A DNA stretch of 64,000 nt from a virus (IMGVR_UViG_3300031521_000029:38171-102170), one strand, 5' to 3'. Positions 1 to 64,000 are shown, counted from the stretch's first letter. Made by a program: numbers and translations. Notes: generated by a model from the sequence alone, not told the origin.

Positions 1-1
1 T

Positions 2-121
2 CAAACATTAAGTGATGAAAATTCATATAATATTTGCCTTGATAGTCACCCTGGCTCTCAATACTACGCCATTTATGAAAACGGCGCATTAACGATAAAT
101 AAAACCTGCGATTTAAAGTAG
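2..121 (+). CDS. C-terminal end of an unidentified protein (partial)
   Basis: An open frame runs from the left edge of the window to a TAG stop at 119-121 and gives 39 residues. The tail reads like a small beta-rich domain (it ends in NKTCDLK). A strong terminator hairpin follows 24 bases later, which supports this being the last gene of a plus-strand unit. The start and function lie outside the window. No family was recognised. Confidence 0.55.
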   Translation, partial: QTLSDENSYNICLDSHPGSQYYAIYENGALTINKTCDLK

Positions 122-144
122 TTTGAAATTAAAATTGTAGGAAC

Positions 145-180
145 TGCCCGTAGTGGAAACATTTCACTACGGGCTTTCTA
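145..180 (+). terminator. Rho-independent terminator
   Basis: A GC-rich inverted repeat (GCCCGTAGTG at 145-154, CACTACGGGC at 164-173) is followed by TTTCTATTTA. It ends the partial gene at the left edge and lies just before the ClpP-like gene. Confidence 0.85.
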
Positions 181-188
181 TTTATTGA
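179..188 (+). promoter_or_regulatory. TATTTATT element next to a start codon
   Basis: The sequence TATTTATTGA ends two bases before the ATG at 191. The same TATTTAT(A/T) element lies within seven bases of the ATG of five other genes in the window (starts at 5259, 12636, 13398, 43365, 53696). It resembles a T4-type late -10 box in composition. Here it overlaps the T-run of a terminator, so the match could be incidental. Confidence 0.3.
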
Positions 189-190
189 AT

Positions 191-811
191 ATGAAGAGAA
201 ATTGGAAATATCAAAATAATGGTGAACAACTTGATGCTGATGATTCTCCAAAAATCATTACATTAGAAAAGTCTTCGGACTCGATGCCACAAGGAAATAG
301 AATTTACTTTTACTCCGATGTAAATAAAGATACTATTCTAAATCTTAACAGACAAATTGACGATTTAACACGACAAATGCAAATGATTCAATTTGGATTT
401 AACCTACCACAACCACCACGTATCGAAATTCATATTTGTAGTGATGGCGGCGACGTTTTTGCTGGTATGGCAGCCGTTGATAAAATTATGGATAATATAG
501 TTCCGGTTGACACATACTGCGAAGGTATGGTAGCATCAGCCGCAACCTTGTTATCGGCCGCAGGCAACAAGCGATACATTACAAAAAGTTCTTGTATGTT
601 AGTTCACCAAGTTAGTTCTGGTCTTTGGGGAAATTACATGCAATTTAAAGATGAAATAAAAAACCTTGAACTATTAATGAACTTAATTAAAGGTGTATAT
701 TTGAAAAAAACCAAATTTAACCCAGATGAATTGGACGAAATTTTAAGTCACGATTTATGTATGGGCGCACAACAATGTCTTGAATACGGACTCGTTGACG
801 CAATTTTATAA
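191..811 (+). CDS. ClpP-like serine protease (paralogue 1)
   Basis: This 206-residue protein has the ClpP/crotonase fold pattern. Counting from the ATG at 191, the catalytic triad is visible as Ser116 in GMVASAATLL, His139 in MLVHQV and Asp188 in LSHDLCMG, and the C-terminus YGLVDAIL is typical of ClpP. Length matches ClpP (about 200). Phage ClpP-like enzymes usually act as prohead or regulatory proteases; no unfoldase partner is visible nearby. An in-frame TTG two codons earlier is possible, but the ATG is preferred. A second, divergent ClpP-like gene lies at 24030-24593, so this phage carries two. The gene is expressed alone between a terminator and an HNH gene. Confidence 0.85.
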   Translation: MKRNWKYQNNGEQLDADDSPKIITLEKSSDSMPQGNRIYFYSDVNKDTILNLNRQIDDLTRQMQMIQFGFNLPQPPRIEIHICSDGGDVFAGMAAVDKIMDNIVPVDTYCEGMVASAATLLSAAGNKRYITKSSCMLVHQVSSGLWGNYMQFKDEIKNLELLMNLIKGVYLKKTKFNPDELDEILSHDLCMGAQQCLEYGLVDAIL

Positions 812-817
812 TTACGC

Positions 818-846
818 TTGACAACGACGACGAACATGATAGTATG
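818..846 (+). promoter_or_regulatory. possible sigma70-type promoter
   Basis: A perfect -35 TTGACA (818-823) is followed after 16-17 bases by a weak -10 (TAGTAT or AGTATG, 840-846). It lies in the 97-base gap before the HNH gene and would give a leader of about 55 bases. Confidence 0.35.
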
Positions 847-908
847 GAGAAGTAGTTTAAAACATAAACAGTAGTAAACATATGAGATAGAACAACAAAA
901 GAAATAAT

Positions 909-1586
909 ATGAGTGTTATCAACAGAAACATTGTCCTAAAGTTAAACAAGAATTGGCAAGCGGTTGGCATTTCCACGGTCGGCAAAGCTATTGTCGATTT
1001 GGCCGCAGGAAATTCCGCCCAAGCTCTGGACTTTGAATACACAAAGGACGACAATGGAAATTACATCTTAGATGAACACGGGTTGCCCGTTTCAATCTTG
1101 CCTGGATATCCTATGCCTGTTGATTGGGAAACGTGGGTGACGTTGGCAGTTCGTCCGTGGGAGATGGGAGATGCAATTCACTATGGTAGTGAAGGAAAAC
1201 ACATCATGCGAGCGCCAACCGTCTTGATTGCCTTGAACTACGCTAAAATGCCTAGGAAGAGTTTTAACGGAAAGCCATCTAGGGATGCAATCTACATTCG
1301 TGATGGTGGTATTGACCAATACACTGGCAAAAAACTAAAAAGAGACGAAGCGACGGTCGACCATATTTTACCTAAGTCCAAGGGTGGTAAAGACGAATGG
1401 GAAAACTTGGCTTTAACGAGTAAAGATGTAAACTCTCGAAAGGGAAATAAACTTAACTCCGAGGCGGGTCTGAGGTTGATTCGTCAGCCTAAAGCGCCAA
1501 AAAGCATGAGCGCTATGGAACTAATTCGTGAAGTTAAACATCCAACGTGGAAGGAACACCTTCCACATTTGATGGAAGTTTCGTAG
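909..1586 (+). CDS. HNH endonuclease without zinc-binding cysteines
   Basis: This 225-residue protein has a McrA-like HNH core in its second half. Its pattern is RDGGIDQYTGKKL, VDHILPKSKGG, ENLALTSKDVNSRKGNK. The catalytic His152 and the Asn residues (166, 175) are present. In the usual family the two CxxC pairs hold a structural zinc. Here all four positions are replaced (Asp136, Thr139, Ser171, Val174). The first 120 residues are an uncharacterised domain with several Trp and Gly residues. A freestanding homing role or a packaging or repair nuclease role are both possible. The gene ends with TAG and is followed by a strong terminator. Confidence 0.75.
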   Translation: MSVINRNIVLKLNKNWQAVGISTVGKAIVDLAAGNSAQALDFEYTKDDNGNYILDEHGLPVSILPGYPMPVDWETWVTLAVRPWEMGDAIHYGSEGKHIMRAPTVLIALNYAKMPRKSFNGKPSRDAIYIRDGGIDQYTGKKLKRDEATVDHILPKSKGGKDEWENLALTSKDVNSRKGNKLNSEAGLRLIRQPKAPKSMSAMELIREVKHPTWKEHLPHLMEVS

Positions 1587-1610
1587 GGAAACTACTCAAT
1601 CGGTTAAACC

Positions 1611-1648
1611 AAATAAACTCCTGATAGAAATATCAGGAGTTTATTTTT
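1611..1648 (+). terminator. Rho-independent terminator, 16-bp perfect stem
   Basis: A perfect 16-base inverted repeat (1611-1626 with 1631-1646) closes on a GAAA tetraloop and ends in a T-run. It terminates the HNH transcript. Confidence 0.93.
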
Positions 1649-1673
1649 GCAATTGTCTAATTATTGTGTAACT

Positions 1674-1847
1674 ATGAAATCCTCCATCAAAAGAATTGTC
1701 GAAATAAAAGAAGACGGCGCCACAATTCAAATAGAAATTGAAAAATCTATCATCGATTTTTACCAAAAAGAAACAGGCCGAAAGCGTATTACCGCTAAAG
1801 GCCTGTCTCAATTTTTTAATCGTTTAATTCAGAATTTCAACCATTAA
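1674..1847 (+). CDS. small protein of unknown function
   Basis: This 57-residue protein begins at the first ATG (1674), just after the terminator. An upstream TTG start would lie inside the terminator T-run and is unlikely. It is charged, with a beta-like N-terminal part (RIVEIKEDGATIQIEIE) and a basic helical C-terminus, which could suit a small nucleic-acid or regulatory protein. Its stop codon overlaps the convergent VWA gene by a few bases. No family was recognised. Confidence 0.6.
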   Translation: MKSSIKRIVEIKEDGATIQIEIEKSIIDFYQKETGRKRITAKGLSQFFNRLIQNFNH

Positions 1848-2497
1848 GGAGTTTCATCTACTTCAATAGGAGCGAACGTAAACGCCCTTGACTTTTCAGC
1901 CGAACGATAACTAAGCGTACTCTTAGTCAACGTATCAAAAGCATATGCGGTACCTGCTGAATCTGCCACATACCCAAGATTATTAGTTACACCCATAGAA
2001 GTTCCTACGGCCCATGTATCCTGATTTGCTCCAATGTAAGCAAAATCCCAACGATAAACTTCAGTTTGATGTTTGACCATTTCTGCAATTTTAACAGAAC
2101 TATACGAAGCATCTTTAAAGTTCGTAAGTTTTGAATTGTCTTCACCGTCTGTGATGGTGACGACCAAAACTTTTTCAGGACGTTCAGATTCAGGAAGGGA
2201 AGCCAGCTTGGTTCCGATATCTACGATGGTTTTACCCAAAGAGTCGTACAATGCAGTTCCGCCTCTTGGTTGATATGTTTTTTCTGTTAAATCAGGAACT
2301 TTATTGATATCAAGATTCTCAAAAATTGTTTCGTATTCAGTATCGAATTGATATGCAAATACACGACACTCTCCGATATTTGCATCCTTTTGCGCTTTAA
2401 TAAAAGCGTTGAAACCACCAATTATGTCAGAATAAATTGAAGTCATTGAGCCTGACCTATCAATGACAAGTATAATATATGTAAGTCCACTTTTCAT
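1844..2497 (-). CDS. von Willebrand factor A domain protein
   Basis: A 217-residue single VWA domain. The metal-ion-dependent adhesion site is complete: DRSGSM near residue 13, a Thr in RGGTALYDS and an Asp in ITDGEDNS. VWA domains of this stand-alone, TerY-like type bind protein partners through a metal ion. The ATG at 2497 is chosen because it overlaps the stop of the preceding 72-residue gene (ATGA), a translational-coupling arrangement. The longer reading to 2563 would overlap that gene by 70 bases. There is no signal peptide, so the protein is probably cytoplasmic or virion-associated. A separate MoxR/VWA pair occurs at 49.8-52.8 kb. Confidence 0.85.
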   Translation of the reverse strand: MKSGLTYIILVIDRSGSMTSIYSDIIGGFNAFIKAQKDANIGECRVFAYQFDTEYETIFENLDINKVPDLTEKTYQPRGGTALYDSLGKTIVDIGTKLASLPESERPEKVLVVTITDGEDNSKLTNFKDASYSSVKIAEMVKHQTEVYRWDFAYIGANQDTWAVGTSMGVTNNLGYVADSAGTAYAFDTLTKSTLSYRSAEKSRAFTFAPIEVDETP

Positions 2498-2712
2498 AGT
2501 TTTATAATAGAAATGTATGTTGTACTTGCTACTGGAATCATAGTTTCTTTCAATGATGACCATTTTTTATCTTTAATATTTTTAACTTGACATTCGCCAA
2601 GAATTAAATAATCGGATTTCGATATATCTTTCAATGTTATATGGTTTTGTGATTCCACTTGAGCATTTATTAACATATCATTTAGAGTGTGAATAATTAA
2701 TTGTGTTTTCAT
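2494..2712 (-). CDS. small protein of unknown function
   Basis: This 72-residue protein is the first gene of a two-gene minus-strand unit with the VWA protein, which it overlaps by four bases. A good promoter (2721-2748) ends eight bases before its ATG. The sequence has a KxxDYLILGECQVK stretch and a hydrophobic C-terminus. No family was recognised. Confidence 0.7.
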   Translation of the reverse strand: MKTQLIIHTLNDMLINAQVESQNHITLKDISKSDYLILGECQVKNIKDKKWSSLKETMIPVASTTYISIIKL

Positions 2713-2720
2713 AGGTTCAT

Positions 2721-2748
2721 ATTATATACATCATCATTAAAAAATCAA
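2721..2748 (-). promoter_or_regulatory. sigma70-type promoter, leaderless geometry
   Basis: On the minus strand, TTGATT (2743-2748), a 16-base spacer and a perfect TATAAT (2721-2726) lie only eight bases from the ATG at 2712. The predicted transcription start is therefore at, or within about three bases of, the start codon. Confidence 0.75.
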
Positions 2749-2806
2749 CACTTTTCATTTTTATAATTGTATTTATACATACAGACAACTAAAACTAATT
2801 GATTAA

Positions 2807-3481
2807 ATGTATATGAACGGAATAATTTATTGTATCAAAAATAAAATTAATGGAAAATGTTATATTGGTCAAACAACTATAGGATTAAAACAGAGATATC
2901 AACTTAATTGGTGGAAAAAAAGTCACAATCCATACATAAAACATTCAGTTGAAAAATATAAACCAGAAAATTTTGAATTTCAAATATTAGAATCTAATAT
3001 AACATCTATTGAAAAATTAAATGAATTAGAATCTCATTACGCTATAACATTAAATACTTACATACCAAATGGATATAATATGCGTAAATGTGGTGACAAT
3101 AGATTATGGGCAAAAGAATCAAAAGATAAATTATCTGACTCATTAAGTCATGAAACAAAAGTAAAAGAGGTTTTAACAGGAAAAATTATAATCATTAAAA
3201 ATTTTAGAAAATTTTGTAAAGAAAATAATCTTGGTTACACTTCTATGATGAATTTGAGATATGGAGTAAGTGACTATTCGCAAGGTTATGTTAGACCAGA
3301 AACCAATCCAAATGATACAAAAATGGGAAAGATTTATGAATTTATGACTCCTACAGGAGAAATAATACGTGGAACTATAACCTCAATATTAAAAAATTAT
3401 CACAGTATAAAAAGACATAATCTCTATAGCCTCATAAAAGGAAAATGTAATACCGCTTTAGGTTGGTCATTTATAAAATGA
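2807..3481 (+). CDS. GIY-YIG homing endonuclease (Seg-like)
   Basis: The N-terminus carries the GIY-YIG signature (GIIYCIKNKINGKCYIGQT, residues 5-23) followed by the family's Arg and Glu positions. The C-terminal half looks like modular DNA-binding repeats (FRKFCKENNLGYTSMMNL) of the kind in T4 SegA-E and intron-encoded enzymes. At 224 residues it matches freestanding Seg proteins. It is very AT-rich in codon use, lies alone on the plus strand and overlaps the 3' end of gmd by 15 bases, as expected of a recently inserted mobile gene. The ATG at 2813 is an alternative start. Confidence 0.88.
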   Translation: MYMNGIIYCIKNKINGKCYIGQTTIGLKQRYQLNWWKKSHNPYIKHSVEKYKPENFEFQILESNITSIEKLNELESHYAITLNTYIPNGYNMRKCGDNRLWAKESKDKLSDSLSHETKVKEVLTGKIIIIKNFRKFCKENNLGYTSMMNLRYGVSDYSQGYVRPETNPNDTKMGKIYEFMTPTGEIIRGTITSILKNYHSIKRHNLYSLIKGKCNTALGWSFIK

Positions 3482-4624
3482 TAAATCCGAACTAACCATT
3501 TTATCAACGAGATGATAAAAATCTACTTTTGGGTTCCAACCTAATTCTTCCTTTATTTTTGTCGGGTTGGCCCTAAGAATTTCAACTTCGGAAGGACGGT
3601 AAAATTTTGGATTAATTTTTACCAAAGTCGTACCGACCAACGATGAATCAGGCCCACTTTCGTATTTAAACGTTTCATCTACACCAGTTCCAATCCACTC
3701 GCCATCAATTCCAATACATTGGAATGCGTTTTCAACAAACTCCCTAATACTATGTTTTTCACCACTACCAACAATATAATCTGTAATAAATCGTGATAAT
3801 GATTTACTATCAGTTGGTCGTGGAAAAATTCCAATGCCTAATACTGTCTTATGATATTTTTCTTGATTCAACATTCTCCATACGCCATCCATCATATCTT
3901 CTGCATCTGACCAATCACGTTGGGCATCAATGTTACCAAGTTCCAATGGAACAATCGGTTTACCATTTGTAATAGAATCAAATATACTTGCTACCGCTTT
4001 AGTAATTTTTCTTGTAACAAATTCTTCACCACGACGAGTTCCTTCGTGATTAAACAACCAACCTTGAACGGCATACATATCATACGATTCTCTATAAACC
4101 TTAACTATGGTTCTGGCCGCACATTTAGACGCACCGTAAGGACTACGTGGTCTTGATGGATGGTTTTCATCTTGTGGTTCGTAGGAGACGTTTCCAAACT
4201 CTTCTGATGAACCGGCATTGTAAAACCTACAATCAGATTTTATACGACGAATTGCTTCTAAGCAATCCAATACAGCCGTCGAATTAGACTCCCATGTTTG
4301 TCTTGCGAAATCCCACGAAGATGCTACGAAACTTTGAGCCGCAAAATTAATGAAGTAATTTGGTTTAGCATACTCAACAATTTTATATATTGAATGAGAA
4401 TCGGTGAGGTCAAAATTTACTAACTGAAACCTTGGTTCGCTCTCAAGGTGACGGAGATTGACGTGATTTTCAACACTCAACCGTCTGGCGCCGCCGATTA
4501 CAGAGACGTTAGTTTCACGTAAAAGATAGTCAATCATATGACTACCATCTTGACCCGTAACGCCTGTGATGAATACTACATCCCCTTCAGGACGAACAAT
4601 ATCTTGAATGTTTTTAATCTTCAT
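3467..4624 (-). CDS. gmd: GDP-mannose 4,6-dehydratase
   Basis: This 385-residue short-chain dehydrogenase/reductase converts GDP-D-mannose to GDP-4-keto-6-deoxymannose, the precursor of GDP-fucose, GDP-rhamnose and related sugars. Visible features are the NADP-binding GVTGQDG loop (residues 21-27, the Gmd-specific form), SSEEFG (139-144) and the catalytic YGASK (Tyr163, Lys167). Length is close to bacterial Gmd (about 345-375). It would feed the RmlD-like reductase (44.0-44.9 kb) and the fucosyltransferase-like gene (39.7-40.5 kb), although it is far from both. gmd genes are known in T4-like cyanophages. Confidence 0.93.
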   Translation of the reverse strand: MKIKNIQDIVRPEGDVVFITGVTGQDGSHMIDYLLRETNVSVIGGARRLSVENHVNLRHLESEPRFQLVNFDLTDSHSIYKIVEYAKPNYFINFAAQSFVASSWDFARQTWESNSTAVLDCLEAIRRIKSDCRFYNAGSSEEFGNVSYEPQDENHPSRPRSPYGASKCAARTIVKVYRESYDMYAVQGWLFNHEGTRRGEEFVTRKITKAVASIFDSITNGKPIVPLELGNIDAQRDWSDAEDMMDGVWRMLNQEKYHKTVLGIGIFPRPTDSKSLSRFITDYIVGSGEKHSIREFVENAFQCIGIDGEWIGTGVDETFKYESGPDSSLVGTTLVKINPKFYRPSEVEILRANPTKIKEELGWNPKVDFYHLVDKMVSSDLSFYK

Positions 4625-4627
4625 GAC

Positions 4628-4637
4628 TCATACGTAT
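4628..4637. repeat. perfect 10-bp palindrome upstream of gmd
   Basis: CATACGTATG at 4628-4637 lies three bases before the gmd start codon. It could be an operator half-site pair, or chance in AT-rich sequence. Confidence 0.3.
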
Positions 4638-4688
4638 GTATAGATTCACGTAGAATTTAATTATATTTCGGAATAGTATTTTTTATTT

Positions 4689-4826
4689 TCAAATGACATA
4701 TTTGTATTTCATCTCAATGTTATCATAATACCAATGACCAACATCATGAGTTGAACTGTTTGCGTGTGACAAACGTAACCACTCTTTATACCAATCAGAA
4801 TTTATCCAATCCGTCGTCATCTTCAT
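4689..4826 (-). CDS. small Trp-rich protein of unknown function
   Basis: A 45-residue reading beginning MKMTTDW (a second ATG at 4820 gives 43 residues). It contains DWYKEW and GHWYYDN and ends before gmd. It overlaps the C-terminal coding end of the 154-residue gene by about 30 bases, which is common here but lowers confidence. No family was recognised. Confidence 0.45.
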   Translation of the reverse strand: MKMTTDWINSDWYKEWLRLSHANSSTHDVGHWYYDNIEMKYKYVI

Positions 4827-5259
4827 CGGATTTATCTGGTTGCTCTCCGTTTTTGAATTTTGAAAATTTTTTATGGAATTCATCGAAATTATCCTCCGTT
4901 AATCCTAACATGTTTACTATCGCATTTATGATATAACAAGAGTGATACTTATCTATATTTTTTTCGGATAACTTCTTTGCAATCATGGATGCAAAATAAG
5001 TTAACTCCATTATCCTCTTTTTTTCTTCGGCGTCTTCTACACTATCAACTATTAAACCGGGAATCTTTTTTGTCTGGATGTCCTTTTGTGTATCTTTTAT
5101 TATTGACATTCGTAACAATTCATGTAAAGCTACAGCATCAATTTTTGCTGACTTTATTTTGTCACGTAATTTTTTAACATCCTTCGCAGTGACCTTTTTA
5201 GCAATTGAGAATGTAGTTAAAATTCCTTCTTTGGCTAATATGTGATTAGTCGTGTGCAT
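4795..5259 (-). CDS. helical protein of unknown function
   Basis: A 154-residue, mostly helical, charged protein with a basic N-terminal half (KKVTAKDVKKLRDKIKSAK) and a strongly acidic C-terminus (KSDEDDDGLDKF). A TATTTATT element (5265-5272) lies five bases before its ATG. It is downstream of the treble-clef gene on the same strand, separated by 20 bases. No family was recognised. Confidence 0.7.
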   Translation of the reverse strand: MHTTNHILAKEGILTTFSIAKKVTAKDVKKLRDKIKSAKIDAVALHELLRMSIIKDTQKDIQTKKIPGLIVDSVEDAEEKKRIMELTYFASMIAKKLSEKNIDKYHSCYIINAIVNMLGLTEDNFDEFHKKFSKFKNGEQPDKSDEDDDGLDKF

Positions 5260-5262
5260 ATG

Positions 5263-5272
5263 TTAATAAATA
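5263..5272 (-). promoter_or_regulatory. TATTTATT element next to a start codon
   Basis: Minus-strand TATTTATTAA ends three bases before the ATG at 5259. One of six similar elements in the window; see the finding on them. Confidence 0.35.
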
Positions 5273-5279
5273 TACAAAA

Positions 5280-6008
5280 TTAAAATCTAGCCTCTACATT
5301 TCGGGGAGAACCTTGTATTCTATCTGGGTCAACGAAGTTGAATTCTACTTTACCTCTGCGAATATAACCACGGCCCATTAAAAACATACAATTATAACAA
5401 AGTATTTCTATATTCTCTAATAAATGGTTTTTTTCATTACCATCTTTAAAACTTATTAACAATGGCATTTTTTGGTCTGTTATTCGATGCTCACTGAAGC
5501 CACAATTTTCACATTTTGCCGCTTTGGTTCCACTTCTAATTACCATGTCTTTTAATCGGTATATTGGATAGTCTGGAAACTTACCTTCTAGGATTTGATT
5601 AAGAGGATATTTTCCTTTATTTGGAGACCAGTAATGTTTTCTATCACCTTTACCACATGGATTGGTTTTAAACAGATTGTATGTCTTTGCCCATCTTTTA
5701 TAGAAATTATATCCAACGCCAAGATACTTTGCGCAACTAGCTGCGCTGTTAGCATGTTGTTGAGCATCCAATATTTCAGATTCTAACAAAGGTCTTGACC
5801 CTCTTCCTTTTTTAATTCTACTAGAAACAGACTTAATTATGCCCATTGCTTTCAAATCTTCTTCTGGAAGTTTCAATTCTTCCAATATTTTATTGTTTTC
5901 AATATTGGCTATTTTTTGTTTCATCTCTTGTAGTTCTTTAACTACAACATCTAAAACTCTACTTTCCAATTGAGCCGGAGTCTGGCTGCTTGATATCATT
6001 TGTTCCAT
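5280..6008 (-). CDS. treble-clef zinc protein related to HNH nucleases
   Basis: This 242-residue protein starts with a coiled-coil-like segment (residues 15-45), then a helix-turn-helix-like region (CAKYLGVGYNFYKRWAKTY). It ends with a two-CxxC zinc module: CENCGFSEHRITDQK, then ISFKDGNEKNHLLENIEILCYNC. This matches the HNH framework (CxxC, KDGN, LENI, CxxC), but the His that should precede the KDGN segment is Phe (ISFKDGN), so catalysis is doubtful. It may be a DNA-binding regulator that evolved from an HNH enzyme. It overlaps the 130-residue gene by 50 bases in the UvsW-type helicase operon. Confidence 0.65.
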   Translation of the reverse strand: MEQMISSSQTPAQLESRVLDVVVKELQEMKQKIANIENNKILEELKLPEEDLKAMGIIKSVSSRIKKGRGSRPLLESEILDAQQHANSAASCAKYLGVGYNFYKRWAKTYNLFKTNPCGKGDRKHYWSPNKGKYPLNQILEGKFPDYPIYRLKDMVIRSGTKAAKCENCGFSEHRITDQKMPLLISFKDGNEKNHLLENIEILCYNCMFLMGRGYIRRGKVEFNFVDPDRIQGSPRNVEARF

Positions 6009-6351
6009 CGTCGCCTTTCAGACTTTCATTACGAAGGTCATTGCCATACATCGTCATAAAATTTTTACGCATTATTTCAGCTTTATGATGAATACCAGCG
6101 TTAATTAATACGTGATATGTATTATAACAAATATGTTTGGCCGGTTTTAAAAAATCTTTTTTTTCCCAACATTCAATTATAACTCCGACTTTAAAGTCGG
6201 ATAGATTTTGTCTTTTTTCTACTGCTCTGGTTGCAGCTTCAACGTAAATATCATCAAATATATCCGAATCGATGTTAAATTCATCCATCCAGAAATCTGC
6301 GCATTTTACGACAACTTTTTTAATGTTTGACGACTTCATATACTTTTTCAT
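5959..6351 (-). CDS. protein of unknown function in the helicase operon
   Basis: A 130-residue protein whose start overlaps the helicase stop in an ATGA. It is helical, with a conserved-looking ADFWMDEFNID segment and a His/Cys-containing middle (KHICYNTYHVLINAGIHHK). It also has a Gly/Asp-rich tail. The tight coupling suggests it is made together with the helicase and treble-clef protein. No family was recognised. Confidence 0.7.
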   Translation of the reverse strand: MKKYMKSSNIKKVVVKCADFWMDEFNIDSDIFDDIYVEAATRAVEKRQNLSDFKVGVIIECWEKKDFLKPAKHICYNTYHVLINAGIHHKAEIMRKNFMTMYGNDLRNESLKGDDGTNDIKQPDSGSIGK

Positions 6352-7985
6352 ATGCTTAAATCTAAATCACCATCATTTAAAAGGTCAAGGTTCTTAAGCT
6401 TTTCCTTTACATTCTCACAAACTTGTTCTTCAACTGTATTTGCCACAAACACAATTTTCTGAACACTTTTGCTTTTTCCATTTTCTCTCCATACTCTTCC
6501 GGTTGCCTGTCTCATTAACACTGCCGAATAACTTGGTGACATTAATGCCAATCTAGGATTCAATCCATGAATATCATGAAGTGATAACCCTGCGCCGCCG
6601 GATTGAATGTTTACCAAAATTACTCTTTCCTTACCTGACTGAAAATCATCGACGTTCTGTTGTCTTTCATCATCTTTAGTCTTACCGTCAAAAATACATT
6701 TAGTATTAAGTCTTTTGGCTATAGCCTGTAATGTTTCCGTAAAATTAACAAACACTACAATTGACATTCCACCTTCAAGACCTTCCTCAATCATATCAAT
6801 AAATAAAGGAACCTTGATTAATTCTATTTGTTGTCTTGCTCTAAGAATCGCCGTAAGTTCACTAACTTTATCTGCCTTGGATAATTTAGCGAGTTTTAAC
6901 AATTCCTTCTTCATATCAGAATGAATGTCATTAATTTTTTTAACATCAACTTCATCCATGTTATAACAATCAGCAATAACCTCCGATTCAGGAAAGTTTG
7001 GAATTGTATCTCTTGTAAGACGAGTCCCACGATTGACAAATATATCAGTATGAAGTTTCTTTAATACTTTTTGCCTTAACTTAATATCAGTTGTAAATTC
7101 CAATCCAAATCGCCCTTTAGAAACTCCATGTTCATAACACCACTGATAATATTGATTAGCTCCTTTAAATAGCTTTAAGCAAGTTCCAATTGTTCTAAGT
7201 TCTAATGGATTTGTAGCATTTGTTGCAGAACAGAATAACATTTTATATTCTTGTTTCAATGCTTCCATGCAGGTTTTTGAATTCTTAGTTTTCCAATTCT
7301 TTAATTTTTGAGATTCATCCCAAATGATAAGAGTATTTTTTGGAATTTTCCATACAAACTTTTTCTTATGCGTCTTTCTATTTTCAACATAAGAAGCGAA
7401 CGGAGAATCAGTTTTACCGATTCGAATCTGTTCATAGTTTACAATACCAACTAAATCATTTTTCATATCAAAATGATTGGTAATTACACGTCTCCACGAT
7501 TCCATAACAGCTTTCGGACAAATTACTAAAATCTTAGATTTCAATTCTCTCGCCACCGCACAACCGACATAAGTCTTACCTACGCCTACATCGGAACCAT
7601 CAATAGCGCATCCAGTCGTGTTAATTGCAGTAACCAATCTACCAACGGAGTCAATTTGCCATGGACGTAGTCCGTTTGTATTTTTTACCTTATAGGGGGG
7701 TAGCCAAAACTCGTCGATGGCCTCTGGTGGTGGGGTGGGTGGCTTTTGTCCATCAATTTCTACAAAATTTGCCACATCGGTCTTGGTTTCGTAAAGATAC
7801 CAATTATCATCTACTTTTGCAATAGAAAATCCTTGATTCCATAAATGATATTTAGCAGTATTCCAAAACGAAAAAAACGAAGACCTATATTCGATAGGAA
7901 TACACCACATACGACGCCACATCATGTCGCCATCTTTATTTTCCCACTGATATGGGTCTGACCAAGATATTTCTAAATTAAGCAT
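6348..7985 (-). CDS. SF2 DNA helicase (UvsW/SNF2-type)
   Basis: This 545-residue protein has the motifs of a superfamily 2 helicase: Walker A GSDVGVGKT (residues 130-138), motif Ia CPKAVMESW, motif II DESQ (about 223), motif III CSAT, motif V GGAGLSLHD and motif VI QATGRVWR (about 492). The DESQ and SAT pattern is closer to SNF2 enzymes than to classic DEAD proteins. In T4-like phages the equivalent enzyme (UvsW) remodels replication forks, unwinds R-loops and moves Holliday junctions. The first 95 residues form a phage-specific domain with a Pro-rich linker (PPTPPPE). It heads an operon with two downstream genes. Confidence 0.85.
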   Translation of the reverse strand: MLNLEISWSDPYQWENKDGDMMWRRMWCIPIEYRSSFFSFWNTAKYHLWNQGFSIAKVDDNWYLYETKTDVANFVEIDGQKPPTPPPEAIDEFWLPPYKVKNTNGLRPWQIDSVGRLVTAINTTGCAIDGSDVGVGKTYVGCAVARELKSKILVICPKAVMESWRRVITNHFDMKNDLVGIVNYEQIRIGKTDSPFASYVENRKTHKKKFVWKIPKNTLIIWDESQKLKNWKTKNSKTCMEALKQEYKMLFCSATNATNPLELRTIGTCLKLFKGANQYYQWCYEHGVSKGRFGLEFTTDIKLRQKVLKKLHTDIFVNRGTRLTRDTIPNFPESEVIADCYNMDEVDVKKINDIHSDMKKELLKLAKLSKADKVSELTAILRARQQIELIKVPLFIDMIEEGLEGGMSIVVFVNFTETLQAIAKRLNTKCIFDGKTKDDERQQNVDDFQSGKERVILVNIQSGGAGLSLHDIHGLNPRLALMSPSYSAVLMRQATGRVWRENGKSKSVQKIVFVANTVEEQVCENVKEKLKNLDLLNDGDLDLSI

Positions 7986-8048
7986 ATTTATTCACATCTA
8001 CAATCATATCGATTAAGTTATAAATTGTAGAGTAAAACATAAAATTAT

Positions 8049-8378
8049 TTAAAATTTGCCTCTATCTTCAAACCGATTAATGGCATCACTTCCAAATTCT
8101 TCATTTTTAAAATTGGATAGTTCATGAACATCAGTTCGCATATAACTTCCATTTCTTACTATGCCTATGTTAAACTGGTCAGCCATAGCTCGTGTAATCA
8201 TGACGCCTTGAGGGTCGTCATAACCATGTCCCAAATCTATAAGATTTTGAACATATTCTTTCCTAGAAATTTTAAATGCCCTAGGAATCATAGCATTTAA
8301 ATACGCAACGAGTTCTGGTACCGTATTAAAGGTAACATATTGTCTTATCGTCGAATCTTGTATATATAATTTATTCAT
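8049..8378 (-). CDS. protein of unknown function
   Basis: A 109-residue protein starting MNKLYIQDST (ATG at 8378). A longer TTG/CTG-type reading reaches 8402 but would run into an inverted repeat. TATAGT lies four bases before the ATG, but no good -35 accompanies it. The sequence is mixed alpha/beta with GHGYDDPQGVMITRAMAD in the middle. No family was recognised. Confidence 0.65.
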   Translation of the reverse strand: MNKLYIQDSTIRQYVTFNTVPELVAYLNAMIPRAFKISRKEYVQNLIDLGHGYDDPQGVMITRAMADQFNIGIVRNGSYMRTDVHELSNFKNEEFGSDAINRFEDRGKF

Positions 8379-8398
8379 ATCCACTATATGTAGTGTCA

Positions 8399-8424
8399 AC
8401 AATCTTATTATGTAGTAAGATTGT
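8399..8424. repeat. inverted repeat between lipoprotein gene and next gene
   Basis: A perfect 9-base inverted repeat (ACAATCTTA at 8399-8407, TAAGATTGT at 8416-8424) lies downstream of the lipoprotein gene on the minus strand. It has no T-run, so it may be a weak terminator or an operator. Confidence 0.4.
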
Positions 8425-8460
8425 GTGAATTACAAGTTATTATATCTACAACGACTTATT

Positions 8461-9576
8461 TTAACCGTTTGTGGAGGGAGGTGTGTCTACAATGACTGAT
8501 GTAGATGGAGGTGTTACAATTATTGGTGAAGCAGCAACTACAGGCGTTACCGTAGATGTTATGGTAGGTATGACAGAAGAAGTAACAGTGGTCGTGACAA
8601 CAGCAGGCTTTGACCAACCCAATTCAACTTTCATCTTATCGATATTTGCTTTGTCTGCATCGGTCATTGTGGATTTTGCATTGTCCAATAAATCTTGAAG
8701 TGTGGCGACTTTGCCCGTCCCTGCGGCCTGTAATTTAGCAGTTTCTACAGAATCAACTACCGCCTTAAGTGCATTCTTGGTAGATGAATATGCTTCCACT
8801 GACACATTGCCTGCAATTGATAACGCTTTAGGTAAAATTAAGGATATGGTGTTTATTGCCCAACTCCCCATTTGTTCAAAGATATTAAATATCGCCGACG
8901 CAATTGGATTTGAAGTGGCTAAAATTCTAAGAATCAAAAATATTAATCCGCCTATACCCAAAAACCATGCCATACGAATAACTAATTTATGAACTCCATA
9001 CCATATTGCGCCTAAACCACCCCAACTATCCATCTGATTTAATGTTGATTTGTATTGGTCTGCTGCCTGTGCATTTGCATCGGCCTGTTTCAATGCATCT
9101 GCAACCGCATCTTCTCGTTGTGCGATAAGTTTTTTATCCTGTTCTTGGATTTTTACCGTTTCTTTATCTTTCAATGCCAATGCTTTTTCGCCAGCTATTC
9201 TAACTTCTTTTACTTGAGAAAGTAAATCATCTACTATTCCTTGAATTAGTTCAACTTCTTTAAAATCTGGTTTGCCTGCCAATGCTTCAATTCTAGCATT
9301 CATCTCTTTAGCTACAACAACTTCGTTTGGAACATTTGTAGTAATTTGATTCAAAGCATGTTCTACGCCCCCCTGGGACCACGCCCCAATATGGGCAAGT
9401 TTATCTTCATTAGCTTGAGCTTGTTGATTCTCAACTATACGAATTTGTGTATCTGTCTTTTTATTATTAGCTTGAGCTTTTCCAAACACTCCTTGATTAT
9501 TATCAAGAATTGTTGAACATCCGGCCGCCAACAAAATTGAAACGCCAACTATAAAACCACATATAAACTTATTCAT
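8461..9576 (-). CDS. membrane-anchored lipoprotein of unknown function
   Basis: This 371-residue protein starts with a lipoprotein signal: basic start, hydrophobic core and lipobox LAAGC with Cys20. A long Ala/Gln/Glu/Lys-rich, probably coiled-coil region (25-180) follows. One transmembrane helix lies at about 198-220 (WFLGIGGLIFLILRIL) with a further amphipathic stretch after it. The Thr/Pro/Val-rich low-complexity tail contains TPPSTSV-type repeats. It would be exported and lipidated in the host envelope. Superinfection exclusion or lysis-related roles are possible inferences only. An AAAGGAT ribosome site precedes the ATG, and the gene follows the 129-residue gene by five bases. Confidence 0.75.
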   Translation of the reverse strand: MNKFICGFIVGVSILLAAGCSTILDNNQGVFGKAQANNKKTDTQIRIVENQQAQANEDKLAHIGAWSQGGVEHALNQITTNVPNEVVVAKEMNARIEALAGKPDFKEVELIQGIVDDLLSQVKEVRIAGEKALALKDKETVKIQEQDKKLIAQREDAVADALKQADANAQAADQYKSTLNQMDSWGGLGAIWYGVHKLVIRMAWFLGIGGLIFLILRILATSNPIASAIFNIFEQMGSWAINTISLILPKALSIAGNVSVEAYSSTKNALKAVVDSVETAKLQAAGTGKVATLQDLLDNAKSTMTDADKANIDKMKVELGWSKPAVVTTTVTSSVIPTITSTVTPVVAASPIIVTPPSTSVIVDTPPSTNG

Positions 9577-9581
9577 AAACT

Positions 9582-9971
9582 TTATCCTTTTAATAGCATC
9601 TTCTTAGTCATTACATCAGAGTATGTAACTCTATTTTCAACAGGACTATCAATCACTCCCAACTTTTGTTTTAACATTGCCAATGCAGCTATGGGAGACA
9701 TTTTTCCACAATTAAATCCAACAATCCCATACTTTAAACAAAAATCTTCAAGAGTTTTAATATCTTTTTCTAAATAGTTTTGTTTTGGTGTAGTATCAAT
9801 TGACTCGCCTGAATCAGTTAGTTTCTTTTTGACCATTAATTGATGTGGGTCAAACGAACCATCTTTAGTTACTGTCGGAATTCTTTGAGAAATAACTTGT
9901 TCCATACTTGGCATAGTTGGATATGCATCAAATTCAAAATGTAACTGATTAGATTGATTAAAATCGTTCAT
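9582..9971 (-). CDS. protein of unknown function
   Basis: A 129-residue soluble protein between the metallopeptidase and lipoprotein genes (gaps of 2 and 5 bases), so surely in the same operon. It contains a helical C-terminal domain (DFCLKYGIVGFNCGKMSPIAAL) that resembles small phage structural or assembly proteins, but no family is recognised. An AAAGG ribosome site lies before the ATG. Confidence 0.7.
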   Translation of the reverse strand: MNDFNQSNQLHFEFDAYPTMPSMEQVISQRIPTVTKDGSFDPHQLMVKKKLTDSGESIDTTPKQNYLEKDIKTLEDFCLKYGIVGFNCGKMSPIAALAMLKQKLGVIDSPVENRVTYSDVMTKKMLLKG

Positions 9972-9973
9972 AA

Positions 9974-11116
9974 TTAACCTTTATAACTCATTTTCTTTGG
10001 TGGATATTCGTTACCCATAGAATATGTCTTTTCTGAAACTTTTTGTTTTTTAGGAATTGGAGATTTTCCATTATATCCTGATTTTTTATCTTTAGTTTTC
10101 TTTTGGTCTTCCCAATCCCTAAACAACATATTACCTAACAAATATGCTTGTTTTTCCATCTGACGCAACCAAGGATTCTTTTGAGCATATTGAGGGTCGT
10201 TAGCTCCTACCGGACTTTCTCCGACTTCATGAAGTTTTTCATTCTCATGCTGCCAGTGATGAATTATTTCATGAGCAAATGAACGAAGAATATCTTTTTG
10301 ATGACGATTGGTAACGAACAATGCAACTTCCTTTTCAGCAGGATTGTAATATGCAGTTTTGCCAAGAACTTTTTCAGCATTCTTTTCATCTGAAACTAGC
10401 TTAACACTTGGGATGGTTTTTAACTGCAATTCTTTTTGTAAGTAAGCAAATAATTGTCCTAAATGGGTTTTGAATGTATCTAAATTTTCAGGCATCATAC
10501 TCTCTATAAATAGAGAACGAGTATCGTTACTCACACATTTAGTTTCCATTAAATCTATAATTTTATTTTTAATGTTTAATGTTTTATTATATTCAATTGC
10601 AAGATTTTTTAAATTTCTTAATTGTATGTTTGTAGGTTCATTAACATTATTAGTAACATAAATCGTAAATGGAGTTATAACTACACGCATAAACTTTAAA
10701 TCATATAACATTTTATAAATTCCTAATAACCCTTTCTCATTAGGAACATCACTATATGCGTCATATGAATCATAAGGAATATTTTTTTCATTAAAATAAT
10801 CCTCTGCCCACAACTCATGTCCCTCGACAGCATGATTAAAATTTCCACTTGGGTCTAACCAATACTCGGATTCTCTTAATCTAGGTTTATCGTCATTTAC
10901 TTCCCAAAGACCTTTGAACAAATCTTTAGATTGTGTAGGAATATCAGAATGACCAACGTAGCCACCTTCACGTTCCTCCATAGGAATCGTAGATGGTACT
11001 GGCTTTACTTCATATGGAACCGAATCATCAAAATAATCACTAAAACTAAGCCCTTCCCGTTGTAACATTATACGTCGGTATTCACTTAGTTTTTTTTGTG
11101 ATATATTTTTGTCCAC
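9974..11116 (-). CDS. zinc metallopeptidase-like protein
   Basis: A 380-residue protein with a clear HExxH motif, AHEIIHHWQHE (His282, Glu283, His286), in its C-terminal third. An acidic/Gln-rich segment that could hold the third ligand follows. The motif is of the zincin type found in phage and bacterial SprT- or DUF-type peptidases. The first 250 residues are phage-specific. The last 40 are Lys-rich (KKTKDKKSGYNGK). It sits between two acidic repeat proteins and the lipoprotein operon, so it may process a virion protein or act on the envelope. The substrate is unknown. Confidence 0.7.
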   Translation of the reverse strand: MDKNISQKKLSEYRRIMLQREGLSFSDYFDDSVPYEVKPVPSTIPMEEREGGYVGHSDIPTQSKDLFKGLWEVNDDKPRLRESEYWLDPSGNFNHAVEGHELWAEDYFNEKNIPYDSYDAYSDVPNEKGLLGIYKMLYDLKFMRVVITPFTIYVTNNVNEPTNIQLRNLKNLAIEYNKTLNIKNKIIDLMETKCVSNDTRSLFIESMMPENLDTFKTHLGQLFAYLQKELQLKTIPSVKLVSDEKNAEKVLGKTAYYNPAEKEVALFVTNRHQKDILRSFAHEIIHHWQHENEKLHEVGESPVGANDPQYAQKNPWLRQMEKQAYLLGNMLFRDWEDQKKTKDKKSGYNGKSPIPKKQKVSEKTYSMGNEYPPKKMSYKG

Positions 11117-11121
11117 ATGTA

Positions 11122-12636
11122 TTAAGATTTCTTCTTATGAACTCCGCTGGTGGTTTTCTTTGCCTTTTTATGTTTTAGGCTTTGAGAAAAGGTAGATTTC
11201 TTGGATTTTTGTCCCTTTGCAATTGTCTTTGCAACTTTACTTACGCCTTCATCCAAATCGTCGGCCCAACGGGTTTTTGGGTCTTGTTTATAATTACCGT
11301 GATTAGCTGTTCTATAAGAACTATGTTGAGTTGCTCCGATACCAGCCTCACTAACTTGTGGGTCATATTGATTGGTTCTAGCAGTATCATCTCCAGTTAC
11401 TTTGTATTGTCTTGGTTGAACCGTTTTATAAGATGGCCCCATTTTCATATTAACCGTTTCATCTACGTCTTTAGTATCAGTGTGACTAAATCCATCATGA
11501 CCGAAATCACCCTCTTCACCATGTTTGGATGGACAATCGCATAAATAATTTTGTTTTCCACATCCAGGACATCTTTTATAATCATTTGGACTGGTTTCAG
11601 TTGATGCAATATCATAATCACTACGTTCTCCATCTTCATACAAATTAGGTTCTGTTCCACCTTGAGAAAGTCCATTATTTCTTTTAACTACCGACACATT
11701 ATCAATCTTTTCACGAAGCGATATAAATTCCATCAATTCATCAGAAGACAAGGTACGTTGTTCATTTGCCAATTCAACATAACGTTCATTCATCTTCGTT
11801 TCTTCTTCTTCATCGTACATTTCAGTAATTTCAGGTTCATATTGATTAGTTCTGGCTGTGTCATCATCCATCACTTTGTATTGTCTTGGCTGAACTGTCT
11901 TATATGAGGCGCCCATCTTCATGTTAACTTTTTCTTCGTTGATTTTCACCCATCTACCGGACGTTTTATCATATTTGATTTCTTTCAATACGTCTTTTAC
12001 AATTTTACGAATCTTCTGTTTACTTTCAGAAAGTTGTGGAGTTGCAGCAATAGTTCCTTGACTATTTGGGCCGCCTTGTTTCTGTCCTTCACCTGGAACT
12101 ACTTGTCCGCCCACAGTTTTAGAAACCAATGAGCTATCTACTGGTTTTCCACCTGCGGTAATTTGTTCTTTATCATTTGTCTGTTGAACACGGATTCCAC
12201 CTTTATCTTTGTTAATGCCTCTACCGACAGTTGTCATGCCAGATTGTTCGCCTGACGCGGACGTTCCACTTAAACCACCAACATTGATAATTTTACCCAT
12301 CATGATTGGTTGTCCGACATGAGGAACTGCCAATGCGCCGCCAATCGTTGGGAGGCCGCCGTTATCATCATATTCATTGCCTGGTTCTTCAACTTCGCAA
12401 CCACATTCATCTATCTCTTCTTCTTCAAGGCCGGCTTTTGAAAGTTTACTATAATAGTGTGGGTCTTCTTTCAAATGGTCGCCTGCAATCTTCGCAGCCA
12501 CGAATTCATCATTAGTATGTTCTTTTTCAGTTCCAATACCTTGGTTAAATTCTTTTTGGTCAACGCCTTCTGGGATAAGACGTTGAATGTCTTTCGCAGT
12601 CGCCTTTTTATTTTTGAAGAAATCTCGATAGTTCAT
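11122..12636 (-). CDS. acidic repeat protein with DUF5661-like segment
   Basis: A 504-residue, low-complexity, hydrophilic protein. Near the N-terminus it has a DUF5661-like segment (HLKEDPHYYSKL). A nearly identical 37-residue repeat occurs at about 237-274 and 395-430 (NMKMG.SYKTVQPRQYKV..DDTARTNQY). Between them is a zinc-ribbon-like CPGCGKQNYLCDC. The C-terminus is very basic (KKAKKTTSGVHKKKS). The same DPHYYS motif appears in the next upstream gene, so the two are paralogous in part. A TATTTATA element lies four bases before the ATG. It is possibly a virion or head-assembly protein, by inference only. Confidence 0.7.
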   Translation of the reverse strand: MNYRDFFKNKKATAKDIQRLIPEGVDQKEFNQGIGTEKEHTNDEFVAAKIAGDHLKEDPHYYSKLSKAGLEEEEIDECGCEVEEPGNEYDDNGGLPTIGGALAVPHVGQPIMMGKIINVGGLSGTSASGEQSGMTTVGRGINKDKGGIRVQQTNDKEQITAGGKPVDSSLVSKTVGGQVVPGEGQKQGGPNSQGTIAATPQLSESKQKIRKIVKDVLKEIKYDKTSGRWVKINEEKVNMKMGASYKTVQPRQYKVMDDDTARTNQYEPEITEMYDEEEETKMNERYVELANEQRTLSSDELMEFISLREKIDNVSVVKRNNGLSQGGTEPNLYEDGERSDYDIASTETSPNDYKRCPGCGKQNYLCDCPSKHGEEGDFGHDGFSHTDTKDVDETVNMKMGPSYKTVQPRQYKVTGDDTARTNQYDPQVSEAGIGATQHSSYRTANHGNYKQDPKTRWADDLDEGVSKVAKTIAKGQKSKKSTFSQSLKHKKAKKTTSGVHKKKS

Positions 12637-12638
12637 AA

Positions 12639-12648
12639 AGTATAAATA
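12639..12648 (-). promoter_or_regulatory. TATTTATA element next to a start codon
   Basis: Minus-strand TATTTATACT ends two bases before the ATG at 12636. It is one of six similar elements, and three of them (12.6, 13.4 and 53.7 kb) precede hydrophilic, possibly virion-associated proteins. Confidence 0.4.
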
Positions 12649-12678
12649 TTGGTTTGTATTGTTAAAATTGACAAAATG

Positions 12679-13398
12679 TTAGATTCCACTTCTCGTAGAA
12701 CATCGTCTATTGGACAAGTCTTTAAAAATTTGATTTAATTCTGGAGTTGCGGCTTTTGCTGCCGTTTTCTTTCTTGCTGCAATCATTTCATCAAGAACGC
12801 TTTTTGTTTTAGAAAATGTACTTTCTTTTACTGTTTCGTCCACCTTCATTTTTTTATCATCAATGTTTAACATATCAAGTCTACTATAATAATGTGGGTC
12901 TGTTTTCATGTTTTTTATAACAGTTTGTTTAGCTATCATTTTGTCTTTCTTCACCATGTTCCCCAGTTCATATTGAAGAGCGGACATAACTTCATCAGGA
13001 GAAGGAGTTTGTTCTTTTCCTTTAAATAATTGGTCAACTTTAGGGTCGAGTTCTTTATCCGGGTCTAATGGCTTTTGGGATTTTTGAACATCGTAATTAG
13101 TATCGGGACTAACAGTATTTGGCTTTGTTAATCTTACCGTATCCCCAGTATCAGGCGTTGTACTTATCGTGTTTGAGTTTCTTCCGATTCTATCAGGACG
13201 GTCGGGTGGTTGCATCATTGCAGAAGATGTGGATTCGGTATTAGAAGCCATATGGTTCGTCGTCTTATCAGATGAAGAAAATTTCGATGGGTCTTGTGTA
13301 CTACTATTTGGCGTTCCATAAGAGCCGCCATAAGACATACCACCAGAACCACCTGGGGAACCATCAAAACTATTTTCTATAAAGATTTTTTTTGCCAT
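12679..13398 (-). CDS. hydrophilic protein with DUF5661-like segment
   Basis: A 239-residue protein with a Gly/Ser-rich N-terminus (SPGGSGGMSYGGSYG) and a long disordered Ser/Thr/Pro/Asp-rich region. A conserved helical segment, TDPHYYSRLDMLN (about 167-180), is shared with the downstream 504-residue protein. The C-terminus is basic. The gene starts right after a terminator and has its own TATTTATA element seven bases before the ATG. Function is unknown; composition and neighbours fit a virion or scaffold-associated protein. Confidence 0.65.
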   Translation of the reverse strand: MAKKIFIENSFDGSPGGSGGMSYGGSYGTPNSSTQDPSKFSSSDKTTNHMASNTESTSSAMMQPPDRPDRIGRNSNTISTTPDTGDTVRLTKPNTVSPDTNYDVQKSQKPLDPDKELDPKVDQLFKGKEQTPSPDEVMSALQYELGNMVKKDKMIAKQTVIKNMKTDPHYYSRLDMLNIDDKKMKVDETVKESTFSKTKSVLDEMIAARKKTAAKAATPELNQIFKDLSNRRCSTRSGI

Positions 13399-13403
13399 AT
13401 ACC

Positions 13404-13413
13404 ACTATAAATA
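13404..13413 (-). promoter_or_regulatory. TATTTATA element next to a start codon
   Basis: Minus-strand TATTTATAGT ends five bases before the ATG at 13398, just downstream of the terminator of the preceding gene. A transcript reading the 13.4 kb gene must start here or read through, which makes a promoter role plausible. Confidence 0.45.
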
Positions 13414-13451
13414 GTAAATGCTACTTAGAAACCTTTAGATATAGACGCATA

Positions 13452-13480
13452 AAAAACCGACACCATAAGATGTCGGTTTA
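13452..13480 (-). terminator. Rho-independent terminator
   Basis: On the minus strand AAACCGACA, a short loop and TGTCGGTTT are followed by TTTTATG. It closes the replication/nucleotide operon after the deoxyribosyltransferase-like gene. Confidence 0.85.
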
Positions 13481-13485
13481 ATGTG

Positions 13486-14022
13486 TTATCTATATTCTTT
13501 TCGTAATAGTCGCCAGCGGTCGGAATCGATTTCCTTTTCACCAGTATCGATTTTTATCAACATATTCAATATATCATCAATGTTATTATAAATATACTTA
13601 TGTGGAAACATTCCCATTATCCAAAACGGACATTTCTTTTTACCACCTTCTACAGCAATAAACGTCGGTTTCTTCATTCTTACAGCCGTTACCAACTCTT
13701 CCACTGTTCCGTATGTAGGATATGTTGGATTAAGATATGCTACTATAAAATCAGACCTATCAACTAAATTTAAGTCATACGCTCTAATTTCTCGCATTCT
13801 TTCTTGAACTTCATCATACTTTTCACCGTCCATAAGTTCATTTATATGCTTTCTGGTAGCATCGTTTTCCTGAATATCCTTCAGAAATGGTTTATGATAT
13901 GGATTGAAGACTGTCACGGCCATTTTTTCCAAAATAGGCGTTATTTTACTTCTCCAAGCCTCTCCGTTATTATACTGCATCGGCCCAGCTAAATACGTCT
14001 TCGTTCTATATAACACATTCAT
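13486..14022 (-). CDS. nucleoside 2-deoxyribosyltransferase-like protein (DUF4406 type)
   Basis: A 178-residue protein from the ATG at 14022, which lies one base after the previous stop. It shows the deoxyribosyltransferase pattern: a substrate loop TYLAGPMQYNN, then DLNLVDRSDFIVAYL and the catalytic-Glu region YGTVEEL. Family members break the N-glycosidic bond of nucleosides or nucleotides, or exchange bases. In phages they are usually linked to nucleotide salvage or base modification. The position downstream of clamp-loader genes and the presence of Nudix, dUTPase and reductase genes fit a role in the nucleotide pool. Confidence 0.75.
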   Translation of the reverse strand: MNVLYRTKTYLAGPMQYNNGEAWRSKITPILEKMAVTVFNPYHKPFLKDIQENDATRKHINELMDGEKYDEVQERMREIRAYDLNLVDRSDFIVAYLNPTYPTYGTVEELVTAVRMKKPTFIAVEGGKKKCPFWIMGMFPHKYIYNNIDDILNMLIKIDTGEKEIDSDRWRLLRKEYR

Positions 14023-14023
14023 A

Positions 14024-14272
14024 TCAACCTTGATTTGACCTGGCCACGATTTGTATGGCAACATTATGAGCAGATGCAAACTGAAGAATTTCCTTCATTT
14101 CCAACACAGGATTATACGAACAATGAATTTCAATTGTAGGTTTCATATGCGTCGGATGCATCTCTATAAACTCTGCTCTATCGAACCATTGTTTGTTTTT
14201 ATTAACATCGTAAAACTCACCCAGCAATACACGATGGTCGATTCTCTTTGGCATTTTTCTTGGTAATTCCAT
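14024..14272 (-). CDS. small protein of unknown function
   Basis: An 82-residue protein between the gp44-type loader gene and the deoxyribosyltransferase-like gene, with gaps of 11 and 1 bases. An AAAGGAAT ribosome site precedes the ATG. It has a beta-alpha-like C-terminus (PTIEIHCSYNP, ASAHNVAIQIV). It is not the second clamp-loader subunit, which is at 46.3-46.8 kb. No family was recognised. Confidence 0.7.
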   Translation of the reverse strand: MELPRKMPKRIDHRVLLGEFYDVNKNKQWFDRAEFIEMHPTHMKPTIEIHCSYNPVLEMKEILQFASAHNVAIQIVARSNQG

Positions 14273-14283
14273 AAACTATTCCT

Positions 14284-15252
14284 TTATTTTAAATGTTTTA
14301 GTATTTTATACATACACGCCAAAAACGTTATGTCTCTGACTTTTGGTATAACTAACTGCATTTGCCAGTTAAGTTCACCCAATTCGTATATAATCAATGC
14401 TTCCTTACCTTTTGCGTAATCATCCACCTTATCAAACAAGTGATGTACCACAGTTTCCAACGACGTAGCATCAAATTCCGTTGTAAGTTTTCTAATTTCG
14501 TCAAAAACACCAGCCTCATGTGGATTTTTTAACAGTTCCACCAAATTATTCAAAGAATCTACTTCAACAGCATTTTCTCTTGAAATTTTAATTTTCAGTT
14601 CTCCGGTTTCACCTTCCAATGTAGATTGTTGGGCGAAATTGATTACCTTACGTATGTCAGGATAATATGTGTTGACAATGAAGATTACATCTTCTTGTGT
14701 GAATGATACATTCTCGGTCTGTAAAATATTGACCAACTTTAACGCCACTTCCTTTTTAGAAACCGGTTTGATTTCAAACGTCTGCATTCTTGACGACAAC
14801 GGAGAAATAATTTTTTCAACATAATTACACGTCAAAATAAATCTTGTATGCGCCGAATATGTTTCGGTCATATTTCTCAAAGCCGCCTGCGCTTCTGGTG
14901 ACAACCTATCTGCCTCATCGAGAATGATTACCTTGAGAGGTTTGAAGCCCACCGAACAAGCAAAATTCTTCATTTTAACTCTAACATCCTCAACACTGTT
15001 TTCGTCCGATGCATTTATATACATTACGTCACATGGTATTGATTTTGTTAAAAGTTTTGCTAAAGATGTTTTACCTGTTCCGGCGGGGCCGAACAGTAGA
15101 ATCTGCGGAATCTCATTTTTTTTAATAAATTGAGCAAACGTTTCCTTTACAGTTTCATTACCAATATATTCGTCCATATTAGCAGGTCGATATCGTTCAA
15201 CCCACAATGAATGGTCTTTCTTTGGTTTTCTGTTCTCTTCAATAAAGTCCAT
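14284..15252 (-). CDS. clamp loader ATPase subunit (T4 gp44-like, RFC small subunit)
   Basis: A 322-residue AAA+ ATPase that opens and loads the sliding clamp onto primer-template DNA. Visible are the RFC box WVERYRP (residues 17-23), Walker A GPAGTGKT (55-62), Walker B LDEAD (111-115), sensor 1 TCNY (141-144) and the arginine-finger region SSRM (153-156). Length equals T4 gp44 (319). It lies 242 bases downstream of the sliding-clamp gene in the same operon. Its expected gp62-type partner is encoded 31 kb away. Confidence 0.95.
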   Translation of the reverse strand: MDFIEENRKPKKDHSLWVERYRPANMDEYIGNETVKETFAQFIKKNEIPQILLFGPAGTGKTSLAKLLTKSIPCDVMYINASDENSVEDVRVKMKNFACSVGFKPLKVIILDEADRLSPEAQAALRNMTETYSAHTRFILTCNYVEKIISPLSSRMQTFEIKPVSKKEVALKLVNILQTENVSFTQEDVIFIVNTYYPDIRKVINFAQQSTLEGETGELKIKISRENAVEVDSLNNLVELLKNPHEAGVFDEIRKLTTEFDATSLETVVHHLFDKVDDYAKGKEALIIYELGELNWQMQLVIPKVRDITFLACMYKILKHLK

Positions 15253-15266
15253 ATCGTTTGTTTATT

Positions 15267-15452
15267 TTACTTTGAGAACTTGAATTTAAGCTTACAAAGT
15301 TGAGTCTTAGACTTCAAAGAAGTCTTGACGGACTTGACCAACGACGCCATTTGATTCTTGGTACCAACCATATCAGCATATGGGCCGACCCAACGACCTT
15401 GACTTTTGTAGAACAACCCATAATACTCTTTATTTGTTTTATTTAACTTCAT
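15267..15452 (-). CDS. small basic protein between clamp and clamp loader
   Basis: A 61-residue Lys-rich protein (GRWVGPYADMVGTKNQ; C-terminus KTQLCKLKFKFSK) with an AAGGAAAAAT ribosome site. It lies between the clamp and loader genes. A DNA- or RNA-binding role is only a guess from composition. Confidence 0.65.
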   Translation of the reverse strand: MKLNKTNKEYYGLFYKSQGRWVGPYADMVGTKNQMASLVKSVKTSLKSKTQLCKLKFKFSK

Positions 15453-15494
15453 ATTTTTCCTTTTTGTGTGTGTGTGTTTATTTTTCCTTACAAA

Positions 15495-16256
15495 TTAATC
15501 TTCCACGTCAACTTTTACCAAATAGTATTGACTCTTAATTCCATCCTTGTTAAATGCGACTCCTGCCAAGCCGGCATCACAAATTTGAAGAACCGAATCA
15601 TCACAATCACTGTTAGCTGACAAAATTTCTTTCAAACTCTTTGCGGTAAAACTGATAGGATTCTTAATCGTATCTTTTCCTGTATTAGTTGTAACGTATT
15701 CACCGAGAGCGATACGGTCTGAGTTGCCGGTTGACTTATAACCAAACACAACATCAAGTTTTCTAGTTTTCTTACTCATCACCACCGTGAACAACGCACC
15801 GTCATCACCCAAAGCAGAAAATGCTTTGGCGAACTTATCATTAAATTCGGGGGTAAGTTTGATTTCAACATCAAACGGAGGAATGTTCTTCATGGAAGGA
15901 ACTGGGTCAATTGCTGACGGTTCTGATGTAACATAATCAACCAACATCTTTCCATCATCCACCAACACTTTACGAGCCCGTGTATTATCCTTGTCATCAA
16001 CATCCAGAGTCAACGCCACGGTTTCGCCCATCAAAGATAGCATCTTCTTCAATCTGTCTGTGGTTAGAATTCCGACGTCTTGACCACTAATAAATCCTGT
16101 TGCGGCCTTTTCTAATTGAACCGATGCGAACAACTTCTTATCAGAAGTCATGGCAGTGACGGCCAAATCATCACCGACGTTCCTCCAGATGACAGAATTA
16201 ATCGTTCCACCCAAAGTATATTTTTTAATAAATGTTTCAATTTTTTGTTTTTCCAT
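15495..16256 (-). CDS. DNA polymerase sliding clamp (T4 gp45-like)
   Basis: A 253-residue protein with the two-domain pattern of a phage processivity clamp. Each half has alternating strands and a helix with conserved Leu/Lys spacing (TTDRLKKMLSLMG; TAKSLKEILSAN). The C-terminus ends SQYYLVKVDVED. T4 gp45 is 228 residues. Sequence similarity to known clamps is weak by eye. The assignment leans on size, fold pattern and its place directly upstream of the gp44-type loader. It would form a trimeric ring that tethers the polymerase and, in T4, activates late transcription. Confidence 0.8.
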   Translation of the reverse strand: MEKQKIETFIKKYTLGGTINSVIWRNVGDDLAVTAMTSDKKLFASVQLEKAATGFISGQDVGILTTDRLKKMLSLMGETVALTLDVDDKDNTRARKVLVDDGKMLVDYVTSEPSAIDPVPSMKNIPPFDVEIKLTPEFNDKFAKAFSALGDDGALFTVVMSKKTRKLDVVFGYKSTGNSDRIALGEYVTTNTGKDTIKNPISFTAKSLKEILSANSDCDDSVLQICDAGLAGVAFNKDGIKSQYYLVKVDVED

Positions 16257-16316
16257 AATTTTATAATCTCTCTTAATTGTTCATACACTATATCACAGTA
16301 AATTCAGAAGGTCTAT

Positions 16317-16481
16317 TTATTTTATTTTGCAATATAATTGAACTGCATTTTTACAATACCAACACGATACAAAATTAAAATATTCTTTATATCCATTTTC
16401 TTTTAAGAGCTTAATCGATTCTTTAGTTAAAAAATGATTATTATCGGCCCCACATTTAGAACATACACCAGATGCTTTCAT
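16317..16481 (-). CDS. 54-residue zinc-ribbon protein
   Basis: A short gene found by reading the minus strand. It starts MKASGVCSKCGADNN and later has SCWYCKNAV, giving two CxxC pairs (residues 7/10 and about 41/44) that could bind one zinc. It begins in an ATGA overlap with the macro-domain stop and ends 60 bases before the clamp gene. The overlap and paired cysteines make it a convincing gene despite its size. Function is unknown; a nucleic-acid or partner-binding zinc ribbon is the obvious inference. Confidence 0.75.
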   Translation of the reverse strand: MKASGVCSKCGADNNHFLTKESIKLLKENGYKEYFNFVSCWYCKNAVQLYCKIK

Positions 16482-17023
16482 AGAAAATTTTCAAGAGTGA
16501 ATTGTGGCTTTTTAGGAGCTTCGTCAGGAAGACAAAGGGTGATATCAACACCAAATTTATCAGCAAAAGGAAGAAGTTCTTTTGTAAGAATTAGTTTAAT
16601 TTCATCTCGTTCTGGTACAGGTGTAAATCCTGTAACTTTTCCAAACGGCCCCCGACGTCCATTTTTTCCGCCAGGCAAAGGTAAATTAACCGATGTGATA
16701 TCATTCTCAAGAATGACTAACTTTAAAGACTTGATTGAAGATTCCAACCATTCGAGGGTACTCCAATGTCGCCAGTCGTCTTTTACTGCAAGTCCTAAAA
16801 CATAATGATAGTCGGTTGTATCATCAGTATGCCAAACATAACAATCGCCAGGACGAATTAAATGTTTTTCACATTTATCCTTGTAATCATTAAACATCTT
16901 TGGATATCTATTTTTAAATTCCAAAGCTATACCAGCCCCCATGACGCCAACACAATTAATTGTATTTACATACGCATCGGCAGTCAAATCAAACACTGAT
17001 TTATAAACAACTTTAAAACTCAT
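16478..17023 (-). CDS. macro-domain protein (possible ADP-ribosyl hydrolase)
   Basis: A 181-residue single macro domain. The ADP-ribose-binding pattern is AYVNTINCVGVMGAGIALEFKNRYP (residues 18-41, written as AYVNTINC then GVMGAGIALEF) and the second loop is LPLPGGKNGRRGPFG. It resembles the DarG/TARG1 group that removes ADP-ribose from DNA or proteins. The DarG catalytic Lys in GVMGKG is Ala30 here (GVMGAG), whereas TARG1 also has MGAG, so the active site needs structural comparison. It is coupled to a zinc-ribbon gene. It might reverse DarT-type host defence or process ADP-ribose metabolites. Confidence 0.82.
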   Translation of the reverse strand: MSFKVVYKSVFDLTADAYVNTINCVGVMGAGIALEFKNRYPKMFNDYKDKCEKHLIRPGDCYVWHTDDTTDYHYVLGLAVKDDWRHWSTLEWLESSIKSLKLVILENDITSVNLPLPGGKNGRRGPFGKVTGFTPVPERDEIKLILTKELLPFADKFGVDITLCLPDEAPKKPQFTLENFL

Positions 17024-17060
17024 AACAGATTAAAACATTATCTCTCCATTATAACAAATG

Positions 17061-17585
17061 TCAAGCATCTTTGATTTTATAATCAACATCGACCTTATGT
17101 TCCTTTAACAGAACTGATATAATGTCTATTCTCGGAATTTTATATCCGTAAGAACGAAAAGTTTTTCCATCGCTACTTCGATTTGGAATAGCGATGGGTT
17201 TTACTTTATTTTCTTTAATATATTTATCAAGAAATTTACAAAGGGATTTTGGTTCAAACCAAAAAAATACTTTATCATTCATGTAATAATACACAAAATA
17301 ATCTATTTTATGTTCTTTTGAACGCCACGGGCCGCCGAGAAGTTCTTTTTCGTCCGGTAATATGGTGTTCTTTTCCATGAAAAAATTTACAGTCTTTTCC
17401 ATAGAATAACTGTCAGTCTTCAATTCAACGGTTTTTCCGTTATTCAATGTAAAATCAATTTTTCGATTCTTTACACTCTTGACAGGTTCCAACGATTCAT
17501 ATATCTTGATGAAATCAGATTCTCCGATGTCACCAATACGCAGTTGGTCTTTAAAGTTAAAGACCTTCCCTTTTTTTTGTGTCAT
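17061..17585 (-). CDS. PD-(D/E)XK-type nuclease-like protein
   Basis: A 174-residue protein from ATG 17585. The restriction-nuclease core is suggested by GDIGESDFIKIYE, then KIDFTLNNGKTVELKTDSYS, where Asp and the ELK triplet match the PD-(D/E)XK catalytic pattern. The rest is beta-rich with many aromatic residues. Phage proteins of this type act in DNA repair, junction resolution or degradation of host DNA. It lies between the histone-like small gene and the macro-domain gene. An upstream start at 17600 is possible. Confidence 0.7.
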   Translation of the reverse strand: MTQKKGKVFNFKDQLRIGDIGESDFIKIYESLEPVKSVKNRKIDFTLNNGKTVELKTDSYSMEKTVNFFMEKNTILPDEKELLGGPWRSKEHKIDYFVYYYMNDKVFFWFEPKSLCKFLDKYIKENKVKPIAIPNRSSDGKTFRSYGYKIPRIDIISVLLKEHKVDVDYKIKDA

Positions 17586-17609
17586 AATGTTTTTGACCAA
17601 CCTACTAAA

Positions 17610-17795
17610 TTATTTCAAAGTCTTTCCAATGCTAGGATGTCTTTGAACTTCTTCTTGAACGAAAGCATCCAAACGTGAATTCATACGTGTTAAAAATTCA
17701 CCACTTACTCTGGTAAATTTTCCAGCCCGATTGGACTTACTAAGTTCAAGGGCCATCCGTTTAACTGCTTGTCTATTAATTAAAGGTGTATTCAT
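17610..17795 (-). CDS. small basic helical protein (histone-fold-like pattern)
   Basis: A 61-residue protein with INRQAVKRMALELSKSNRAGKFTRVSGEFLTRM written in pieces: a short helix, a basic loop ending TRVS, a long helix and then PSIGKTLK. The RVS start of the long helix and the GKTLK loop resemble archaeal histone loop residues (RVS and GRKTIK). However, the long helix is about five residues short and no third helix follows. It sits in the replication operon. It may be a DNA-binding architectural protein; the histone comparison is tentative. Confidence 0.6.
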   Translation of the reverse strand: MNTPLINRQAVKRMALELSKSNRAGKFTRVSGEFLTRMNSRLDAFVQEEVQRHPSIGKTLK

Positions 17796-17826
17796 ATTTT
17801 AATGTAAATATATCAGAGTATTTTTG

Positions 17827-18249
17827 TTAGTCAACTTTATACATTTCTTTAACATAAAATCTATCGGCGTGTTCGCCTCGTTTAAAAGATAACGCCATTG
17901 CAATCAACCAACTAACATTTGGAATAATATCCAATGGTAAAGAACAAATATAGCAAAGTGTAACTTTTTCATCAGTCATACTAATTGGCGTTTCATCACA
18001 ATAACTATAGTAACAATATACTTCGTAATTTTTATCATCTGTAATTGTTGCGTACCAAGTCCAATCGGTTATGGTTAGTCCCGCCTCTTCTCTAAATTCA
18101 CGTTCCATGGCATCTTTAGCAGATTCATTTAACTCAATCTTACCACCAATACCATTTAACTTGCCATTTTGCCAAGCAGGTTTTGTCTTACGAATTAACC
18201 ATACACTACCATTAGTGGAAAACAAAAATCCTAATACATAACTATTCAT
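17827..18249 (-). CDS. Nudix hydrolase
   Basis: A 140-residue protein with a complete Nudix box from Gly36 to Gly57: G, five residues, Glu42, seven residues, then REFREEAGL. It hydrolyses a nucleoside diphosphate linked to another group (dNTPs, oxidised nucleotides, NDP-sugars or capped RNA are typical). It is directly downstream of the DNA polymerase gene (gap 4 bases), which favours nucleotide-pool cleaning. An NDP-sugar role is possible given the glycan island. Confidence 0.92.
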   Translation of the reverse strand: MNSYVLGFLFSTNGSVWLIRKTKPAWQNGKLNGIGGKIELNESAKDAMEREFREEAGLTITDWTWYATITDDKNYEVYCYYSYCDETPISMTDEKVTLCYICSLPLDIIPNVSWLIAMALSFKRGEHADRFYVKEMYKVD

Positions 18250-18253
18250 ATTT

Positions 18254-20989
18254 TTAAAAATTAAAAAAGTTCGTGGCAGTAGCTACGGATGGATTTGGAA
18301 ATGACCAATGTAACACGTTATAAAAATCCTCCAATTTACTTTTCAATTCATTTTCAAACATTTGTTTTCTATCAACATATGTGTTAATAAATTCCAAAAG
18401 TTCATCTGCGTCGTTACCATCTCCCTTAAACGCTATAGCATCAAGACCATATCCATTTTTTTGTAAATATACCCATTTGATTTTACTACCATGATGAATA
18501 GGTTCACATGTCTTTTCAAGACCCAGATTTAAAATCAAATCGTTATAAGCTAAGGCAGCTTTTGCTTGCGCCGGACTCTTATGTTCAAAATGAAATGGCC
18601 GTCTATTTTCAGGATTGTAATTCTTACTTCCATCCTGACTTACAAATTTCACAGAAGTATTTTTAGCAATTTCAATTACTGGCAAAGTTTTTACTTCTTC
18701 TTGTTCTTTTAAAATCATTTCATCTATGATTGACTTTGGTGTATCAGTCAATAATTTTCTTAAAAATAAATCCATGAACTTACGAAAAGCGGCCGGGAAT
18801 GAAGTTCTAACAACGTCAATACCCTTTACTTCCAATTCAGGCTTGGCAAGCAACGCACCTTCCTTATGAATAACCCATTGAGCATATCTCTTCTTTGCCA
18901 ACCAAAAAGACGTTTTACTAATAACTTCCTGTTTAGCATCAAACGTATGTTTGCATATATTAAAGAATCGACTAGCCATTATATCATAGAACTTGTTAAC
19001 GTAAGTCTGAACTTCCGTCGTTACACTCATAATGGCTTTAGTCATTTCATCATCATTATTAAAGTCAATATCCGGAAACCTTTTTTTGATAATAGGAACG
19101 GCATCAACAAAACAAGAATCAGTATCAATGTAAATTACCCAATCTCCTTCTTCGACTTCCAAAGCGTCCTTATAATAAATATTGATAGCCTTGGACGTAG
19201 TTTGAATGATATCTACACCCGACATGGTTACAGCTTCTGCGTTATCAACATCATAGAAACGAAATATTGGAAGACCCAATACACCGTAAAACGAGTTAAG
19301 CAAAATCTTTTGAACTTGTTGTCTTTGATTGTAGAAATTATACTTTTCAACGTTGCCCTCCTTTTTGAAGGCAGCCGCCTTCTTTCTCATATCTTTACGT
19401 TGTTGAAACCACAATTGAAGCAATGTAGGTACAACTCCTGGCTTATCCGTGCGATATAAAACCCCGTTGGAACTTAAACTATAATTAGCCTCAGTTATCA
19501 GGGATTTAAACTCGTCTTTTTTGTATTGTACGGTTCCTAGATGATAGTTTTCCAATTTTTCACGAACATGATACTCCATGTCAAATTCACGACATCGTCT
19601 TTGTATGTATTCCTCTTTACCTTCATCATTTGACCAAAGACGTTGTTTCATTTCCGTTTCCATTTCATCTATTTCTTTCAGAATCTCACGACGTTTTTCT
19701 ACTTTACAATCATCGTTATATTCTGCCTTTATGACCTTACCAACCTTTGTTTCAGGAGAAATATTTAAAGAAATTATAATATTTGGATACATGGAGGTCA
19801 AATCCAAATCGAAAACCCAATTGTATTTGCCTGGAACAGGCTGTTTAACAAAAGCTCCTGAAAATCCTTCCTCTCCGTCTTCCATGCTTTCTTCGTATTC
19901 TTCACGGCCGCCAGCAGGTTTGTTTGGTGCGATAACGTTATTCCTATGAAGATACATCAATGATGCGCCATCAAGATACCTTGCAGGCATATGAAAACTC
20001 TCATACGGAACGTGGCCAACATGACAAATGGTTCTATAAAGGTCAATCAACTTTAACTTAACGTCAATCGCAACAACAATCTTTACGTCAGTAATGTTAT
20101 ACTCCAAGAACTTTTTAATATCTGATTTATACAAATCATTCAAGTTTCCATGATATTGAACCTTACCAAATCCAACAACCTTCTTTCCGATTGGCCCCAA
20201 AGCCCATGTAGGTTCCATTTTGCCGGCCAAGAATTTCTTGTACAAAAGAATATAATCCATTACCGAAATACCGGCTATGGTTAATTTTTTATTGAAGGCG
20301 TTAATATAACAGTAACCTATCGGAGAAAGACATTTAGCCGCCTTTGCGGTCAAACAATGTTTTATACGATTGTAGAGATATGGCATATCGAAGAAATCCA
20401 CATTCCAACCGGTAACAATTGTAAATGCACATTCTTGCCATTTGTCCATGAAACTCATCAACATATCGTCTTCATTGTCATAAGGCAATGTTACTATTTT
20501 AATTGGCTTCGTCTCTTCTTCCGTTTGTGTTTTCCAATCCAAGGGTAGCCAAGGAGCGACTTCTGTTTCATTCTTTTCAACCTTACCATCCTTATCAAGA
20601 ACAAAAACAAAACAAGTTCTCGTTACACAATCATAAAGAGATATACTTGTGATTGGTTGTTCTGCCAATTCTGGCGTTGAGAACCCACCTTCGGTTGAAA
20701 TTTCTATATCAATGACTCCGACCTTATTACCTTTTGAAGGTTCATCCGAATCAGGATAATAATCCAATAACACACGCATTTCTGGTGAAACGTCAGATTC
20801 AAATAAGTCCGGGTCTTTATCGTTATAATTCGTAACTCTAACTAATTCGTCACCATAAAGCGATTTAAAATTTCCACCCACATGACGTTTGTAAGCATAT
20901 TTTTCATATGGAAATGTTCTAAGACCTTTTTCGTCATCCCACAAATGAACGGTGTTATCCTTTCGACTGATGTAAATATTTTGATACAT
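18254..20989 (-). CDS. family B DNA polymerase (T4 gp43-like)
   Basis: A 911-residue replicative polymerase with proofreading exonuclease. Exonuclease motifs are DIEIS (Asp94, Glu96), TGWNVDFFDMPYL and YNITDVKIV. Polymerase motifs are A, DLTSMYPN (about 398), B, NSFYGVLG (about 566), and C, YIDTDSCFV (about 622). T4 gp43 is 898 residues. The C-terminus (WSFPNPSVATATNFFNF) ends in an aromatic tail that could be the clamp-binding peptide. The gene is intact, with no intron or intein. It is followed by the Nudix gene and preceded by a YopX-type gene. Confidence 0.97.
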   Translation of the reverse strand: MYQNIYISRKDNTVHLWDDEKGLRTFPYEKYAYKRHVGGNFKSLYGDELVRVTNYNDKDPDLFESDVSPEMRVLLDYYPDSDEPSKGNKVGVIDIEISTEGGFSTPELAEQPITSISLYDCVTRTCFVFVLDKDGKVEKNETEVAPWLPLDWKTQTEEETKPIKIVTLPYDNEDDMLMSFMDKWQECAFTIVTGWNVDFFDMPYLYNRIKHCLTAKAAKCLSPIGYCYINAFNKKLTIAGISVMDYILLYKKFLAGKMEPTWALGPIGKKVVGFGKVQYHGNLNDLYKSDIKKFLEYNITDVKIVVAIDVKLKLIDLYRTICHVGHVPYESFHMPARYLDGASLMYLHRNNVIAPNKPAGGREEYEESMEDGEEGFSGAFVKQPVPGKYNWVFDLDLTSMYPNIIISLNISPETKVGKVIKAEYNDDCKVEKRREILKEIDEMETEMKQRLWSNDEGKEEYIQRRCREFDMEYHVREKLENYHLGTVQYKKDEFKSLITEANYSLSSNGVLYRTDKPGVVPTLLQLWFQQRKDMRKKAAAFKKEGNVEKYNFYNQRQQVQKILLNSFYGVLGLPIFRFYDVDNAEAVTMSGVDIIQTTSKAINIYYKDALEVEEGDWVIYIDTDSCFVDAVPIIKKRFPDIDFNNDDEMTKAIMSVTTEVQTYVNKFYDIMASRFFNICKHTFDAKQEVISKTSFWLAKKRYAQWVIHKEGALLAKPELEVKGIDVVRTSFPAAFRKFMDLFLRKLLTDTPKSIIDEMILKEQEEVKTLPVIEIAKNTSVKFVSQDGSKNYNPENRRPFHFEHKSPAQAKAALAYNDLILNLGLEKTCEPIHHGSKIKWVYLQKNGYGLDAIAFKGDGNDADELLEFINTYVDRKQMFENELKSKLEDFYNVLHWSFPNPSVATATNFFNF

Positions 20990-20995
20990 TTTTTA

Positions 20996-21337
20996 TTATT
21001 CCACGTTTATAATTTCCAATTCCTCATAATCAAACAAAGGAAAATCGACACACCAAAAGCATCCTTTATGTGAAATTACACGACCTTCAGCAACCATTTC
21101 CTCTTTTGTAATGTTAGCATATTTCAATTTTAATTTACCCCCAGAACATCTTAACATATCACCTTCATAAATTTCATGTCCATTCTTATCCTCAAGACCT
21201 GTATATTGTTCAATGACCTTTCCTAAGCCTGCGATATAGCATTCATTTGGAGAACAATTCAATAACATCATATCTAATCGTGGTTCGACGGAATATTTTG
21301 TTCCATTCCAAACTCTAAACTTTAATTTTTGTCCCAT
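20996..21337 (-). CDS. YopX-family protein (paralogue 1)
   Basis: A 113-residue protein with the YopX signature: LKFRVWNGTKY at the start and EQYTGLEDKNGHEIYEGDML in the middle. YopX proteins are widespread in phages and of unknown function. A second copy lies at 60974-61375. It is seven bases upstream of the polymerase gene. Confidence 0.85.
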   Translation of the reverse strand: MGQKLKFRVWNGTKYSVEPRLDMMLLNCSPNECYIAGLGKVIEQYTGLEDKNGHEIYEGDMLRCSGGKLKLKYANITKEEMVAEGRVISHKGCFWCVDFPLFDYEELEIINVE

Positions 21338-21338
21338 A

Positions 21339-21671
21339 TTATTTTAAATATTCTATAATTTCTTTTTGTAAAGATACTAAATCTTCTCCATTATTAAAAA
21401 AAATATCTACCGTATGACTTAAATTCTGACATGTTAATTCATCAATATCATTTATACTATAAGAAAATTTCTTGGAACCATCCGTATTATGATATTCCCC
21501 ATTAACATCTATCATACCGCCCTCAATAAAAATACTTCCGTCTTTATTGAATTTACAAATAAGTTGATGATTTATATGTTTAAATGATTCATATGAAAAT
21601 CTCCAAACGAATTCAATAAATTCAGAATTGAAACTCTGACTGTGTAAGTTTTGTATTTGTGGAATGTTCAT
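21339..21671 (-). CDS. protein of unknown function
   Basis: A 110-residue acidic, beta-rich protein (DGSIFIEGGMIDVNGEYHN), preceded by an AGAGAAG ribosome site and overlapping the upstream gene by 50 bases. No family was recognised. Confidence 0.65.
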   Translation of the reverse strand: MNIPQIQNLHSQSFNSEFIEFVWRFSYESFKHINHQLICKFNKDGSIFIEGGMIDVNGEYHNTDGSKKFSYSINDIDELTCQNLSHTVDIFFNNGEDLVSLQKEIIEYLK

Positions 21672-21921
21672 AATCTTCTCTTTCCTGTGTTGGCGATTTA
21701 TTTAACTTCGTCATCAGACTTTTGAAAACTTCTTGTCCTTCATCTGTAAGATTTGGTTGGTGTTGTTCTAATTTCCAAATTATTGCTTCATGTTTTAACC
21801 AAGGAAGTTCTTTCAATCCTATCTCAATCTTTGGAGATTGAACCGGTTCTAATATGTTAGTTACATAAAGAAGAAGAGACAGTTCTTGTTCCGTTAATAA
21901 TTCAGTTTGACCAATTCTCAT
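21622..21921 (-). CDS. protein of unknown function, first gene of the polymerase operon
   Basis: A 99-residue acidic helical protein (LTEQELSLLLYVTNIL; ELPWLKHEAIIWKLE). A near-consensus promoter lies six bases before its ATG, so this gene should head the transcript that continues through YopX, DNA polymerase and beyond. The leaderless geometry fixes the start codon. No family was recognised. Confidence 0.7.
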   Translation of the reverse strand: MRIGQTELLTEQELSLLLYVTNILEPVQSPKIEIGLKELPWLKHEAIIWKLEQHQPNLTDEGQEVFKSLMTKLNKSPTQEREDYEHSTNTKLTQSEFQF

Positions 21922-21927
21922 CTACCG

Positions 21928-21955
21928 ATTATATCAATCAAGAAAGAGAAGTCAA
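21928..21955 (-). promoter_or_regulatory. sigma70-type promoter, leaderless geometry
   Basis: Minus-strand TTGACT (21950-21955), 16-base spacer and perfect TATAAT (21928-21933), then CGGTAG and the ATG at 21921. The same TATAATCGG run occurs at the 54.5 kb promoter. It should drive the DNA polymerase operon. Confidence 0.85.
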
Positions 21956-22656
21956 TTTATAACAACACCAACAGTTTTACCGTCAATTCTTATAAACATG
22001 ATAGAATTTTTTAAATTTGTAACTTCTTTAGATTCAACGGTTAAATTATTAATTACAGACTGTTTTACTTTATCTGTATAAAAGGATACCTTAGAATCTA
22101 AAATACCATTATTATCATTTTGAATCGCTATGACCGCATATCCTGTCGGCGTAGTTGATGTACTTCTACTATTGTTACTGGAAGATTTTAAAGACCCGTC
22201 AATAGTAAACACAATTACTTTATTATCTATAACCTGAAAATAAAACGTACCTTTAGATAACTCGTGGTCAGTAAATGGCGTTGAAATAACACATGAAGAA
22301 TTTTCATCTCCGCCATTATAAGTTACAATGATTGTTCCTTTATTTAATGTTCCAACAAAATTATGAGTTGATGGTTTTAACTTTTCAGGTGTAGAATTCG
22401 TATTTAATATATTTTGAAAAAAGGTGTTAACAGTAAAATCTGTATTTGTATTTACTTTGACAATTAACTCGTTCGAAAAATACAGAACACTGGACGCATT
22501 TGTCGGAGTTATTTCATGAATAGATTTATCTATCTCCACGGTTTTTCCTTTTTCACAATATACTCCGTTTGTATATACTTCGGATGCAACTATTTCGCCA
22601 GGTTGAAATGATGCTATTAATATATTAATAACCAACAGTTTTAAAGTTCTAATCAT
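21952..22656 (-). CDS. exported FecR-like domain protein
   Basis: A 234-residue protein with an N-terminal signal peptide (RTLKLLVINILIASF, then a polar cleavage region near VAS-EV). The mature part is beta-rich. Its central segment, FVGTLNKGTIIVTY then SSCVISTPF, looks like the FecR-type sandwich of bacterial envelope proteins. A Ser/Thr/Asn-rich linker (SSSNNSRSTSTTPTG) precedes the C-terminus. A cell-surface or periplasmic target is inferred. It is unusual in a phage and may have been taken from the host. Confidence 0.6.
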   Translation of the reverse strand: MIRTLKLLVINILIASFQPGEIVASEVYTNGVYCEKGKTVEIDKSIHEITPTNASSVLYFSNELIVKVNTNTDFTVNTFFQNILNTNSTPEKLKPSTHNFVGTLNKGTIIVTYNGGDENSSCVISTPFTDHELSKGTFYFQVIDNKVIVFTIDGSLKSSSNNSRSTSTTPTGYAVIAIQNDNNGILDSKVSFYTDKVKQSVINNLTVESKEVTNLKNSIMFIRIDGKTVGVVIN

Positions 22657-22719
22657 ATGACCATTCTATATTATTCTACGTGTTTAACAAGATATTATAT
22701 CCTTTGGGTATATAAATAT

Positions 22720-22748
22720 TTGACAATCGTGGTTAACACTGATAAAGT
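22720..22748 (+). promoter_or_regulatory. sigma70-type promoter, leaderless geometry
   Basis: TTGACA (22720-22725), a 17-base spacer and TAAAGT (22743-22748) lie seven bases before the ATG at 22756. It would drive the Cas4/RecB-like nuclease gene. Confidence 0.7.
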
Positions 22749-22755
22749 CATTCAC

Positions 22756-23679
22756 ATGGCAAAAAATTCTACACCGAAGGGCGATAAACGACGAGTTTCA
22801 TATTCACAATTCTCCAACTGGTTCAAATGCAGACATCGTTGGTATCTTGACCACGTCAAAGGTTTACGTGAATTTGAAGACAGTGTAAGTACGTGTTTTG
22901 GAACTGCAATGCATGAAGCCGTTCAACTTTATATTGAAACGTTATATAAGAAATCTGCGACAGAAGCAGATACTCACGATTTGAATGCCATTTTTCTGTC
23001 TGCGTTTGACCGAGAATTGGCAGGCAAAGAAAAAGGAAAGGGCGTAGAAATTACTCCGGAAGTTCATAAGGAGTATGTTGAAGATGCGGCAAACATAATT
23101 TCCACATTCACCAACATGAGCAATAGAATCAAACATTTCCCATCGGGAAAATATGAATTTATTGGTGTAGAAGATGAAATTATTATGCCCATCAAACAAA
23201 ACATAGAATTTGTTTGTTACATCGATTTGATTTTAAAAGAAAAAGCCACAGGCAGATATCGTATCATCGATATTAAGACCTCAACAAGCGGATGGAATCA
23301 TTATCAACGGGATGATGAATCCAAAGTAGCTCAAATTCTACTGTACAAAGCATTCTTTAGTAGGAAATACAACGTTGACATTGATATGATTGACGTGGAA
23401 TTTTTCATCTTGAGAAGAAAACTATGGGAGAACTATGCCTTTCCACAAAGTCGTATTCAGACGTTTATTCCTAAAAATAATCAACCACAAGTCGCAAGAG
23501 CATTAAACGTATTTGCCGACTTCGTTACCGAGTGTTTTACCTCAGAAGGTAAATTTGTTGAAGACACTACCGTATATCTAAAGAATCCAGGAAAAGCTAA
23601 GAAGAATTGTAAATATTGTCCACACAAGGGGAAAAATTGTGATGCTAAATCAGATATTCCAAAAGATGAAGAAGACTAA
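22756..23679 (+). CDS. Cas4/RecB-like PD-(D/E)XK nuclease with Fe-S cysteines
   Basis: A 307-residue protein from the ATG at 22756; the open frame reaches further up but the promoter fixes this start. Nuclease motifs are His53 in GTAMHEAV, Asp157 in CYIDLIL, and Asp172 with Lys174 in IIDIKTS. One cysteine at the N-terminus (Cys25 in WFKCRHRW) and three at the C-terminus (Cys285, Cys288, Cys295) match the four ligands of the 4Fe-4S cluster in Cas4 and AddB nucleases. It probably acts as a single-strand-type exonuclease in recombination or host DNA breakdown. It is followed by a strong terminator, so it is expressed on its own. Confidence 0.88.
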   Translation: MAKNSTPKGDKRRVSYSQFSNWFKCRHRWYLDHVKGLREFEDSVSTCFGTAMHEAVQLYIETLYKKSATEADTHDLNAIFLSAFDRELAGKEKGKGVEITPEVHKEYVEDAANIISTFTNMSNRIKHFPSGKYEFIGVEDEIIMPIKQNIEFVCYIDLILKEKATGRYRIIDIKTSTSGWNHYQRDDESKVAQILLYKAFFSRKYNVDIDMIDVEFFILRRKLWENYAFPQSRIQTFIPKNNQPQVARALNVFADFVTECFTSEGKFVEDTTVYLKNPGKAKKNCKYCPHKGKNCDAKSDIPKDEED

Positions 23680-23698
23680 ATTACGATAATTTACTATC

Positions 23699-23734
23699 AA
23701 AACCAATGTATAATAATACATTGGTTTTTTTATT
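23699..23734 (+). terminator. Rho-independent terminator
   Basis: A 13-base inverted repeat (AAAACCAATGTAT with ATACATTGGTTTT), four-base loop and T-run follow the nuclease stop codon. Confidence 0.9.
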
Positions 23735-23820
23735 TCAATAAATCATGGCGTTTGGAGTTCATGAAAATTATTTAATTAACGTTAACACATTTGTACATCT
23801 AAATGTAATAACGTCGATAT

Positions 23821-24024
23821 ATGAAAACAAAAATAGCAACTACTGTAAAGATTGAAAAAGAACTCTATGATTCTTTTAAGATTCTAGGTATTCAAAACAA
23901 TCTTACCCTCCAAACGTTCGTGGATAAATGTGTTCATCTTTATGTAGATGATACCTCATTTCGTTCATTGATAAACAACTTCGTCGTTCCTATTCTGAGT
24001 ACATCAGGTTCATTCAATTCTTAA
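23821..24024 (+). CDS. small ribbon-helix-helix-like protein
   Basis: A 67-residue protein beginning with a beta strand and two helices (TTVKIEKELYDSFKILGIQ, then TLQTFVDKCVHLYV), the pattern of ribbon-helix-helix DNA-binding repressors. It lies six bases upstream of the second ClpP-like gene, so it may regulate that operon. The ATG at 23821 starts a new transcript after a terminator. Confidence 0.65.
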   Translation: MKTKIATTVKIEKELYDSFKILGIQNNLTLQTFVDKCVHLYVDDTSFRSLINNFVVPILSTSGSFNS

Positions 24025-24029
24025 AAATT

Positions 24030-24593
24030 ATGGCAATCGTTCTACCAACACCAAAAGATAGAAACGTGTTATTCAATAAACAAGTAACACAGGAAAGTAT
24101 CGGCGAATTGTCAAAACAAATCATCGAAATTAATCATGACGATGAATATATTTCTGAATTGAATAAATTACACGGATACACGTATACACCAAAACCAATC
24201 AAACTATACATAGATTCTTATGGCGGAGCTGTTTATCAGTGTTTTGGTTTGCTTGGGTTAATTGAAAAGTCAAAAACACCGATTCATACTATTGTAACAG
24301 GATGCGCAATGAGTTGTGGATTTTTAATGTCAATTTCAGGCCATAAGAGATTTGCCTATAATAAATCAACTTTACTATATCATCAAATTAGTGGTGTGGA
24401 ATATGGTAAAATGAAAGATATCGAAGAAGGTATAATTGAAATGAGACATCTACAAAAACTCGTTGAGCAACATACCATAAACCACACAAAAATAAGTCGT
24501 GAAAAATTGAAACAAGTATACAAAGAAAAAATTGACTGGTTTATCACGGCTAAGGAAGCATTGAAACTAGGCGTAATTGATGAAATAATTTAA
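24030..24593 (+). CDS. ClpP-like serine protease (paralogue 2)
   Basis: A 187-residue ClpP-fold protein. The triad is visible as Ser95 in GCAMSCGFLMS, His118 in LLYHQISG and Asp169 in EKIDWFITA, and the C-terminus LGVIDEII is ClpP-like. It is clearly divergent from the first copy at 191-811 (for example SYGG versus SDGG in the oxyanion region). The two could form a mixed ring or act on different substrates. It precedes the glycan island by five bases and may be cotranscribed with it. Confidence 0.85.
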   Translation: MAIVLPTPKDRNVLFNKQVTQESIGELSKQIIEINHDDEYISELNKLHGYTYTPKPIKLYIDSYGGAVYQCFGLLGLIEKSKTPIHTIVTGCAMSCGFLMSISGHKRFAYNKSTLLYHQISGVEYGKMKDIEEGIIEMRHLQKLVEQHTINHTKISREKLKQVYKEKIDWFITAKEALKLGVIDEII

Positions 24594-24598
24594 AAACT

Positions 24599-25162
24599 AT
24601 GAAAAAGAAAATATTGTTATTGAGTGATGATTTGAGAATGCATAGCGGCGTGGCCACTATGTCACGTGAACTTGTCTTGGGTACTTTGGCCAATTATGAT
24701 TGGGTTCAAGTTGCAGGCGCAATTCAACACCCCGACAAGGGTAAGGTGATTAACATGGACGCAGCTTCAGCCCAGATTTCAGGAGTTAAAGATGCAAAAG
24801 TAACTTTGTATCCTGTGGATGGTTACGGAAACGAAGAACTTATCTTCAACATTATGGAAAGAGAAAAGCCAGATGCCATTCTACATTTTACAGACCCAAG
24901 GTTTTGGGGATGGTTGTATGCTATTGAACGTCAAATTAGAGCAAAAGTTCCACTTTGTTACCTTACAATTTGGGATGATATCCCGTATCCAATGTATAAT
25001 CGACCATACTATGAATCATGTGATTTATTAATGGGAATTAGTAAACAAACTATGAATATTAACAAGTGGGTATTAGGAACCGATAAGTGTTTTATATTGG
25101 ATGGAGAGTTTGATAAAGATGGAAAATTGATTCCGACTATCAACTTGAATAAAAATGAATAA
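24599..25162 (+). CDS. N-terminal half of a split GT4-type glycosyltransferase
   Basis: A 187-residue protein with the acceptor-side Rossmann domain of a GT-B glycosyltransferase (KILLLSDDLRMHSGVATMS; PDAILHFTDPRFWGW; TIWDDIPYP; CDLLMGISKQT). It stops after a 22-residue tail just where the C-terminal nucleotide-sugar-binding domain should start. That domain is encoded by the separate gene at 26135-27124. Two genes, including a homing-endonuclease type, lie between. The FDKDGKL motif near its end is echoed as FDINGKI at the start of the second half. The halves may assemble into an active enzyme. Confidence 0.8.
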   Translation: MKKKILLLSDDLRMHSGVATMSRELVLGTLANYDWVQVAGAIQHPDKGKVINMDAASAQISGVKDAKVTLYPVDGYGNEELIFNIMEREKPDAILHFTDPRFWGWLYAIERQIRAKVPLCYLTIWDDIPYPMYNRPYYESCDLLMGISKQTMNINKWVLGTDKCFILDGEFDKDGKLIPTINLNKNE

Positions 25163-25201
25163 TTTTTAATCGGATTTATTCATTCTATACTACTTATTGT
25201 T

Positions 25202-25864
25202 ATGGATAAAATCATTCTAAAACATAGACCTGATTTATGGGTTAAAGTTTGTAATTGTGGAAATATAACACAATATAAAACTTATGGTTCTTATACCGCA
25301 AATAAGCATAGAAATTCTCCATGTAAAGAATGTCGGTATAAATCACATTCCAAAAAATTATCAGGAAGAAAACGAAATGTATTTTCAGATAAATGGAGAA
25401 AAAATATGGCAATCGCCCACAAAAATTCGGCTGTGTGGAAACAATCCATGAATACTACCGAATATAAAGAAATACATCGTCAAAAGATGTTACGAATTAT
25501 AAAAGAAAATAAACTAAGTGTAGCATACAATCAAAAAGCCTGTGAAGTGTTTAATTACCTAAATAAAAAATTAAATTGGAATGGGTTACACGCAAAAAAT
25601 GGAAAAGAACAAGTTATTAATGTTTTTTATTTAGATTATTATGAACCAACTCTAAATTTAACAATTGAATGGGATGAAAAACATCATAAAAAGGCAAAAC
25701 AAAAACAACGTGACGGATTCAAACAAAAAATTATAACAGAACAAATTAATTGTGAATTTTATCGTGTTGATGATATAACTAAATTAGTAAAAAAAGTCGA
25801 CCACAATTCAATAGATAGAACACACAAACTTCAACAAGTTATAAATGAGTATTATGAAAATTAA
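25202..25864 (+). CDS. homing endonuclease-like protein (PD-(D/E)XK/Vsr-like)
   Basis: A 220-residue basic, very AT-rich gene inside the split glycosyltransferase. The N-terminus has a zinc module (Cys17, Cys19, Cys41, Cys44). The middle has a NUMOD-like basic helix region. The C-terminus carries a nuclease-like core (KACEVFNYLNKKLNW, then FYLDYYEPTLNLTIEWDEKHH) that is shared with the enzyme at 37243-38070 (GYDKKRNIVVEYDEPLH). The pattern of acidic residues and the EWDE/EYDE strand fits a PD-(D/E)XK fold. It is probably the mobile element that split the host gene. Confidence 0.75.
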   Translation: MDKIILKHRPDLWVKVCNCGNITQYKTYGSYTANKHRNSPCKECRYKSHSKKLSGRKRNVFSDKWRKNMAIAHKNSAVWKQSMNTTEYKEIHRQKMLRIIKENKLSVAYNQKACEVFNYLNKKLNWNGLHAKNGKEQVINVFYLDYYEPTLNLTIEWDEKHHKKAKQKQRDGFKQKIITEQINCEFYRVDDITKLVKKVDHNSIDRTHKLQQVINEYYEN

Positions 25865-26132
25865 AAATAAAGAACGAAGAGTAATAAATATTGACAAAAA
25901 AGATTTTGATGTTATCAAATTATATTGTGAATTAAGTGACTTTAATATGTCAAAATGGTTAGTATCATTAGCATTTCAACACATTCTTTTAGAACAACAA
26001 CAAATAGAAGAAAAAAATTACACTTCAGAAAAATTGCCAAACATGGAAGAAATTATTAAAAAAAGATTTGGTTCGGTAGAATTTAAAGAATATATAAAAT
26101 ACGTAAACAAAAAAATAAGAGGAGAAATATAA
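25845..26132 (+). CDS. small ribbon-helix-helix-like protein in the insert
   Basis: A 95-residue charged protein overlapping the homing gene by 20 bases (an ATG at 25854 is an alternative). RRVINIDKKDFDVIKLYCELSDFNMSKWLV, taken in parts, gives the strand-helix-helix order of small DNA-binding regulators. It ends three bases before the second glycosyltransferase half. It has an AGAGGAG ribosome site for the next gene at its 3' end. It could control the homing gene. Confidence 0.6.
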   Translation: MSIMKIKNKERRVINIDKKDFDVIKLYCELSDFNMSKWLVSLAFQHILLEQQQIEEKNYTSEKLPNMEEIIKKRFGSVEFKEYIKYVNKKIRGEI

Positions 26133-26134
26133 TT

Positions 26135-27124
26135 ATGGCATTCGATATAAATGGAAAAATAACAGAAAAGACATTACTTCATCTTGTTCCACATGGAATT
26201 AACTCAACGATGTTTCATCCAATTCCATCTGATGATGCTGTATTAAAACGTAAACGTAAAGATATCTTTGGAGAAAAGGATTATAAGTTCGTTCTATTCT
26301 ATAATTCAAGAAACGTTCAAAGAAAGAGAACCAGCAACATCATTTTGGCCTATAAAGCATTTTGTGATAATTTGTCAAAAGAAGATGCTGATAAATGTGT
26401 ATTGGTATTACATACCGAAGTTCGTCAAGACGCAGGTACGGATTTGTTGGCCGTAAAAGAAGCATTTTGTCCAGAATATAACGTTTTCTTTTCAACCCAA
26501 AAGTTGACACCAGAAGACATGAATATAATGTATAACATTGCCGATGTTACTATCAATCTTTCATCTAATGAAGGATTTGGATTATCTACCGCAGAGTCTT
26601 TAATGGCTGGAACACCAATCATCGTGGCTGTCACCGGAGGTCTTCAAGACCAAATCGGACAAGTTAAAGATGACGGTTCTCCAATTGAGTTTGGACTACA
26701 CTTTGGTTCAAACAACGTCGGCAAATACAAGAAACATGGTGTGTGGGCATATCCTATATATCCAGAAGTTAGATGTGTTCAAGGTTCGATTCCAACTCCA
26801 TACATTTTTGATGACATGACTCGTTGGGAAGATGCGGCCGAAGGTATGATGTATTGGTATCTTGCCGGAGCTGATAAACGTGAACTGTTTGGTATGAAAG
26901 GTCGTCAATGGGCATTGAACGATGGTGGAATCAATGCTGAAAATATGTGTAATCAATTTGTTAAGTGTATGGATTATACATTAGCGAATTTCAAGCCCGT
27001 AAAAACGTTTGGTATTTTTACAGAAAAAGATTATGTTGGAAATTTGATGCCGGGTGGTATGGGTTTTGAAATTCCAAAGATTGACCAAGAAAAATTAAAA
27101 CAACAATTGATTGAACAAGTATAA
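26135..27124 (+). CDS. C-terminal half of a split GT4-type glycosyltransferase
   Basis: A 329-residue protein that begins where a GT-B enzyme's second domain begins (HLVPHGINSTMFHPI). It contains the donor-binding features: FVLFYNSRNVQRKR, YNIADVTINLSSNEGFGLSTAESLMAG (in parts) and a long C-terminal helix region. The EGFGLSTAE motif is the typical ExFGxxxxE of GT4 enzymes. The first 14 residues (MAFDINGKITEKTL) look like a new start made from sequence homologous to the end of the first half. It has an AGGAG site 13 bases upstream. Confidence 0.82.
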   Translation: MAFDINGKITEKTLLHLVPHGINSTMFHPIPSDDAVLKRKRKDIFGEKDYKFVLFYNSRNVQRKRTSNIILAYKAFCDNLSKEDADKCVLVLHTEVRQDAGTDLLAVKEAFCPEYNVFFSTQKLTPEDMNIMYNIADVTINLSSNEGFGLSTAESLMAGTPIIVAVTGGLQDQIGQVKDDGSPIEFGLHFGSNNVGKYKKHGVWAYPIYPEVRCVQGSIPTPYIFDDMTRWEDAAEGMMYWYLAGADKRELFGMKGRQWALNDGGINAENMCNQFVKCMDYTLANFKPVKTFGIFTEKDYVGNLMPGGMGFEIPKIDQEKLKQQLIEQV

Positions 27125-27128
27125 TAAC

Positions 27129-27156
27129 TTGAAAAATTAATCAGTTACAGTATAAT
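27129..27156 (+). promoter_or_regulatory. sigma70-type promoter, nearly leaderless
   Basis: TTGAAA (27129-27134), 16-base spacer and perfect TATAAT (27151-27156), nine bases before the dUTPase ATG. It probably also drives the downstream glycan genes. Confidence 0.75.
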
Positions 27157-27165
27157 AGGTTTTAT

Positions 27166-27732
27166 ATGAGTCATACATTACAAATAAAAAAACTCAATGA
27201 TTTAGCCGTCATTCCATCAAAAGGAAGTCCTCAATCCGCAGGTTACGACCTTTATTCGACAGAAAAATATACACTAAAACCACTTGAAAGAAAACTGTTT
27301 AAGACGGGTCTATCAATGGCAATTCCAAGTGGAATGTATGGTCGTATTGCTCCTAGAAGTGGACTTGCCTATAAACAAGGCATCGATGTCATGGCGGGAG
27401 TCATCGATGAAGATTATAGAAACGAAGTGGGCGTGGTTTTAATCAATCTTAGCAATGAAGAAGTCGTACTTCCAATTGTTAAAGATGGAAAAGAGACGGC
27501 TATAGCTCAAATTATATTTGAATTCTACAACAACGTAAAAATCGGAGTTGTAGATTCATTGGACGAAACCGAACGGGGACTTGGTGGATTTGGCAGTTCA
27601 GACAAAAAAAAAGTAGAATCTCCGAAAGAAGCCCACAGTCTTATTGAAAAATGGAAGGAATCAGGAGCAGAAAATCCGACGCCTTCAAAATACGAAACTA
27701 TTGTCAGAGAAAGAGAAAAATTAATATCATAA
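27166..27732 (+). CDS. dut: dUTP diphosphatase
   Basis: A 188-residue trimeric-type dUTPase with all five motifs: AGYDLY (25-30), PRSGLA (63-68), GVIDEDYRNEVGV (78-90), IAQI (113-116) and RGLGGFGSS (137-145). It hydrolyses dUTP to dUMP and pyrophosphate, keeping uracil out of DNA and supplying thymidylate synthesis. The catalytic domain ends near residue 146. About 40 extra residues (KEAHSLIEKWKESGA...) are unlike the usual family and may bind a partner. It shares a transcript with glycosyltransferase genes, separated by three bases. Confidence 0.97.
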   Translation: MSHTLQIKKLNDLAVIPSKGSPQSAGYDLYSTEKYTLKPLERKLFKTGLSMAIPSGMYGRIAPRSGLAYKQGIDVMAGVIDEDYRNEVGVVLINLSNEEVVLPIVKDGKETAIAQIIFEFYNNVKIGVVDSLDETERGLGGFGSSDKKKVESPKEAHSLIEKWKESGAENPTPSKYETIVREREKLIS

Positions 27733-27735
27733 ATT

Positions 27736-29082
27736 ATGAGTAAACCATTGTGTATATTTCAAAGTCCCATGTGGACTCGAAGCGGTTACGGAGATTTGGC
27801 CCTAGCATTAGCTAAGAGTCTGCTTAGATACGATAAGTACGACTTGATGGTAGTTCCGACTCGTTGGGGTGGATGCAGCCGAAAATACTCGGCAGATGAC
27901 ATGTCAGACCCATTGGAACAAGAACTATTTAAACGAGTCATTCGACAACCATTGAATAAACAACCCGACCTATTCATTCAGTGTTCAATTCCAAATGAAT
28001 TTCAACCACCTGCAAAGTTTAACATCGGCATTACCGCAGGAATAGAAACAACCATCGCACGCCCGGATTGGATTGAGGGATTGAATCGCATGAACTACAA
28101 TATCGTTACTTCGATGCATGCTAAAAAAGTATTTGAAGAAGCGTCCTATCAAAAAATGGACGAACAAACAAAACAAGTAATTCCAGGTCAAGAACTAAAA
28201 TCAATTAAACCAATGGACGCATTGTTCTGGGGAGCAGATACAAGTATCTATGGAACAGGAAAATCGTTTGAACCAAAAGTAGAAATTGAACTCGAAGCAG
28301 TAAAGGAAGATTTCAACTTTCTATTTGTTGGACAATGGACTAATGGTGGTCTTTTCAACGACAGAAAAGACATTGGCAATCTTATTAAAACCTTCTTGAC
28401 TACGTTCTCAAACATGGGAGCAAAACCAAAGCCAGGCTTGATTATTAAGACAAGTGGCGCTGCGATTTGTAACATGGACAAACATGATATAATCAATCGT
28501 CTAAGGACAGTTAGAGGAATCGTTGAACAAGAAAAAGGAACAAAGGATTTACCAAACGTTTATATTCTTTACGGTGAACTAACTGAATCTGAAATGAATG
28601 CTTTATATAACCATACCAAGGTTAAAGCCCATGTTTCGTTTACTCACGGTGAAGGATTTGGTATGCCACTTCTTTTGTCATCTTTGAGTGGTAAGCCTGT
28701 ATTAGCATCCAACTGGAGCGGTCATTTGGATTTCCTAGATAATAACTTTTGTAAATTACTTGACGGTGAAGTTAAACCTTTGCCTCCTGAATGTGTTAAT
28801 GAATGGTTAATCAAAGATTCTGCGTGGTTTAATGTAAACTACATGAAAGCATCAGAAAGTATGAAAAACTGTTTTCATTTTTATCGTCCATATCTTGAAA
28901 AAGCTGACAAACTTCGTCAAAAAAATGAAGTTGAATTCTCAACTCAGGCAATGGATAAAAAGTTCTGGGAGTATTTGGAAACGCACGTTCCAAAATTTGC
29001 TACTGAACAGAAATTGATTCTTCCTAAACTAAATAAGGTGGTAAAACCAATTATCACAAGTCCGAACACTGGTTCCATATAA
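27736..29082 (+). CDS. GT4-type glycosyltransferase
   Basis: A 448-residue GT-B enzyme. The N-domain has a Gly-rich acceptor loop (SPMWTRSGYGDLA) and the C-domain has FLFVGQWTNGG and THGEGFGMPLLLSSLSG, the ExFGxxxxE-type donor site. It would move a sugar from an NDP-sugar to a glycan, protein or DNA acceptor. It is intact, unlike the split gene upstream. The stop codon overlaps the next gene by one base. Confidence 0.85.
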   Translation: MSKPLCIFQSPMWTRSGYGDLALALAKSLLRYDKYDLMVVPTRWGGCSRKYSADDMSDPLEQELFKRVIRQPLNKQPDLFIQCSIPNEFQPPAKFNIGITAGIETTIARPDWIEGLNRMNYNIVTSMHAKKVFEEASYQKMDEQTKQVIPGQELKSIKPMDALFWGADTSIYGTGKSFEPKVEIELEAVKEDFNFLFVGQWTNGGLFNDRKDIGNLIKTFLTTFSNMGAKPKPGLIIKTSGAAICNMDKHDIINRLRTVRGIVEQEKGTKDLPNVYILYGELTESEMNALYNHTKVKAHVSFTHGEGFGMPLLLSSLSGKPVLASNWSGHLDFLDNNFCKLLDGEVKPLPPECVNEWLIKDSAWFNVNYMKASESMKNCFHFYRPYLEKADKLRQKNEVEFSTQAMDKKFWEYLETHVPKFATEQKLILPKLNKVVKPIITSPNTGSI

Positions 29083-29759
29083 TGAGATTATCGTATCTAG
29101 TTACTGTAAAAAACGAAACTGACACGTTGATTCGGCTTTTAGAAAAGCTGGTCAATAGTCGGGCCGAAGGTGACGAAATTGTTATTGTAGATGATTATTC
29201 TAATAATCCTACAACAATAAAACTTTTAACCGATGTTTGTAAAAATCGTGACGTTTTTGTGTATCTTCATAAGTTAGATAATGACTATGGCGTACATAAA
29301 AACTTCGGAAATACAAAATGCACAGGAGATTGGATATTTCAGTTAGACGGAGACGAATTGCCATCTGACACTTTGATTTTTAATATAAGAGACATCATAT
29401 CAACCAACGTTGACATAGAATTGATATATGTTCCTAGAATTAACGATTTCAAAGGAGTTACCGAAGAACATGCTAAACGATGGGGATGGAAACTAACACC
29501 ATCTCCGTCTTATGACAACAGACCGATTATTAATTGGCCTGATTTTCAGGGTAGAATCTATAAAAAAGATTTGAACCGAATTAAATGGGATAGAAAGTTA
29601 CATGAAAAAATTGTTGGACATGAAAAATATTCATTTCTACCAACTGATGAAGACTTCTCTCTTTATCACGATAAAACAATAGAAACACAAATACAAACGA
29701 ACCTAAGATACAATAAACAATTTAGTGTTGAAGATAATCTTGGTCACAAAGTAACATGA
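29082..29759 (+). CDS. GT2-type glycosyltransferase
   Basis: A 225-residue GT-A enzyme starting RLSYLVTVKNETDTLI and DEIVIVDDYSNN, with the DxD-like metal site in FQLDGDELP (about residues 85-93). It is short for GT2 and lacks membrane helices, so it is cytoplasmic. ATGA overlap with the next methyltransferase gene suggests coupled expression and a shared product. Confidence 0.85.
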   Translation: MRLSYLVTVKNETDTLIRLLEKLVNSRAEGDEIVIVDDYSNNPTTIKLLTDVCKNRDVFVYLHKLDNDYGVHKNFGNTKCTGDWIFQLDGDELPSDTLIFNIRDIISTNVDIELIYVPRINDFKGVTEEHAKRWGWKLTPSPSYDNRPIINWPDFQGRIYKKDLNRIKWDRKLHEKIVGHEKYSFLPTDEDFSLYHDKTIETQIQTNLRYNKQFSVEDNLGHKVT

Positions 29760-30355
29760 GTGAATGGATAATAAAAAATAACGCCTATAAAAAAGGTATA
29801 AAAGACATCGTCAATAACGATAAAACATTTCAAGAAATTTACCAAGATGTTTTAAATCTTGGTTACAATACTGACAAAGGAACTACTCATGCGTATGTAG
29901 ATAGTTATGCCGAACTATTTAAACCATATCGTAACTTACCAATTAACTTACTTGAAATCGGTATAGATTTTGGATATAGTTTAGCTTTATGGAGAGCATA
30001 TTTCGATAAAGCTCTAATATACGGAATAGATGTTAGAAACGTATTACAATTTACTGAAGATGTGACTCCTATCATTTATGACGGAAACGACCCGTCTATT
30101 ATTGAAAAATATTTTTCTAACATTCAGTTTGATATCATTATTGACGACGCAAGTCATGAAGTTGAACATCAAGTATTACGATTTCCAATTTATTTTCCAA
30201 AACTAAAATCTGGAGGATTATATGTAATTGAAGACGTTCAGGATGTAGATGGTCAAGGAACACAACTAACATCATTAGATTCTTCTGCTCAAATTATCGA
30301 CAATAGAAAAGTTAAAGGCAGATACGATGATGTAATGATAATTTATAGAAAATAA
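29756..30355 (+). CDS. class I SAM-dependent methyltransferase (macrocin/cephalosporin-hydroxylase-like)
   Basis: A 199-residue protein. Motif NTDKGTTHAYVDSYAELF, then LLEIGIDFGYSLALW (SAM-binding) and FDIIIDDASHEVEHQ (metal/catalytic Asp-Asp), then GGLYVIEDV. This is the sugar O-methyltransferase group near macrocin O-methyltransferase. A related enzyme lies at 39113-39742. It likely methylates a sugar hydroxyl in the glycan made here. Confidence 0.83.
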   Translation: MSEWIIKNNAYKKGIKDIVNNDKTFQEIYQDVLNLGYNTDKGTTHAYVDSYAELFKPYRNLPINLLEIGIDFGYSLALWRAYFDKALIYGIDVRNVLQFTEDVTPIIYDGNDPSIIEKYFSNIQFDIIIDDASHEVEHQVLRFPIYFPKLKSGGLYVIEDVQDVDGQGTQLTSLDSSAQIIDNRKVKGRYDDVMIIYRK

Positions 30356-30357
30356 CA

Positions 30358-31593
30358 ATGAATAAAAACTACAAAGACTTGTCAATATGTCCAGTATCTT
30401 TATCTAAAGAGCATTTGACATATTTAGATTTTGGATTAATGCCTTTGGTGAATAACCTAAACAACACAAAGGAAGAATCTTTAAATTGTCCAAAATATCC
30501 TCTCGTAGTTAATTATTATCCAGAAAGTAAACTATCCATGTTATCAGTGGCAGTTGACCCTTCCATTTTATTTGCCCATTATGTTTATAAATCAGGAACA
30601 AGTCAACCGTATATAGAGCATTGTAAAGAAATGTATAATTACATTTCAAAATTTGTCACTATAAACAATGATGACAGATTCGTTGACATTGGAGGTAATG
30701 ACGGAACTTTATTATCTACATTTATAGAAACTTCAGATAAAAAACTTGACGTAATAAACGTAGACCCATCTGACAATCTTGGAAAAATTTGTAGAAAAAA
30801 AGGCATCATAACATTAACAAAAATGTGGGATGATACCATAGGAATTCAGATGAAAGAGACGTGTAAAGTTATCACATCTACAAACGTATTTCAACATACA
30901 CAAAGTATAGGCAATTTCGCCAGTGGTATATGGAACGCTTTAAAAGATGATGGTATTTGGTGTCTTGAATTTCCATATTGGAGACACGACCTGGAAACCA
31001 ATCAATATGACCAAGTGTATCACGAACATATCTACTACTATCTTTTAACTCCTTTGTTCAAACTGTTTAATGATAGAGGATTTAAAATACTTGATGTATC
31101 TGAACAAAAGATTCATGGCGGAAGTCTTCGTATTATAAGTCAAAAAAGAAACGTAAATAACGATGTAATACCAGAAAGCGTGACAAAAGTTCTTGAATCT
31201 GAAAAAATATTTGATGACAACTTTTACAAAACGTGGGGAGAAAATATGAAAGTTCATATAACAGACAGTAAAAAGTTTCTTTCCAATCTCAAATCGTCAG
31301 GCAAGAAAATTGCTGGATTTGGGGCCGCTGCCAAAGGATGTACATTCTTAAATGCTGCCGGGATAAATCATGAACTTATAGACTACATTGTCGATGATAC
31401 TGATACAAAACAAAACAAATTTATGCCAGGAGTCGGAATAAAAATTGTTAATAGACAACATCTAATTGATAATACACCAGATTATATCGTAATTCTGGCC
31501 CATAACTTTGCAGATTATATCAAATCATCATTAAGACCTATTTATAATGGCAAATTTATTGTTATGTTTCCACAACCTGTGATTTATGACTGA
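30358..31593 (+). CDS. sugar C-methyltransferase (NDP-hexose C-methyltransferase type)
   Basis: A 411-residue protein with the architecture of deoxysugar C-3-methyltransferases (TylC3/NovU): a SAM domain with FVDIGGNDGTLLS, then the conserved FPYWRHDL, YDQVYHEHIYYY and HGGSLRI, and a C-terminal Rossmann-like domain with GFGAAAKGCTFLN. The N-terminal zinc-ribbon cysteines typical of the family are missing (only SICPVSL remains). Known enzymes act on NDP-4-keto-sugars, which links it to the gmd product. It overlaps the next gene by eight bases. Confidence 0.85.
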   Translation: MNKNYKDLSICPVSLSKEHLTYLDFGLMPLVNNLNNTKEESLNCPKYPLVVNYYPESKLSMLSVAVDPSILFAHYVYKSGTSQPYIEHCKEMYNYISKFVTINNDDRFVDIGGNDGTLLSTFIETSDKKLDVINVDPSDNLGKICRKKGIITLTKMWDDTIGIQMKETCKVITSTNVFQHTQSIGNFASGIWNALKDDGIWCLEFPYWRHDLETNQYDQVYHEHIYYYLLTPLFKLFNDRGFKILDVSEQKIHGGSLRIISQKRNVNNDVIPESVTKVLESEKIFDDNFYKTWGENMKVHITDSKKFLSNLKSSGKKIAGFGAAAKGCTFLNAAGINHELIDYIVDDTDTKQNKFMPGVGIKIVNRQHLIDNTPDYIVILAHNFADYIKSSLRPIYNGKFIVMFPQPVIYD

Positions 31594-32554
31594 TTATTCT
31601 CCATCAAACAAATTCATACATCGTCTTATAAATTACTATAAAAAACACACCGAAGTATCTTGTCTTCCTATCTGGACAGGTACTTACAGTCATCTCCGTG
31701 AACTAATCGACAAAGAAGATATAAACGGTTTACGTAACAAATTAGATACGCTCTACATTGACGATTTATGGGGATTGGATTACAACCAACAGAATAGTTG
31801 GAAATTGCCGTCATATGAAAGTTGTTTCAATATATGCATTGACACCATGGCATCAGAACTTAAATTTTATAACGAATCAACCGAAAAAACTGTCGAAGAA
31901 TTAGAAAAGATTGTAGGATTGAGATTTGATATTCCAGAGTTTCCTTACAGACCCGTAATTAAAGTCGGAGATAGAGATATTCCATTAAGATTTGCGGTTT
32001 GTTATTACATTTTTCACTGTTTAACAAAATATTTAGAGAATGACCCAAATAAAGTTTTGGAAATTGGCGCTGGGACTGGTTATTTTCCATTTTTATTTAT
32101 TAAAAAATATCCTAACGTAAAATATAATATTATAGACTTACCAATCATTTCTGTGATTCAAACTTACATTTATGCGACGATGGTTGGTGAGGATAAAGTT
32201 TGGTTTCATGGAGAACCGACAAATGAGTCTGCCAATTTGCGTATTTATGCGCCTGACTCAATTGACGAAATAGAAGGTCTGATTGATGTAGCATTGAACC
32301 ACAACTCATTTCCAGAGATTCCTCAAGATGTCCAAGAAAAATATCTTGAAAAGATGAAACAACTGTTTTCTTCTAAAGGATTCTTCTATTCGGTCAACTG
32401 GGAACCACATAATAGCGACCAAACTCCTGTAACTGTGGCTTGTAATAAAAATGGACTTACAAATATCAGTCGAAGACTATTCCCAGTTGAAAGTTTTGTT
32501 CACGAACAAACCTCAATCGCATTTTACGAAGAAATATATAAATCAAATGAGTAA
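31586..32554 (+). CDS. putative sugar O-methyltransferase
   Basis: A 322-residue protein with a class I SAM site VLEIGAGTGYFPFLF (about residues 153-167) followed by YNIIDLP. It has a helical N-terminal domain. The pattern (GAGTGYFP, IDLP, SFPEIP) fits the putative sugar O-methyltransferase family of O-antigen clusters. It continues the methylation module with the two upstream genes. Confidence 0.72.
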   Translation: MTDYSPSNKFIHRLINYYKKHTEVSCLPIWTGTYSHLRELIDKEDINGLRNKLDTLYIDDLWGLDYNQQNSWKLPSYESCFNICIDTMASELKFYNESTEKTVEELEKIVGLRFDIPEFPYRPVIKVGDRDIPLRFAVCYYIFHCLTKYLENDPNKVLEIGAGTGYFPFLFIKKYPNVKYNIIDLPIISVIQTYIYATMVGEDKVWFHGEPTNESANLRIYAPDSIDEIEGLIDVALNHNSFPEIPQDVQEKYLEKMKQLFSSKGFFYSVNWEPHNSDQTPVTVACNKNGLTNISRRLFPVESFVHEQTSIAFYEEIYKSNE

Positions 32555-33275
32555 AAGTTTAATTGCAATTCTACACTACAATTCAATCCAATATACGGAT
32601 AATTTGTATGAAATGTTAAAACCATACGAACGTAATGATTATGATTTGGTGGTTATTGATAACGGTAGCGATGAAGGAAAATCAAGCAAGTATTCAACCT
32701 ACCGTTCAGACGAGAATACGTGTTATGGTGGAGGTTTGGACATGGCATTGAACCTATTTATTGAAGACAAACAATACGACTCGTTTACATTACTCAATTC
32801 TGATATTATAGTTCATGGTTATAACTTCATTAAGTCGTTGAGAGAACAATTATTTAAACAAGACGATTTAATGGTCATTTCTCCATGCGTGATTCAACCA
32901 GAGAAAAACCAATGTTTTTGGAAACAATGTCATTGTTGGAATGCAAAGGAAATACGAATAGTCCCTTTTGTAGACTATCAATGCGCTTTTATGAAACGTC
33001 AGTTTGCTGAAAAGGTTCAATCCTTTGGTAGTAAGTATGGATGGGTTCAAGATATTATGACAGGAATTATCTGTGAAGATAACAATTGGAAGATTGGTGT
33101 CTGTGATTGGTTGCCTATCGTTCATATCGGCAATGGAACAGTAAAAGATAACCCTAAAATGTATAATTATAATATTCTTGCCCAAGAAGAGATGAATAAG
33201 TATTTCTTGGAAAAAGGATTGACAAACAGGGTAAATCAGTTAAAATTGAAATCTATAGGTTATAAATATGAATAA
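32547..33275 (+). CDS. GT2-type glycosyltransferase
   Basis: A 242-residue GT-A enzyme from the ATG at 32547, which overlaps the previous stop by eight bases; the longer frame above it is not needed. It has LIAILHYNSIQYTDNL, LVVIDNGSDEGKSS and a metal site near LLNSDIIVHG. It is short and membrane-free. The overlap with the nucleotidyltransferase gene (ATGAATAA) ties it to the RuBisCO-like cassette. Confidence 0.82.
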   Translation: MSKSLIAILHYNSIQYTDNLYEMLKPYERNDYDLVVIDNGSDEGKSSKYSTYRSDENTCYGGGLDMALNLFIEDKQYDSFTLLNSDIIVHGYNFIKSLREQLFKQDDLMVISPCVIQPEKNQCFWKQCHCWNAKEIRIVPFVDYQCAFMKRQFAEKVQSFGSKYGWVQDIMTGIICEDNNWKIGVCDWLPIVHIGNGTVKDNPKMYNYNILAQEEMNKYFLEKGLTNRVNQLKLKSIGYKYE

Positions 33276-34008
33276 AATAAACGTGGTAATACCAATGGCA
33301 GGTCTTGGAAAGAGATTTTCGGACTGCGGATACAAATTACCAAAGCCATTTTTACCAATCGGCGATAAGACGATGATTGAACAAGTCATCTTAAATTTGA
33401 ATCAATTCGGTCATCATACATTCTATTTTACTTTTGTAATAAATATGAATCAGCTTGATGTTGGTGAATTTGAAAATAAATTAAAAAATCTCAATCTCAA
33501 GAATTATCAAATCGTCTTCATAGATTTTGTTCCAAAAGGGCCCGCGGCATCTGCATTAATTGGTGTTGAAAAAACCGACATTTCATTGCCATTGATTATC
33601 ACAAATTGTGACCAAATCATTGAAGATTATAATTTTGAACTTTTCAACAAATTCTGTGATGTGAATCAAGCCGAAGGTGTGTTGGGGACATTTCATTCAT
33701 CAAGTCCAAAAAACAGTTACGTTAGATTAAGCGATACCAATGAGGTAATCGATGTAAAAGAAAAGGAAGTTATTAGTAATGTGGCAACGAACGGATTTCA
33801 TTGGTGGAAAAAAGGAGTATTCTTTGTAACATCAGTAAATCAAATGAAACAAAATAATGATACGGTAAATGGCGAATTCTATGTTGCCCCTTCTTACAAT
33901 TACCTTATTCAGAAAGGTATGAAGGTTATGCCTTACTCTTTTAATATGCATTATCCAATTGGAACTCCTAAAGATTATGAAACGTATAAGACGTTAAGAC
34001 ATCTATGA
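33268..34008 (+). CDS. sugar-phosphate nucleotidyltransferase
   Basis: A 246-residue enzyme with the RmlA/GT-A-like nucleotidyltransferase signature INVVIPMAGLGKRF (4-17), then YKLPKPFLPIGDK, and TNCDQIIED as the metal-binding part. It would activate a sugar phosphate or other phosphorylated metabolite to its CDP, UDP or GDP form. It is the first gene of a four-gene chain (overlaps of 4 bases each) with the cupin, RuBisCO-like and phosphodiesterase-like proteins, so it probably activates the product of those enzymes. Confidence 0.88.
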   Translation: MNKINVVIPMAGLGKRFSDCGYKLPKPFLPIGDKTMIEQVILNLNQFGHHTFYFTFVINMNQLDVGEFENKLKNLNLKNYQIVFIDFVPKGPAASALIGVEKTDISLPLIITNCDQIIEDYNFELFNKFCDVNQAEGVLGTFHSSSPKNSYVRLSDTNEVIDVKEKEVISNVATNGFHWWKKGVFFVTSVNQMKQNNDTVNGEFYVAPSYNYLIQKGMKVMPYSFNMHYPIGTPKDYETYKTLRHL

Positions 34009-34325
34009 AAGTAATAAGAAACCAAAAATGGACAGGTGGTTGGTTTATTGGTAATTTTGAACCGTCCGCATTTAAAACCGACGAAGTTGAGGTATGTTTT
34101 AAACAGCATGCAAAAGGAGAGAAGTGGCCGACCCATTATCATAAAATTGCCACCGAAATTAATTATGTTATTCGTGGCAAAATGACCATTCAAAATGACA
34201 CATTCAATACTGGCGATGTGTTTATTATTGAACCAAATGAAATCGCCGACCCCATGTTTTTAGAGGATTGTGAATTAATTGTAGTAAAATTGCCATGCGC
34301 AAAAAACGATAAATACGAGATATGA
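34005..34325 (+). CDS. cupin-domain protein
   Basis: A 106-residue single cupin. The first motif is present as THYHKIATEINYVIRGKM, with His44, His46 and Glu51 as metal ligands. In the second motif the His ligand is replaced by Asp82 (EIADPMF). Small cupins of this kind act as sugar isomerases, epimerases or metal-dependent binding proteins. The ATGA overlaps on both sides mean it is made together with the nucleotidyltransferase and RuBisCO-like protein. Confidence 0.82.
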   Translation: MKVIRNQKWTGGWFIGNFEPSAFKTDEVEVCFKQHAKGEKWPTHYHKIATEINYVIRGKMTIQNDTFNTGDVFIIEPNEIADPMFLEDCELIVVKLPCAKNDKYEI

Positions 34326-35524
34326 TAGACATTTTCAGACCAAATTACGACGAGTCAATTCTAAATAAATACTACTTGGTTACTTACTACTTAGAGAGTC
34401 GAACCACGTTAAAGGATGCTGCGTGGAATCTTGCAATTGGTCAATCAGTAGGAAATCCACACAATCGTTCAGAGTTTGAAACGGATAAATTATTTGAAGA
34501 CCACTCATGTCTTATTCTGGCTCATCCAGATGAACTAAATGAACTTCAAAAAGGAGAGGTCGTTATTGCATTTCCTGAAAAGAATATCAACTTTACAGAA
34601 GACGGCATCTCATCATTGTTGGTTCAAATCATGGGCGGGCAATGTGATATTGACGTTGTTCATAAATGTGTGGTAAAAAACATTCAACTTACCAGTTCAA
34701 TGCTTGGATGTTTAAAACGTCCATATTTCGGATTAAGTGGTATGAGAAAATTCTGTCAAGTTCCTAATAATCAGGTATTGTTTGGAGCTATCGTTAAACC
34801 GAAAGTAGGCCTCGCACCAAAAAAACATCTCGAACTTGTAAAACAATTCATAGATAACGGTTGTAATTTTATTAAAGAAGATGAAATTTTATCCAATCAA
34901 GCATTTTGTCCAATCGAAGAACGTGTACCTCTTGTAGCAAATTACATCCGTAATACCAATGCCAAAGTGTTTTATTGTGTATCTCTACAAGCGGATGCAC
35001 ATAAAGTATTAGAATATAGTAAACGTGTATTGGAATTGGGTGGTAATGGAATACATGTAAATTTTCATTGTGGCATGGGAATCTATAAATCAATTCGTGA
35101 AATGAATCTTCCACTTTTGATGCACTTTCAGAAGAGCGGAGATAAAATTTTAAATTGTATTGACCACAGATATTCTATTGACCAGTCAGTATTATTCAGA
35201 TTAGCTGCCTTAAGTGGTTGTGATACGTTACATGCAGGAATGATAGGCGGTTATATGGATAATGATACTGAGGAATTGAAAGTCATCATAAAACAACTAA
35301 ATGAAATTAACGCCGTACCAGCTCTAAGTTGTGGCATGCATCCTGGCCTTGTTGATTACATAACTGACATATTAGGTCATACCAATTGGATGGCAAACGT
35401 TGGCGGAGCCATCACATCACATCCAAATGGAACGGCGGCAGGAGTTAGGGCAATGAATCAAGCCGTGACTAAAAATTATGGAGATGATTATGAATCTGCA
35501 ATTAAGAAATGGGGTAAAAAATGA
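34322..35524 (+). CDS. RuBisCO-like protein (form IV-type)
   Basis: A 400-residue member of the RuBisCO large-subunit superfamily. By alignment to spinach RuBisCO, it keeps Lys175 and Lys177 (K159, K161 in IVKPKVGL), the carbamylated Lys201 with Asp203 and Glu204 (K185, D187, E188 in FIKEDE, followed by ILSNQAF), His327 (H304), Ser379 (S336) and the phosphate-loop Gly pair (361-362). It has lost His294 (Gln270), Arg295 (Lys271), Asn123 (Gly106) and the loop-6 Lys334 (Tyr311). It should therefore bind a metal and enolise a phosphorylated ketose-like substrate, without CO2 fixation. The cassette of nucleotidyltransferase, cupin and phosphodiesterase-like genes points to sugar-nucleotide chemistry. 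The substrate is unknown. Confidence 0.88.
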   Translation: MIDIFRPNYDESILNKYYLVTYYLESRTTLKDAAWNLAIGQSVGNPHNRSEFETDKLFEDHSCLILAHPDELNELQKGEVVIAFPEKNINFTEDGISSLLVQIMGGQCDIDVVHKCVVKNIQLTSSMLGCLKRPYFGLSGMRKFCQVPNNQVLFGAIVKPKVGLAPKKHLELVKQFIDNGCNFIKEDEILSNQAFCPIEERVPLVANYIRNTNAKVFYCVSLQADAHKVLEYSKRVLELGGNGIHVNFHCGMGIYKSIREMNLPLLMHFQKSGDKILNCIDHRYSIDQSVLFRLAALSGCDTLHAGMIGGYMDNDTEELKVIIKQLNEINAVPALSCGMHPGLVDYITDILGHTNWMANVGGAITSHPNGTAAGVRAMNQAVTKNYGDDYESAIKKWGKK

Positions 35525-36003
35525 AATTTATCAGCCATAGAGGCAATATCAACGGTCAAAAATCAGAAAAAGAAAACAAACCATCTTATATTCAAAAAGC
35601 ATTAGATGCTAATTTTGATGTAGAAATTGATGTATGGTATTATAACAAAAAATGGTGGCTTGGTCATGATAGACCACAGTACAAAACAACGTTCAGATGG
35701 TTATTTCAAAGACATAGTAAATTATGGATTCATTGTAAAAACCTGGAAGCGTTACATAAATTAACAAGACGTGATGGTAAAAATTTATGGAATCAAAACT
35801 TAAATTATTTTTGGCATCAAAATGATGACTTTACGTTAACAAGTAAAGGATTTATTTGGACATATCCAAGACAACCATTAACTAATAATTCTATATGTGT
35901 TTATCCTGAAAAGTTTGCAGGCTTAAAAAAAGAATTAGATAATTGTCATGGAATGTGTTCTGATAACATAGCTGAAATAAAAGGCAAACGAATCTATGAA
36001 TAA
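35521..36003 (+). CDS. short glycerophosphodiesterase-like protein
   Basis: A 160-residue protein starting ISHRGNING, with a VEIDVWYY strand and LGHD. These match the HR(G), ExD and H catalytic positions of glycerophosphodiester phosphodiesterases/PI-PLC (His6, Arg7, Glu35, Asp37, His49). It is shorter than the usual 240-260 residues, so it is a compact member. It overlaps the RuBisCO-like stop by four bases and the next gene by eight. It may act on a phosphodiester intermediate or product of the cassette. Confidence 0.75.
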   Translation: MKFISHRGNINGQKSEKENKPSYIQKALDANFDVEIDVWYYNKKWWLGHDRPQYKTTFRWLFQRHSKLWIHCKNLEALHKLTRRDGKNLWNQNLNYFWHQNDDFTLTSKGFIWTYPRQPLTNNSICVYPEKFAGLKKELDNCHGMCSDNIAEIKGKRIYE

Positions 36004-36799
36004 ATTAGTTTTATATTGTAAATCATTCAGCCGCGATGTTCATCGTTGTAAATTACTTCTTGATTCTGTCATAAAGTATAATAAAGATTCTATACCATTT
36101 TACATATCCGTTCCTAAAGAAGATATTCAGTTATTCAAAACGACATTAGGAATCGATGGATACGTTCTTATCTCGGACGAAGAACTCATGAATGAGTCGT
36201 TATGTCAATCTTGGAAAAACCAACAAATCGTTAAGATGGTATTCTGGAAAAATATAGAAACTGAAAACTATGTGATTTTGGATTCAGATTCTTACTTCAT
36301 AAAGGATTTCTATTACAAGGATTTCTTAGTTACCGATTCCATCCCTTACACTGTGATGCACGAACAGAAGGATTTGTTTCAATGGACGGCAAGATACAAA
36401 GACCATCTTGGATTCAACCCACAACAATCGTTTGCCGAATGTAGAACACCAATTCAAGAGTTATTTGATAGAAAAGGAAGACTTTATGACTTTGGGCCTG
36501 TTCCAGTCATCTGGTCTTCAAAAGTGTGGCAAAGTTTGGAAGAAGAATATATTAAACCAAATAACTTGACATTTGAAGGTTTAATTAATACAATATCATC
36601 GGAATTCACCTGGTACGGGGAATGGTTTTTGGTAAGAAAACCCATTGAATTATGGCCTATCGAACCAATTTTTAAAGTGTTCCATTATATGCCAGAATAC
36701 CAACAACTAAAACAGTTAGGTTATACCGAAGAACATTGGAAAGATAATTACTTGGGTATAGTGATGCAATCGAGTTCAGGATTACCATTACAATATTAA
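35996..36799 (+). CDS. DUF6492-type glycosyltransferase-like protein
   Basis: A 267-residue protein with a GT-A-like core (LVLYCKSFSRDVHRCKLLLDSV in parts; NYVILDSDSYFI as the DxD metal site; then YDFGPVPVIWSS). This fits the DUF6492 family, found in polysaccharide clusters and predicted to transfer sugars. It is the last gene of the overlapping chain that starts with the methyltransferases. Confidence 0.75.
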   Translation: MNKLVLYCKSFSRDVHRCKLLLDSVIKYNKDSIPFYISVPKEDIQLFKTTLGIDGYVLISDEELMNESLCQSWKNQQIVKMVFWKNIETENYVILDSDSYFIKDFYYKDFLVTDSIPYTVMHEQKDLFQWTARYKDHLGFNPQQSFAECRTPIQELFDRKGRLYDFGPVPVIWSSKVWQSLEEEYIKPNNLTFEGLINTISSEFTWYGEWFLVRKPIELWPIEPIFKVFHYMPEYQQLKQLGYTEEHWKDNYLGIVMQSSSGLPLQY

Positions 36800-36800
36800 T

Positions 36801-37052
36801 ATGATAAAATCAATAAAAATTCATATAATTTATAATGTAATATATTTTTGCATTATTATACTAATATGTCTAATTAAAAACAGTCCACCAACCATTGATA
36901 CTGATAAGTTGCAAAAATTATGTAATAAATACACAGAATATGGTTATTTTTGTGGGCAACAAGATGCTTTAACTAACAATTATAGAATTGCATATGTTAC
37001 TAATATTGTTACTACTACGAACAAAGAATGGATATGGATTAAATCTCCGTAG
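36801..37052 (+). CDS. small single-span membrane protein, possible stop-codon interruption
   Basis: An 83-residue protein with one N-terminal transmembrane helix (VIYFCIIILICLI, about 14-26) and a soluble tail (GYFCGQQDALTNN). It ends in TAG at 37050-37052. The same frame then continues for 25 coding-like residues (DVKPKNPTITNL...FKDTQ) to a TAA at 37128-37130. Either the stop is a recent nonsense mutation, or it is sometimes read through. It is unlikely to be an enzyme of the glycan pathway. Confidence 0.55.
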   Translation: MIKSIKIHIIYNVIYFCIIILICLIKNSPPTIDTDKLQKLCNKYTEYGYFCGQQDALTNNYRIAYVTNIVTTTNKEWIWIKSP

Positions 37053-37130
37053 GATGTAAAACCTAAAAATCCAACTATTACTAATTTAAATTTTACTAAT
37101 GTTCAGGAACTTTTTAAAGATACTCAATAA
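37053..37130 (+). other. in-frame extension after the TAG of the membrane protein
   Basis: Twenty-five sense codons and a TAA follow the TAG in frame, with amino-acid composition like a normal protein. Other genes in this window use TAG as a true stop (for example the HNH gene at 1586) and long genes have no internal TAG. A general recoding of TAG is therefore not supported. Confidence 0.35.
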
Positions 37131-37169
37131 TTTCCTAACGTTTTATATCCTAACGATATATTTATTACT

Positions 37170-37319
37170 ATGGGCCGGAATAAACTAAACCGAACAGACG
37201 AAGAAATACGAGAACAAAATCGTATTCGTCAAAGGAGATTTTATGACAAACATAGTAAGCGAATTAGAAAAGAAAAACTTAAAAAATATTACGAACGAAA
37301 AAAAGAGGAATTGTCCTAG
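37170..37319 (+). CDS. small basic protein overlapping the NUMOD3 homing gene
   Basis: A 49-residue, highly basic, helical reading (RTDEEIREQNRIRQRRF, then KHSKRIRKEK). It overlaps the start of the NUMOD3 endonuclease gene by 77 bases in another frame. Such basic N-terminal segments are often seen fused to homing endonucleases, so a frameshift between the two is a possibility. Otherwise it is a separate small DNA-binding protein. Confidence 0.4.
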   Translation: MGRNKLNRTDEEIREQNRIRQRRFYDKHSKRIRKEKLKKYYERKKEELS

Positions 37320-38070
37320 TTGTGGTAAAGAATTATTTTATAAAACGAAATGTGGGTTTGACAAGGCAAATAGTAATAATTCAAAATGTCATACTTGTTC
37401 TAGTTCAGGAGAAAACAATGGATTTTATGGCAAGAAACATTCTAAACAATTAAAATCAAAGTTCTCTAAAGAGAGAAAATCGTGGTATATTGGGAAAGAT
37501 AATCCAATGTATAAACAATCCGTTTATGATTTGTGGGTTAAAAAATATGGAAAAGATGTTGCCGATGAAAAACAGAAAATTGCCAATCACAAAAATAAAT
37601 TGTCCAATGATGGAGAAAACAATGGATTTTATGGCAAGAAACATTCTAAACAATTAAAATCAAATTTTTCTAAAAATAGAATAGGCAAAACCAATCCCAA
37701 TCATGGAAATAAACACACGGAAGAATGGAAAGAGAATCAAAGAAAACGAACAATTCAAAGAATTAAAGAGTTTACTCAAGGAAAAATAGGATTTAATCCT
37801 AATGCATGTAAATATTTAGATAGATTAAATGAAGAACGGGGATGGAACCTACAACACGCTTTAAATGGTGGAGAAGTTGAATGTATAGGTTATAGTTTAG
37901 ATGGATATGATAAAAAGAGAAATATTGTAGTAGAATATGATGAACCATTACATAATAAACCAACACAAAGAAAAAAAGATATACTACGAATGAATAGAAT
38001 TAAAAAATATTTACATTGTAAATTTTATAGATACAATGAAGAAACTAATGAGTTAAAAAAATATGAATGA
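37243..38070 (+). CDS. homing endonuclease with NUMOD3 repeats
   Basis: A 275-residue protein. The N-terminus has a zinc module (Cys24, Cys27, Cys49, Cys52). Two NUMOD3 DNA-binding repeats (GENNGFYGKKHSKQLKS, about 56-72 and 124-140) follow. The C-terminal nuclease-like core (NACKYLDRLNEERGW; YDKKRNIVVEYDEPLH) is related to the enzyme at 25202-25864. It has a strong AAAGGAG ribosome site unlike most neighbours. It is a mobile gene between two glycan genes, overlapping the next one by eight bases. Confidence 0.85.
   Translation: MTNIVSELEKKNLKNITNEKKRNCPSCGKELFYKTKCGFDKANSNNSKCHTCSSSGENNGFYGKKHSKQLKSKFSKERKSWYIGKDNPMYKQSVYDLWVKKYGKDVADEKQKIANHKNKLSNDGENNGFYGKKHSKQLKSNFSKNRIGKTNPNHGNKHTEEWKENQRKRTIQRIKEFTQGKIGFNPNACKYLDRLNEERGWNLQHALNGGEVECIGYSLDGYDKKRNIVVEYDEPLHNKPTQRKKDILRMNRIKKYLHCKFYRYNEETNELKKYE
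37408..37460 (+). repeat. 53-bp exact direct repeat, copy 1 (NUMOD3)
   Basis: Identical to 37612-37664, 204 bases (68 codons) apart and in frame. It encodes the NUMOD3 motif GENNGFYGKKHSKQLKS. Confidence 0.93.
37612..37664 (+). repeat. 53-bp exact direct repeat, copy 2 (NUMOD3)
   Basis: Second copy of the 37408-37460 repeat inside the homing endonuclease gene. Perfect identity suggests a recent internal duplication. Confidence 0.93.
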
Positions 38071-38959
38071 ATCACCGATATCATACTGTATAGGAACGTG
38101 TAATAACCTTCCTTACTTAAAACTTGCAATAGATTCTGTTCGTAAATATTCACATTTTAAAAATTCTCCTATTATAATCTTTGCGGAAAATTGCGATAAA
38201 GATAATACCTATGAATGGTTAAATGAAAATAAAGAAAAATATAATTTAACAGTTATAATAGAAAATAACGAAAATCCAAAGGGTATAGGACAGTCGATGA
38301 ACGTTACGGCAAGTCAGGCCAAGACCGAATACATTTTATTTTTGCATAGTGATATGTTTATCAGTAAGAATTTAGATTTAGAATGTCTTAAAATATTTGA
38401 AAAATATCCCAATGAAAAACTTTGGGTTAATCCATTCCGGTTTCAGCCGAATTGTTTTAAAGAAAATGATAGACCAGGAACCAATTTTTTTAGTTACGAA
38501 CATTTTGGTTATAAAGCCGATGATTTTGATGAACCATTCTTTATTGATTACGCCGAAGAATTTTCTAAATTAAATCCAAATGTTGAAATACCAAAAGGCG
38601 AGGGTGTAAGTGGAATGATTCGTAAGTCGGATTGGGATAGTCTTGGAGGGTGTGACCCACAATTTATTGCTTATTATGATGATTCTGATATTTTTCTTAG
38701 GGCAAGATTGGCTGGTTATAAATTTATAATTACAACTAATACTGTGGCGTGGCATTTTGGTAGTAGGTCAGATAAAAGTAATTTTCCAACAGACGAAATA
38801 ATTCGGTCAGAGAAATCTAAACACTATGAAATGGAAAGTTCACAAAAATTTTACAAAAAGTGGGGATTTTTACCAATAAATGATAAATATGGATTCGTAG
38901 ATTTTCCACCAAATATTGATAAAACCAAATATGAACATTTAACCAGATTAAATGTATGA
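38063..38959 (+). CDS. GT2-type glycosyltransferase
   Basis: A 298-residue GT-A enzyme: ISYCIGTCNNLPYLKLAIDSV, a substrate loop with ILFLHSDMFIS (metal-binding HxD-type), and a C-terminal YYDDSDIFLRARLAG followed by WHFGSRS, which is common in phage and capsule GT2 enzymes. The 42096 gene has a similar motif set (NNLPYLKLA; YEDSDIFQR), so these two are related. Eight-base overlap with the homing gene. Confidence 0.87.
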   Translation: MNESPISYCIGTCNNLPYLKLAIDSVRKYSHFKNSPIIIFAENCDKDNTYEWLNENKEKYNLTVIIENNENPKGIGQSMNVTASQAKTEYILFLHSDMFISKNLDLECLKIFEKYPNEKLWVNPFRFQPNCFKENDRPGTNFFSYEHFGYKADDFDEPFFIDYAEEFSKLNPNVEIPKGEGVSGMIRKSDWDSLGGCDPQFIAYYDDSDIFLRARLAGYKFIITTNTVAWHFGSRSDKSNFPTDEIIRSEKSKHYEMESSQKFYKKWGFLPINDKYGFVDFPPNIDKTKYEHLTRLNV

Positions 38960-39138
38960 AAAGTATCGATGAAATTACATATCAAAAATATTTAGATGAC
39001 CATTATTCTAAATTTATTAGAGTAATAGGCGATTGGAAAGTTCTTGATGTGTGTCCTATGAATTTTAATTTATTTTTATCACATAAAAAATTTGGATTAT
39101 TTAAAGAATTTTATGAAACAACTATCAGAACTAGCTAA
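38956..39138 (+). CDS. short protein, possibly a methyltransferase remnant
   Basis: A 60-residue reading starting in an ATGA overlap with the GT2 stop and overlapping the next gene by 26 bases. It contains DWKVLDVCPMNFNLF, which looks like a partial SAM-binding strand, then runs out. It may be a broken gene or a short real protein. Confidence 0.4.
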   Translation: MKSIDEITYQKYLDDHYSKFIRVIGDWKVLDVCPMNFNLFLSHKKFGLFKEFYETTIRTS

Positions 39139-39742
39139 AAACTTTAGTACAGACAAAGGCATCGGACTTCACGAGTATACGGAAGTTTATGATGACTATC
39201 TTTCAAAATTGAAAGACGATAAAATGAATTTTCTTGAAATCGGAGTCTTTACAGGAGAATCATTAAAACTATGGGAAGCATATCTTCCAAACTCCAACAT
39301 TATTGGACTGGATATCAATCCAGACTGCGCAAAGTATGCAGGCGGACGTAAAAAGGTCTACATCGGTTCACAAACAGATGACGTTCTCCTATACACTATT
39401 GCCAAAGAAAATGCGCCTATATCTGTCATTATTGATGACGGCAGTCATAACTGGGACCATCAAATAATTACATTTCGTGCATCATTTCCGTTATTGAAGC
39501 CAGGCGGCCTTTATTTCATAGAAGACCTCCACACATCATATGCTGGTAATTGGGCGGGTGGCACGCAAACTGGCGTCGATTTCCTCAAAGATTTGGTGGA
39601 TGATGTGATGTTGCATGGTAAAAGTTTCATGGGAACTCAAGAAATTGGAAATCAACCACTATCTTACATTGAACATCACATCGAATATATTCATTTCTAT
39701 AAAAGCCTCTGTGTCATAAAAAAACGTGAAATAGCTTTGTGA
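39113..39742 (+). CDS. class I SAM-dependent methyltransferase
   Basis: A 209-residue enzyme from ATG 39113. STDKGIGLHEYTEVYDDYL, MNFLEIGVFTGESLKLW, SVIIDDGSHNWDHQI and GGLYFIEDLH match the macrocin O-methyltransferase group, as at 29756-30355. The Asp-Asp-Gly-Ser-His set is the metal/catalytic site. It likely methylates a sugar in the island's product. It overlaps the GTG start of the fucosyltransferase-like gene by four bases. Confidence 0.85.
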   Translation: MKQLSELAKNFSTDKGIGLHEYTEVYDDYLSKLKDDKMNFLEIGVFTGESLKLWEAYLPNSNIIGLDINPDCAKYAGGRKKVYIGSQTDDVLLYTIAKENAPISVIIDDGSHNWDHQIITFRASFPLLKPGGLYFIEDLHTSYAGNWAGGTQTGVDFLKDLVDDVMLHGKSFMGTQEIGNQPLSYIEHHIEYIHFYKSLCVIKKREIAL

Positions 39743-40530
39743 TAACCTGTAAATTCATAGGCAAGTTGGGCAATCATATGTATCAGACTGCTGCGACGAT
39801 TAAACTCGCTGAACAGTTAAATACCGATTTTGTACTTCCTGCAAAGTCTCACGCAGGTCATTATGGTGACATATCTCCTGACTTCTCTGGATTTTCATAT
39901 CCATTCAAGTTTCAAGATGTTAATTTACCAAATAAATTCAATCAACCAACGTTTGGTTATACCCCAATCGAAGTAAAAGATGACTTAGAATTAAACGGAT
40001 TTTATCAAGCTCATCAATATTTCGATGACGTTCGAGATAAATTAATAAACAAATATTTCAAATTTAAAGATGAAATAATCAATTGGTCACACAAATATGA
40101 GATTACTGAAAACAGCGTCGGTATAAGTGTAAGACGTGGCGATTATCTTTGGCTACAACACAATCATTGTGTCTTATCATCTAAATATTATCAAGATGCT
40201 TTGAGTCAGATTACAGACGTCGATAAAATATTCTTTTTCAGTGATGATATTAAGTGGTGTCGTGAAAATACATTTCTTTCAGAAGATGATTCTGATATGG
40301 TGACTTTTGTAGAAGATGATAAGTGGGTTCAATTATACATGATGACCCAAATGAAACAGTTAATTTTATCAAATTCTACCTTTGCTTGGTGGGGTGGTTA
40401 TCTTAATACTAAAGCCACTAAAATTATTATTCCTGACCCTTGGTTTGGGCCGGCCAATGACCATCATGATTCAAGTGGATTGTATTGTCCAAATTGGATT
40501 AGACAAAAACATAACATTGTGATTGTATGA
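39739..40530 (+). CDS. GT11 alpha-1,2-fucosyltransferase-like protein
   Basis: A 263-residue enzyme starting with GTG. GT11 motifs are visible: CKFIGKLGNHMYQTA (acceptor), SVRRGDYLWL (donor site, VxRRGD) and LSNSTFAWWGGYL. Known enzymes transfer L-fucose from GDP-fucose. With gmd and an RmlD-like reductase in the same window, a GDP-deoxysugar donor is plausible, though a typical Fcl is not seen. It overlaps the preceding and following genes by four bases. Confidence 0.9.
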   Translation: MITCKFIGKLGNHMYQTAATIKLAEQLNTDFVLPAKSHAGHYGDISPDFSGFSYPFKFQDVNLPNKFNQPTFGYTPIEVKDDLELNGFYQAHQYFDDVRDKLINKYFKFKDEIINWSHKYEITENSVGISVRRGDYLWLQHNHCVLSSKYYQDALSQITDVDKIFFFSDDIKWCRENTFLSEDDSDMVTFVEDDKWVQLYMMTQMKQLILSNSTFAWWGGYLNTKATKIIIPDPWFGPANDHHDSSGLYCPNWIRQKHNIVIV

Positions 40531-41195
40531 AAGTAGCCATAATAATTCCAGGTCAACCACGAAATATTCAAGTAGCATATGATTCACTAAAGGAACATTA
40601 TTTGGATAAACATGATTGTGATTTCTTCATTCACACGTGGTTTGATAAAAAATTCCCATCCGAAACCTACGGGAAAATGATTGACTTATTCAAACCAAAA
40701 AAGATATTAATAGAAGACCAAATCATATTTGATAGTGAAGGAAGAAAACAAGAACCTTGGAATACTCCGTTACAAAATCTATTGTCGATGTATTATTCTA
40801 TGTTCATGGGCAATCAATTGAAATGTAAATACGAAGAAGAAAAGAATTTCAAATATGACTTCGTTATAAAAATGAGAAGCGATTTAAAAATTCACAGACC
40901 TATCCCACTCGACCAAATAGAGCCAAACAAATTAGCGCTTTACAAATGGACTCAATTAGGTTACACTGGCAGTTCAGATGTTTTTGCGGTTGGGTCGTCA
41001 AAAATCATGGATATATATTCATGGTTGTATAATAGAGTAATGTATTATTTAGATGAAGACCCTACGTGGAATATTAATGAACCAAAAATGAGGGCTGAAT
41101 ATATTCTCCACCATCATTTGAATACGAACGATGTTCCTGTTCAAATCTTTTGGCATGGTGACCAGACCGACCCAAGTTTCCATTTAATTAGATGA
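40527..41195 (+). CDS. putative glycosyltransferase
   Basis: A 222-residue protein. VAIIIPGQPRNIQVAYDSL at the start and FVIKMRSDLKI with ALYKWTQLG resemble uncharacterised phage and polysaccharide-cluster glycosyltransferases that share a GT-A-like core (RSD as the metal site). ATGA overlaps on both sides place it inside the transfer module. Confidence 0.65.
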   Translation: MKVAIIIPGQPRNIQVAYDSLKEHYLDKHDCDFFIHTWFDKKFPSETYGKMIDLFKPKKILIEDQIIFDSEGRKQEPWNTPLQNLLSMYYSMFMGNQLKCKYEEEKNFKYDFVIKMRSDLKIHRPIPLDQIEPNKLALYKWTQLGYTGSSDVFAVGSSKIMDIYSWLYNRVMYYLDEDPTWNINEPKMRAEYILHHHLNTNDVPVQIFWHGDQTDPSFHLIR

Positions 41196-42127
41196 AAACT
41201 CGTATTATAATTCATGTATTGCCTTTCGAGATTGATAGGTTTGAGCATCAAATGTTTGAGCTTAAAAAGAACTTTGCATTTCTAACAGAAGATGACGTTG
41301 TGGATTTTGATGTTACATTAAATGTCAATAATCTACTTACCGATTGGGATAATAGTCTACTTCCTCAACGTTATTTTATAGATAGATATTATGAAATAGC
41401 ATTAGGTCTATTTCAAAAAGAAAAAATGAGCTTTAACATCAGCGCCAATAACGAATGTTTAGGAGTGGATGATAAAAGACGACAGGCAATAAGAAAACAC
41501 GCCTCCACTTGTGACAATTTCTTATATCTGGACAATGATATGTTCTATCCTAATACAACATTGAAATATATGTTGGACGCGGCTAAATCTATAAAAAATC
41601 AATATTATATTCTATCCCCCCAATTGCCTAAACTGTGGGAACCAAGTTGGGATGTATTAGTGAATGAAAATTACATCAATAAACCATTTGAAGATTCTAC
41701 GTGTGAAAAATATACTACTGACCAATTTGAAGTATTTACAAGAGATTATGGTGATATTGAAGTAGTTCCTATTAATACATTCAAAATGGGTGGCGGGTGG
41801 TTTAATTTAATATCATCCAATCTTCTGGCATATACAGACATTCCTGATTCATTCGGCCCTTATGGTCTTGATGATACATTTGTTATAGATGCCTGTAAGA
41901 TTATGAAAAGTCTTAATATGGATGTTCAACAGTATGTATTAAAGAATCTTGTAGTTACACAGAGTTATCAATATGAGTTACATCATGTCTATAAGAATTA
42001 CCTAAAATTTAATATAAAACAAAAACAGATTTTTGCCGCCAATGCTCAGAAATCATACCAAGACGAAATAAACAAATTTTCAGAAAGATGTAAACATGAT
42101 ATCATTCATAATTCCAACAAGAAATAA
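41192..42127 (+). CDS. putative GT-A glycosyltransferase
   Basis: A 311-residue protein. The core YLDNDMFYPNTTLKYML carries a DxD-type metal site; MGGGWFNLIS and GPYGLDDTFVID lie in the acceptor half. It has no membrane helix. The next gene starts 32 bases before its stop, in another frame. Confidence 0.7.
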   Translation: MKTRIIIHVLPFEIDRFEHQMFELKKNFAFLTEDDVVDFDVTLNVNNLLTDWDNSLLPQRYFIDRYYEIALGLFQKEKMSFNISANNECLGVDDKRRQAIRKHASTCDNFLYLDNDMFYPNTTLKYMLDAAKSIKNQYYILSPQLPKLWEPSWDVLVNENYINKPFEDSTCEKYTTDQFEVFTRDYGDIEVVPINTFKMGGGWFNLISSNLLAYTDIPDSFGPYGLDDTFVIDACKIMKSLNMDVQQYVLKNLVVTQSYQYELHHVYKNYLKFNIKQKQIFAANAQKSYQDEINKFSERCKHDIIHNSNKK

Positions 42128-43352
42128 TCTCCCATACCTTAAATTGGCATATGGCAGCATTCGTAAATTCTATCCCACCGAAGAAATAATCATCCTTGAT
42201 GATAATTCTACAGACGGAACAAAAAGCTGGTTGACAGAGTTGGTAAAAGCCGACTTAAACGTAATTCAATTTACACATGAAGGAAAGCAAGTTGGCCATA
42301 CAGTCCTATATGACATTGGAATAGGCATTGCTCATAACGATGTATTCACCATCTTCCACGCGGATATGGTGTGCGGCCCCAACTATGTTGAAAACATAAT
42401 GAAGTGGTTGAAACCGTTTGGTGTAGTTGCCGCAACAAGAATTGAACCACCACTACATCCGCCAGGAAAAGAAAAAATTGTAAAAGATTTTGGAACATAT
42501 TCAAACGATTTTAAGAAACAGGAATTTTATGATTATTGCAAAGAACTTCAAGAAAAGCCTGAAAACAATGGTGTCATTACGAGAGGCATCTTCGCACCTT
42601 GGGCAATGTACAAAGCCGACTTCCAATCCATCGGTGGACATGATAAGCTTTTTGCGCCGTTTCCATACGAAGACAGTGATATCTTTCAAAGAATGATTTT
42701 GAAAGGATTCGAAATTAACCAGAGTCGTGATGCTTTCGTATATCACTTTACGTGTAGAGGCCACAGATGGACACAGGAAGTTCAAAAGGATGACATATTC
42801 TATAAACTATGTTGCGCAAAAAACATGTCGCATTATCTTCGTAAGTGGGGGTCTTGGATTGAAAACGACGAAAATTGTTATCCTATAATCAATAACAAAT
42901 ATGATGTTGGATTTGTTGTAAATAATTGTACACCAAACCTATTGGGCATGTTAGAACCTTGGTGTACAACTTTATATACGGACTTAGATGTAAAAAGTTT
43001 TATTGACCACTTACAACCTGGAACACCATTTGATATGTCGAAACGTGTTAAAAAATTGACAGACGAAAAAACAAATGAAATTTTGTTGACGTTTGACTCT
43101 AAAAAATTAACACCAGAAAATTTCAGAATTATAACCAGCTTTTCAAAAATCATAAAAGATAGTGGCGCCATAGGAACGTTCGAATATGATATCTTTTCTA
43201 TCGAAATAAGAGGAATGTCCACGTTTCAAGATAAACTGATTAATAACGATAATGAATACTATACCAACCAACTAAGAGAAATATCTAATGATGATGTTTA
43301 TTGTACAAACACATTATTTGAAATTTATGAAAAGGTAAGAGCATCAGTTTAA
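42096..43352 (+). CDS. GT2-type glycosyltransferase with extra C-terminal domain
   Basis: A 418-residue protein. The first 260 residues form a GT2 domain: ISFIIPTRNNLPYLKLAYG, IIILDDNSTDGTKSW, FTIFHADMV (metal) and PYEDSDIFQRMILKG. The last 150 (VGFVVNNCTPNLLGMLEP; FDMSKRVKKLTDE) form a domain not recognised, with a Tyr/Asp-rich end. It is related to the 38063 enzyme. Confidence 0.85.
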   Translation: MISFIIPTRNNLPYLKLAYGSIRKFYPTEEIIILDDNSTDGTKSWLTELVKADLNVIQFTHEGKQVGHTVLYDIGIGIAHNDVFTIFHADMVCGPNYVENIMKWLKPFGVVAATRIEPPLHPPGKEKIVKDFGTYSNDFKKQEFYDYCKELQEKPENNGVITRGIFAPWAMYKADFQSIGGHDKLFAPFPYEDSDIFQRMILKGFEINQSRDAFVYHFTCRGHRWTQEVQKDDIFYKLCCAKNMSHYLRKWGSWIENDENCYPIINNKYDVGFVVNNCTPNLLGMLEPWCTTLYTDLDVKSFIDHLQPGTPFDMSKRVKKLTDEKTNEILLTFDSKKLTPENFRIITSFSKIIKDSGAIGTFEYDIFSIEIRGMSTFQDKLINNDNEYYTNQLREISNDDVYCTNTLFEIYEKVRASV

Positions 43353-43353
43353 C

Positions 43354-43363
43354 TATTTATTAG
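43354..43363 (+). promoter_or_regulatory. TATTTATT element next to a start codon
   Basis: TATTTATTAG ends one base before the ATG at 43365. One of six similar elements; no other promoter is visible for this short two-gene unit. Confidence 0.35.
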
Positions 43364-43364
43364 T

Positions 43365-43727
43365 ATGGAAGTTTTAATATTATCAAACCTTGTAGCTCTA
43401 ATTCTACTAATCTGGCTAAAATCAGATGCGATAGTAGAATGGGGAACTTTGTTTGGACTGTCAAAACTTCTAATGATAGATGAGTTCTATAGAATGAGGA
43501 CAGAGGAAACGAATCTTGGTATAAATTATCCAACGTTTTTAAAAATTAAATATAACAATTTTATTGTAAATTTGTTATCATGTCCATTATGTTTATCTGT
43601 ATGGTTGTCTTCATTTATATCATTTGTTTTATTATTCTTGGGTATTGATATTATATTACTTATTCCAACAATAACAGTATTATCGTTAATAACTTATGGA
43701 ATAATTACCATACTACTAAAACTATAA
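43365..43727 (+). CDS. multi-span membrane protein of unknown function
   Basis: A 120-residue protein with three hydrophobic segments (VLILSNLVALILLIWL; SVWLSSFISFVLLFLG; IITILLKL region) and a CPLC pair in LLSCPLCLSVW. It resembles DUF1360-type small membrane proteins. It follows the glycan island and overlaps the next gene by one base. Confidence 0.65.
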   Translation: MEVLILSNLVALILLIWLKSDAIVEWGTLFGLSKLLMIDEFYRMRTEETNLGINYPTFLKIKYNNFIVNLLSCPLCLSVWLSSFISFVLLFLGIDIILLIPTITVLSLITYGIITILLKL

Positions 43728-44014
43728 TGAATTTTAATTCTCCAAATGACTGTTACCATTTCTTGGTTGGGAATGGATTGGTTGGACTATGTCCTGAATC
43801 GCAGAATCTTATATCATGTATGGATATACTTTCTCGTATGTGTTCGTGTGACCCAGCCGAAGCAAAGCAAACAAGATTCAATCAATGCAAGCAAAATTAC
43901 ATTTCGTTTGCAGGTAGGTCACAAAACTTCGCAGCTCAATTATTATCAAAAGCTAATGATAATAGAATTAATTTTTATCTGAACAATCAATTGTTAGCAA
44001 CTATTGTAAGATAA
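43727..44014 (+). CDS. Cys-containing protein of unknown function
   Basis: A 95-residue protein with several Cys residues (CYHFLVGNGLVGLCPES; CMDILSRMCSCDPAEA). Its stop codon abuts the convergent reductase gene with no spacer. No family was recognised. Confidence 0.65.
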   Translation: MNFNSPNDCYHFLVGNGLVGLCPESQNLISCMDILSRMCSCDPAEAKQTRFNQCKQNYISFAGRSQNFAAQLLSKANDNRINFYLNNQLLATIVR

Positions 44015-44881
44015 TCATTCTATCCAATTTTTTAAAGAAGATTCTACAGAGTCGTATACAGACGACATATAAATTCCTACACTGGACAATTTTTCAGAAT
44101 TTAACACCGTATTTGACCGTGGTATTTTTGTAAGTTTGTTTAACGTTTCCAATGACTCAAAATATTGAAAGTCTTTGTCTTTATCAATGTATTTTCGAAC
44201 CATTACAGCAATTTCATCGGTTCTTATTCCACCAGGATTTGTAACATGGTAAGTCCCAAAAGGAACTCCATCATAAAGACAACGAATACATGCCGACACC
44301 GATTCTATTCGATTGGATAGTGAATTTTCAGCAACAATCAATCTATCGAACTTCATTAGTTTTGTAAGGTAGTTTCTTGGATTATTAAAACAGTCAAATG
44401 GAAGACGTATCCTCCAAACGTACTTTTTATCAAGATTTAACAAAGCCTCTTCGGCCATGACTTTTGTACCTGTGTAAAAACTACAATCAGTTTTAAAACT
44501 CAATCCTACAACATCATCTTCTTTGTAACCACCAAACGTATATCCGTTATACACACAAGCGGATGACATATGACCCAAAATTATATTGTTATCTTCACAA
44601 ATTTGTCCAAGCATGGTAGGAAACATTACATTTGCCAAAATTGTTATGTCTTTATTTTTTTCACAGTCAGCCACGGAATTTATTCCAATATATGCTGAAC
44701 AATTTACGATTGCATCTAACTTACCAAACGAATCAATTACAGCTTTTAACTCTTTATAATTGTAGTAATTACCGTCAGCTTTTCTTGATGACGCAACATA
44801 TACAGTTTCACCAATTCGACTTAGTTGATTGATAAACTCAGAACCAATATACCCTTTACTTCCAAATAATAAAATTTTCAT
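44015..44881 (-). CDS. RmlD-like NDP-4-keto-6-deoxysugar reductase
   Basis: A 288-residue SDR enzyme starting ILLFGSKGYIGSEF (NAD(P) site) with SACVYNGYTFGGYKEDD, then FYTGTKVMAEEAL, where Tyr and Lys form the YxxxK active site. RmlD and Rmd/Fcl-like enzymes reduce 4-keto-sugars such as those made by Gmd or RmlB. It overlaps the DruA-like gene by four bases. Whether it uses a GDP or dTDP sugar cannot be told. Confidence 0.82.
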   Translation of the reverse strand: MKILLFGSKGYIGSEFINQLSRIGETVYVASSRKADGNYYNYKELKAVIDSFGKLDAIVNCSAYIGINSVADCEKNKDITILANVMFPTMLGQICEDNNIILGHMSSACVYNGYTFGGYKEDDVVGLSFKTDCSFYTGTKVMAEEALLNLDKKYVWRIRLPFDCFNNPRNYLTKLMKFDRLIVAENSLSNRIESVSACIRCLYDGVPFGTYHVTNPGGIRTDEIAVMVRKYIDKDKDFQYFESLETLNKLTKIPRSNTVLNSEKLSSVGIYMSSVYDSVESSLKNWIE

Positions 44882-45630
44882 TGTAATAATTTCTCTTTCC
44901 AGTCTTTTACCAACGGTTTGACAAACATTAACTTCTTTGCCACTTTAGTTACATTATAACCAGATTCAGTATGACCCCCTAAGTAACCGGCATATTGTTT
45001 TAAACACTCTTTTGGATTCTCCCTGGCCAATCTACCTCTTTCGCCCTTTTCCTTCGCCCACATCTTCATGGGAGTTTTTCTAATATGATGTCCTTGAGTT
45101 TCGCCTATCATCATCCAATTGTCGGCTAAGTAACAACTTCCGTTTCTCAACTTTTGTTCTTTATAATCTTCATTACGTTCAGGTTGAACAAACGTCTCTA
45201 AAAGAATCAAATCATCTCCATACTTAGATTTCCATCTTTTTGACCCTTCAATTCTTAACTGTTTTAATGTTGACGATGCAGCATTTTTAATTGTTATATT
45301 AGGTGTGGCAAGACAAAATCTCGAATTGTTTGCCAAATGACATAGATTTTTTATTTTAGTGTTATTATCCCATCCAATAAACGCATCTCTAACACCAACT
45401 CCTATGGTAGCAGATGATAAACCTACTGCTCCGATATGAATTCCACTTTCAGTCTCATACACCAACCATCTGATATTTCGTGTTGGCGAGTCTTTATACT
45501 TAACATAACTGTGATATTTATCAATAGTATCTCTGAATATTTTGTTTTGTTCAGGAGTGTTACACTCCACCAAATATACTGGCGAACGATGCTTTACTTG
45601 ATAGTCAAAAAAGGACACTTGGTTAGACAT
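44878..45630 (-). CDS. DruA-like (DUF4338) protein, paralogue 1
   Basis: A 250-residue protein matching the DUF4338/DruA pattern: NIRWLVYETESGIHIGAVGLSS, DAFIGWDNNTKIKNLCHLANNSRF (in parts), LILLETFVQPERN, SCYLADNWMMIGETQGHH. DruA is the small protein of the Druantia anti-phage system; its biochemical activity is not firmly established, and DUF4338 members occur in phages. The last 40 residues are basic. It overlaps the dNMP-kinase gene by 37 bases. A role in DNA modification or counter-defence is an inference. Confidence 0.82.
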   Translation of the reverse strand: MSNQVSFFDYQVKHRSPVYLVECNTPEQNKIFRDTIDKYHSYVKYKDSPTRNIRWLVYETESGIHIGAVGLSSATIGVGVRDAFIGWDNNTKIKNLCHLANNSRFCLATPNITIKNAASSTLKQLRIEGSKRWKSKYGDDLILLETFVQPERNEDYKEQKLRNGSCYLADNWMMIGETQGHHIRKTPMKMWAKEKGERGRLARENPKECLKQYAGYLGGHTESGYNVTKVAKKLMFVKPLVKDWKEKLLQ

Positions 45631-46310
45631 AACTTAATCTCTTCATTGAGATAAGTATTGTCCAACAAGGAGTCGGTAGTAATTTTAATACCGTTTACTC
45701 GTTGTTCTCTTTCTATCACATTTTCAAGTTCTAACCTATAATCGGATTCTTTTTCACATATTGGGTCGTTCTTAGCTTCTTCATCGTTTGGCGCTTCATC
45801 AAATTGCTTCCACTCTCTATATCCAGTCTCTTTTCCAGTACAAGAATCGTATTGAATTCCACTATTGACACTATATTTCTTCAAATGAACGAACCAACCA
45901 CTCCATCTTAATTTTTGCCAATCATGAACCCAACTAACTTCATTTGGAAATCTACAGTCGCTGATAAATATTACGTGTTTAGAAACATCACAAACACTAA
46001 CAATTCTTTGTATCTGTTCTTCTACTTTGTCTACCCAATAAATTCCATTTGTTTGAATTCTTTTTTGACATCCATGGGCTACTAACAAAGGACGTATTAA
46101 CTTTTTTTCAGAAGAGTCGTCAGTCCACACATCAACACCATAATATTGTTTTAGAAATGGGCCTATTTCAATTTTTAATACGTCAGCAAATGCTAATTTT
46201 TCAGAAGTGTATCCATTTTCAGAAAGAATTTTTCTTGCCACTTTAACAAAGGTATCTTTGCCACTACGTGCAAATCCTCCGACGCCTATTACTATTGGGT
46301 TATTCTTCAT
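45594..46310 (-). CDS. deoxynucleoside monophosphate kinase (T4 gp1-type)
   Basis: A 238-residue P-loop kinase. Walker A is GVGGFARSGKDTF (residues 9-21) and the nucleotide-binding features include FISDCRFPNEV with an Arg typical of T4 gp1-type dNMP kinases. It turns dNMPs into dNDPs for DNA synthesis, including modified nucleotides in some phages. It belongs to the same minus-strand unit as the gp62-type loader. Confidence 0.78.
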   Translation of the reverse strand: MKNNPIVIGVGGFARSGKDTFVKVARKILSENGYTSEKLAFADVLKIEIGPFLKQYYGVDVWTDDSSEKKLIRPLLVAHGCQKRIQTNGIYWVDKVEEQIQRIVSVCDVSKHVIFISDCRFPNEVSWVHDWQKLRWSGWFVHLKKYSVNSGIQYDSCTGKETGYREWKQFDEAPNDEEAKNDPICEKESDYRLELENVIEREQRVNGIKITTDSLLDNTYLNEEIKLCLTKCPFLTIK

Positions 46311-46842
46311 TATAATTATCTTTTAGAGCCGACTCAACCTCTTTATCCGTCAATCCATAATTTCTACAGAAATTTTCCAACTCTTTTATTCCATTTTTTT
46401 TATTTAAAAGTAACAAAGCATAATCTTTTGCTTCTGATTTTGATATCTCGAAATATTTAGCAATCAATTCAATTATGGTTTCGTTAACAGGACTTTTAGT
46501 TACCTTTACCCAAGGATAAAAATGTCTGTCTGGCTGAATTAATCCAATAAGAAGTTGATAAAATTGTGGGGATGGAATCTTATCAAAATATTTAAATAAA
46601 TCTGAAATATCAGAGAGTATTGTAGGATTCATACTTAAAGCCTTCAATATCATGAAATGATTAAAAGACTTTTTATCCAATTCTGTTAGATTTTTAAAAT
46701 AGTCAGGGTCTTGAACCGTTCGAATGTGTTTTATATGGTCAAACAATCCAATTCCCTTTATCGTACCTTCTTCCTTTTTCTTCCTACCTTTACGTTTGAT
46801 TTCGGTTGTCGATTCGGTATTGGATTTTGGCGTTTTTATCAT
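46300..46842 (-). CDS. clamp loader small subunit (T4 gp62-like)
   Basis: A 180-residue helical protein, similar in size to T4 gp62 (187). By eye it aligns along most of gp62: FNHFMILKALSMNP with KFMVENALSQFP; YPWVKVTKSP with YGKWAKLVED; IIELIAKYFEISKSEAKDYA with LIIKLLAKRYQVNTNDAINY (written in pieces). gp62 completes the gp44/gp62 clamp loader. In T4 the two genes are adjacent; here they are 31 kb apart on the same strand. Confidence 0.8.
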   Translation of the reverse strand: MIKTPKSNTESTTEIKRKGRKKKEEGTIKGIGLFDHIKHIRTVQDPDYFKNLTELDKKSFNHFMILKALSMNPTILSDISDLFKYFDKIPSPQFYQLLIGLIQPDRHFYPWVKVTKSPVNETIIELIAKYFEISKSEAKDYALLLLNKKNGIKELENFCRNYGLTDKEVESALKDNYNEE

Positions 46843-47104
46843 ACTTTCTTATAATTCGATGTAATTCTTTAAATGAGGATGATATCAAAACTTGATTCTT
46901 ATGTAAAGAATTTATATCGTTAGTAAGTTTCTTATTCGCCTGTTCCAATTCATCTATTTTATCTGTATGTTGGTGAATCAACCAACCAGAAAAAACTGTC
47001 CATAAAGTAACTAATATAAATACTATGACACTAAATATTATCATCGGTTTCAATTGGTTCCACATCAGTTTGTGGCGAATGTGTCTTCGGATGTACGTAT
47101 CCAT
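46790..47104 (-). CDS. membrane-anchored coiled-coil protein
   Basis: A 104-residue protein with one transmembrane helix (MIIFSVIVFILVTLWTVFSG, about 21-40) and then a coiled coil (DKIDELEQANKKLTNDINSL). This is the shape of small phage inner-membrane or spanin-like proteins. The start is uncertain: an ATG at 47065 would shorten the overlap with the upstream gene. It overlaps the gp62-like gene by 53 bases. Confidence 0.65.
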   Translation of the reverse strand: MDTYIRRHIRHKLMWNQLKPMIIFSVIVFILVTLWTVFSGWLIHQHTDKIDELEQANKKLTNDINSLHKNQVLISSSFKELHRIIRKYDKNAKIQYRIDNRNQT

Positions 47105-47195
47105 CCTTGACTTCTTTAAATTTTTTACTATTACGGAAGTTCTGGTCTCTACGGTCTTTCTTCCACCTATCGTTTTTTCTGAATGTACGTCCCAT
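47031..47195 (-). CDS. small basic protein of unknown function
   Basis: A 54-residue protein from ATG 47195 (GRTFRKNDRWKKDRRD at the N-terminus), strongly basic then acidic. It starts two bases after the stop of the second DruA-like gene. A nucleic-acid-binding role is guessed from composition only. Confidence 0.6.
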   Translation of the reverse strand: MGRTFRKNDRWKKDRRDQNFRNSKKFKEVKDGYVHPKTHSPQTDVEPIETDDNI

Positions 47196-47196
47196 A

Positions 47197-48519
47197 TTAT
47201 TTACTATTTTGATGTCCGACCGCATTAAAGAAGAGAGTTTTAGATTCTTCATAATGTTGTTCAGTCATCACATTATAAAACAGTTTGTTAGGATTCAACC
47301 TATTTTCTGCTTTAAGTTTTTTATATCTTTCAATTGCCTTTGGTTTCCACCAATCCACGATGGCTTTGGTATCCTCTTTAAATAGAGGCTTCATCACTAA
47401 TTTATCCTCAGTAATTTTATTACATAAAAATTCTCTGGTATTTTCATAGAAACACGAATAATACGCACCACGTTCAAATCCATGCATATAATCTGTCTGT
47501 TTAATCCCACACGCCTTAAATATCATGGCCAAAACCCTATTCTTTGCGCCTGTGACTGGGCCTGACACGCCTTCTTTCTGTGTCATAGCTTTGTCATATT
47601 CCTCCTTCATGTGTTGTTTTAACCAACCATGCCAGTTAGAATATCCCTTTTCATAAGGTTTTATAGCAATCTTACCCTTGGTCATACCGACAGGCTTCCA
47701 CCACTTTAAACTATTATACATTGAAAACCCACCATACAAACTTGTAGTTGTCATACCAACCAACTTGCCAGGATTAGCTTCAGCAGTTATTCCTGGATGT
47801 TCCCATTCGTTTCTTACAACTCCTGAGGTTACTAACGCGGCTACGAGTTTTCCACCAAGAAAGTTACTACCAAATGGTTGAGTTGGAACGATTGTCGTAC
47901 CAATAGCAGAATGTTTTAACATTTTGTTTTTCAGTTTATTTTCAGGTGTCCAGCCAATAAACTTATCTCTATCGGATATAGAAATAACATCACTGGCAAT
48001 AGAACATATTCCTAAAACCTTATTTGTTACTTCATCTACCATTAGAAACTTAATAAATCTTCCTGGAGCCTGATTATATTCAGCGCTACTACAATAATAT
48101 CGTAATGTTGTCCACAATCTTTCCAAATATTCATTATTTACAACTATTGCCTTTGGTTGTAAATTAATAATTTCTTTAATGGTCAACTCTTCATCATTTA
48201 TATCCGTAGGACTCCATATAGTGGCTTTAGCTTGATTAGCAAATTCTTTAATAAAATTGGTAAGCAACTGCATCTCTTCCCATTTCTTACGAAATGTAAA
48301 TTCTTCGACAGACAAACTAGATAACCAATTTAAATCCGCTATTACTATCTTTTTATTATCATCAACATCAAAGGCGTCTTTACCAGTTCCAACCTTGAAG
48401 GCATCGTTATTTGGATACTCTCCGCCATTATAATTTTCCTTTTGTTTTACTTCAAAGGCCTTTTTCTTAACTTCTTCCGGTCTTGGTTCAAAATCGAAAA
48501 TGTTCGCAATATTAGACAT
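47197..48519 (-). CDS. DruA-like (DUF4338-related) protein, paralogue 2
   Basis: A 440-residue protein from ATG 48519. Its central part follows the DruA pattern: FLMVDEVTNKVLGICSIASD, DKFIGWTPENKLKNKML, TTIVPTQPFGSNFLGGKL, VGMTTTSLYGG. It has about 100 extra N-terminal and 140 extra C-terminal residues compared with the first paralogue. Similarity to DUF4338 is clear in the core but more distant elsewhere. It stands next to the first copy in the same unit, so the two may form a complex. Confidence 0.68.
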   Translation of the reverse strand: MSNIANIFDFEPRPEEVKKKAFEVKQKENYNGGEYPNNDAFKVGTGKDAFDVDDNKKIVIADLNWLSSLSVEEFTFRKKWEEMQLLTNFIKEFANQAKATIWSPTDINDEELTIKEIINLQPKAIVVNNEYLERLWTTLRYYCSSAEYNQAPGRFIKFLMVDEVTNKVLGICSIASDVISISDRDKFIGWTPENKLKNKMLKHSAIGTTIVPTQPFGSNFLGGKLVAALVTSGVVRNEWEHPGITAEANPGKLVGMTTTSLYGGFSMYNSLKWWKPVGMTKGKIAIKPYEKGYSNWHGWLKQHMKEEYDKAMTQKEGVSGPVTGAKNRVLAMIFKACGIKQTDYMHGFERGAYYSCFYENTREFLCNKITEDKLVMKPLFKEDTKAIVDWWKPKAIERYKKLKAENRLNPNKLFYNVMTEQHYEESKTLFFNAVGHQNSK

Positions 48520-48525
48520 ATACTT

Positions 48526-48555
48526 ATATTGTATGGTCACACTAATCAATGTCAA
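48526..48555 (-). promoter_or_regulatory. possible promoter for the second DruA-like gene
   Basis: Perfect TTGACA (48550-48555) on the minus strand, 18-base spacer, weak -10 CAATAT (48526-48531), six bases before the ATG at 48519. The -35 match is good and the -10 is poor. Confidence 0.4.
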
Positions 48556-49054
48556 CAGTAAAATAGTTATAAAAACCACAACACCAAGGTATTTTCATTG
48601 TTTTAAATTAAATGAATCGAATTATGCTTTATTTGATATAAAAATGGACATGCCTCTGGTAATAGGGTCGTTATCAATTATAAAATCCACAAAACTACCA
48701 ACAAATTCCACCGTATTTTATTATGAAATTGGTATGAAAGGAGGGTTTGAGAAGGGGCCGGAAAAGACAATCGAAATATCAGGCGAAGGGAAACGTCAAA
48801 AAGCGCCATTGCGATATCATTACATCGATAAAAATGTAACGACATATCACAACTTCAAAATAAATTCAGTATTATTTTCTTTATGGGATAACAATTTTAA
48901 AATGCCTATTGTGTACGGGTCGAATCAAAAAGTTCAAGCCACATTAAACCAAGTCTCAAAGGAATCGGCAATATTTTACTACCAAGAAGATATGACAGTA
49001 AAAAACTCTTTTAAATTGTTTATGACATTTGAAGGTAAAAAGTCACATTTTTAA
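48533..49054 (+). CDS. duplicated-domain protein of unknown function
   Basis: A 173-residue protein from ATG 48533, on the plus strand within a minus-strand region. It contains an internal repeat. The first unit (about 17-61) runs FHCFKLNESNYALFDIKMDMP to VFYYEIGM. The second (about 102-149) runs YHNFKINSVLFSLWDNNFKMP to AIFYYQEDM. A basic linker joins them. No family was recognised, but the duplication strongly supports a real protein. Confidence 0.7.
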   Translation: MVTLINVNSKIVIKTTTPRYFHCFKLNESNYALFDIKMDMPLVIGSLSIIKSTKLPTNSTVFYYEIGMKGGFEKGPEKTIEISGEGKRQKAPLRYHYIDKNVTTYHNFKINSVLFSLWDNNFKMPIVYGSNQKVQATLNQVSKESAIFYYQEDMTVKNSFKLFMTFEGKKSHF

Positions 49055-49240
49055 TGTGATGTCAAAGTCACATTCTCTAAGTCCATCCGATAATCCTCCC
49101 ATTAAAGCAACTTCCATTTGGATATCAGTCCTATCAAGACTAATCTTTACGATGTTATTTTTCTTGGTATCAAAAATACCATACACATGTAAATCAATTA
49201 AAATAGATTTTTTAATTTTCTTTGATTTTTTCTTAAGCAT
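49043..49240 (-). CDS. small protein of unknown function
   Basis: A 65-residue protein with a Lys-rich start (KKKSKKIKKSILI) and a beta-rich body (LHVYGIFDTKKNNIVKISLD). It converges with the plus-strand gene and overlaps it by 12 bases. The body resembles small phage proteins of unknown role. Confidence 0.6.
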   Translation of the reverse strand: MLKKKSKKIKKSILIDLHVYGIFDTKKNNIVKISLDRTDIQMEVALMGGLSDGLRECDFDITLKM

Positions 49241-49266
49241 ATGTATGGTATTATTGACTGTTACAA

Positions 49267-49680
49267 TTATACGTTTACCGTTGATGGAGTTGTAATATTA
49301 CTGACGGGGGTTACTGTGGGCGTAACACTTGAAGATTGATTTGTGATTTCCATGACAGGCATAATTTTTGCCATTTCAATTGTGGAAATTCCTTCTGACG
49401 ATGCTTTTTCTACTACAGACTTTTTAACTGGTCTCATTGCAAATACCAATTGAGGTCTTCCTTTTCCAGAATGTTTCTGTCCAATAACTGCGACAAGATT
49501 TTCTTCAGCAATAGCTTTACTCAGTCGAACTCGAATTGTTATGTCTGATGGCTTTTCTGCTGATGTAAGCATATGACTATTTGCTGCCACCAAGTCGGTG
49601 ATGGTAAAATAGGTGTCATTCGACGGCCACGAAACAATCTGTTTCGTCTTATTCTTACGTTGTGTTTTTCTAATATTCAT
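49267..49680 (-). CDS. small basic protein with disordered tail
   Basis: A 137-residue protein from ATG 49680, preceded by an AAGGAAAA ribosome site. The N-terminus is basic and Lys/Arg-rich; the middle has helix-turn-helix-like spacing (FTITDLVAANSHML; ITIRVRLSKAI). The last 30 residues are Thr/Val/Ser/Pro-rich. It could be a regulatory DNA-binding protein. Confidence 0.6.
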   Translation of the reverse strand: MNIRKTQRKNKTKQIVSWPSNDTYFTITDLVAANSHMLTSAEKPSDITIRVRLSKAIAEENLVAVIGQKHSGKGRPQLVFAMRPVKKSVVEKASSEGISTIEMAKIMPVMEITNQSSSVTPTVTPVSNITTPSTVNV

Positions 49681-49764
49681 AATTATTTTCCTTGTGTTCC
49701 TATAAATTTGGAATCTACAATCGAACACGTTACTATAAATTCCCCCATTTGTCAACCACTTTTA

Positions 49765-51858
49765 TTATTCTTTCATTAAGAATAACTTGTTCATAGTTCT
49801 AGCAATATCCATAACGTTCTGAACATCAATAAACTGTGCGTCACTACCATACATCTTATCAAACATTCCCCTATATGTCAACTGTGTATTTTTATACGAT
49901 GACAATCCACTATAACCGTCATTGCTGTCTATAAAATAGCTTAAAACCTTAACACCTCGTCTTTTAATTTTTTCTACTTGCATCTTTGTATGTAATGCTC
50001 CAGTCTCTCCACTATAATTTAAATCAGTGTGATATCGATTTGATAATGAATTTATAACATAACAAGGTTCTCCATCAGATATATTTAAAAAATAATGGTC
50101 TTGTTCGTTGGATTTTTTACCTATGATAAATTCTTCTGCTATAGACTCAAATGTCAATCCTTCAGGGGTCGAACCTGTTGCGCATAAATAAGGAAATAGA
50201 TGCCTAATTTTTGAAATTTTATCGACTTTCGAATCATAGGCCAACACAATATATGGCAATTCACTATTATTACATTTACTAAATATTGTACTTCTAAACG
50301 ATACTGATACATCTAAATTTTCTACCATCGATGCGGCAACACATATCGCTACCACACAAGTCATCGTTGGACACCATTTAGTATAAGTCTGCATAGAACC
50401 ACTAGCATCAACCGATATATGAAGCCTAAGTTTGTTGTATTTTTCAATTATTGTTCTATTAAAAATGCCTTCTAAACCTGCGCCGACATCGGCCAGTAAC
50501 CGTCTTTCTATTTTACCTGACGACTTTCTAATATACTTAATGTGGTTTTCTTCTCCACGTATTTGAAGTTTTTTTCCTAACATCTTACCTAATGAAAACC
50601 CTCGTACAACAGCATCTTCATATTCTCTTATTGGGGCATTTGTAGTTCTTGATATAAATTTATCTAGTGAAACTAAAGGAAAAATATGTTTGCCTGCATC
50701 CATTAACTTCTTTGATAACTTTTTAACAACTACAACATCCACCGATGCTCGTTCATAATCTCCAGATAATCCATATCCAGAAGGGACTAAAGAAATATCA
50801 GAGTTTTCTATAGCATCAAGAATAGTCTGTTCTTCTTTTGTTACCCTAGTTTTAATTTCTCCATACTTATGGTCAAGAACATTTCTTTGTTTGTTAAATT
50901 CATCACTTAACTCTTTAAGTTCATCGGATGAAAACTCATTTGTATCGCCCACATCATCAGGTTCATAATCTTTAAAATCATCTACATGCGAACTCTGTGA
51001 TGTACCATTTTTTTCAGAAAGTTTTTCGTGAATTTTTTGAATAGTCGAATCCGATGCCGATTTTTGTTCAGCTTGCTTTATGATATTATCCATTATTAAC
51101 TCTACGACGGCATAACTCAAATTCATTCTCTTTAACGTGGTATTTAACCGATATATGTTATCTATATCAATTAACTCAGCAATTTCACGAAGACCAGGTA
51201 AAGCATCCAAATCCGTAGCTTCATTTGTAAGATTTATAATTCTAAACTCATATGATAAAATGTTCGGAACTCTCATGATAAAAGACCGCAACGCTTTAGA
51301 TTGTATTTCATTATTCCAAAACTTCTGATATAACGATTCATAATATCCTCTATAACCAGGAGCTTCAGAAAAAACATAATTATCTATATATCTATCCTCT
51401 ATAAAATTCCAAACCCATTTACAAATGTATGCAAGTTGCTCTCCTGACACATTTTTGTCCTTTGATTTTTTCTTTAAAGTCATTGGGACTGGAATAGGAA
51501 TTTTAGAAAACGTAGAATGAAATACTTCAAAATCTGTAAGAAGAATATGCGATGCTTCGTGTAAAGCAAGTCCAACCGTCCAATCGAAGTCTTTCTTATT
51601 TTTTATGGTAGCAGAAATGTATATAGCTTTACCGTCAGTAAAACTTAACTTTGAATTTTCATCTGAATTAAACTGAACTGGAATATCCAGTCCCGTCAAA
51701 ATAATAACAAAATTAGAAACCACTCTACGATAGGTAGCAAATTGTATCAAATCCGTGGAAAATCCTTCTCCAACCGATTCATCGGTCATATATTGGTCTA
51801 ATGCCGGAGTATTTAACCAAAAATCAGAATACGTTTGTTGTTTATCTATCTCACTCAT
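49765..51858 (-). CDS. large VWA-domain protein with zincin-like motif, MoxR partner
   Basis: A 697-residue protein. The N-terminal third has a HExxH-type motif (ALHEASHILLTD, His100, Glu101, His104), a long acidic linker lies at about 280-320, and the C-terminal part is a VWA domain with MIDAS VDASGSM (Asp about 486). This is the CobT/VWA-peptidase layout that works with MoxR-type AAA+ ATPases to insert metals or remodel protein complexes. Its partner gene (51860-52813) is one base upstream. The target in a phage is unknown. Confidence 0.85.
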   Translation of the reverse strand: MSEIDKQQTYSDFWLNTPALDQYMTDESVGEGFSTDLIQFATYRRVVSNFVIILTGLDIPVQFNSDENSKLSFTDGKAIYISATIKNKKDFDWTVGLALHEASHILLTDFEVFHSTFSKIPIPVPMTLKKKSKDKNVSGEQLAYICKWVWNFIEDRYIDNYVFSEAPGYRGYYESLYQKFWNNEIQSKALRSFIMRVPNILSYEFRIINLTNEATDLDALPGLREIAELIDIDNIYRLNTTLKRMNLSYAVVELIMDNIIKQAEQKSASDSTIQKIHEKLSEKNGTSQSSHVDDFKDYEPDDVGDTNEFSSDELKELSDEFNKQRNVLDHKYGEIKTRVTKEEQTILDAIENSDISLVPSGYGLSGDYERASVDVVVVKKLSKKLMDAGKHIFPLVSLDKFISRTTNAPIREYEDAVVRGFSLGKMLGKKLQIRGEENHIKYIRKSSGKIERRLLADVGAGLEGIFNRTIIEKYNKLRLHISVDASGSMQTYTKWCPTMTCVVAICVAASMVENLDVSVSFRSTIFSKCNNSELPYIVLAYDSKVDKISKIRHLFPYLCATGSTPEGLTFESIAEEFIIGKKSNEQDHYFLNISDGEPCYVINSLSNRYHTDLNYSGETGALHTKMQVEKIKRRGVKVLSYFIDSNDGYSGLSSYKNTQLTYRGMFDKMYGSDAQFIDVQNVMDIARTMNKLFLMKE

Positions 51859-51859
51859 T

Positions 51860-52813
51860 TTAGTTGAATGGAACTCTTACTTTTGTTTTTCTGACGGGGT
51901 CATTGATGGGCGACTTTACTTTTGATGCATTTAAATCAATGTATTTTTGAACAAGTTGTTTTATAAACAATCGTTCACAATCCTGACCATTGTCTTCGCT
52001 ATATAACGGATAGATAGTCATCTCCGCAATATCATTCAACGAAAATCCATCAAGTATTAATCCAGACATCTCTATAACAGAATCAGTCGTTAAGAATGTA
52101 CTAATTTTAGGATTTTCTGATTTGCAATTATTCTTAGTATCTTCTGAAATTTTTGTGATTAAATGAAATGCCTTTTTGTGTTCATCCGTGGCATCAGGGT
52201 GAATTACATTTAATAGATATTCTTCCTGTCTGGCGGTGAGAGTTTTCATCTCAATTATTACAGGAAACCGTGAAGTTAAAGCTTTATCCATCACCCTCGT
52301 TGCGGTGTATTCATTTCCTACATTTGCCGTGGCAATAAATGATACTCCATCCGCCACAGGTACTACCGACGACTCTTCCGTTTCATCAAGACGAATATAT
52401 TTTTGAGTATTGTCTAATACAGGCATTAAAATATTCCATGCGTCATGATGACCTCGGGATAATTCGTCAAGAAGAATAATTGAATTCGGCGTACTAATTG
52501 CCTTTACAAATTCAGAAGGATGAAAAGCTGTACCGGTGTCTTTTTTAAAAGTAGTATTGCCGATTAAAGTAGCTCTAGCATCTTGAGTAGAGCCAAAATT
52601 GAAAGTAAAAAATTTTCTATCGGATGCGTATACAGACGCAACAGATTTTGCCGCTTTTGTCTTGCCAGAACGTGTAGGGCCAATAAAAAGAATGTTTTTA
52701 CCTCTTAAAACGGCCCATACAAGATATTTCCATTGTAATTCCTCGATAATTAAATCGTTGGGTTTTAATGTATTACAATCAAAAAGTTGTTTTTTAATTT
52801 CGTCACTTGTCAT
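51860..52813 (-). CDS. MoxR-family AAA+ ATPase
   Basis: A 317-residue ATPase with Walker A GPTRSGKT (45-52), IILLDELSRG (Walker B, about 112) and IATANVGNEYTATR (sensor/Arg region). The group is MoxR/CobS-like. MoxR and VWA proteins act together as chaperones for metal insertion or complex activation. A strong promoter (52823-52850) lies nine bases before its ATG, so ATPase and VWA protein form one operon. Confidence 0.9.
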   Translation of the reverse strand: MTSDEIKKQLFDCNTLKPNDLIIEELQWKYLVWAVLRGKNILFIGPTRSGKTKAAKSVASVYASDRKFFTFNFGSTQDARATLIGNTTFKKDTGTAFHPSEFVKAISTPNSIILLDELSRGHHDAWNILMPVLDNTQKYIRLDETEESSVVPVADGVSFIATANVGNEYTATRVMDKALTSRFPVIIEMKTLTARQEEYLLNVIHPDATDEHKKAFHLITKISEDTKNNCKSENPKISTFLTTDSVIEMSGLILDGFSLNDIAEMTIYPLYSEDNGQDCERLFIKQLVQKYIDLNASKVKSPINDPVRKTKVRVPFN

Positions 52814-52822
52814 TCGATAGGG

Positions 52823-52850
52823 AGTATATCACCGCCCTATAAAAAGTCAA
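52823..52850 (-). promoter_or_regulatory. sigma70-type promoter, nearly leaderless
   Basis: Minus-strand TTGACT (52845-52850), 16-base spacer, TATACT (52823-52828), nine bases before the MoxR ATG. Confidence 0.75.
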
Positions 52851-52853
52851 GAG

Positions 52854-53696
52854 TTACTTACCCACTTGTTTTTTGATAAACTTCGGAGTCTTTTTATCAG
52901 AGATTCTTAATTCTTTATCATTTTTATGCTTTGGTGGCTTAACTTTATCAGTCTTTTTGATATCCTTGTTCTTGCCTTCTGGGTCTTTGCCTGGCTCGGT
53001 CACCTGTTTCATAGGTTGGTCTGGCATATCTTCGTCTTTTTTAACCTGTGGTTCATTGTAGTTCATGTCCTTGGTCTTGGTGTTTTTAACACTGGCATCT
53101 TCTCCATTTTTCTTTTCTCCACGATTCTTAACTGAACTATCTGGACCTGCCGATTTTGGATTTACACCTTTTTCGTCGTAATGGTCTAAAGCTTTCTTTT
53201 TAAGGTCATCCGCTTTTGTGGTCTTTTTAAGGTCACTAAAATTTGCCTTAACAAATGCTTTAACTTGTTCCCACGAAAGGGCTATCGCACGAACTCTATC
53301 AACCAACTTTACCATTGCATCGATATCGAAATTATTTTCAAATTTAGGAACAATACGAACGTATAACAAATTTTGAGCTCTAACAACCAATTGACCGTGG
53401 TCATCCCAATACGATTCCCATGTTGGGTCAATGCCATGAACAATAGTCTCAAGTTCTTTCTGTTGTTTCTCATTGTTCTTGTCTAATCGTTCATTGCCAT
53501 CCTTGGCAAATCCTTTAGAAACTTTTTCTTTTTCCTCTTTGGAAGGTTCTGGCTTCGTCACATTGGAAATTTCATTAAGAACGTTTTTGACCATCCCACG
53601 AAGAGACTCCTTCAAACGGGCCCTTGGGTCGGTTTCCTTTTTGATTTCAGAGATACATTCTCTGACAATATTTCTAAATTTGTTTACTTCGTTCAT
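52854..53696 (-). CDS. acidic/basic hydrophilic protein of unknown function
   Basis: A 280-residue protein rich in Lys and Glu. It has an N-terminal helical segment (NKFRNIVRECISEIKKE), a folded middle (TWESYWDDHGQLVVRAQNLLYV) and a long disordered Lys/Asp/Pro-rich tail. It resembles the 11.1-13.4 kb proteins in composition and has the same TATTTATA element before its ATG. A virion or assembly role is possible. Confidence 0.65.
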   Translation of the reverse strand: MNEVNKFRNIVRECISEIKKETDPRARLKESLRGMVKNVLNEISNVTKPEPSKEEKEKVSKGFAKDGNERLDKNNEKQQKELETIVHGIDPTWESYWDDHGQLVVRAQNLLYVRIVPKFENNFDIDAMVKLVDRVRAIALSWEQVKAFVKANFSDLKKTTKADDLKKKALDHYDEKGVNPKSAGPDSSVKNRGEKKNGEDASVKNTKTKDMNYNEPQVKKDEDMPDQPMKQVTEPGKDPEGKNKDIKKTDKVKPPKHKNDKELRISDKKTPKFIKKQVGK

Positions 53697-53699
53697 AAT

Positions 53700-53709
53700 A
53701 CTATAAATA
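53700..53709 (-). promoter_or_regulatory. TATTTATA element next to a start codon
   Basis: Minus-strand TATTTATAGT ends three bases before the ATG at 53696. Identical to the element before the 13398 gene. Confidence 0.45.
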
Positions 53710-53717
53710 TGGTTATT

Positions 53718-54494
53718 TCAACCAAAGAAGCTAAATTCTGTTGGTCTATTGACTACTATTTCTTCTATTTCGTCTTTATAAGTATTTCCATTGGGATATG
53801 GTAAAAACTTATGTTTTAGATTCTTTAAGATTTTCTTCTTTTCGGTCTTACTTCCTAAGAGATACACATATCGATGTTTAGTCGATTCTTTCTTTCTCCA
53901 AAAAGTCTGTCTTATTTGTTTCTTTATTATCTCTACATTATGGGAACCATATAAAGATGATACCGTTCTGGAATGAATCCATTCATATGGTGGCCCCTTG
54001 AGAGATATGGAGAAGTTAGGCATCAGGGCCAACGATGAATTGCCTTGATAATAAAAATTGGCAGCTTGATAGATGGTTCCTTTATGATTCTGTTCTCCAT
54101 CTGCATAAGATATTATAGCTTTTATATGTGGAAAATCCAGTTTTACCATCCTCATAGATTCACTTATCGAATAACTTTCAATATTTTTCCCATATCCATC
54201 ATAAATAAACAATCTAGTTAACTCGAACACTTCATCAATTTTAACCAAATTGGAGATAGATTCGGCAGCAGACCTACCTACAGGTTGACCATAAATTACA
54301 CAACCAATCAATTTTTCATCAACATTTGTAAAGAATTCAGAAGTTTCGTCAGATTTGTAAAAAATGCCATAAGCGACTTGACATAACGACCATTTATGAG
54401 AATAATGATTCTTTACAATCATATCTTCCGCAAGACGTTTGGACATTTGTCTTAATGTAACTCGTTTGGAATCAAAATACTTTTCTTCTACCAT
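53718..54494 (-). CDS. Mom-like DNA modification protein (GNAT type)
   Basis: A 258-residue protein with the pattern of phage Mu Mom-type proteins: NHYSHKWSLCQVAYGIF, LIGCVIYGQPVGRSA, VFELTRLFIYDGYGKN and HKGTIYQAANFYYQGNSS. Mu Mom converts adenine in DNA to a carbamoylmethyl derivative and protects the phage from restriction. The gene has a perfect TTGACA-17-TATAAT promoter six bases before its ATG, the strongest promoter seen here, which fits early or strongly timed expression. A generic acetyltransferase is the alternative. Confidence 0.7.
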   Translation of the reverse strand: MVEEKYFDSKRVTLRQMSKRLAEDMIVKNHYSHKWSLCQVAYGIFYKSDETSEFFTNVDEKLIGCVIYGQPVGRSAAESISNLVKIDEVFELTRLFIYDGYGKNIESYSISESMRMVKLDFPHIKAIISYADGEQNHKGTIYQAANFYYQGNSSLALMPNFSISLKGPPYEWIHSRTVSSLYGSHNVEIIKKQIRQTFWRKKESTKHRYVYLLGSKTEKKKILKNLKHKFLPYPNGNTYKDEIEEIVVNRPTEFSFFG

Positions 54495-54500
54495 ATTCCG

Positions 54501-54529
54501 ATTATAACAAAAAACAATCGTTATGTCAA
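54501..54529 (-). promoter_or_regulatory. perfect consensus sigma70 promoter, leaderless geometry
   Basis: Minus-strand TTGACA (54524-54529), exactly 17 bases, TATAAT (54501-54506), then CGGAAT and the ATG at 54494. The -35 box overlaps the end of the upstream gene. Confidence 0.93.
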
Positions 54530-54843
54530 ACCATTGTTTCAGTTTCTTTTCTTAATTGAGAACCGTCTTTATAAATAATAAGCCGTATAGAAGGGTCGAT
54601 GAGCTTTATAAAATTAGATAACATTTGAGAAGGATATTTTGTTCCGTTTTGATGAATTATTCCTACTTTATATTTTTGAGTTTTACTTGTACGAAGTTTA
54701 TATAGAAGTTGTTTAAAATCAGTATATTGGTCTATATCTAAATTCATAGATTTAATTATTTCCATATCAGATTTACAACCATCTACCACGAATGCTTTCT
54801 GTCTATTACCAAACAGTTTATTGATATTTTCCATCATACTCAT
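54526..54843 (-). CDS. protein of unknown function
   Basis: A 105-residue protein from ATG 54843 (a longer reading to 54861 is possible). Alternating strands and helices (KAFVVDGCKSDMEIIKSM; YKVGIIHQNG; IRLIIYKDG) give a receiver-like or Rossmann-like outline. No catalytic motif was seen. Confidence 0.6.
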   Translation of the reverse strand: MSMMENINKLFGNRQKAFVVDGCKSDMEIIKSMNLDIDQYTDFKQLLYKLRTSKTQKYKVGIIHQNGTKYPSQMLSNFIKLIDPSIRLIIYKDGSQLRKETETMV

Positions 54844-54861
54844 AACAATGTAAACCCACAA

Positions 54862-55239
54862 TTATATTTTTGTTTTTTCTAATTCAACAATTCTATTTTT
54901 ATAAGTATCAACCAAACTCTCTAAAGTATGAACTTGTTCAGTTAGAGAAATTCTCAATTGGCTGGCAGAATCCAATTGTTTTCTTACTTCTGACAATTCA
55001 CTGGCTTGTTGTCTTAATTCTTTACGAAGGTCAGCATTTTCCTGACGAACCTTATCTAGTTCTTCCCATATTTCAGAACGCATTTTCTCTTCGGCCAATC
55101 GAACTTGTTCAATGGCCTGACTCTGTACATCTGCCAATACTCTGGCATTTTCTGCTCTAGCTTTTTTACTAGAAACAATGTATGTTAACACTGCGGCTAC
55201 CAGCGGCGGAATGATGCTTAATATAGTTCCGTCTATCAT
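54862..55239 (-). CDS. membrane-anchored coiled-coil protein
   Basis: A 125-residue protein with an N-terminal membrane helix (ILSIIPPLVAAVLTYIV, 6-22) and a long coiled coil (about 30-120, regular Leu/Ala/Glu heptads). It could be an inner-membrane spanin-like or virion-associated rod protein. No lysis genes were seen beside it. Confidence 0.7.
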   Translation of the reverse strand: MIDGTILSIIPPLVAAVLTYIVSSKKARAENARVLADVQSQAIEQVRLAEEKMRSEIWEELDKVRQENADLRKELRQQASELSEVRKQLDSASQLRISLTEQVHTLESLVDTYKNRIVELEKTKI

Positions 55240-55250
55240 AATGTTTTAAA

Positions 55251-55291
55251 ATAGGTTATACTTGATAATATATATAAAAAATATAACCTAG
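55251..55291. repeat. inverted repeat between RNR and coiled-coil genes
   Basis: TAGGTTATA and TATAACCTA are separated by about 22 bases of AT-rich sequence. On the minus strand this lies downstream of the ribonucleotide reductase gene and upstream of the coiled-coil gene. It may be a weak terminator or an operator. Confidence 0.35.
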
Positions 55292-55319
55292 AATTAAAAA
55301 GTTTTATCAAAACTTACAA

Positions 55320-57986
55320 TTAAGAACATTTAGACCAACCACAAGTTGTACAAGATACACATCCTTCAAGATAAACCAATCCGTTTCCACAACTTGGACA
55401 AGATTGTCCCTTTGCAACTTCACCTTGAGGAATATACTTTTTCAAAACTCTTGCGGCGGCAGAACCCATTGAAGTAATATCTTCCGTAGCCTTCTGTAAT
55501 TGGTCAACAATGAACTGAATAGGTACGCCATGTCTCAAACTAGTTGAAGCTAAACGAAACATGATTTGTTCGGTAGGCGTAAACTGTTTACTAAAATCTT
55601 CTATTGTAATATCGTCAATTTCCAAAGCATACTGTTTATTTTTAACCTTACGAATCTTACCTTTTTTGTAATTAGATTTCAATCCAAGTCCATTCAGATG
55701 TCCGCCAAAAATTTCATATGGTTGTCCGTTTTGAATACCAACAGCAATACAAAACTTCTGACCTTTAACGGTAACGATATGAATATCTGCATCCAATACA
55801 GGCAATCTTTCGGGAGCAGCATTTTGATTAGCCTTTGAAATCTTCTGACGAGACACATTCAATTCCTTCAACTCTTCATCGGAAAAGTTTTGATGATGTG
55901 ATTCAATTCCTTCATCCTTTAACTTAAACGCCAAATCTTTAAAGGCAATATTTGAAATAATTCCATACATTTTCTTATCAGGAAAAGCAGCAATCGACTT
56001 TACTTCCTTTTCATGAGAAGCTACGATAAACTTATAAACTGATTTCCAGTCTGAACCTATTGGCAACAAATAAGTTGTTGAAATAGATGAATCCACCCAT
56101 TTCATTACTTTTGACATAAACTCCAACTTTTCAATAGGGTCGATTTCGGTAGATGCTTTAAACTTAATACCAACTTCTTCCACGTGTTTATCAATAAACT
56201 CTGCAATTGGTTTGCCATGTTTTCCATCCCAATCATCACGAATAGTATCAGAATTCATTGGAATTGGGAACCCTGCCTTTTCAAATGCCTCACGAACAAC
56301 TTTAGGAACGTTAAAGTAATACTTGTAACTTCCGTGCATTCTGGTTCTTTTCCAAAAATACATAAAAAACGCGGCTTCAATTCCATAACTCATAACCAAA
56401 TCACGAAACATTAAACTTAACGTTCCTGTGGGAGCGATTGAACTATTTGTGACATTTCTAGCAGATTCGCCGGTCATTATGGGAACTTCATACACTTTAC
56501 TCAAAGCCACAGAGTCTTCCACAACTCTCTTAACAAAAGGAGCAGAATTCCATTTTTCTTTATTGAACAACCCGAAATTACCTTTTTCTTGACCATTCAT
56601 TTCAGAGCTGTAATACATCCAATAATTAAACAATCTCATGAACTCTTCAAATGCCACATTAGCATCTGGAGTAGCATAAGCTAAGTTTTGTTTAAACAAC
56701 CAACCAACAATGTTAGTTACTCCTGCTCCTGTTCTACGAAGTTTTTCAATGGCCATCTTCTGATGTGGGGTAGCATACGTCTGATATACCAATTCACATT
56801 CATTTACGTTATCCAAAAATCTGTTCATCGAAATGCCTACTCGTTCCAATTCGTTTACATATATTTTTGGGTCTGTAGAAAATTTCCCAACATTCAAAGA
56901 ACCTAAAACACATAGAGATTCACGACTCAAATATTGTTCCGAACAAGCATTAGTCGAAAGAATACGAGAATCATATTCGTCCTTTGGGTCATAGACATAA
57001 TCAGAATTTGAATACTTTCTGGCCACATCAATATTTTGAACTCCGGGTTCCGCATTTTGATGCATGTTCTTTGCAATCAATTCCATCAACTTACGAGCCT
57101 TCACAGTTTTAGAAAAAACTTCTTTCTTCTTATCGTGAGTAGCAATCTTATAATATTTACCATTTGAATCTTTTAATGTATCGGCATCAATGCTATGAAC
57201 ATCCAAATATATTTTGTCACCTTTTTTGATACCAGGAACTTCAAAAGAAAGTTCCCAATCTTTATCATCTTCAACATACTTATAAAATTTATCAGTCAAC
57301 TGAACAGAGATATTAGCATTTTGAATTTTTGTATAATCACTCTTGACTGTAATAAACTCTTCCACGTCAGGATGATTAATACTCAAAGAAAATAGCATGG
57401 CCGGAATACGGCCTTTTTGACCAACAGAATAACCAATGCCATCAATGTGTTTCATCCAATGGACGGCGCCGGTTGATTGATTGGCGCTATTTAAAACTTT
57501 TGTTCCACAAGGACGAAGACGACTAAAATCCACGCCCAATCCCTGACGATATGCGGCACATTTTGCAACCGTATATGCCGTATTCTTCATGATTGATTCC
57601 AAATTATCCCATTCTTCATTTTCACGAAGAGCGCCCAATGAAATGGTTGTACAATTTGCCAAAGAAATTTTTCTATGTGTTCCTGCTCCCTGCATAATAG
57701 AACCGGCAGGATGCCACCAATCGTTATAAATTTCATCAAACCAACGTTCGCTCCAATATTTTTGAAGTTCTGGCGTCCTTTCTACAGATGCAATATAATC
57801 ACACACACGTTTTAATGCTTGAACGTATGTTTCCCCATCTTCAGCTGTGTATTTTTTATTAAATGCATCAATGGAAAATTGATTTCCATTAAAATATTCT
57901 TCCGTAGTTTGCTTTTTTACATCTTCGTGTCTGGTTGTAATCTTATTGAAGTCCTCTTTTTTATTTGCAATTTCATCTTTACTCAT
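55320..57986 (-). CDS. nrdJ: adenosylcobalamin-dependent ribonucleotide reductase (class II)
   Basis: An 888-residue enzyme that reduces ribonucleotides to deoxyribonucleotides with vitamin B12. Visible: the N-terminal SLANCTTISLGAL, the active-site stretch NACSEQYLSRESLCVLGSLN, APTGTLSLMF, and a TSCPD-like C-terminal part. It ends in a four-cysteine zinc-like motif (CPSCG and CTTCG). It belongs to the class II NrdJ family, so no small subunit or oxygen is needed. The phage depends on host cobalamin. The gene stands alone between two hairpins. Confidence 0.93.
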   Translation of the reverse strand: MSKDEIANKKEDFNKITTRHEDVKKQTTEEYFNGNQFSIDAFNKKYTAEDGETYVQALKRVCDYIASVERTPELQKYWSERWFDEIYNDWWHPAGSIMQGAGTHRKISLANCTTISLGALRENEEWDNLESIMKNTAYTVAKCAAYRQGLGVDFSRLRPCGTKVLNSANQSTGAVHWMKHIDGIGYSVGQKGRIPAMLFSLSINHPDVEEFITVKSDYTKIQNANISVQLTDKFYKYVEDDKDWELSFEVPGIKKGDKIYLDVHSIDADTLKDSNGKYYKIATHDKKKEVFSKTVKARKLMELIAKNMHQNAEPGVQNIDVARKYSNSDYVYDPKDEYDSRILSTNACSEQYLSRESLCVLGSLNVGKFSTDPKIYVNELERVGISMNRFLDNVNECELVYQTYATPHQKMAIEKLRRTGAGVTNIVGWLFKQNLAYATPDANVAFEEFMRLFNYWMYYSSEMNGQEKGNFGLFNKEKWNSAPFVKRVVEDSVALSKVYEVPIMTGESARNVTNSSIAPTGTLSLMFRDLVMSYGIEAAFFMYFWKRTRMHGSYKYYFNVPKVVREAFEKAGFPIPMNSDTIRDDWDGKHGKPIAEFIDKHVEEVGIKFKASTEIDPIEKLEFMSKVMKWVDSSISTTYLLPIGSDWKSVYKFIVASHEKEVKSIAAFPDKKMYGIISNIAFKDLAFKLKDEGIESHHQNFSDEELKELNVSRQKISKANQNAAPERLPVLDADIHIVTVKGQKFCIAVGIQNGQPYEIFGGHLNGLGLKSNYKKGKIRKVKNKQYALEIDDITIEDFSKQFTPTEQIMFRLASTSLRHGVPIQFIVDQLQKATEDITSMGSAAARVLKKYIPQGEVAKGQSCPSCGNGLVYLEGCVSCTTCGWSKCS

Positions 57987-58025
57987 ATATCCTAAATTTT
58001 TCTATTTTTCTGTGAAGAATAATTA

Positions 58026-58061
58026 GTTGGTGCGAGTGTCAAAAATCCACTCACACCAAAC
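58026..58061. terminator. hairpin downstream of the helicase gene
   Basis: Nearly perfect inverted repeat (58026-58038 with 58048-58061, one mismatch). On the minus strand it follows the helicase gene. The -35-like TTGACA (58036-58041 on the minus strand) of a possible reductase promoter lies inside it, so it may serve both purposes. Confidence 0.6.
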
Positions 58062-58122
58062 TATTTTTTTCGTTTATAACACTATTTTTTAACTTTTGAT
58101 TTTTTTCTAAAGTACCTAATGA

Positions 58123-59517
58123 TTAATCGTTATCTTGGTCGACCTTACGATTTCTCTTAACGGCATTCCAATTATCCCTAACGACGTCCTGTAATCTCTC
58201 TTCTCCGGCTTTCATTCTTTCCTGACAATCTCTACCTTCAGGAGTGGCAGGGTCGAGAATTTTGATAGAACCATTTCCAGCATCAAAATAAGCAGGCCAC
58301 GTCATACCATCTGCGCCGAAACGATTCTTAATAACGTGAATACGAGCAGTTCCACATTGTTTATCTTCTTCACGTCTTGACAAACTTATTACAAAATCTC
58401 CAGTCATAATCTTACGATAAGAATCTGCAACATTATGAGCCTGAATAACTTCTTCTTCGTGTGCGCCACGATTTGCTTGTGAAGCTGACCAAATAGGAAT
58501 TTGTAATTCTCCTGCGACAGCTCTAAGTTCTTCATATACAGAACCGGCTTCACTATAAGAATTAGAATTTCGTTCTGCTACAGCGGGTCTTAACAAGTCG
58601 GCATAATCAACAACGACCATGTCAATCTTGTTGCCTGTCAACATTTGAATACGTTCCACATGCGTTTTAATTGTGTGCGAAGCAATTGTTTTAATTGGAA
58701 AATATTTAATAAATAACTTTCCTTCAATAGCATCAATTTTTTGTTTTACTGCTTCGATATTTTTTCTAATATCTTGAAAATTAATACCTGTAAAACAACT
58801 ATCATAACGAAGACCAACATAGTTTTCATTGAGTTCCAATGTAACATGAAGGACATTTTTTCCCATTCTCATGGCCTCTGCGCCGAGACGTGTTAAAATC
58901 CAAGATTTGCCGGAACCTGCTGGCGCCACAACGAATCCAAGTTCACCTTTTGCCAAACCACCATCCAAGAGAATATCAATAGGCCCCCAATTGGTTTTAA
59001 TTGTGTCACGACACATTTCAGACATACGTTTCTCAATATCAATCAAGTATTCATGTCCTAAGTTTCGTTCCATGCCTGCCTTCAAAGCATTATCAACAAC
59101 GGTTCTAATTTTATCAAATTCACCAAGTTTTAAATAATCAGCAGAAGAAATAATTGCATTCTTCATTTTTTGGTTTTTACAAAATTCCAAAAATTGTTCT
59201 TTTACAAAAGGCAAATCAATTGCGTCAACTTGGTTCTTATAAACATTTTTGATTTGTTCTACGATTGAAACTTTCAATACGTCACTTCTTACCTTTTCAG
59301 CTTCTACTGCGAAGACTTGAAGAGTTGGAATGGATTTATATTTTAAAAAATAGTCCATTGTGGATTGAACAATCCACTTATTTGCGTCGGTTTCGAAGTA
59401 ATCAGGAGTAAGAATGTCAAAAATACGTTCAACGAAAAATTGGTCTGTTACCAATGATGCAATACATTTTGATTGAAACTCACTGCCGAATTTTTTTAGA
59501 TTGTCTATGTCTTCCAT
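58123..59517 (-). CDS. replicative DNA helicase (DnaB/T4 gp41-like)
   Basis: A 464-residue RecA-fold helicase from ATG 59517 (a GTG at 59541 is an alternative). Walker A is APAGSGKSW (about 203-211), Walker B VVVDYADLL, and the H4-type region NRGAHEEEVIQ. It unwinds the fork 5'-3' and works with primase. N-terminal domain about 170 residues as in gp41/DnaB. No primase gene is in the window. It is followed by a hairpin. Confidence 0.9.
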   Translation of the reverse strand: MEDIDNLKKFGSEFQSKCIASLVTDQFFVERIFDILTPDYFETDANKWIVQSTMDYFLKYKSIPTLQVFAVEAEKVRSDVLKVSIVEQIKNVYKNQVDAIDLPFVKEQFLEFCKNQKMKNAIISSADYLKLGEFDKIRTVVDNALKAGMERNLGHEYLIDIEKRMSEMCRDTIKTNWGPIDILLDGGLAKGELGFVVAPAGSGKSWILTRLGAEAMRMGKNVLHVTLELNENYVGLRYDSCFTGINFQDIRKNIEAVKQKIDAIEGKLFIKYFPIKTIASHTIKTHVERIQMLTGNKIDMVVVDYADLLRPAVAERNSNSYSEAGSVYEELRAVAGELQIPIWSASQANRGAHEEEVIQAHNVADSYRKIMTGDFVISLSRREEDKQCGTARIHVIKNRFGADGMTWPAYFDAGNGSIKILDPATPEGRDCQERMKAGEERLQDVVRDNWNAVKRNRKVDQDND

Positions 59518-59705
59518 ATATTTTTTATTATGTTGGTACACTACACCAAGTACCTCAATAGTAAACTTTTTATATCAGGTTTACTAAATTATAATTTATT
59601 TTTTTTAGATGAAAATAGTTTTCACACCTATGTATAAGCTTACGAAATTGGGTGTAGGCCCACTTAAGTTTAGTACAACAATAACAACTAAAAGAAAGAT
59701 AAGAT
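59518..59705. promoter_or_regulatory. divergent intergenic region, 188 bases
   Basis: The region between helicase and the 59706 gene is the longest non-coding stretch in the window. It is AT-rich, with a short inverted repeat TTGGT/ACCAA around 59530-59546 that may be an operator. No consensus promoter is clear on either strand. Confidence 0.35.
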
Positions 59706-60608
59706 ATGAGTTTTGACCTTAACATAACAGTCAACGGTTCCCGTTGCAAACAATATTCCCACCAAGGAAAAATATTCATCGAAGCCAAACAAAGCTCGGA
59801 ATACGTCATAGAAATAAAAAACAACCACTGGAAACGAGTTCTTATGGTAGGTTCTGTGGATGGATTAAATGTCTTAACAGGAAAAACAGCCAGTGAGAAC
59901 GACACAGGATATATCATAGGTGCGTATTCAGCAGAAAAAATCAAAGGATTCAGAGTATCAGATGATGAATGGGCATTATTCAAATTCGGATATAAATTCA
60001 ATGGAAACACTTACGCCCAATCCAAAGAAGACGGTTCAGAAAAAAATTGTGGTGTGATTGGCGTAAGGCTCTTTTATGAAAAAGACCCAGTAGTTACATA
60101 TTCAACTTGGAATTCTTCTTTTGCTGTAAGTTGTAGTTATGCTGGTAACTTACAAACAAATTATATGTCAAACGTAAACTATCAGCCAAATAATCTTATA
60201 TCACAAAATATGGATATGACAATGTACGCTTCAAACTGTACAAAGGGCGGCGGACTTATTGGTGGACAATCTGCCACGTTAGGTTACAGTGGTAAAGAAA
60301 GAAGATTTACATCAAATTGTTCAACCATATCAACTCCGGCATCAGATGAATGTTTAGATTTTTCACAACTAGAGTATAGTAAAAGACCTGAGTTTAATAT
60401 GGGTACAGAATTTGGTCGTAAAGAACATAGCAAGGTTCGTAATGTAGAATTTATTCGGGGATATATGGCCCAATCGTTTGATATTTACTACGCAAGTAGA
60501 GAAGCGTTAATTGCCATGGGAGTTCCGATTACAAATGAACTTCAAATAAACTTGCCTCAAAGTTTTACTAACTCATATTGTACACCACCAAAAAATTGGG
60601 TAGGATAA
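59706..60608 (+). CDS. conserved beta-rich protein of unknown function
   Basis: A 300-residue protein. Its first half has the pattern of a widespread uncharacterised phage and bacterial protein (GKIFIEAKQSSEYVIEIKNN, KRVLMVGSVDGLNVLTGK, GYIIGAYSAEKIKGFRVSD, GVIGVRLFYEK, in parts). The second half is Gly/Asn-rich with NLISQNMDMT and GGGLIGGQSA. It is expressed alone and followed by a terminator. A virion surface protein is possible. Confidence 0.72.
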   Translation: MSFDLNITVNGSRCKQYSHQGKIFIEAKQSSEYVIEIKNNHWKRVLMVGSVDGLNVLTGKTASENDTGYIIGAYSAEKIKGFRVSDDEWALFKFGYKFNGNTYAQSKEDGSEKNCGVIGVRLFYEKDPVVTYSTWNSSFAVSCSYAGNLQTNYMSNVNYQPNNLISQNMDMTMYASNCTKGGGLIGGQSATLGYSGKERRFTSNCSTISTPASDECLDFSQLEYSKRPEFNMGTEFGRKEHSKVRNVEFIRGYMAQSFDIYYASREALIAMGVPITNELQINLPQSFTNSYCTPPKNWVG

Positions 60609-60620
60609 TCATTGAAAATC

Positions 60621-60657
60621 AGAAAAGGCGTTGAAGAGAAATTTTCAACGTCTTTTT
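60621..60657. terminator. bidirectional terminator
   Basis: AGAAAAGGCGTTGAA and TTTCAACGTCTTTTTCT form a stem with A- and T-runs on the two sides. It serves the plus-strand 59706 gene. The minus-strand 60645 gene has its stop in the same hairpin. Confidence 0.85.
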
Positions 60658-60866
60658 CTTTTATAAGTCAACTCGACTCTTTGCCAGTCGCCCGGTTCAA
60701 TTTTTTGATATGCGGTAACATAATACTCTTCATAATCATCATCAATTTTAGATATGACAGGTTTTATAATTGGAACGTTTTCTACTTTTTGTCGTCCTTC
60801 AAACTTCTCCATCCGTTTCTCTCCCTTTTTATCCGCATCAATCTTTTTTTGTGAAGTCCTCGACAT
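60645..60866 (-). CDS. small basic protein of unknown function
   Basis: A 73-residue charged protein (SRTSQKKIDADKKGEKRMEKF; WQRVELTYKRKRR at the end). The ATG at 60866 is preferred over 60890. It follows the 44-residue gene (overlap 29 bases) and ends inside the bidirectional terminator. Confidence 0.6.
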   Translation of the reverse strand: MSRTSQKKIDADKKGEKRMEKFEGRQKVENVPIIKPVISKIDDDYEEYYVTAYQKIEPGDWQRVELTYKRKRR

Positions 60867-60972
60867 GAAAATTATCCATTTCTTTATCAATTATTTTTAA
60901 CCACAACTTTAACCATCCATTCGTAACAAATGGTTTATTTTTTACTTTTCTCTTTTTTGGTAGTGGCTTCAT
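60838..60972 (-). CDS. small basic protein, too short for routine gene calls
   Basis: A 44-residue reading, PLPKKRKVKNKPFVTNGW near the start then LKLWLKIIDKEMDNF. ATG 60972 lies one base past the YopX-type stop. It overlaps the next gene by 29 bases. Basic N-terminus and amphipathic helix. Likely translated with its neighbours, though the evidence is modest. Confidence 0.45.
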   Translation of the reverse strand: MKPLPKKRKVKNKPFVTNGWLKLWLKIIDKEMDNFHVEDFTKKD

Positions 60973-60973
60973 A

Positions 60974-61375
60974 TCAAAAATTCATTTCTTTAAGATGTGG
61001 AGTTTCAAAAATATTCCCAATCACTTCCATATCACCAATCATCATATAAGCCAATTCATCGTCTGTTTCGTCGTCCCAACAACAGACATACATTGACGCA
61101 AAAAATTCAACGATACCTATTCTTCCTCTATAGTTTAAAATGTCACCCTCGTATATTTCTTTTCCATTTTTATCATGTGCGGTAGTGTACTGTTGAATTA
61201 TAGGCGGTTCTGAACAATCGAATGGGGATTCCCATGCTGGAGATTTCCAATCTTTGCCATAATTTTCATATATTTCGCCATTTAATCCAATCAAAAATCT
61301 ATCATCAGAATAAATGATATTTTTATCACCATTTTGAGCGGTATAACAAATTCTAAATTTTAATTCTTTACTCAT
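60974..61375 (-). CDS. YopX-family protein (paralogue 2)
   Basis: A 133-residue protein with KFRICYTAQNGDKN and IQQYTTAHDKNGKEIYEGDIL, the YopX pattern, plus a C-terminal VIGNIFETPHL typical of the family. A shorter paralogue lies beside the polymerase gene at 20996-21337. It overlaps the 58-residue gene by four bases. Confidence 0.88.
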   Translation of the reverse strand: MSKELKFRICYTAQNGDKNIIYSDDRFLIGLNGEIYENYGKDWKSPAWESPFDCSEPPIIQQYTTAHDKNGKEIYEGDILNYRGRIGIVEFFASMYVCCWDDETDDELAYMMIGDMEVIGNIFETPHLKEMNF

Positions 61376-61548
61376 TTATTTGAAATTTTAATAGACGGGG
61401 TTTCATACATTTCACTTAACAATCTCGTAAGATTATCAAACGCATAATACAATTCGTCCAAATCTTCCTTAGATGCACCTAAAACCGCTTCTGCGTTAGA
61501 TTCCTTTATTATTTGATTAAACTTTTTTCTTGTTAATGTTTTTTTCAT
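61372..61548 (-). CDS. 58-residue helical protein
   Basis: A short gene read directly from the minus strand. It starts MKKTLTRKKFNQIIKESNAE, contains a helix DLDELYYAFDNLTRLLSEM and ends in an ATGA overlap with YopX paralogue 2. Its ATG lies one base past the 5'-nuclease stop. The overlaps on both sides make it likely to be real. Function unknown. Confidence 0.68.
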   Translation of the reverse strand: MKKTLTRKKFNQIIKESNAEAVLGASKEDLDELYYAFDNLTRLLSEMYETPSIKISNK

Positions 61549-61549
61549 A

Positions 61550-62602
61550 TTAATCCCTTACAAAGTTGTTTAGTTTACTAAAACACTCATTCATCCAGTT
61601 TGGTAGATTGTAAATGGTATTGGTCAGATTATCAGAAGACATCTGTTTCATCAACTCAAATCGGTTAAGTTTTGGAATAGGTTGTTCTATAACTTCTTTG
61701 ACATGTAATTGGGCCATAGTAGTTAACGCAGTATCAGTTAACTGCATCAATGCGTAGTTTCTCTCCACATCGTTCCAATTTTCAACAATCGTATCGTAAA
61801 TCTTCAATTTACCGCTGTTTTGGATTGCGTGTTCCTTCAATACAGGCAATTCTATCCTTTCACCAGTCAACATAGGGAACGCCTTAATAATGGTCTTTAA
61901 ACCGCAACCACGAATGCCAGGCACGTTATCTGACACATCACCGTCAAGAGTTCTATAATACACGAAATTTTTGGAACTAACTCCATATTCATTTAAAACG
62001 TCTTGTGGCCCATACAATCTTTTCTTTGTCGGACTCCAGACCTTTACATGGTCATTTACGATTTGTAAAAAGTCCTTGTCGGCCGACATTATGGTTGAGT
62101 TCCAGTCTTTGAAAGTGTCCAAAGCAAGGTGGGCGATAGTATCGTCGGCTTCTACATTTTCAAGAGCCAACATATTTACAGGCAAACTTTGAAGATAGGC
62201 TACCAATCTTTGAAGTTGTTTCTGCATCGAGATATCTTCATCTGTAAGATTCTCTTCATAAATTCTATTCAATCGAATCTTTGTCCGTCGATGAGCTTTA
62301 TACTCTGGATAAATTTTTCTCCGTTTGAATGACCCTCCATGACCGTCAAAAACAATAACACATCTATCAGGTTGATATTGTTTTATTGCGTATCCAACAC
62401 TCTTTAGAAATCCAGATATTCCTCCTGTATGAAGTCCGTCTTGATTGAGCGTCGGGATAGCACAAAATGCACGCAAATACGTATTAAATCCATCAATTAT
62501 TAATACCTCTTTTTTGGTGACGGCATTAATTCCATTTTCTTGGGCAGCCTTCTTTTCTGCCTTCAAATTTTCCCAAATTGAAAATACATCACTCATACGC
62601 AT
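61550..62602 (-). CDS. 5'-3' exonuclease / RNase H (T4 rnh-like, FEN family)
   Basis: A 350-residue FEN-type nuclease that removes RNA primers and flaps during lagging-strand synthesis. Metal-binding acidic clusters are visible: LIIDGFNTYLR (Asp37), VIVFDGHGG, ENVEADDTIAH, MSADKDFLQ and DGDVSDNVPGI, followed by the helix-hairpin-helix GIRGCGLKTI. Length is slightly above T4 RNase H (305). The start overlaps the previous stop (TAATG). Confidence 0.92.
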   Translation of the reverse strand: MRMSDVFSIWENLKAEKKAAQENGINAVTKKEVLIIDGFNTYLRAFCAIPTLNQDGLHTGGISGFLKSVGYAIKQYQPDRCVIVFDGHGGSFKRRKIYPEYKAHRRTKIRLNRIYEENLTDEDISMQKQLQRLVAYLQSLPVNMLALENVEADDTIAHLALDTFKDWNSTIMSADKDFLQIVNDHVKVWSPTKKRLYGPQDVLNEYGVSSKNFVYYRTLDGDVSDNVPGIRGCGLKTIIKAFPMLTGERIELPVLKEHAIQNSGKLKIYDTIVENWNDVERNYALMQLTDTALTTMAQLHVKEVIEQPIPKLNRFELMKQMSSDNLTNTIYNLPNWMNECFSKLNNFVRD

Positions 62603-62823
62603 TAAACATCATATTCAACGAATATATATTTTCGTGTCAATTGGCCATCATCACTTAAAATGACCGATACGTTATTAAGGTCATAAGATTTTTCATTATA
62701 CTGAATAGAATTATCGATAGTGGCTGGAAAAAAATCTTCTTTTAATTCAATTTCCTTAACAAGTTCCTTGGTTGGACGACAACTATTTGGTTCTGATTTT
62801 CTTAAACTAAACACTACTCTCAT
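62602..62823 (-). CDS. small protein of unknown function
   Basis: A 73-residue acidic beta-rich protein with an AAGGAG ribosome site eight bases before its ATG, the clearest such site in this region. It links the HNH gene to the 5'-nuclease gene. No family was recognised. Confidence 0.65.
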   Translation of the reverse strand: MRVVFSLRKSEPNSCRPTKELVKEIELKEDFFPATIDNSIQYNEKSYDLNNVSVILSDDGQLTRKYIFVEYDV

Positions 62824-63331
62824 ATTTATATCTCCTTATTGGTTTTGTAAATTTATAGAATATTTTATAATCTATATTTCGTTTCATTTGATTACACATC
62901 GGACAACAAACTACACAATTTTCTTTTGTATATCCAAGTGTATTATCTTTCCTATCTAAATTATATGGCGCATTTGTTTTATAACTATACTTTTCCCATC
63001 TTATGTCATTTTCACAATAATGACATCGTTTTATTTTTAAGAATTGTAAAAATTCATCAAATGTCAATTTACATTGTTTCTTTGAACGTCTTGAAATGTA
63101 TTTAATACTTGCAAATAAATGATAATATGGTTTCTTTCTAACTCTATCACGATGTAAACATCCACAACTTTTTGTACGATTATGAACTAATGACCTACAA
63201 ATTACATCTGTAATATTGCCACAATCACACTTACATCGCCATACAGGTTGATTATGCCCATCATTCTTCAATCTTGAAATAACTTTCAATCTACCAAATC
63301 GTTTATTTTTAAGATTGATAAGTGCGCCCAT
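62807..63331 (-). CDS. HNH homing endonuclease
   Basis: A 174-residue protein from ATG 63331. N-terminal DNA-binding zinc domain (KRFGRLKVISRL; CKCDCGN; TKSCGCLHR), then an HNH-type nuclease with CHYCENDI, YNLDRKDNTLGYTKENC and CCPMCNQMK. It lies directly after the RecA/UvsX gene (one-base gap) and is very AT-rich, as expected of a mobile gene beside a conserved target. The stretch YNLDRKDN has Asn at the first catalytic-His position, common in this subgroup. Confidence 0.85.
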   Translation of the reverse strand: MGALINLKNKRFGRLKVISRLKNDGHNQPVWRCKCDCGNITDVICRSLVHNRTKSCGCLHRDRVRKKPYYHLFASIKYISRRSKKQCKLTFDEFLQFLKIKRCHYCENDIRWEKYSYKTNAPYNLDRKDNTLGYTKENCVVCCPMCNQMKRNIDYKIFYKFTKPIRRYKYESSV

Positions 63332-63332
63332 A

Positions 63333-64000
63333 TTATTCGTCCTCAACAGTGGCTTCTTCTGATTCCAATCCTTCAATAATTTCACTATTGGCGGGTCTGT
63401 ATTTCATAATATAATCGGTGGCAATCACATCATAAATCGCATCTTTAAAAGGTTGTTCAGCATGAATCTTATCAAGAAATTCCCGTGTAGAAAGTTTGAT
63501 AGTTTCATTTGGAAGTTTAATGGAATATTTATCACCATCTTTTCTAGCAAAACCATTGTCTTTCAAAAATTCTAACCAACTGGTCAAGTCTTGAATACCA
63601 CTATCATAGTGAATTTCAAACATTCCTGTTCTATGTGGCGGCCCCATACGATTCTTTGTAACAACAACTTTACATTTATTACCAATAATCTTTTGGCCTG
63701 CTCCTTTCAACTTACCCATGTTGCTCAAACGAAGTCTTACAGAAGCGGCAAATGCCATGGCCTTACCACCAGGAACAATCCATTTGTCTTGATGACCAAC
63801 AGCAGCCAAATTCATACGAAGTTGATTTACGAAAACAACAAGAATTCTCTGTTGTCCAATCAATCCTGTAATCTTACGACAAGCCTTACTGATAATAATA
63901 GACTTAGATGTGTTGTAACCATCCTTACCATGTTCAGACTCCATTTCAACTTCACTTGAAGCTTGTGAAAGAGAATCAACAACGATTGTTACCAATTGTT
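63333..64000 (-). CDS. RecA/UvsX-type recombinase (partial, N-terminus outside window)
   Basis: The C-terminal 222 residues of a RecA-fold recombinase. Walker B is TIVVDSLSQA; later come QQRILVVFVNQLRM, DKWIVPGGKAMAFAASVRLRL (in parts) and a typical C-terminal helical domain ending in an acidic tail (GLESEEATVEDE). It performs strand exchange in recombination-dependent replication. Walker A and the start codon lie to the right of the window. Confidence 0.92.
   Translation of the reverse strand, partial: QLVTIVVDSLSQASSEVEMESEHGKDGYNTSKSIIISKACRKITGLIGQQRILVVFVNQLRMNLAAVGHQDKWIVPGGKAMAFAASVRLRLSNMGKLKGAGQKIIGNKCKVVVTKNRMGPPHRTGMFEIHYDSGIQDLTSWLEFLKDNGFARKDGDKYSIKLPNETIKLSTREFLDKIHAEQPFKDAIYDVIATDYIMKYRPANSEIIEGLESEEATVEDE

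What the first reader, a model, noticed from the sequence alone, without database searches (positions are those of the whole stretch)
33268..36003. RuBisCO-like protein in an overlapping four-gene cassette inside a phage glycan island
Four genes (nucleotidyltransferase, cupin, RuBisCO-like protein, phosphodiesterase-like protein) overlap by 4 bases each, so they are translationally coupled. The RuBisCO-like protein keeps the carbamylated Lys, Asp and Glu metal site (K185, D187, E188), Lys159, Lys161, His304 and Ser336. It loses loop-6 Lys334 (Tyr311), His294 and Arg295. Known RuBisCO-like proteins enolise or decarboxylate phosphorylated ketoses in methionine salvage or apiose-type pathways. 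The neighbours suggest a new phosphorylated sugar that is enolised or rearranged and then activated to an NDP-sugar. I know of no described phage pathway of this kind.
Basis: partly seen in the sequence, partly recalled or inferred. Interest (0 to 1): 0.88.

Follow-up and report, generated by a model that had tools for sequence, protein, structure and literature searches.

The report
RuBisCO-like enzyme in phage sugar module
Hundreds of uncultured phage contigs, and a few bacteria, carry a distinct relative of the carbon-fixing enzyme RuBisCO that has lost the residues needed to fix CO2 and almost always sits with genes for making activated sugars, so it is probably a sugar-remodelling enzyme and should not be read as viral carbon fixation.

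Summary
Four genes (nucleotidyltransferase, cupin, RuBisCO-like protein or RLP, GDPD-like mini-barrel) lie at 33268-36003 with 4-bp ATGA overlaps. The RLP is a true RuBisCO-superfamily protein (PF00016 E=4e-33; model pLDDT 95; Foldseek top hits are Form III RuBisCOs). The overlaps mean little, but co-occurrence means a lot: at least 237 IMG/VR contigs encode relatives. Of 65 non-redundant RLP loci, 63 have the nucleotidyltransferase, 61 the GDPD-like gene, 55 the cupin and 51 all four, in shuffled order. SAR11 chromosomes carry a three-gene version; Azospirillum oleiclasticum carries all four. The RLPs form a clade apart from the sampled MtnW, OiaX-like and Form I/II/III proteins. All 68 aligned members share GQSxGNP for ESSTGTW, Gly for Asn123, HxQKSGD for HxHR and GMxGGY for loop 6; KPK and the KxDE carbamate/metal site are kept. 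Carboxylation is therefore unlikely. In related phage loci the RLP position is taken by HAD phosphatases or by an RpiB domain fused to the same nucleotidyltransferase. Best reading: a metal/carbamate-dependent enolising isomerase or lyase acting on a small ketose phosphate, probably pentulose-derived, that feeds an NDP-sugar made for a glycan. Substrate and product are unproven.

The parts
33268..34008 (+). Sugar-phosphate nucleotidyltransferase (NTase), PF00483
   Evidence: E=5.7e-09; profile relatives in 63 of 65 non-redundant RLP loci; closest solved structure 4evw, E=1e-25
34005..34325 (+). Small cupin (ChrR-like Cupin_7) with conserved HxHxxxxE metal motif (H44, H46, E51)
   Evidence: E=4e-07; alignment A3; in 55 of 65 RLP loci
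34322..35524 (+). RuBisCO-like protein, 400 aa, of a clade not matched by the RuBisCO/RLP references sampled
   Evidence: PF00016, structure model and Foldseek, residue tables, trees
35521..36003 (+). GDPD-like mini (beta/alpha) barrel, 160 aa, motifs HRGN, EN, ExD, GHD
   Evidence: alignments A4/A6, model pLDDT 94, weak GDPD match; in 61 of 65 RLP loci
34005..34008 (+). ATGA 4-bp overlap NTase/cupin
   Evidence: sequence read
34322..34325 (+). ATGA 4-bp overlap cupin/RLP
   Evidence: sequence read
35521..35524 (+). ATGA 4-bp overlap RLP/GDPD-like
   Evidence: sequence read
26135..43352 (+). Surrounding glycan island: glycosyltransferases, methyltransferases, DUF6492 protein

Best explanation
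The cassette makes an activated (NDP-linked) small sugar for a phage-directed glycan. SHOWN: the RLP has the RuBisCO fold, keeps the carbamate/Mg site and the catalytic KPK lysines, and has an invariant re-modelled substrate pocket; it is genomically tied to the NTase, the GDPD-like gene and usually the cupin. INFERRED: the RLP, activated by a carbamylated Lys185 and Mg2+, abstracts a proton from a phosphorylated ketose (most likely a pentulose phosphate) with Lys159 as base, and lets the enediolate collapse to an isomer, epimer or shorter ketose instead of capturing CO2. The metal-binding cupin carries out a further isomerisation. The NTase joins the sugar phosphate to a nucleotide, and glycosyltransferases of the island use the product. 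The GDPD-like protein acts on a phosphodiester or pyrophosphate of this pathway; its role is the least certain.
For: RuBisCO fold. All 68 aligned members keep K159, K161, K185, D187, E188, S336, G361 and G362, and share G40, N45, P46, G106, Q270, K271 and Y311, so the pocket is specialised and not decaying. NTase 63/65, GDPD-like 61/65, cupin 55/65 near the RLP in any gene order. The full module is in Azospirillum oleiclasticum, whose RLP is only 33-34% identical to the window's. Slot exchange: all 11 cupin-anchored loci that lack the RLP carry a HAD or RpiB domain instead, against 6 of 38 with the RLP (Fisher p=4e-07). The same NTase family is fused to RpiB in SynMITS9220M01 and L163 and to RibB in S-SKS1. 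RpiB and RibB both act on ribulose 5-phosphate (established biochemistry).
Against: No biochemistry. No close homologue of known function. Within this family nothing identifies the substrate, nucleotide or product. HAD_2 phosphatases, the commonest alternative partners, do not point to pentuloses. RpiB fusions were few (4 of 61 PDE-anchored loci) and RibB-NTase fusions lack the cupin and GDPD-like gene. Slot counts come from loci selected by similarity to this module and ignore shared ancestry; the profiles for the alternative enzymes were built from a few sequences.
Confidence: 0.55

Rival explanations
1. A phage auxiliary RuBisCO that fixes CO2 on ribulose 1,5-bisphosphate during infection.
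For: Fold and carbamate/metal site are kept; viral rbcL is listed as carbon fixation in surveys (PMC12607003).
Against: Residues needed for carboxylation are replaced in all 68 aligned members: Glu60 to Gly, Thr65-Trp66 to Asn-Pro, Asn123 to Gly, His294-Arg295 to Gln-Lys, Lys334 to Tyr. Scores 134 bits against a 497-bit cut-off for Form III.
Confidence: 0.02
2. A methionine-salvage RLP: DK-MTP-1-P enolase (MtnW), or an MTA-shunt isomerase with its cupin partner as in Rhodospirillum rubrum.
For: Superfamily match to MtnW; an RLP plus a cupin also occurs in the R. rubrum shunt (own knowledge).
Against: 85-116 bits against MtnW cut-offs of 409-514; separate branch in the trees; the reference MtnW has KGV where the family has invariant KPK; conserved neighbours are sugar-nucleotide genes, not mtn genes.
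Confidence: 0.04
3. A sugar-acid decarboxylase like OiaX (3-oxo-isoapionate 4-phosphate decarboxylase), making a tetrulose phosphate that the NTase activates.
For: Decarboxylation also runs through an enediolate in this fold; 117 bits to the OiaX model; a C4 product would parallel the RibB-NTase fusion of S-SKS1.
Against: Far below the 700-bit cut-off; separate clade; no sugar-acid dehydrogenase or four-carbon-acid kinase found among the recurrent neighbours, whereas several reference bacterial RLPs sit beside such kinases.
Confidence: 0.14
4. The RLP is a non-catalytic scaffold or regulator of the NTase, kept for its fold.
For: No substrate known; many loci carry the chassis without it.
Against: Metal and lysine sites and the new pocket residues are invariant in 68 diverse members, which is not expected of a pseudo-enzyme.
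Confidence: 0.05

Closest known systems
Form IV RuBisCO-like proteins (MtnW/YkrW, OiaX-like, R. rubrum-type)
   Same: RuBisCO fold, KxDE carbamate/metal site, no carboxylation expected, enolisation chemistry
   Different: Separate clade, distinctive pocket signature (GQSxGNP, HxQKSGD, GMxGGY), mainly viral, tied to an NTase and glycan genes
Archaeal Form III RuBisCO (2d69, 3a12, 1geh)
   Same: Best fold matches (TM 0.86-0.88, about 20-22% identity); KPK and KxDE kept
   Different: Glu60, Thr65, Trp66, Asn123, His294, Arg295 and Lys334 all replaced
Unassigned GOS RuBisCO homologues (PMC1821046)
   Same: Marine, outside Forms I-IV, active-site changes including N123; could be the same family
Cyanophage NTase modules with HAD, RpiB or RibB (S-CAM9, SynMITS9220M01, S-SKS1)
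   Same: Same NTase family; GDPD-like gene in the first two and cupin in SynMITS9220M01; glycan island of T4-like phages
   Different: No RLP; a HAD phosphatase, RpiB or RibB domain in its place

Membership tests
RuBisCO superfamily | RuBisCO_large catalytic domain and fold | tested here: met
   PF00016 E=4.4e-33; Foldseek E=9e-31 to 2d69, TM 0.88
RuBisCO superfamily | Carbamylated Lys, Asp and Glu metal site (KxDE) | tested here: met
   K185, D187, E188 in 68 of 68; carbamylation itself not testable here
Bona fide RuBisCO (Forms I-III) | Carboxylation residues Glu60, Asn123, His294, Arg295, loop-6 Lys334 | tested here: not met
   All replaced in 68 of 68
MtnW (DK-MTP-1-P enolase) | Score above the NCBIfam equivalog cut-off and mtn neighbours | tested here: not met
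   116 bits vs 409 and 85 vs 514; neighbours
OiaX | Score above the 700-bit cut-off | tested here: not met
   117 bits
Form IV RLP (broad sense) | RuBisCO homologue lacking carboxylase residues, grouping outside Forms I-III | tested here: met
   the named subclades IV-GOS, IV-Photo and IV-DeepYkr could not be compared directly
GDPD family (gene 35521-36003) | Curated family match and full GDPD barrel with HRG, ExD and HD motifs | tested here: inconclusive
   Motifs present; no Pfam match; fold match only E=0.045
NDP-sugar pathway enzyme | Demonstrated substrate and nucleotide product | not testable with these tools
   Needs biochemistry

The most novel reading that the evidence does not exclude
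A RuBisCO-fold sugar-phosphate isomerase or lyase with a new reaction supplies a previously undescribed nucleotide sugar to phage-made glycans; it is one of several interchangeable ketose-phosphate enzymes (RLP, RpiB, RibB, HAD) plugged into a shared NTase chassis, and some of what surveys call viral rbcL is this enzyme and not carbon fixation.
Probability: 0.45. Interest if true: 0.88.

Novelty: new variant of a known kind. Interest (0 to 1): 0.74.

Why it matters
RuBisCO-like proteins are known mainly from methionine salvage and sugar-acid breakdown. A conserved, mostly viral clade wired to sugar-nucleotide synthesis would add a biosynthetic, glycan-related role to the superfamily. It also warns that viral 'rbcL' calls in metagenomes can be misread as viral carbon fixation. 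The invariant pocket signature is a simple test for annotation, and the slot exchange with RpiB and RibB gives a short list of substrates to try first.

Tried and rejected
INPHARED phages hold no tblastn relative of the RLP (two queries), so no cultured phage in that collection has it at that sensitivity. PHROGs has no RLP family match. The portal search (PF07230) was uninformative because nothing rang anywhere. The 4-bp overlaps were dropped as evidence after comparison with other gene pairs. Automatic ORF pruning misread GC-rich Azospirillum and first suggested it lacked the other three genes; a GC3-guided re-read found all four. GDPD membership of gene 4 was not claimed, since the fold match is marginal. 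Active-site geometry in 3D could not be measured, because model coordinates are not readable in the Python box. Literature searches for viral RuBisCO gave only passing mentions.

Full report
OBSERVATION. The four ORFs lie exactly where stated, on the + strand, with ATGA overlaps at 34005, 34322 and 35521. Pfam finds NTP_transferase in gene 1, a ChrR-like cupin in gene 2, RuBisCO_large in gene 3 (E=4.4e-33) and nothing in gene 4. The window is 64 kb of a 102 kb IMG/VR record. It has a family B DNA polymerase, a clamp loader, a processivity factor, a DnaB-like helicase and ribonucleotide reductase; its polymerase is closest (41.5%) to Microcystis phage Mel-JY01, which has a similar gene order running into a glycosyltransferase island but no RLP annotated there. 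It is therefore a T4-like tailed-phage fragment, with a possible freshwater cyanobacterial host (inference). The cassette sits among glycosyltransferases and methyltransferases.

IS IT MORE THAN CHANCE? The 4-bp overlaps are common in this genome (12 of 78 same-strand neighbours) and prove nothing alone. The association does. An alignment-based scan of IMG/VR found 237 contigs encoding a relative, 80 of them kept. Among 65 non-redundant RLP-anchored viral loci of at least 10 kb, 63 carry the NTase, 61 the GDPD-like gene, 55 the cupin and 51 all four. Gene order varies: NTase-cupin-RLP-PDE, RLP-NTase-cupin-x-PDE, PDE-NTase-RLP and others, so the link survives rearrangement. Elsewhere in the window the same profiles find nothing among 87 ORFs. 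In INPHARED only 3 of 50,697 records match the cupin and 16 the GDPD-like protein.

CELLULAR MEMBERS. A scan of about 85,000 genomes for conserved peptides found ten relatives: seven SAR11, one other alphaproteobacterium, one Crocinitomicaceae MAG contig and Azospirillum oleiclasticum. SAR11 copies lie on chromosomal contigs, as NTase-RLP-PDE, PDE-NTase-RLP or PDE-NTase-RLP-NTase, near polysaccharide genes in L018 and L020. A wider profile search found them in 2 of 297 Pelagibacterales genomes, 1 of 385 genomes of the Azospirillum class and 1 of 45 of its genus, so they are rare. The first automatic gene calling wrongly showed Azospirillum lacking the partners; re-reading with codon-position GC gave PDE, RLP, cupin and NTase consecutively, followed by a CysD-like and a CysN-APS kinase gene. 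The whole module is thus in a named bacterial strain whose RLP is only 33-34% identical to the window's.

PROTEIN FAMILY. The model of the RLP has pLDDT 95.3, and its top 50 PDB matches are RuBisCOs or RLPs, best 2d69 (E=9e-31, TM 0.88). In a FastTree tree the 69 family members are one group apart from MtnW, OiaX-like RLPs and Forms I, II and III. In IQ-TREE the group without Azospirillum has bootstrap 100, and with Azospirillum 88. Some SAR11 copies fall among viral ones and others outside them, which suggests exchange between phage and host (inference). The references did not include the named IV-GOS, IV-Photo or IV-DeepYkr clades. The Global Ocean Sampling study reported 65 RuBisCO homologues clustering with no known form (PMC1821046); these may be the same family, which was not tested.

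ACTIVE SITE. Columns were mapped against Form I, II, III, MtnW and OiaX-like references and counted in 68 members. Kept in all: the KPK lysines (K159, K161), K185-D187-E188, S336, and the G361-G362 phosphate-binding glycines; H304 is kept in 63. Replaced in all: Glu60 by Gly40, Thr65-Trp66 by Asn45-Pro46, Asn123 by Gly106, His294-Arg295 by Gln270-Lys271, loop-6 Lys334 by Tyr311. From established RuBisCO biochemistry these losses should abolish CO2 capture while leaving metal-assisted enolisation possible. Invariance in 68 members as divergent as 33% identity argues for a specialised enzyme, not decay.

PARTNERS. The NTase belongs to a phage-rich family (phrog_3980) whose nearest solved structure is 4evw, named only as a sugar pyrophosphorylase. 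The cupin keeps HxHxxxxE. The GDPD-like protein is a compact barrel with HRGN, EN, ExD and GHD motifs; similarity to true GDPDs is suggestive only. Anchoring the survey on other genes shows a wider chassis: of 61 GDPD-anchored loci, 56 have the NTase, 44 a HAD_2 phosphatase and only 6 the RLP. Of 49 cupin-anchored loci all have the NTase and 38 the RLP; all 11 without the RLP carry a HAD or RpiB domain instead, against 6 of 38 with it (Fisher p=4e-07). The test ignores shared ancestry between loci. In SynMITS9220M01 and L163 the NTase is fused to RpiB; in Synechococcus phage S-SKS1 the same NTase family is fused to DHBP synthase RibB (E=5e-65); a few loci have RibB several genes upstream of the RLP cassette.

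MECHANISM. RpiB and RibB both use ribulose 5-phosphate. An RLP is built for enolising ketose phosphates. The simplest account is that the RLP prepares a small ketose phosphate, probably a pentulose or something made from one, which the cupin may isomerise further and the NTase activates. Carbonyl shift, epimerisation and decarboxylation all remain open. The GDPD-like step is unassigned.

NOVELTY. Viral RuBisCO-domain genes have been noted in passing: a landfill survey lists viral rbcL as CO2 fixation and says it also occurs in random IMG/VR viruses (PMC12607003), and a hydrothermal-mat study lists a RuBisCO-domain protein together with an aldolase II protein (PMC10159854). My searches of the held library found no paper describing this module. 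Whether those genes are this family was not tested. The finding is a new variant of a known kind: a RuBisCO-like subfamily with a new pocket and a new pathway context.

Noticed in passing
L146:7001-8428 (Synechococcus phage S-SKS1, HQ633071.1): NTase fused to DHBP synthase RibB (PF00926 E=5e-65); full-length relatives in IMG/VR contigs L148-L154 and L157. An apparent NDP-activation module for a ribulose-5-phosphate-derived C4 ketose phosphate.
   Followed up: partly
L097:4775-5932 (phage SynMITS9220M01) and L163:5521-6684: The same NTase family fused to RpiB (PF02502), followed by cupin and GDPD-like gene, no RLP. Annotated only as 'phosphatase' in the SynMITS9220M01 record.
   Followed up: partly
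L026:7268-8005; also L023 and L025: SAR11 modules carry a second, degenerate NTase paralogue beside the RLP (the AGxGxRF motif reads AGPNNIF in L026), perhaps a pseudo-enzyme subunit.
   Followed up: no
L027:6771-9568 (Azospirillum oleiclasticum): CysD-like and CysN-APS kinase genes directly follow the four-gene module, suggesting a sulfated glycan locus.
   Followed up: no
window 32451-33275: The listed ORF start overlaps the upstream gene by 104 bp; the true start is probably the internal Met near 32547.
   Followed up: no
window 37243-38070: Possible homing endonuclease (repeated ENNGFYGKKHS motif) inserted in the glycan island; not tested.
   Followed up: no
window 3467-4624 (-): GDP-mannose dehydratase-like epimerase, 51-62% identical to genes near RLP cassettes in L004, L005, L006 and L012.
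   Followed up: partly
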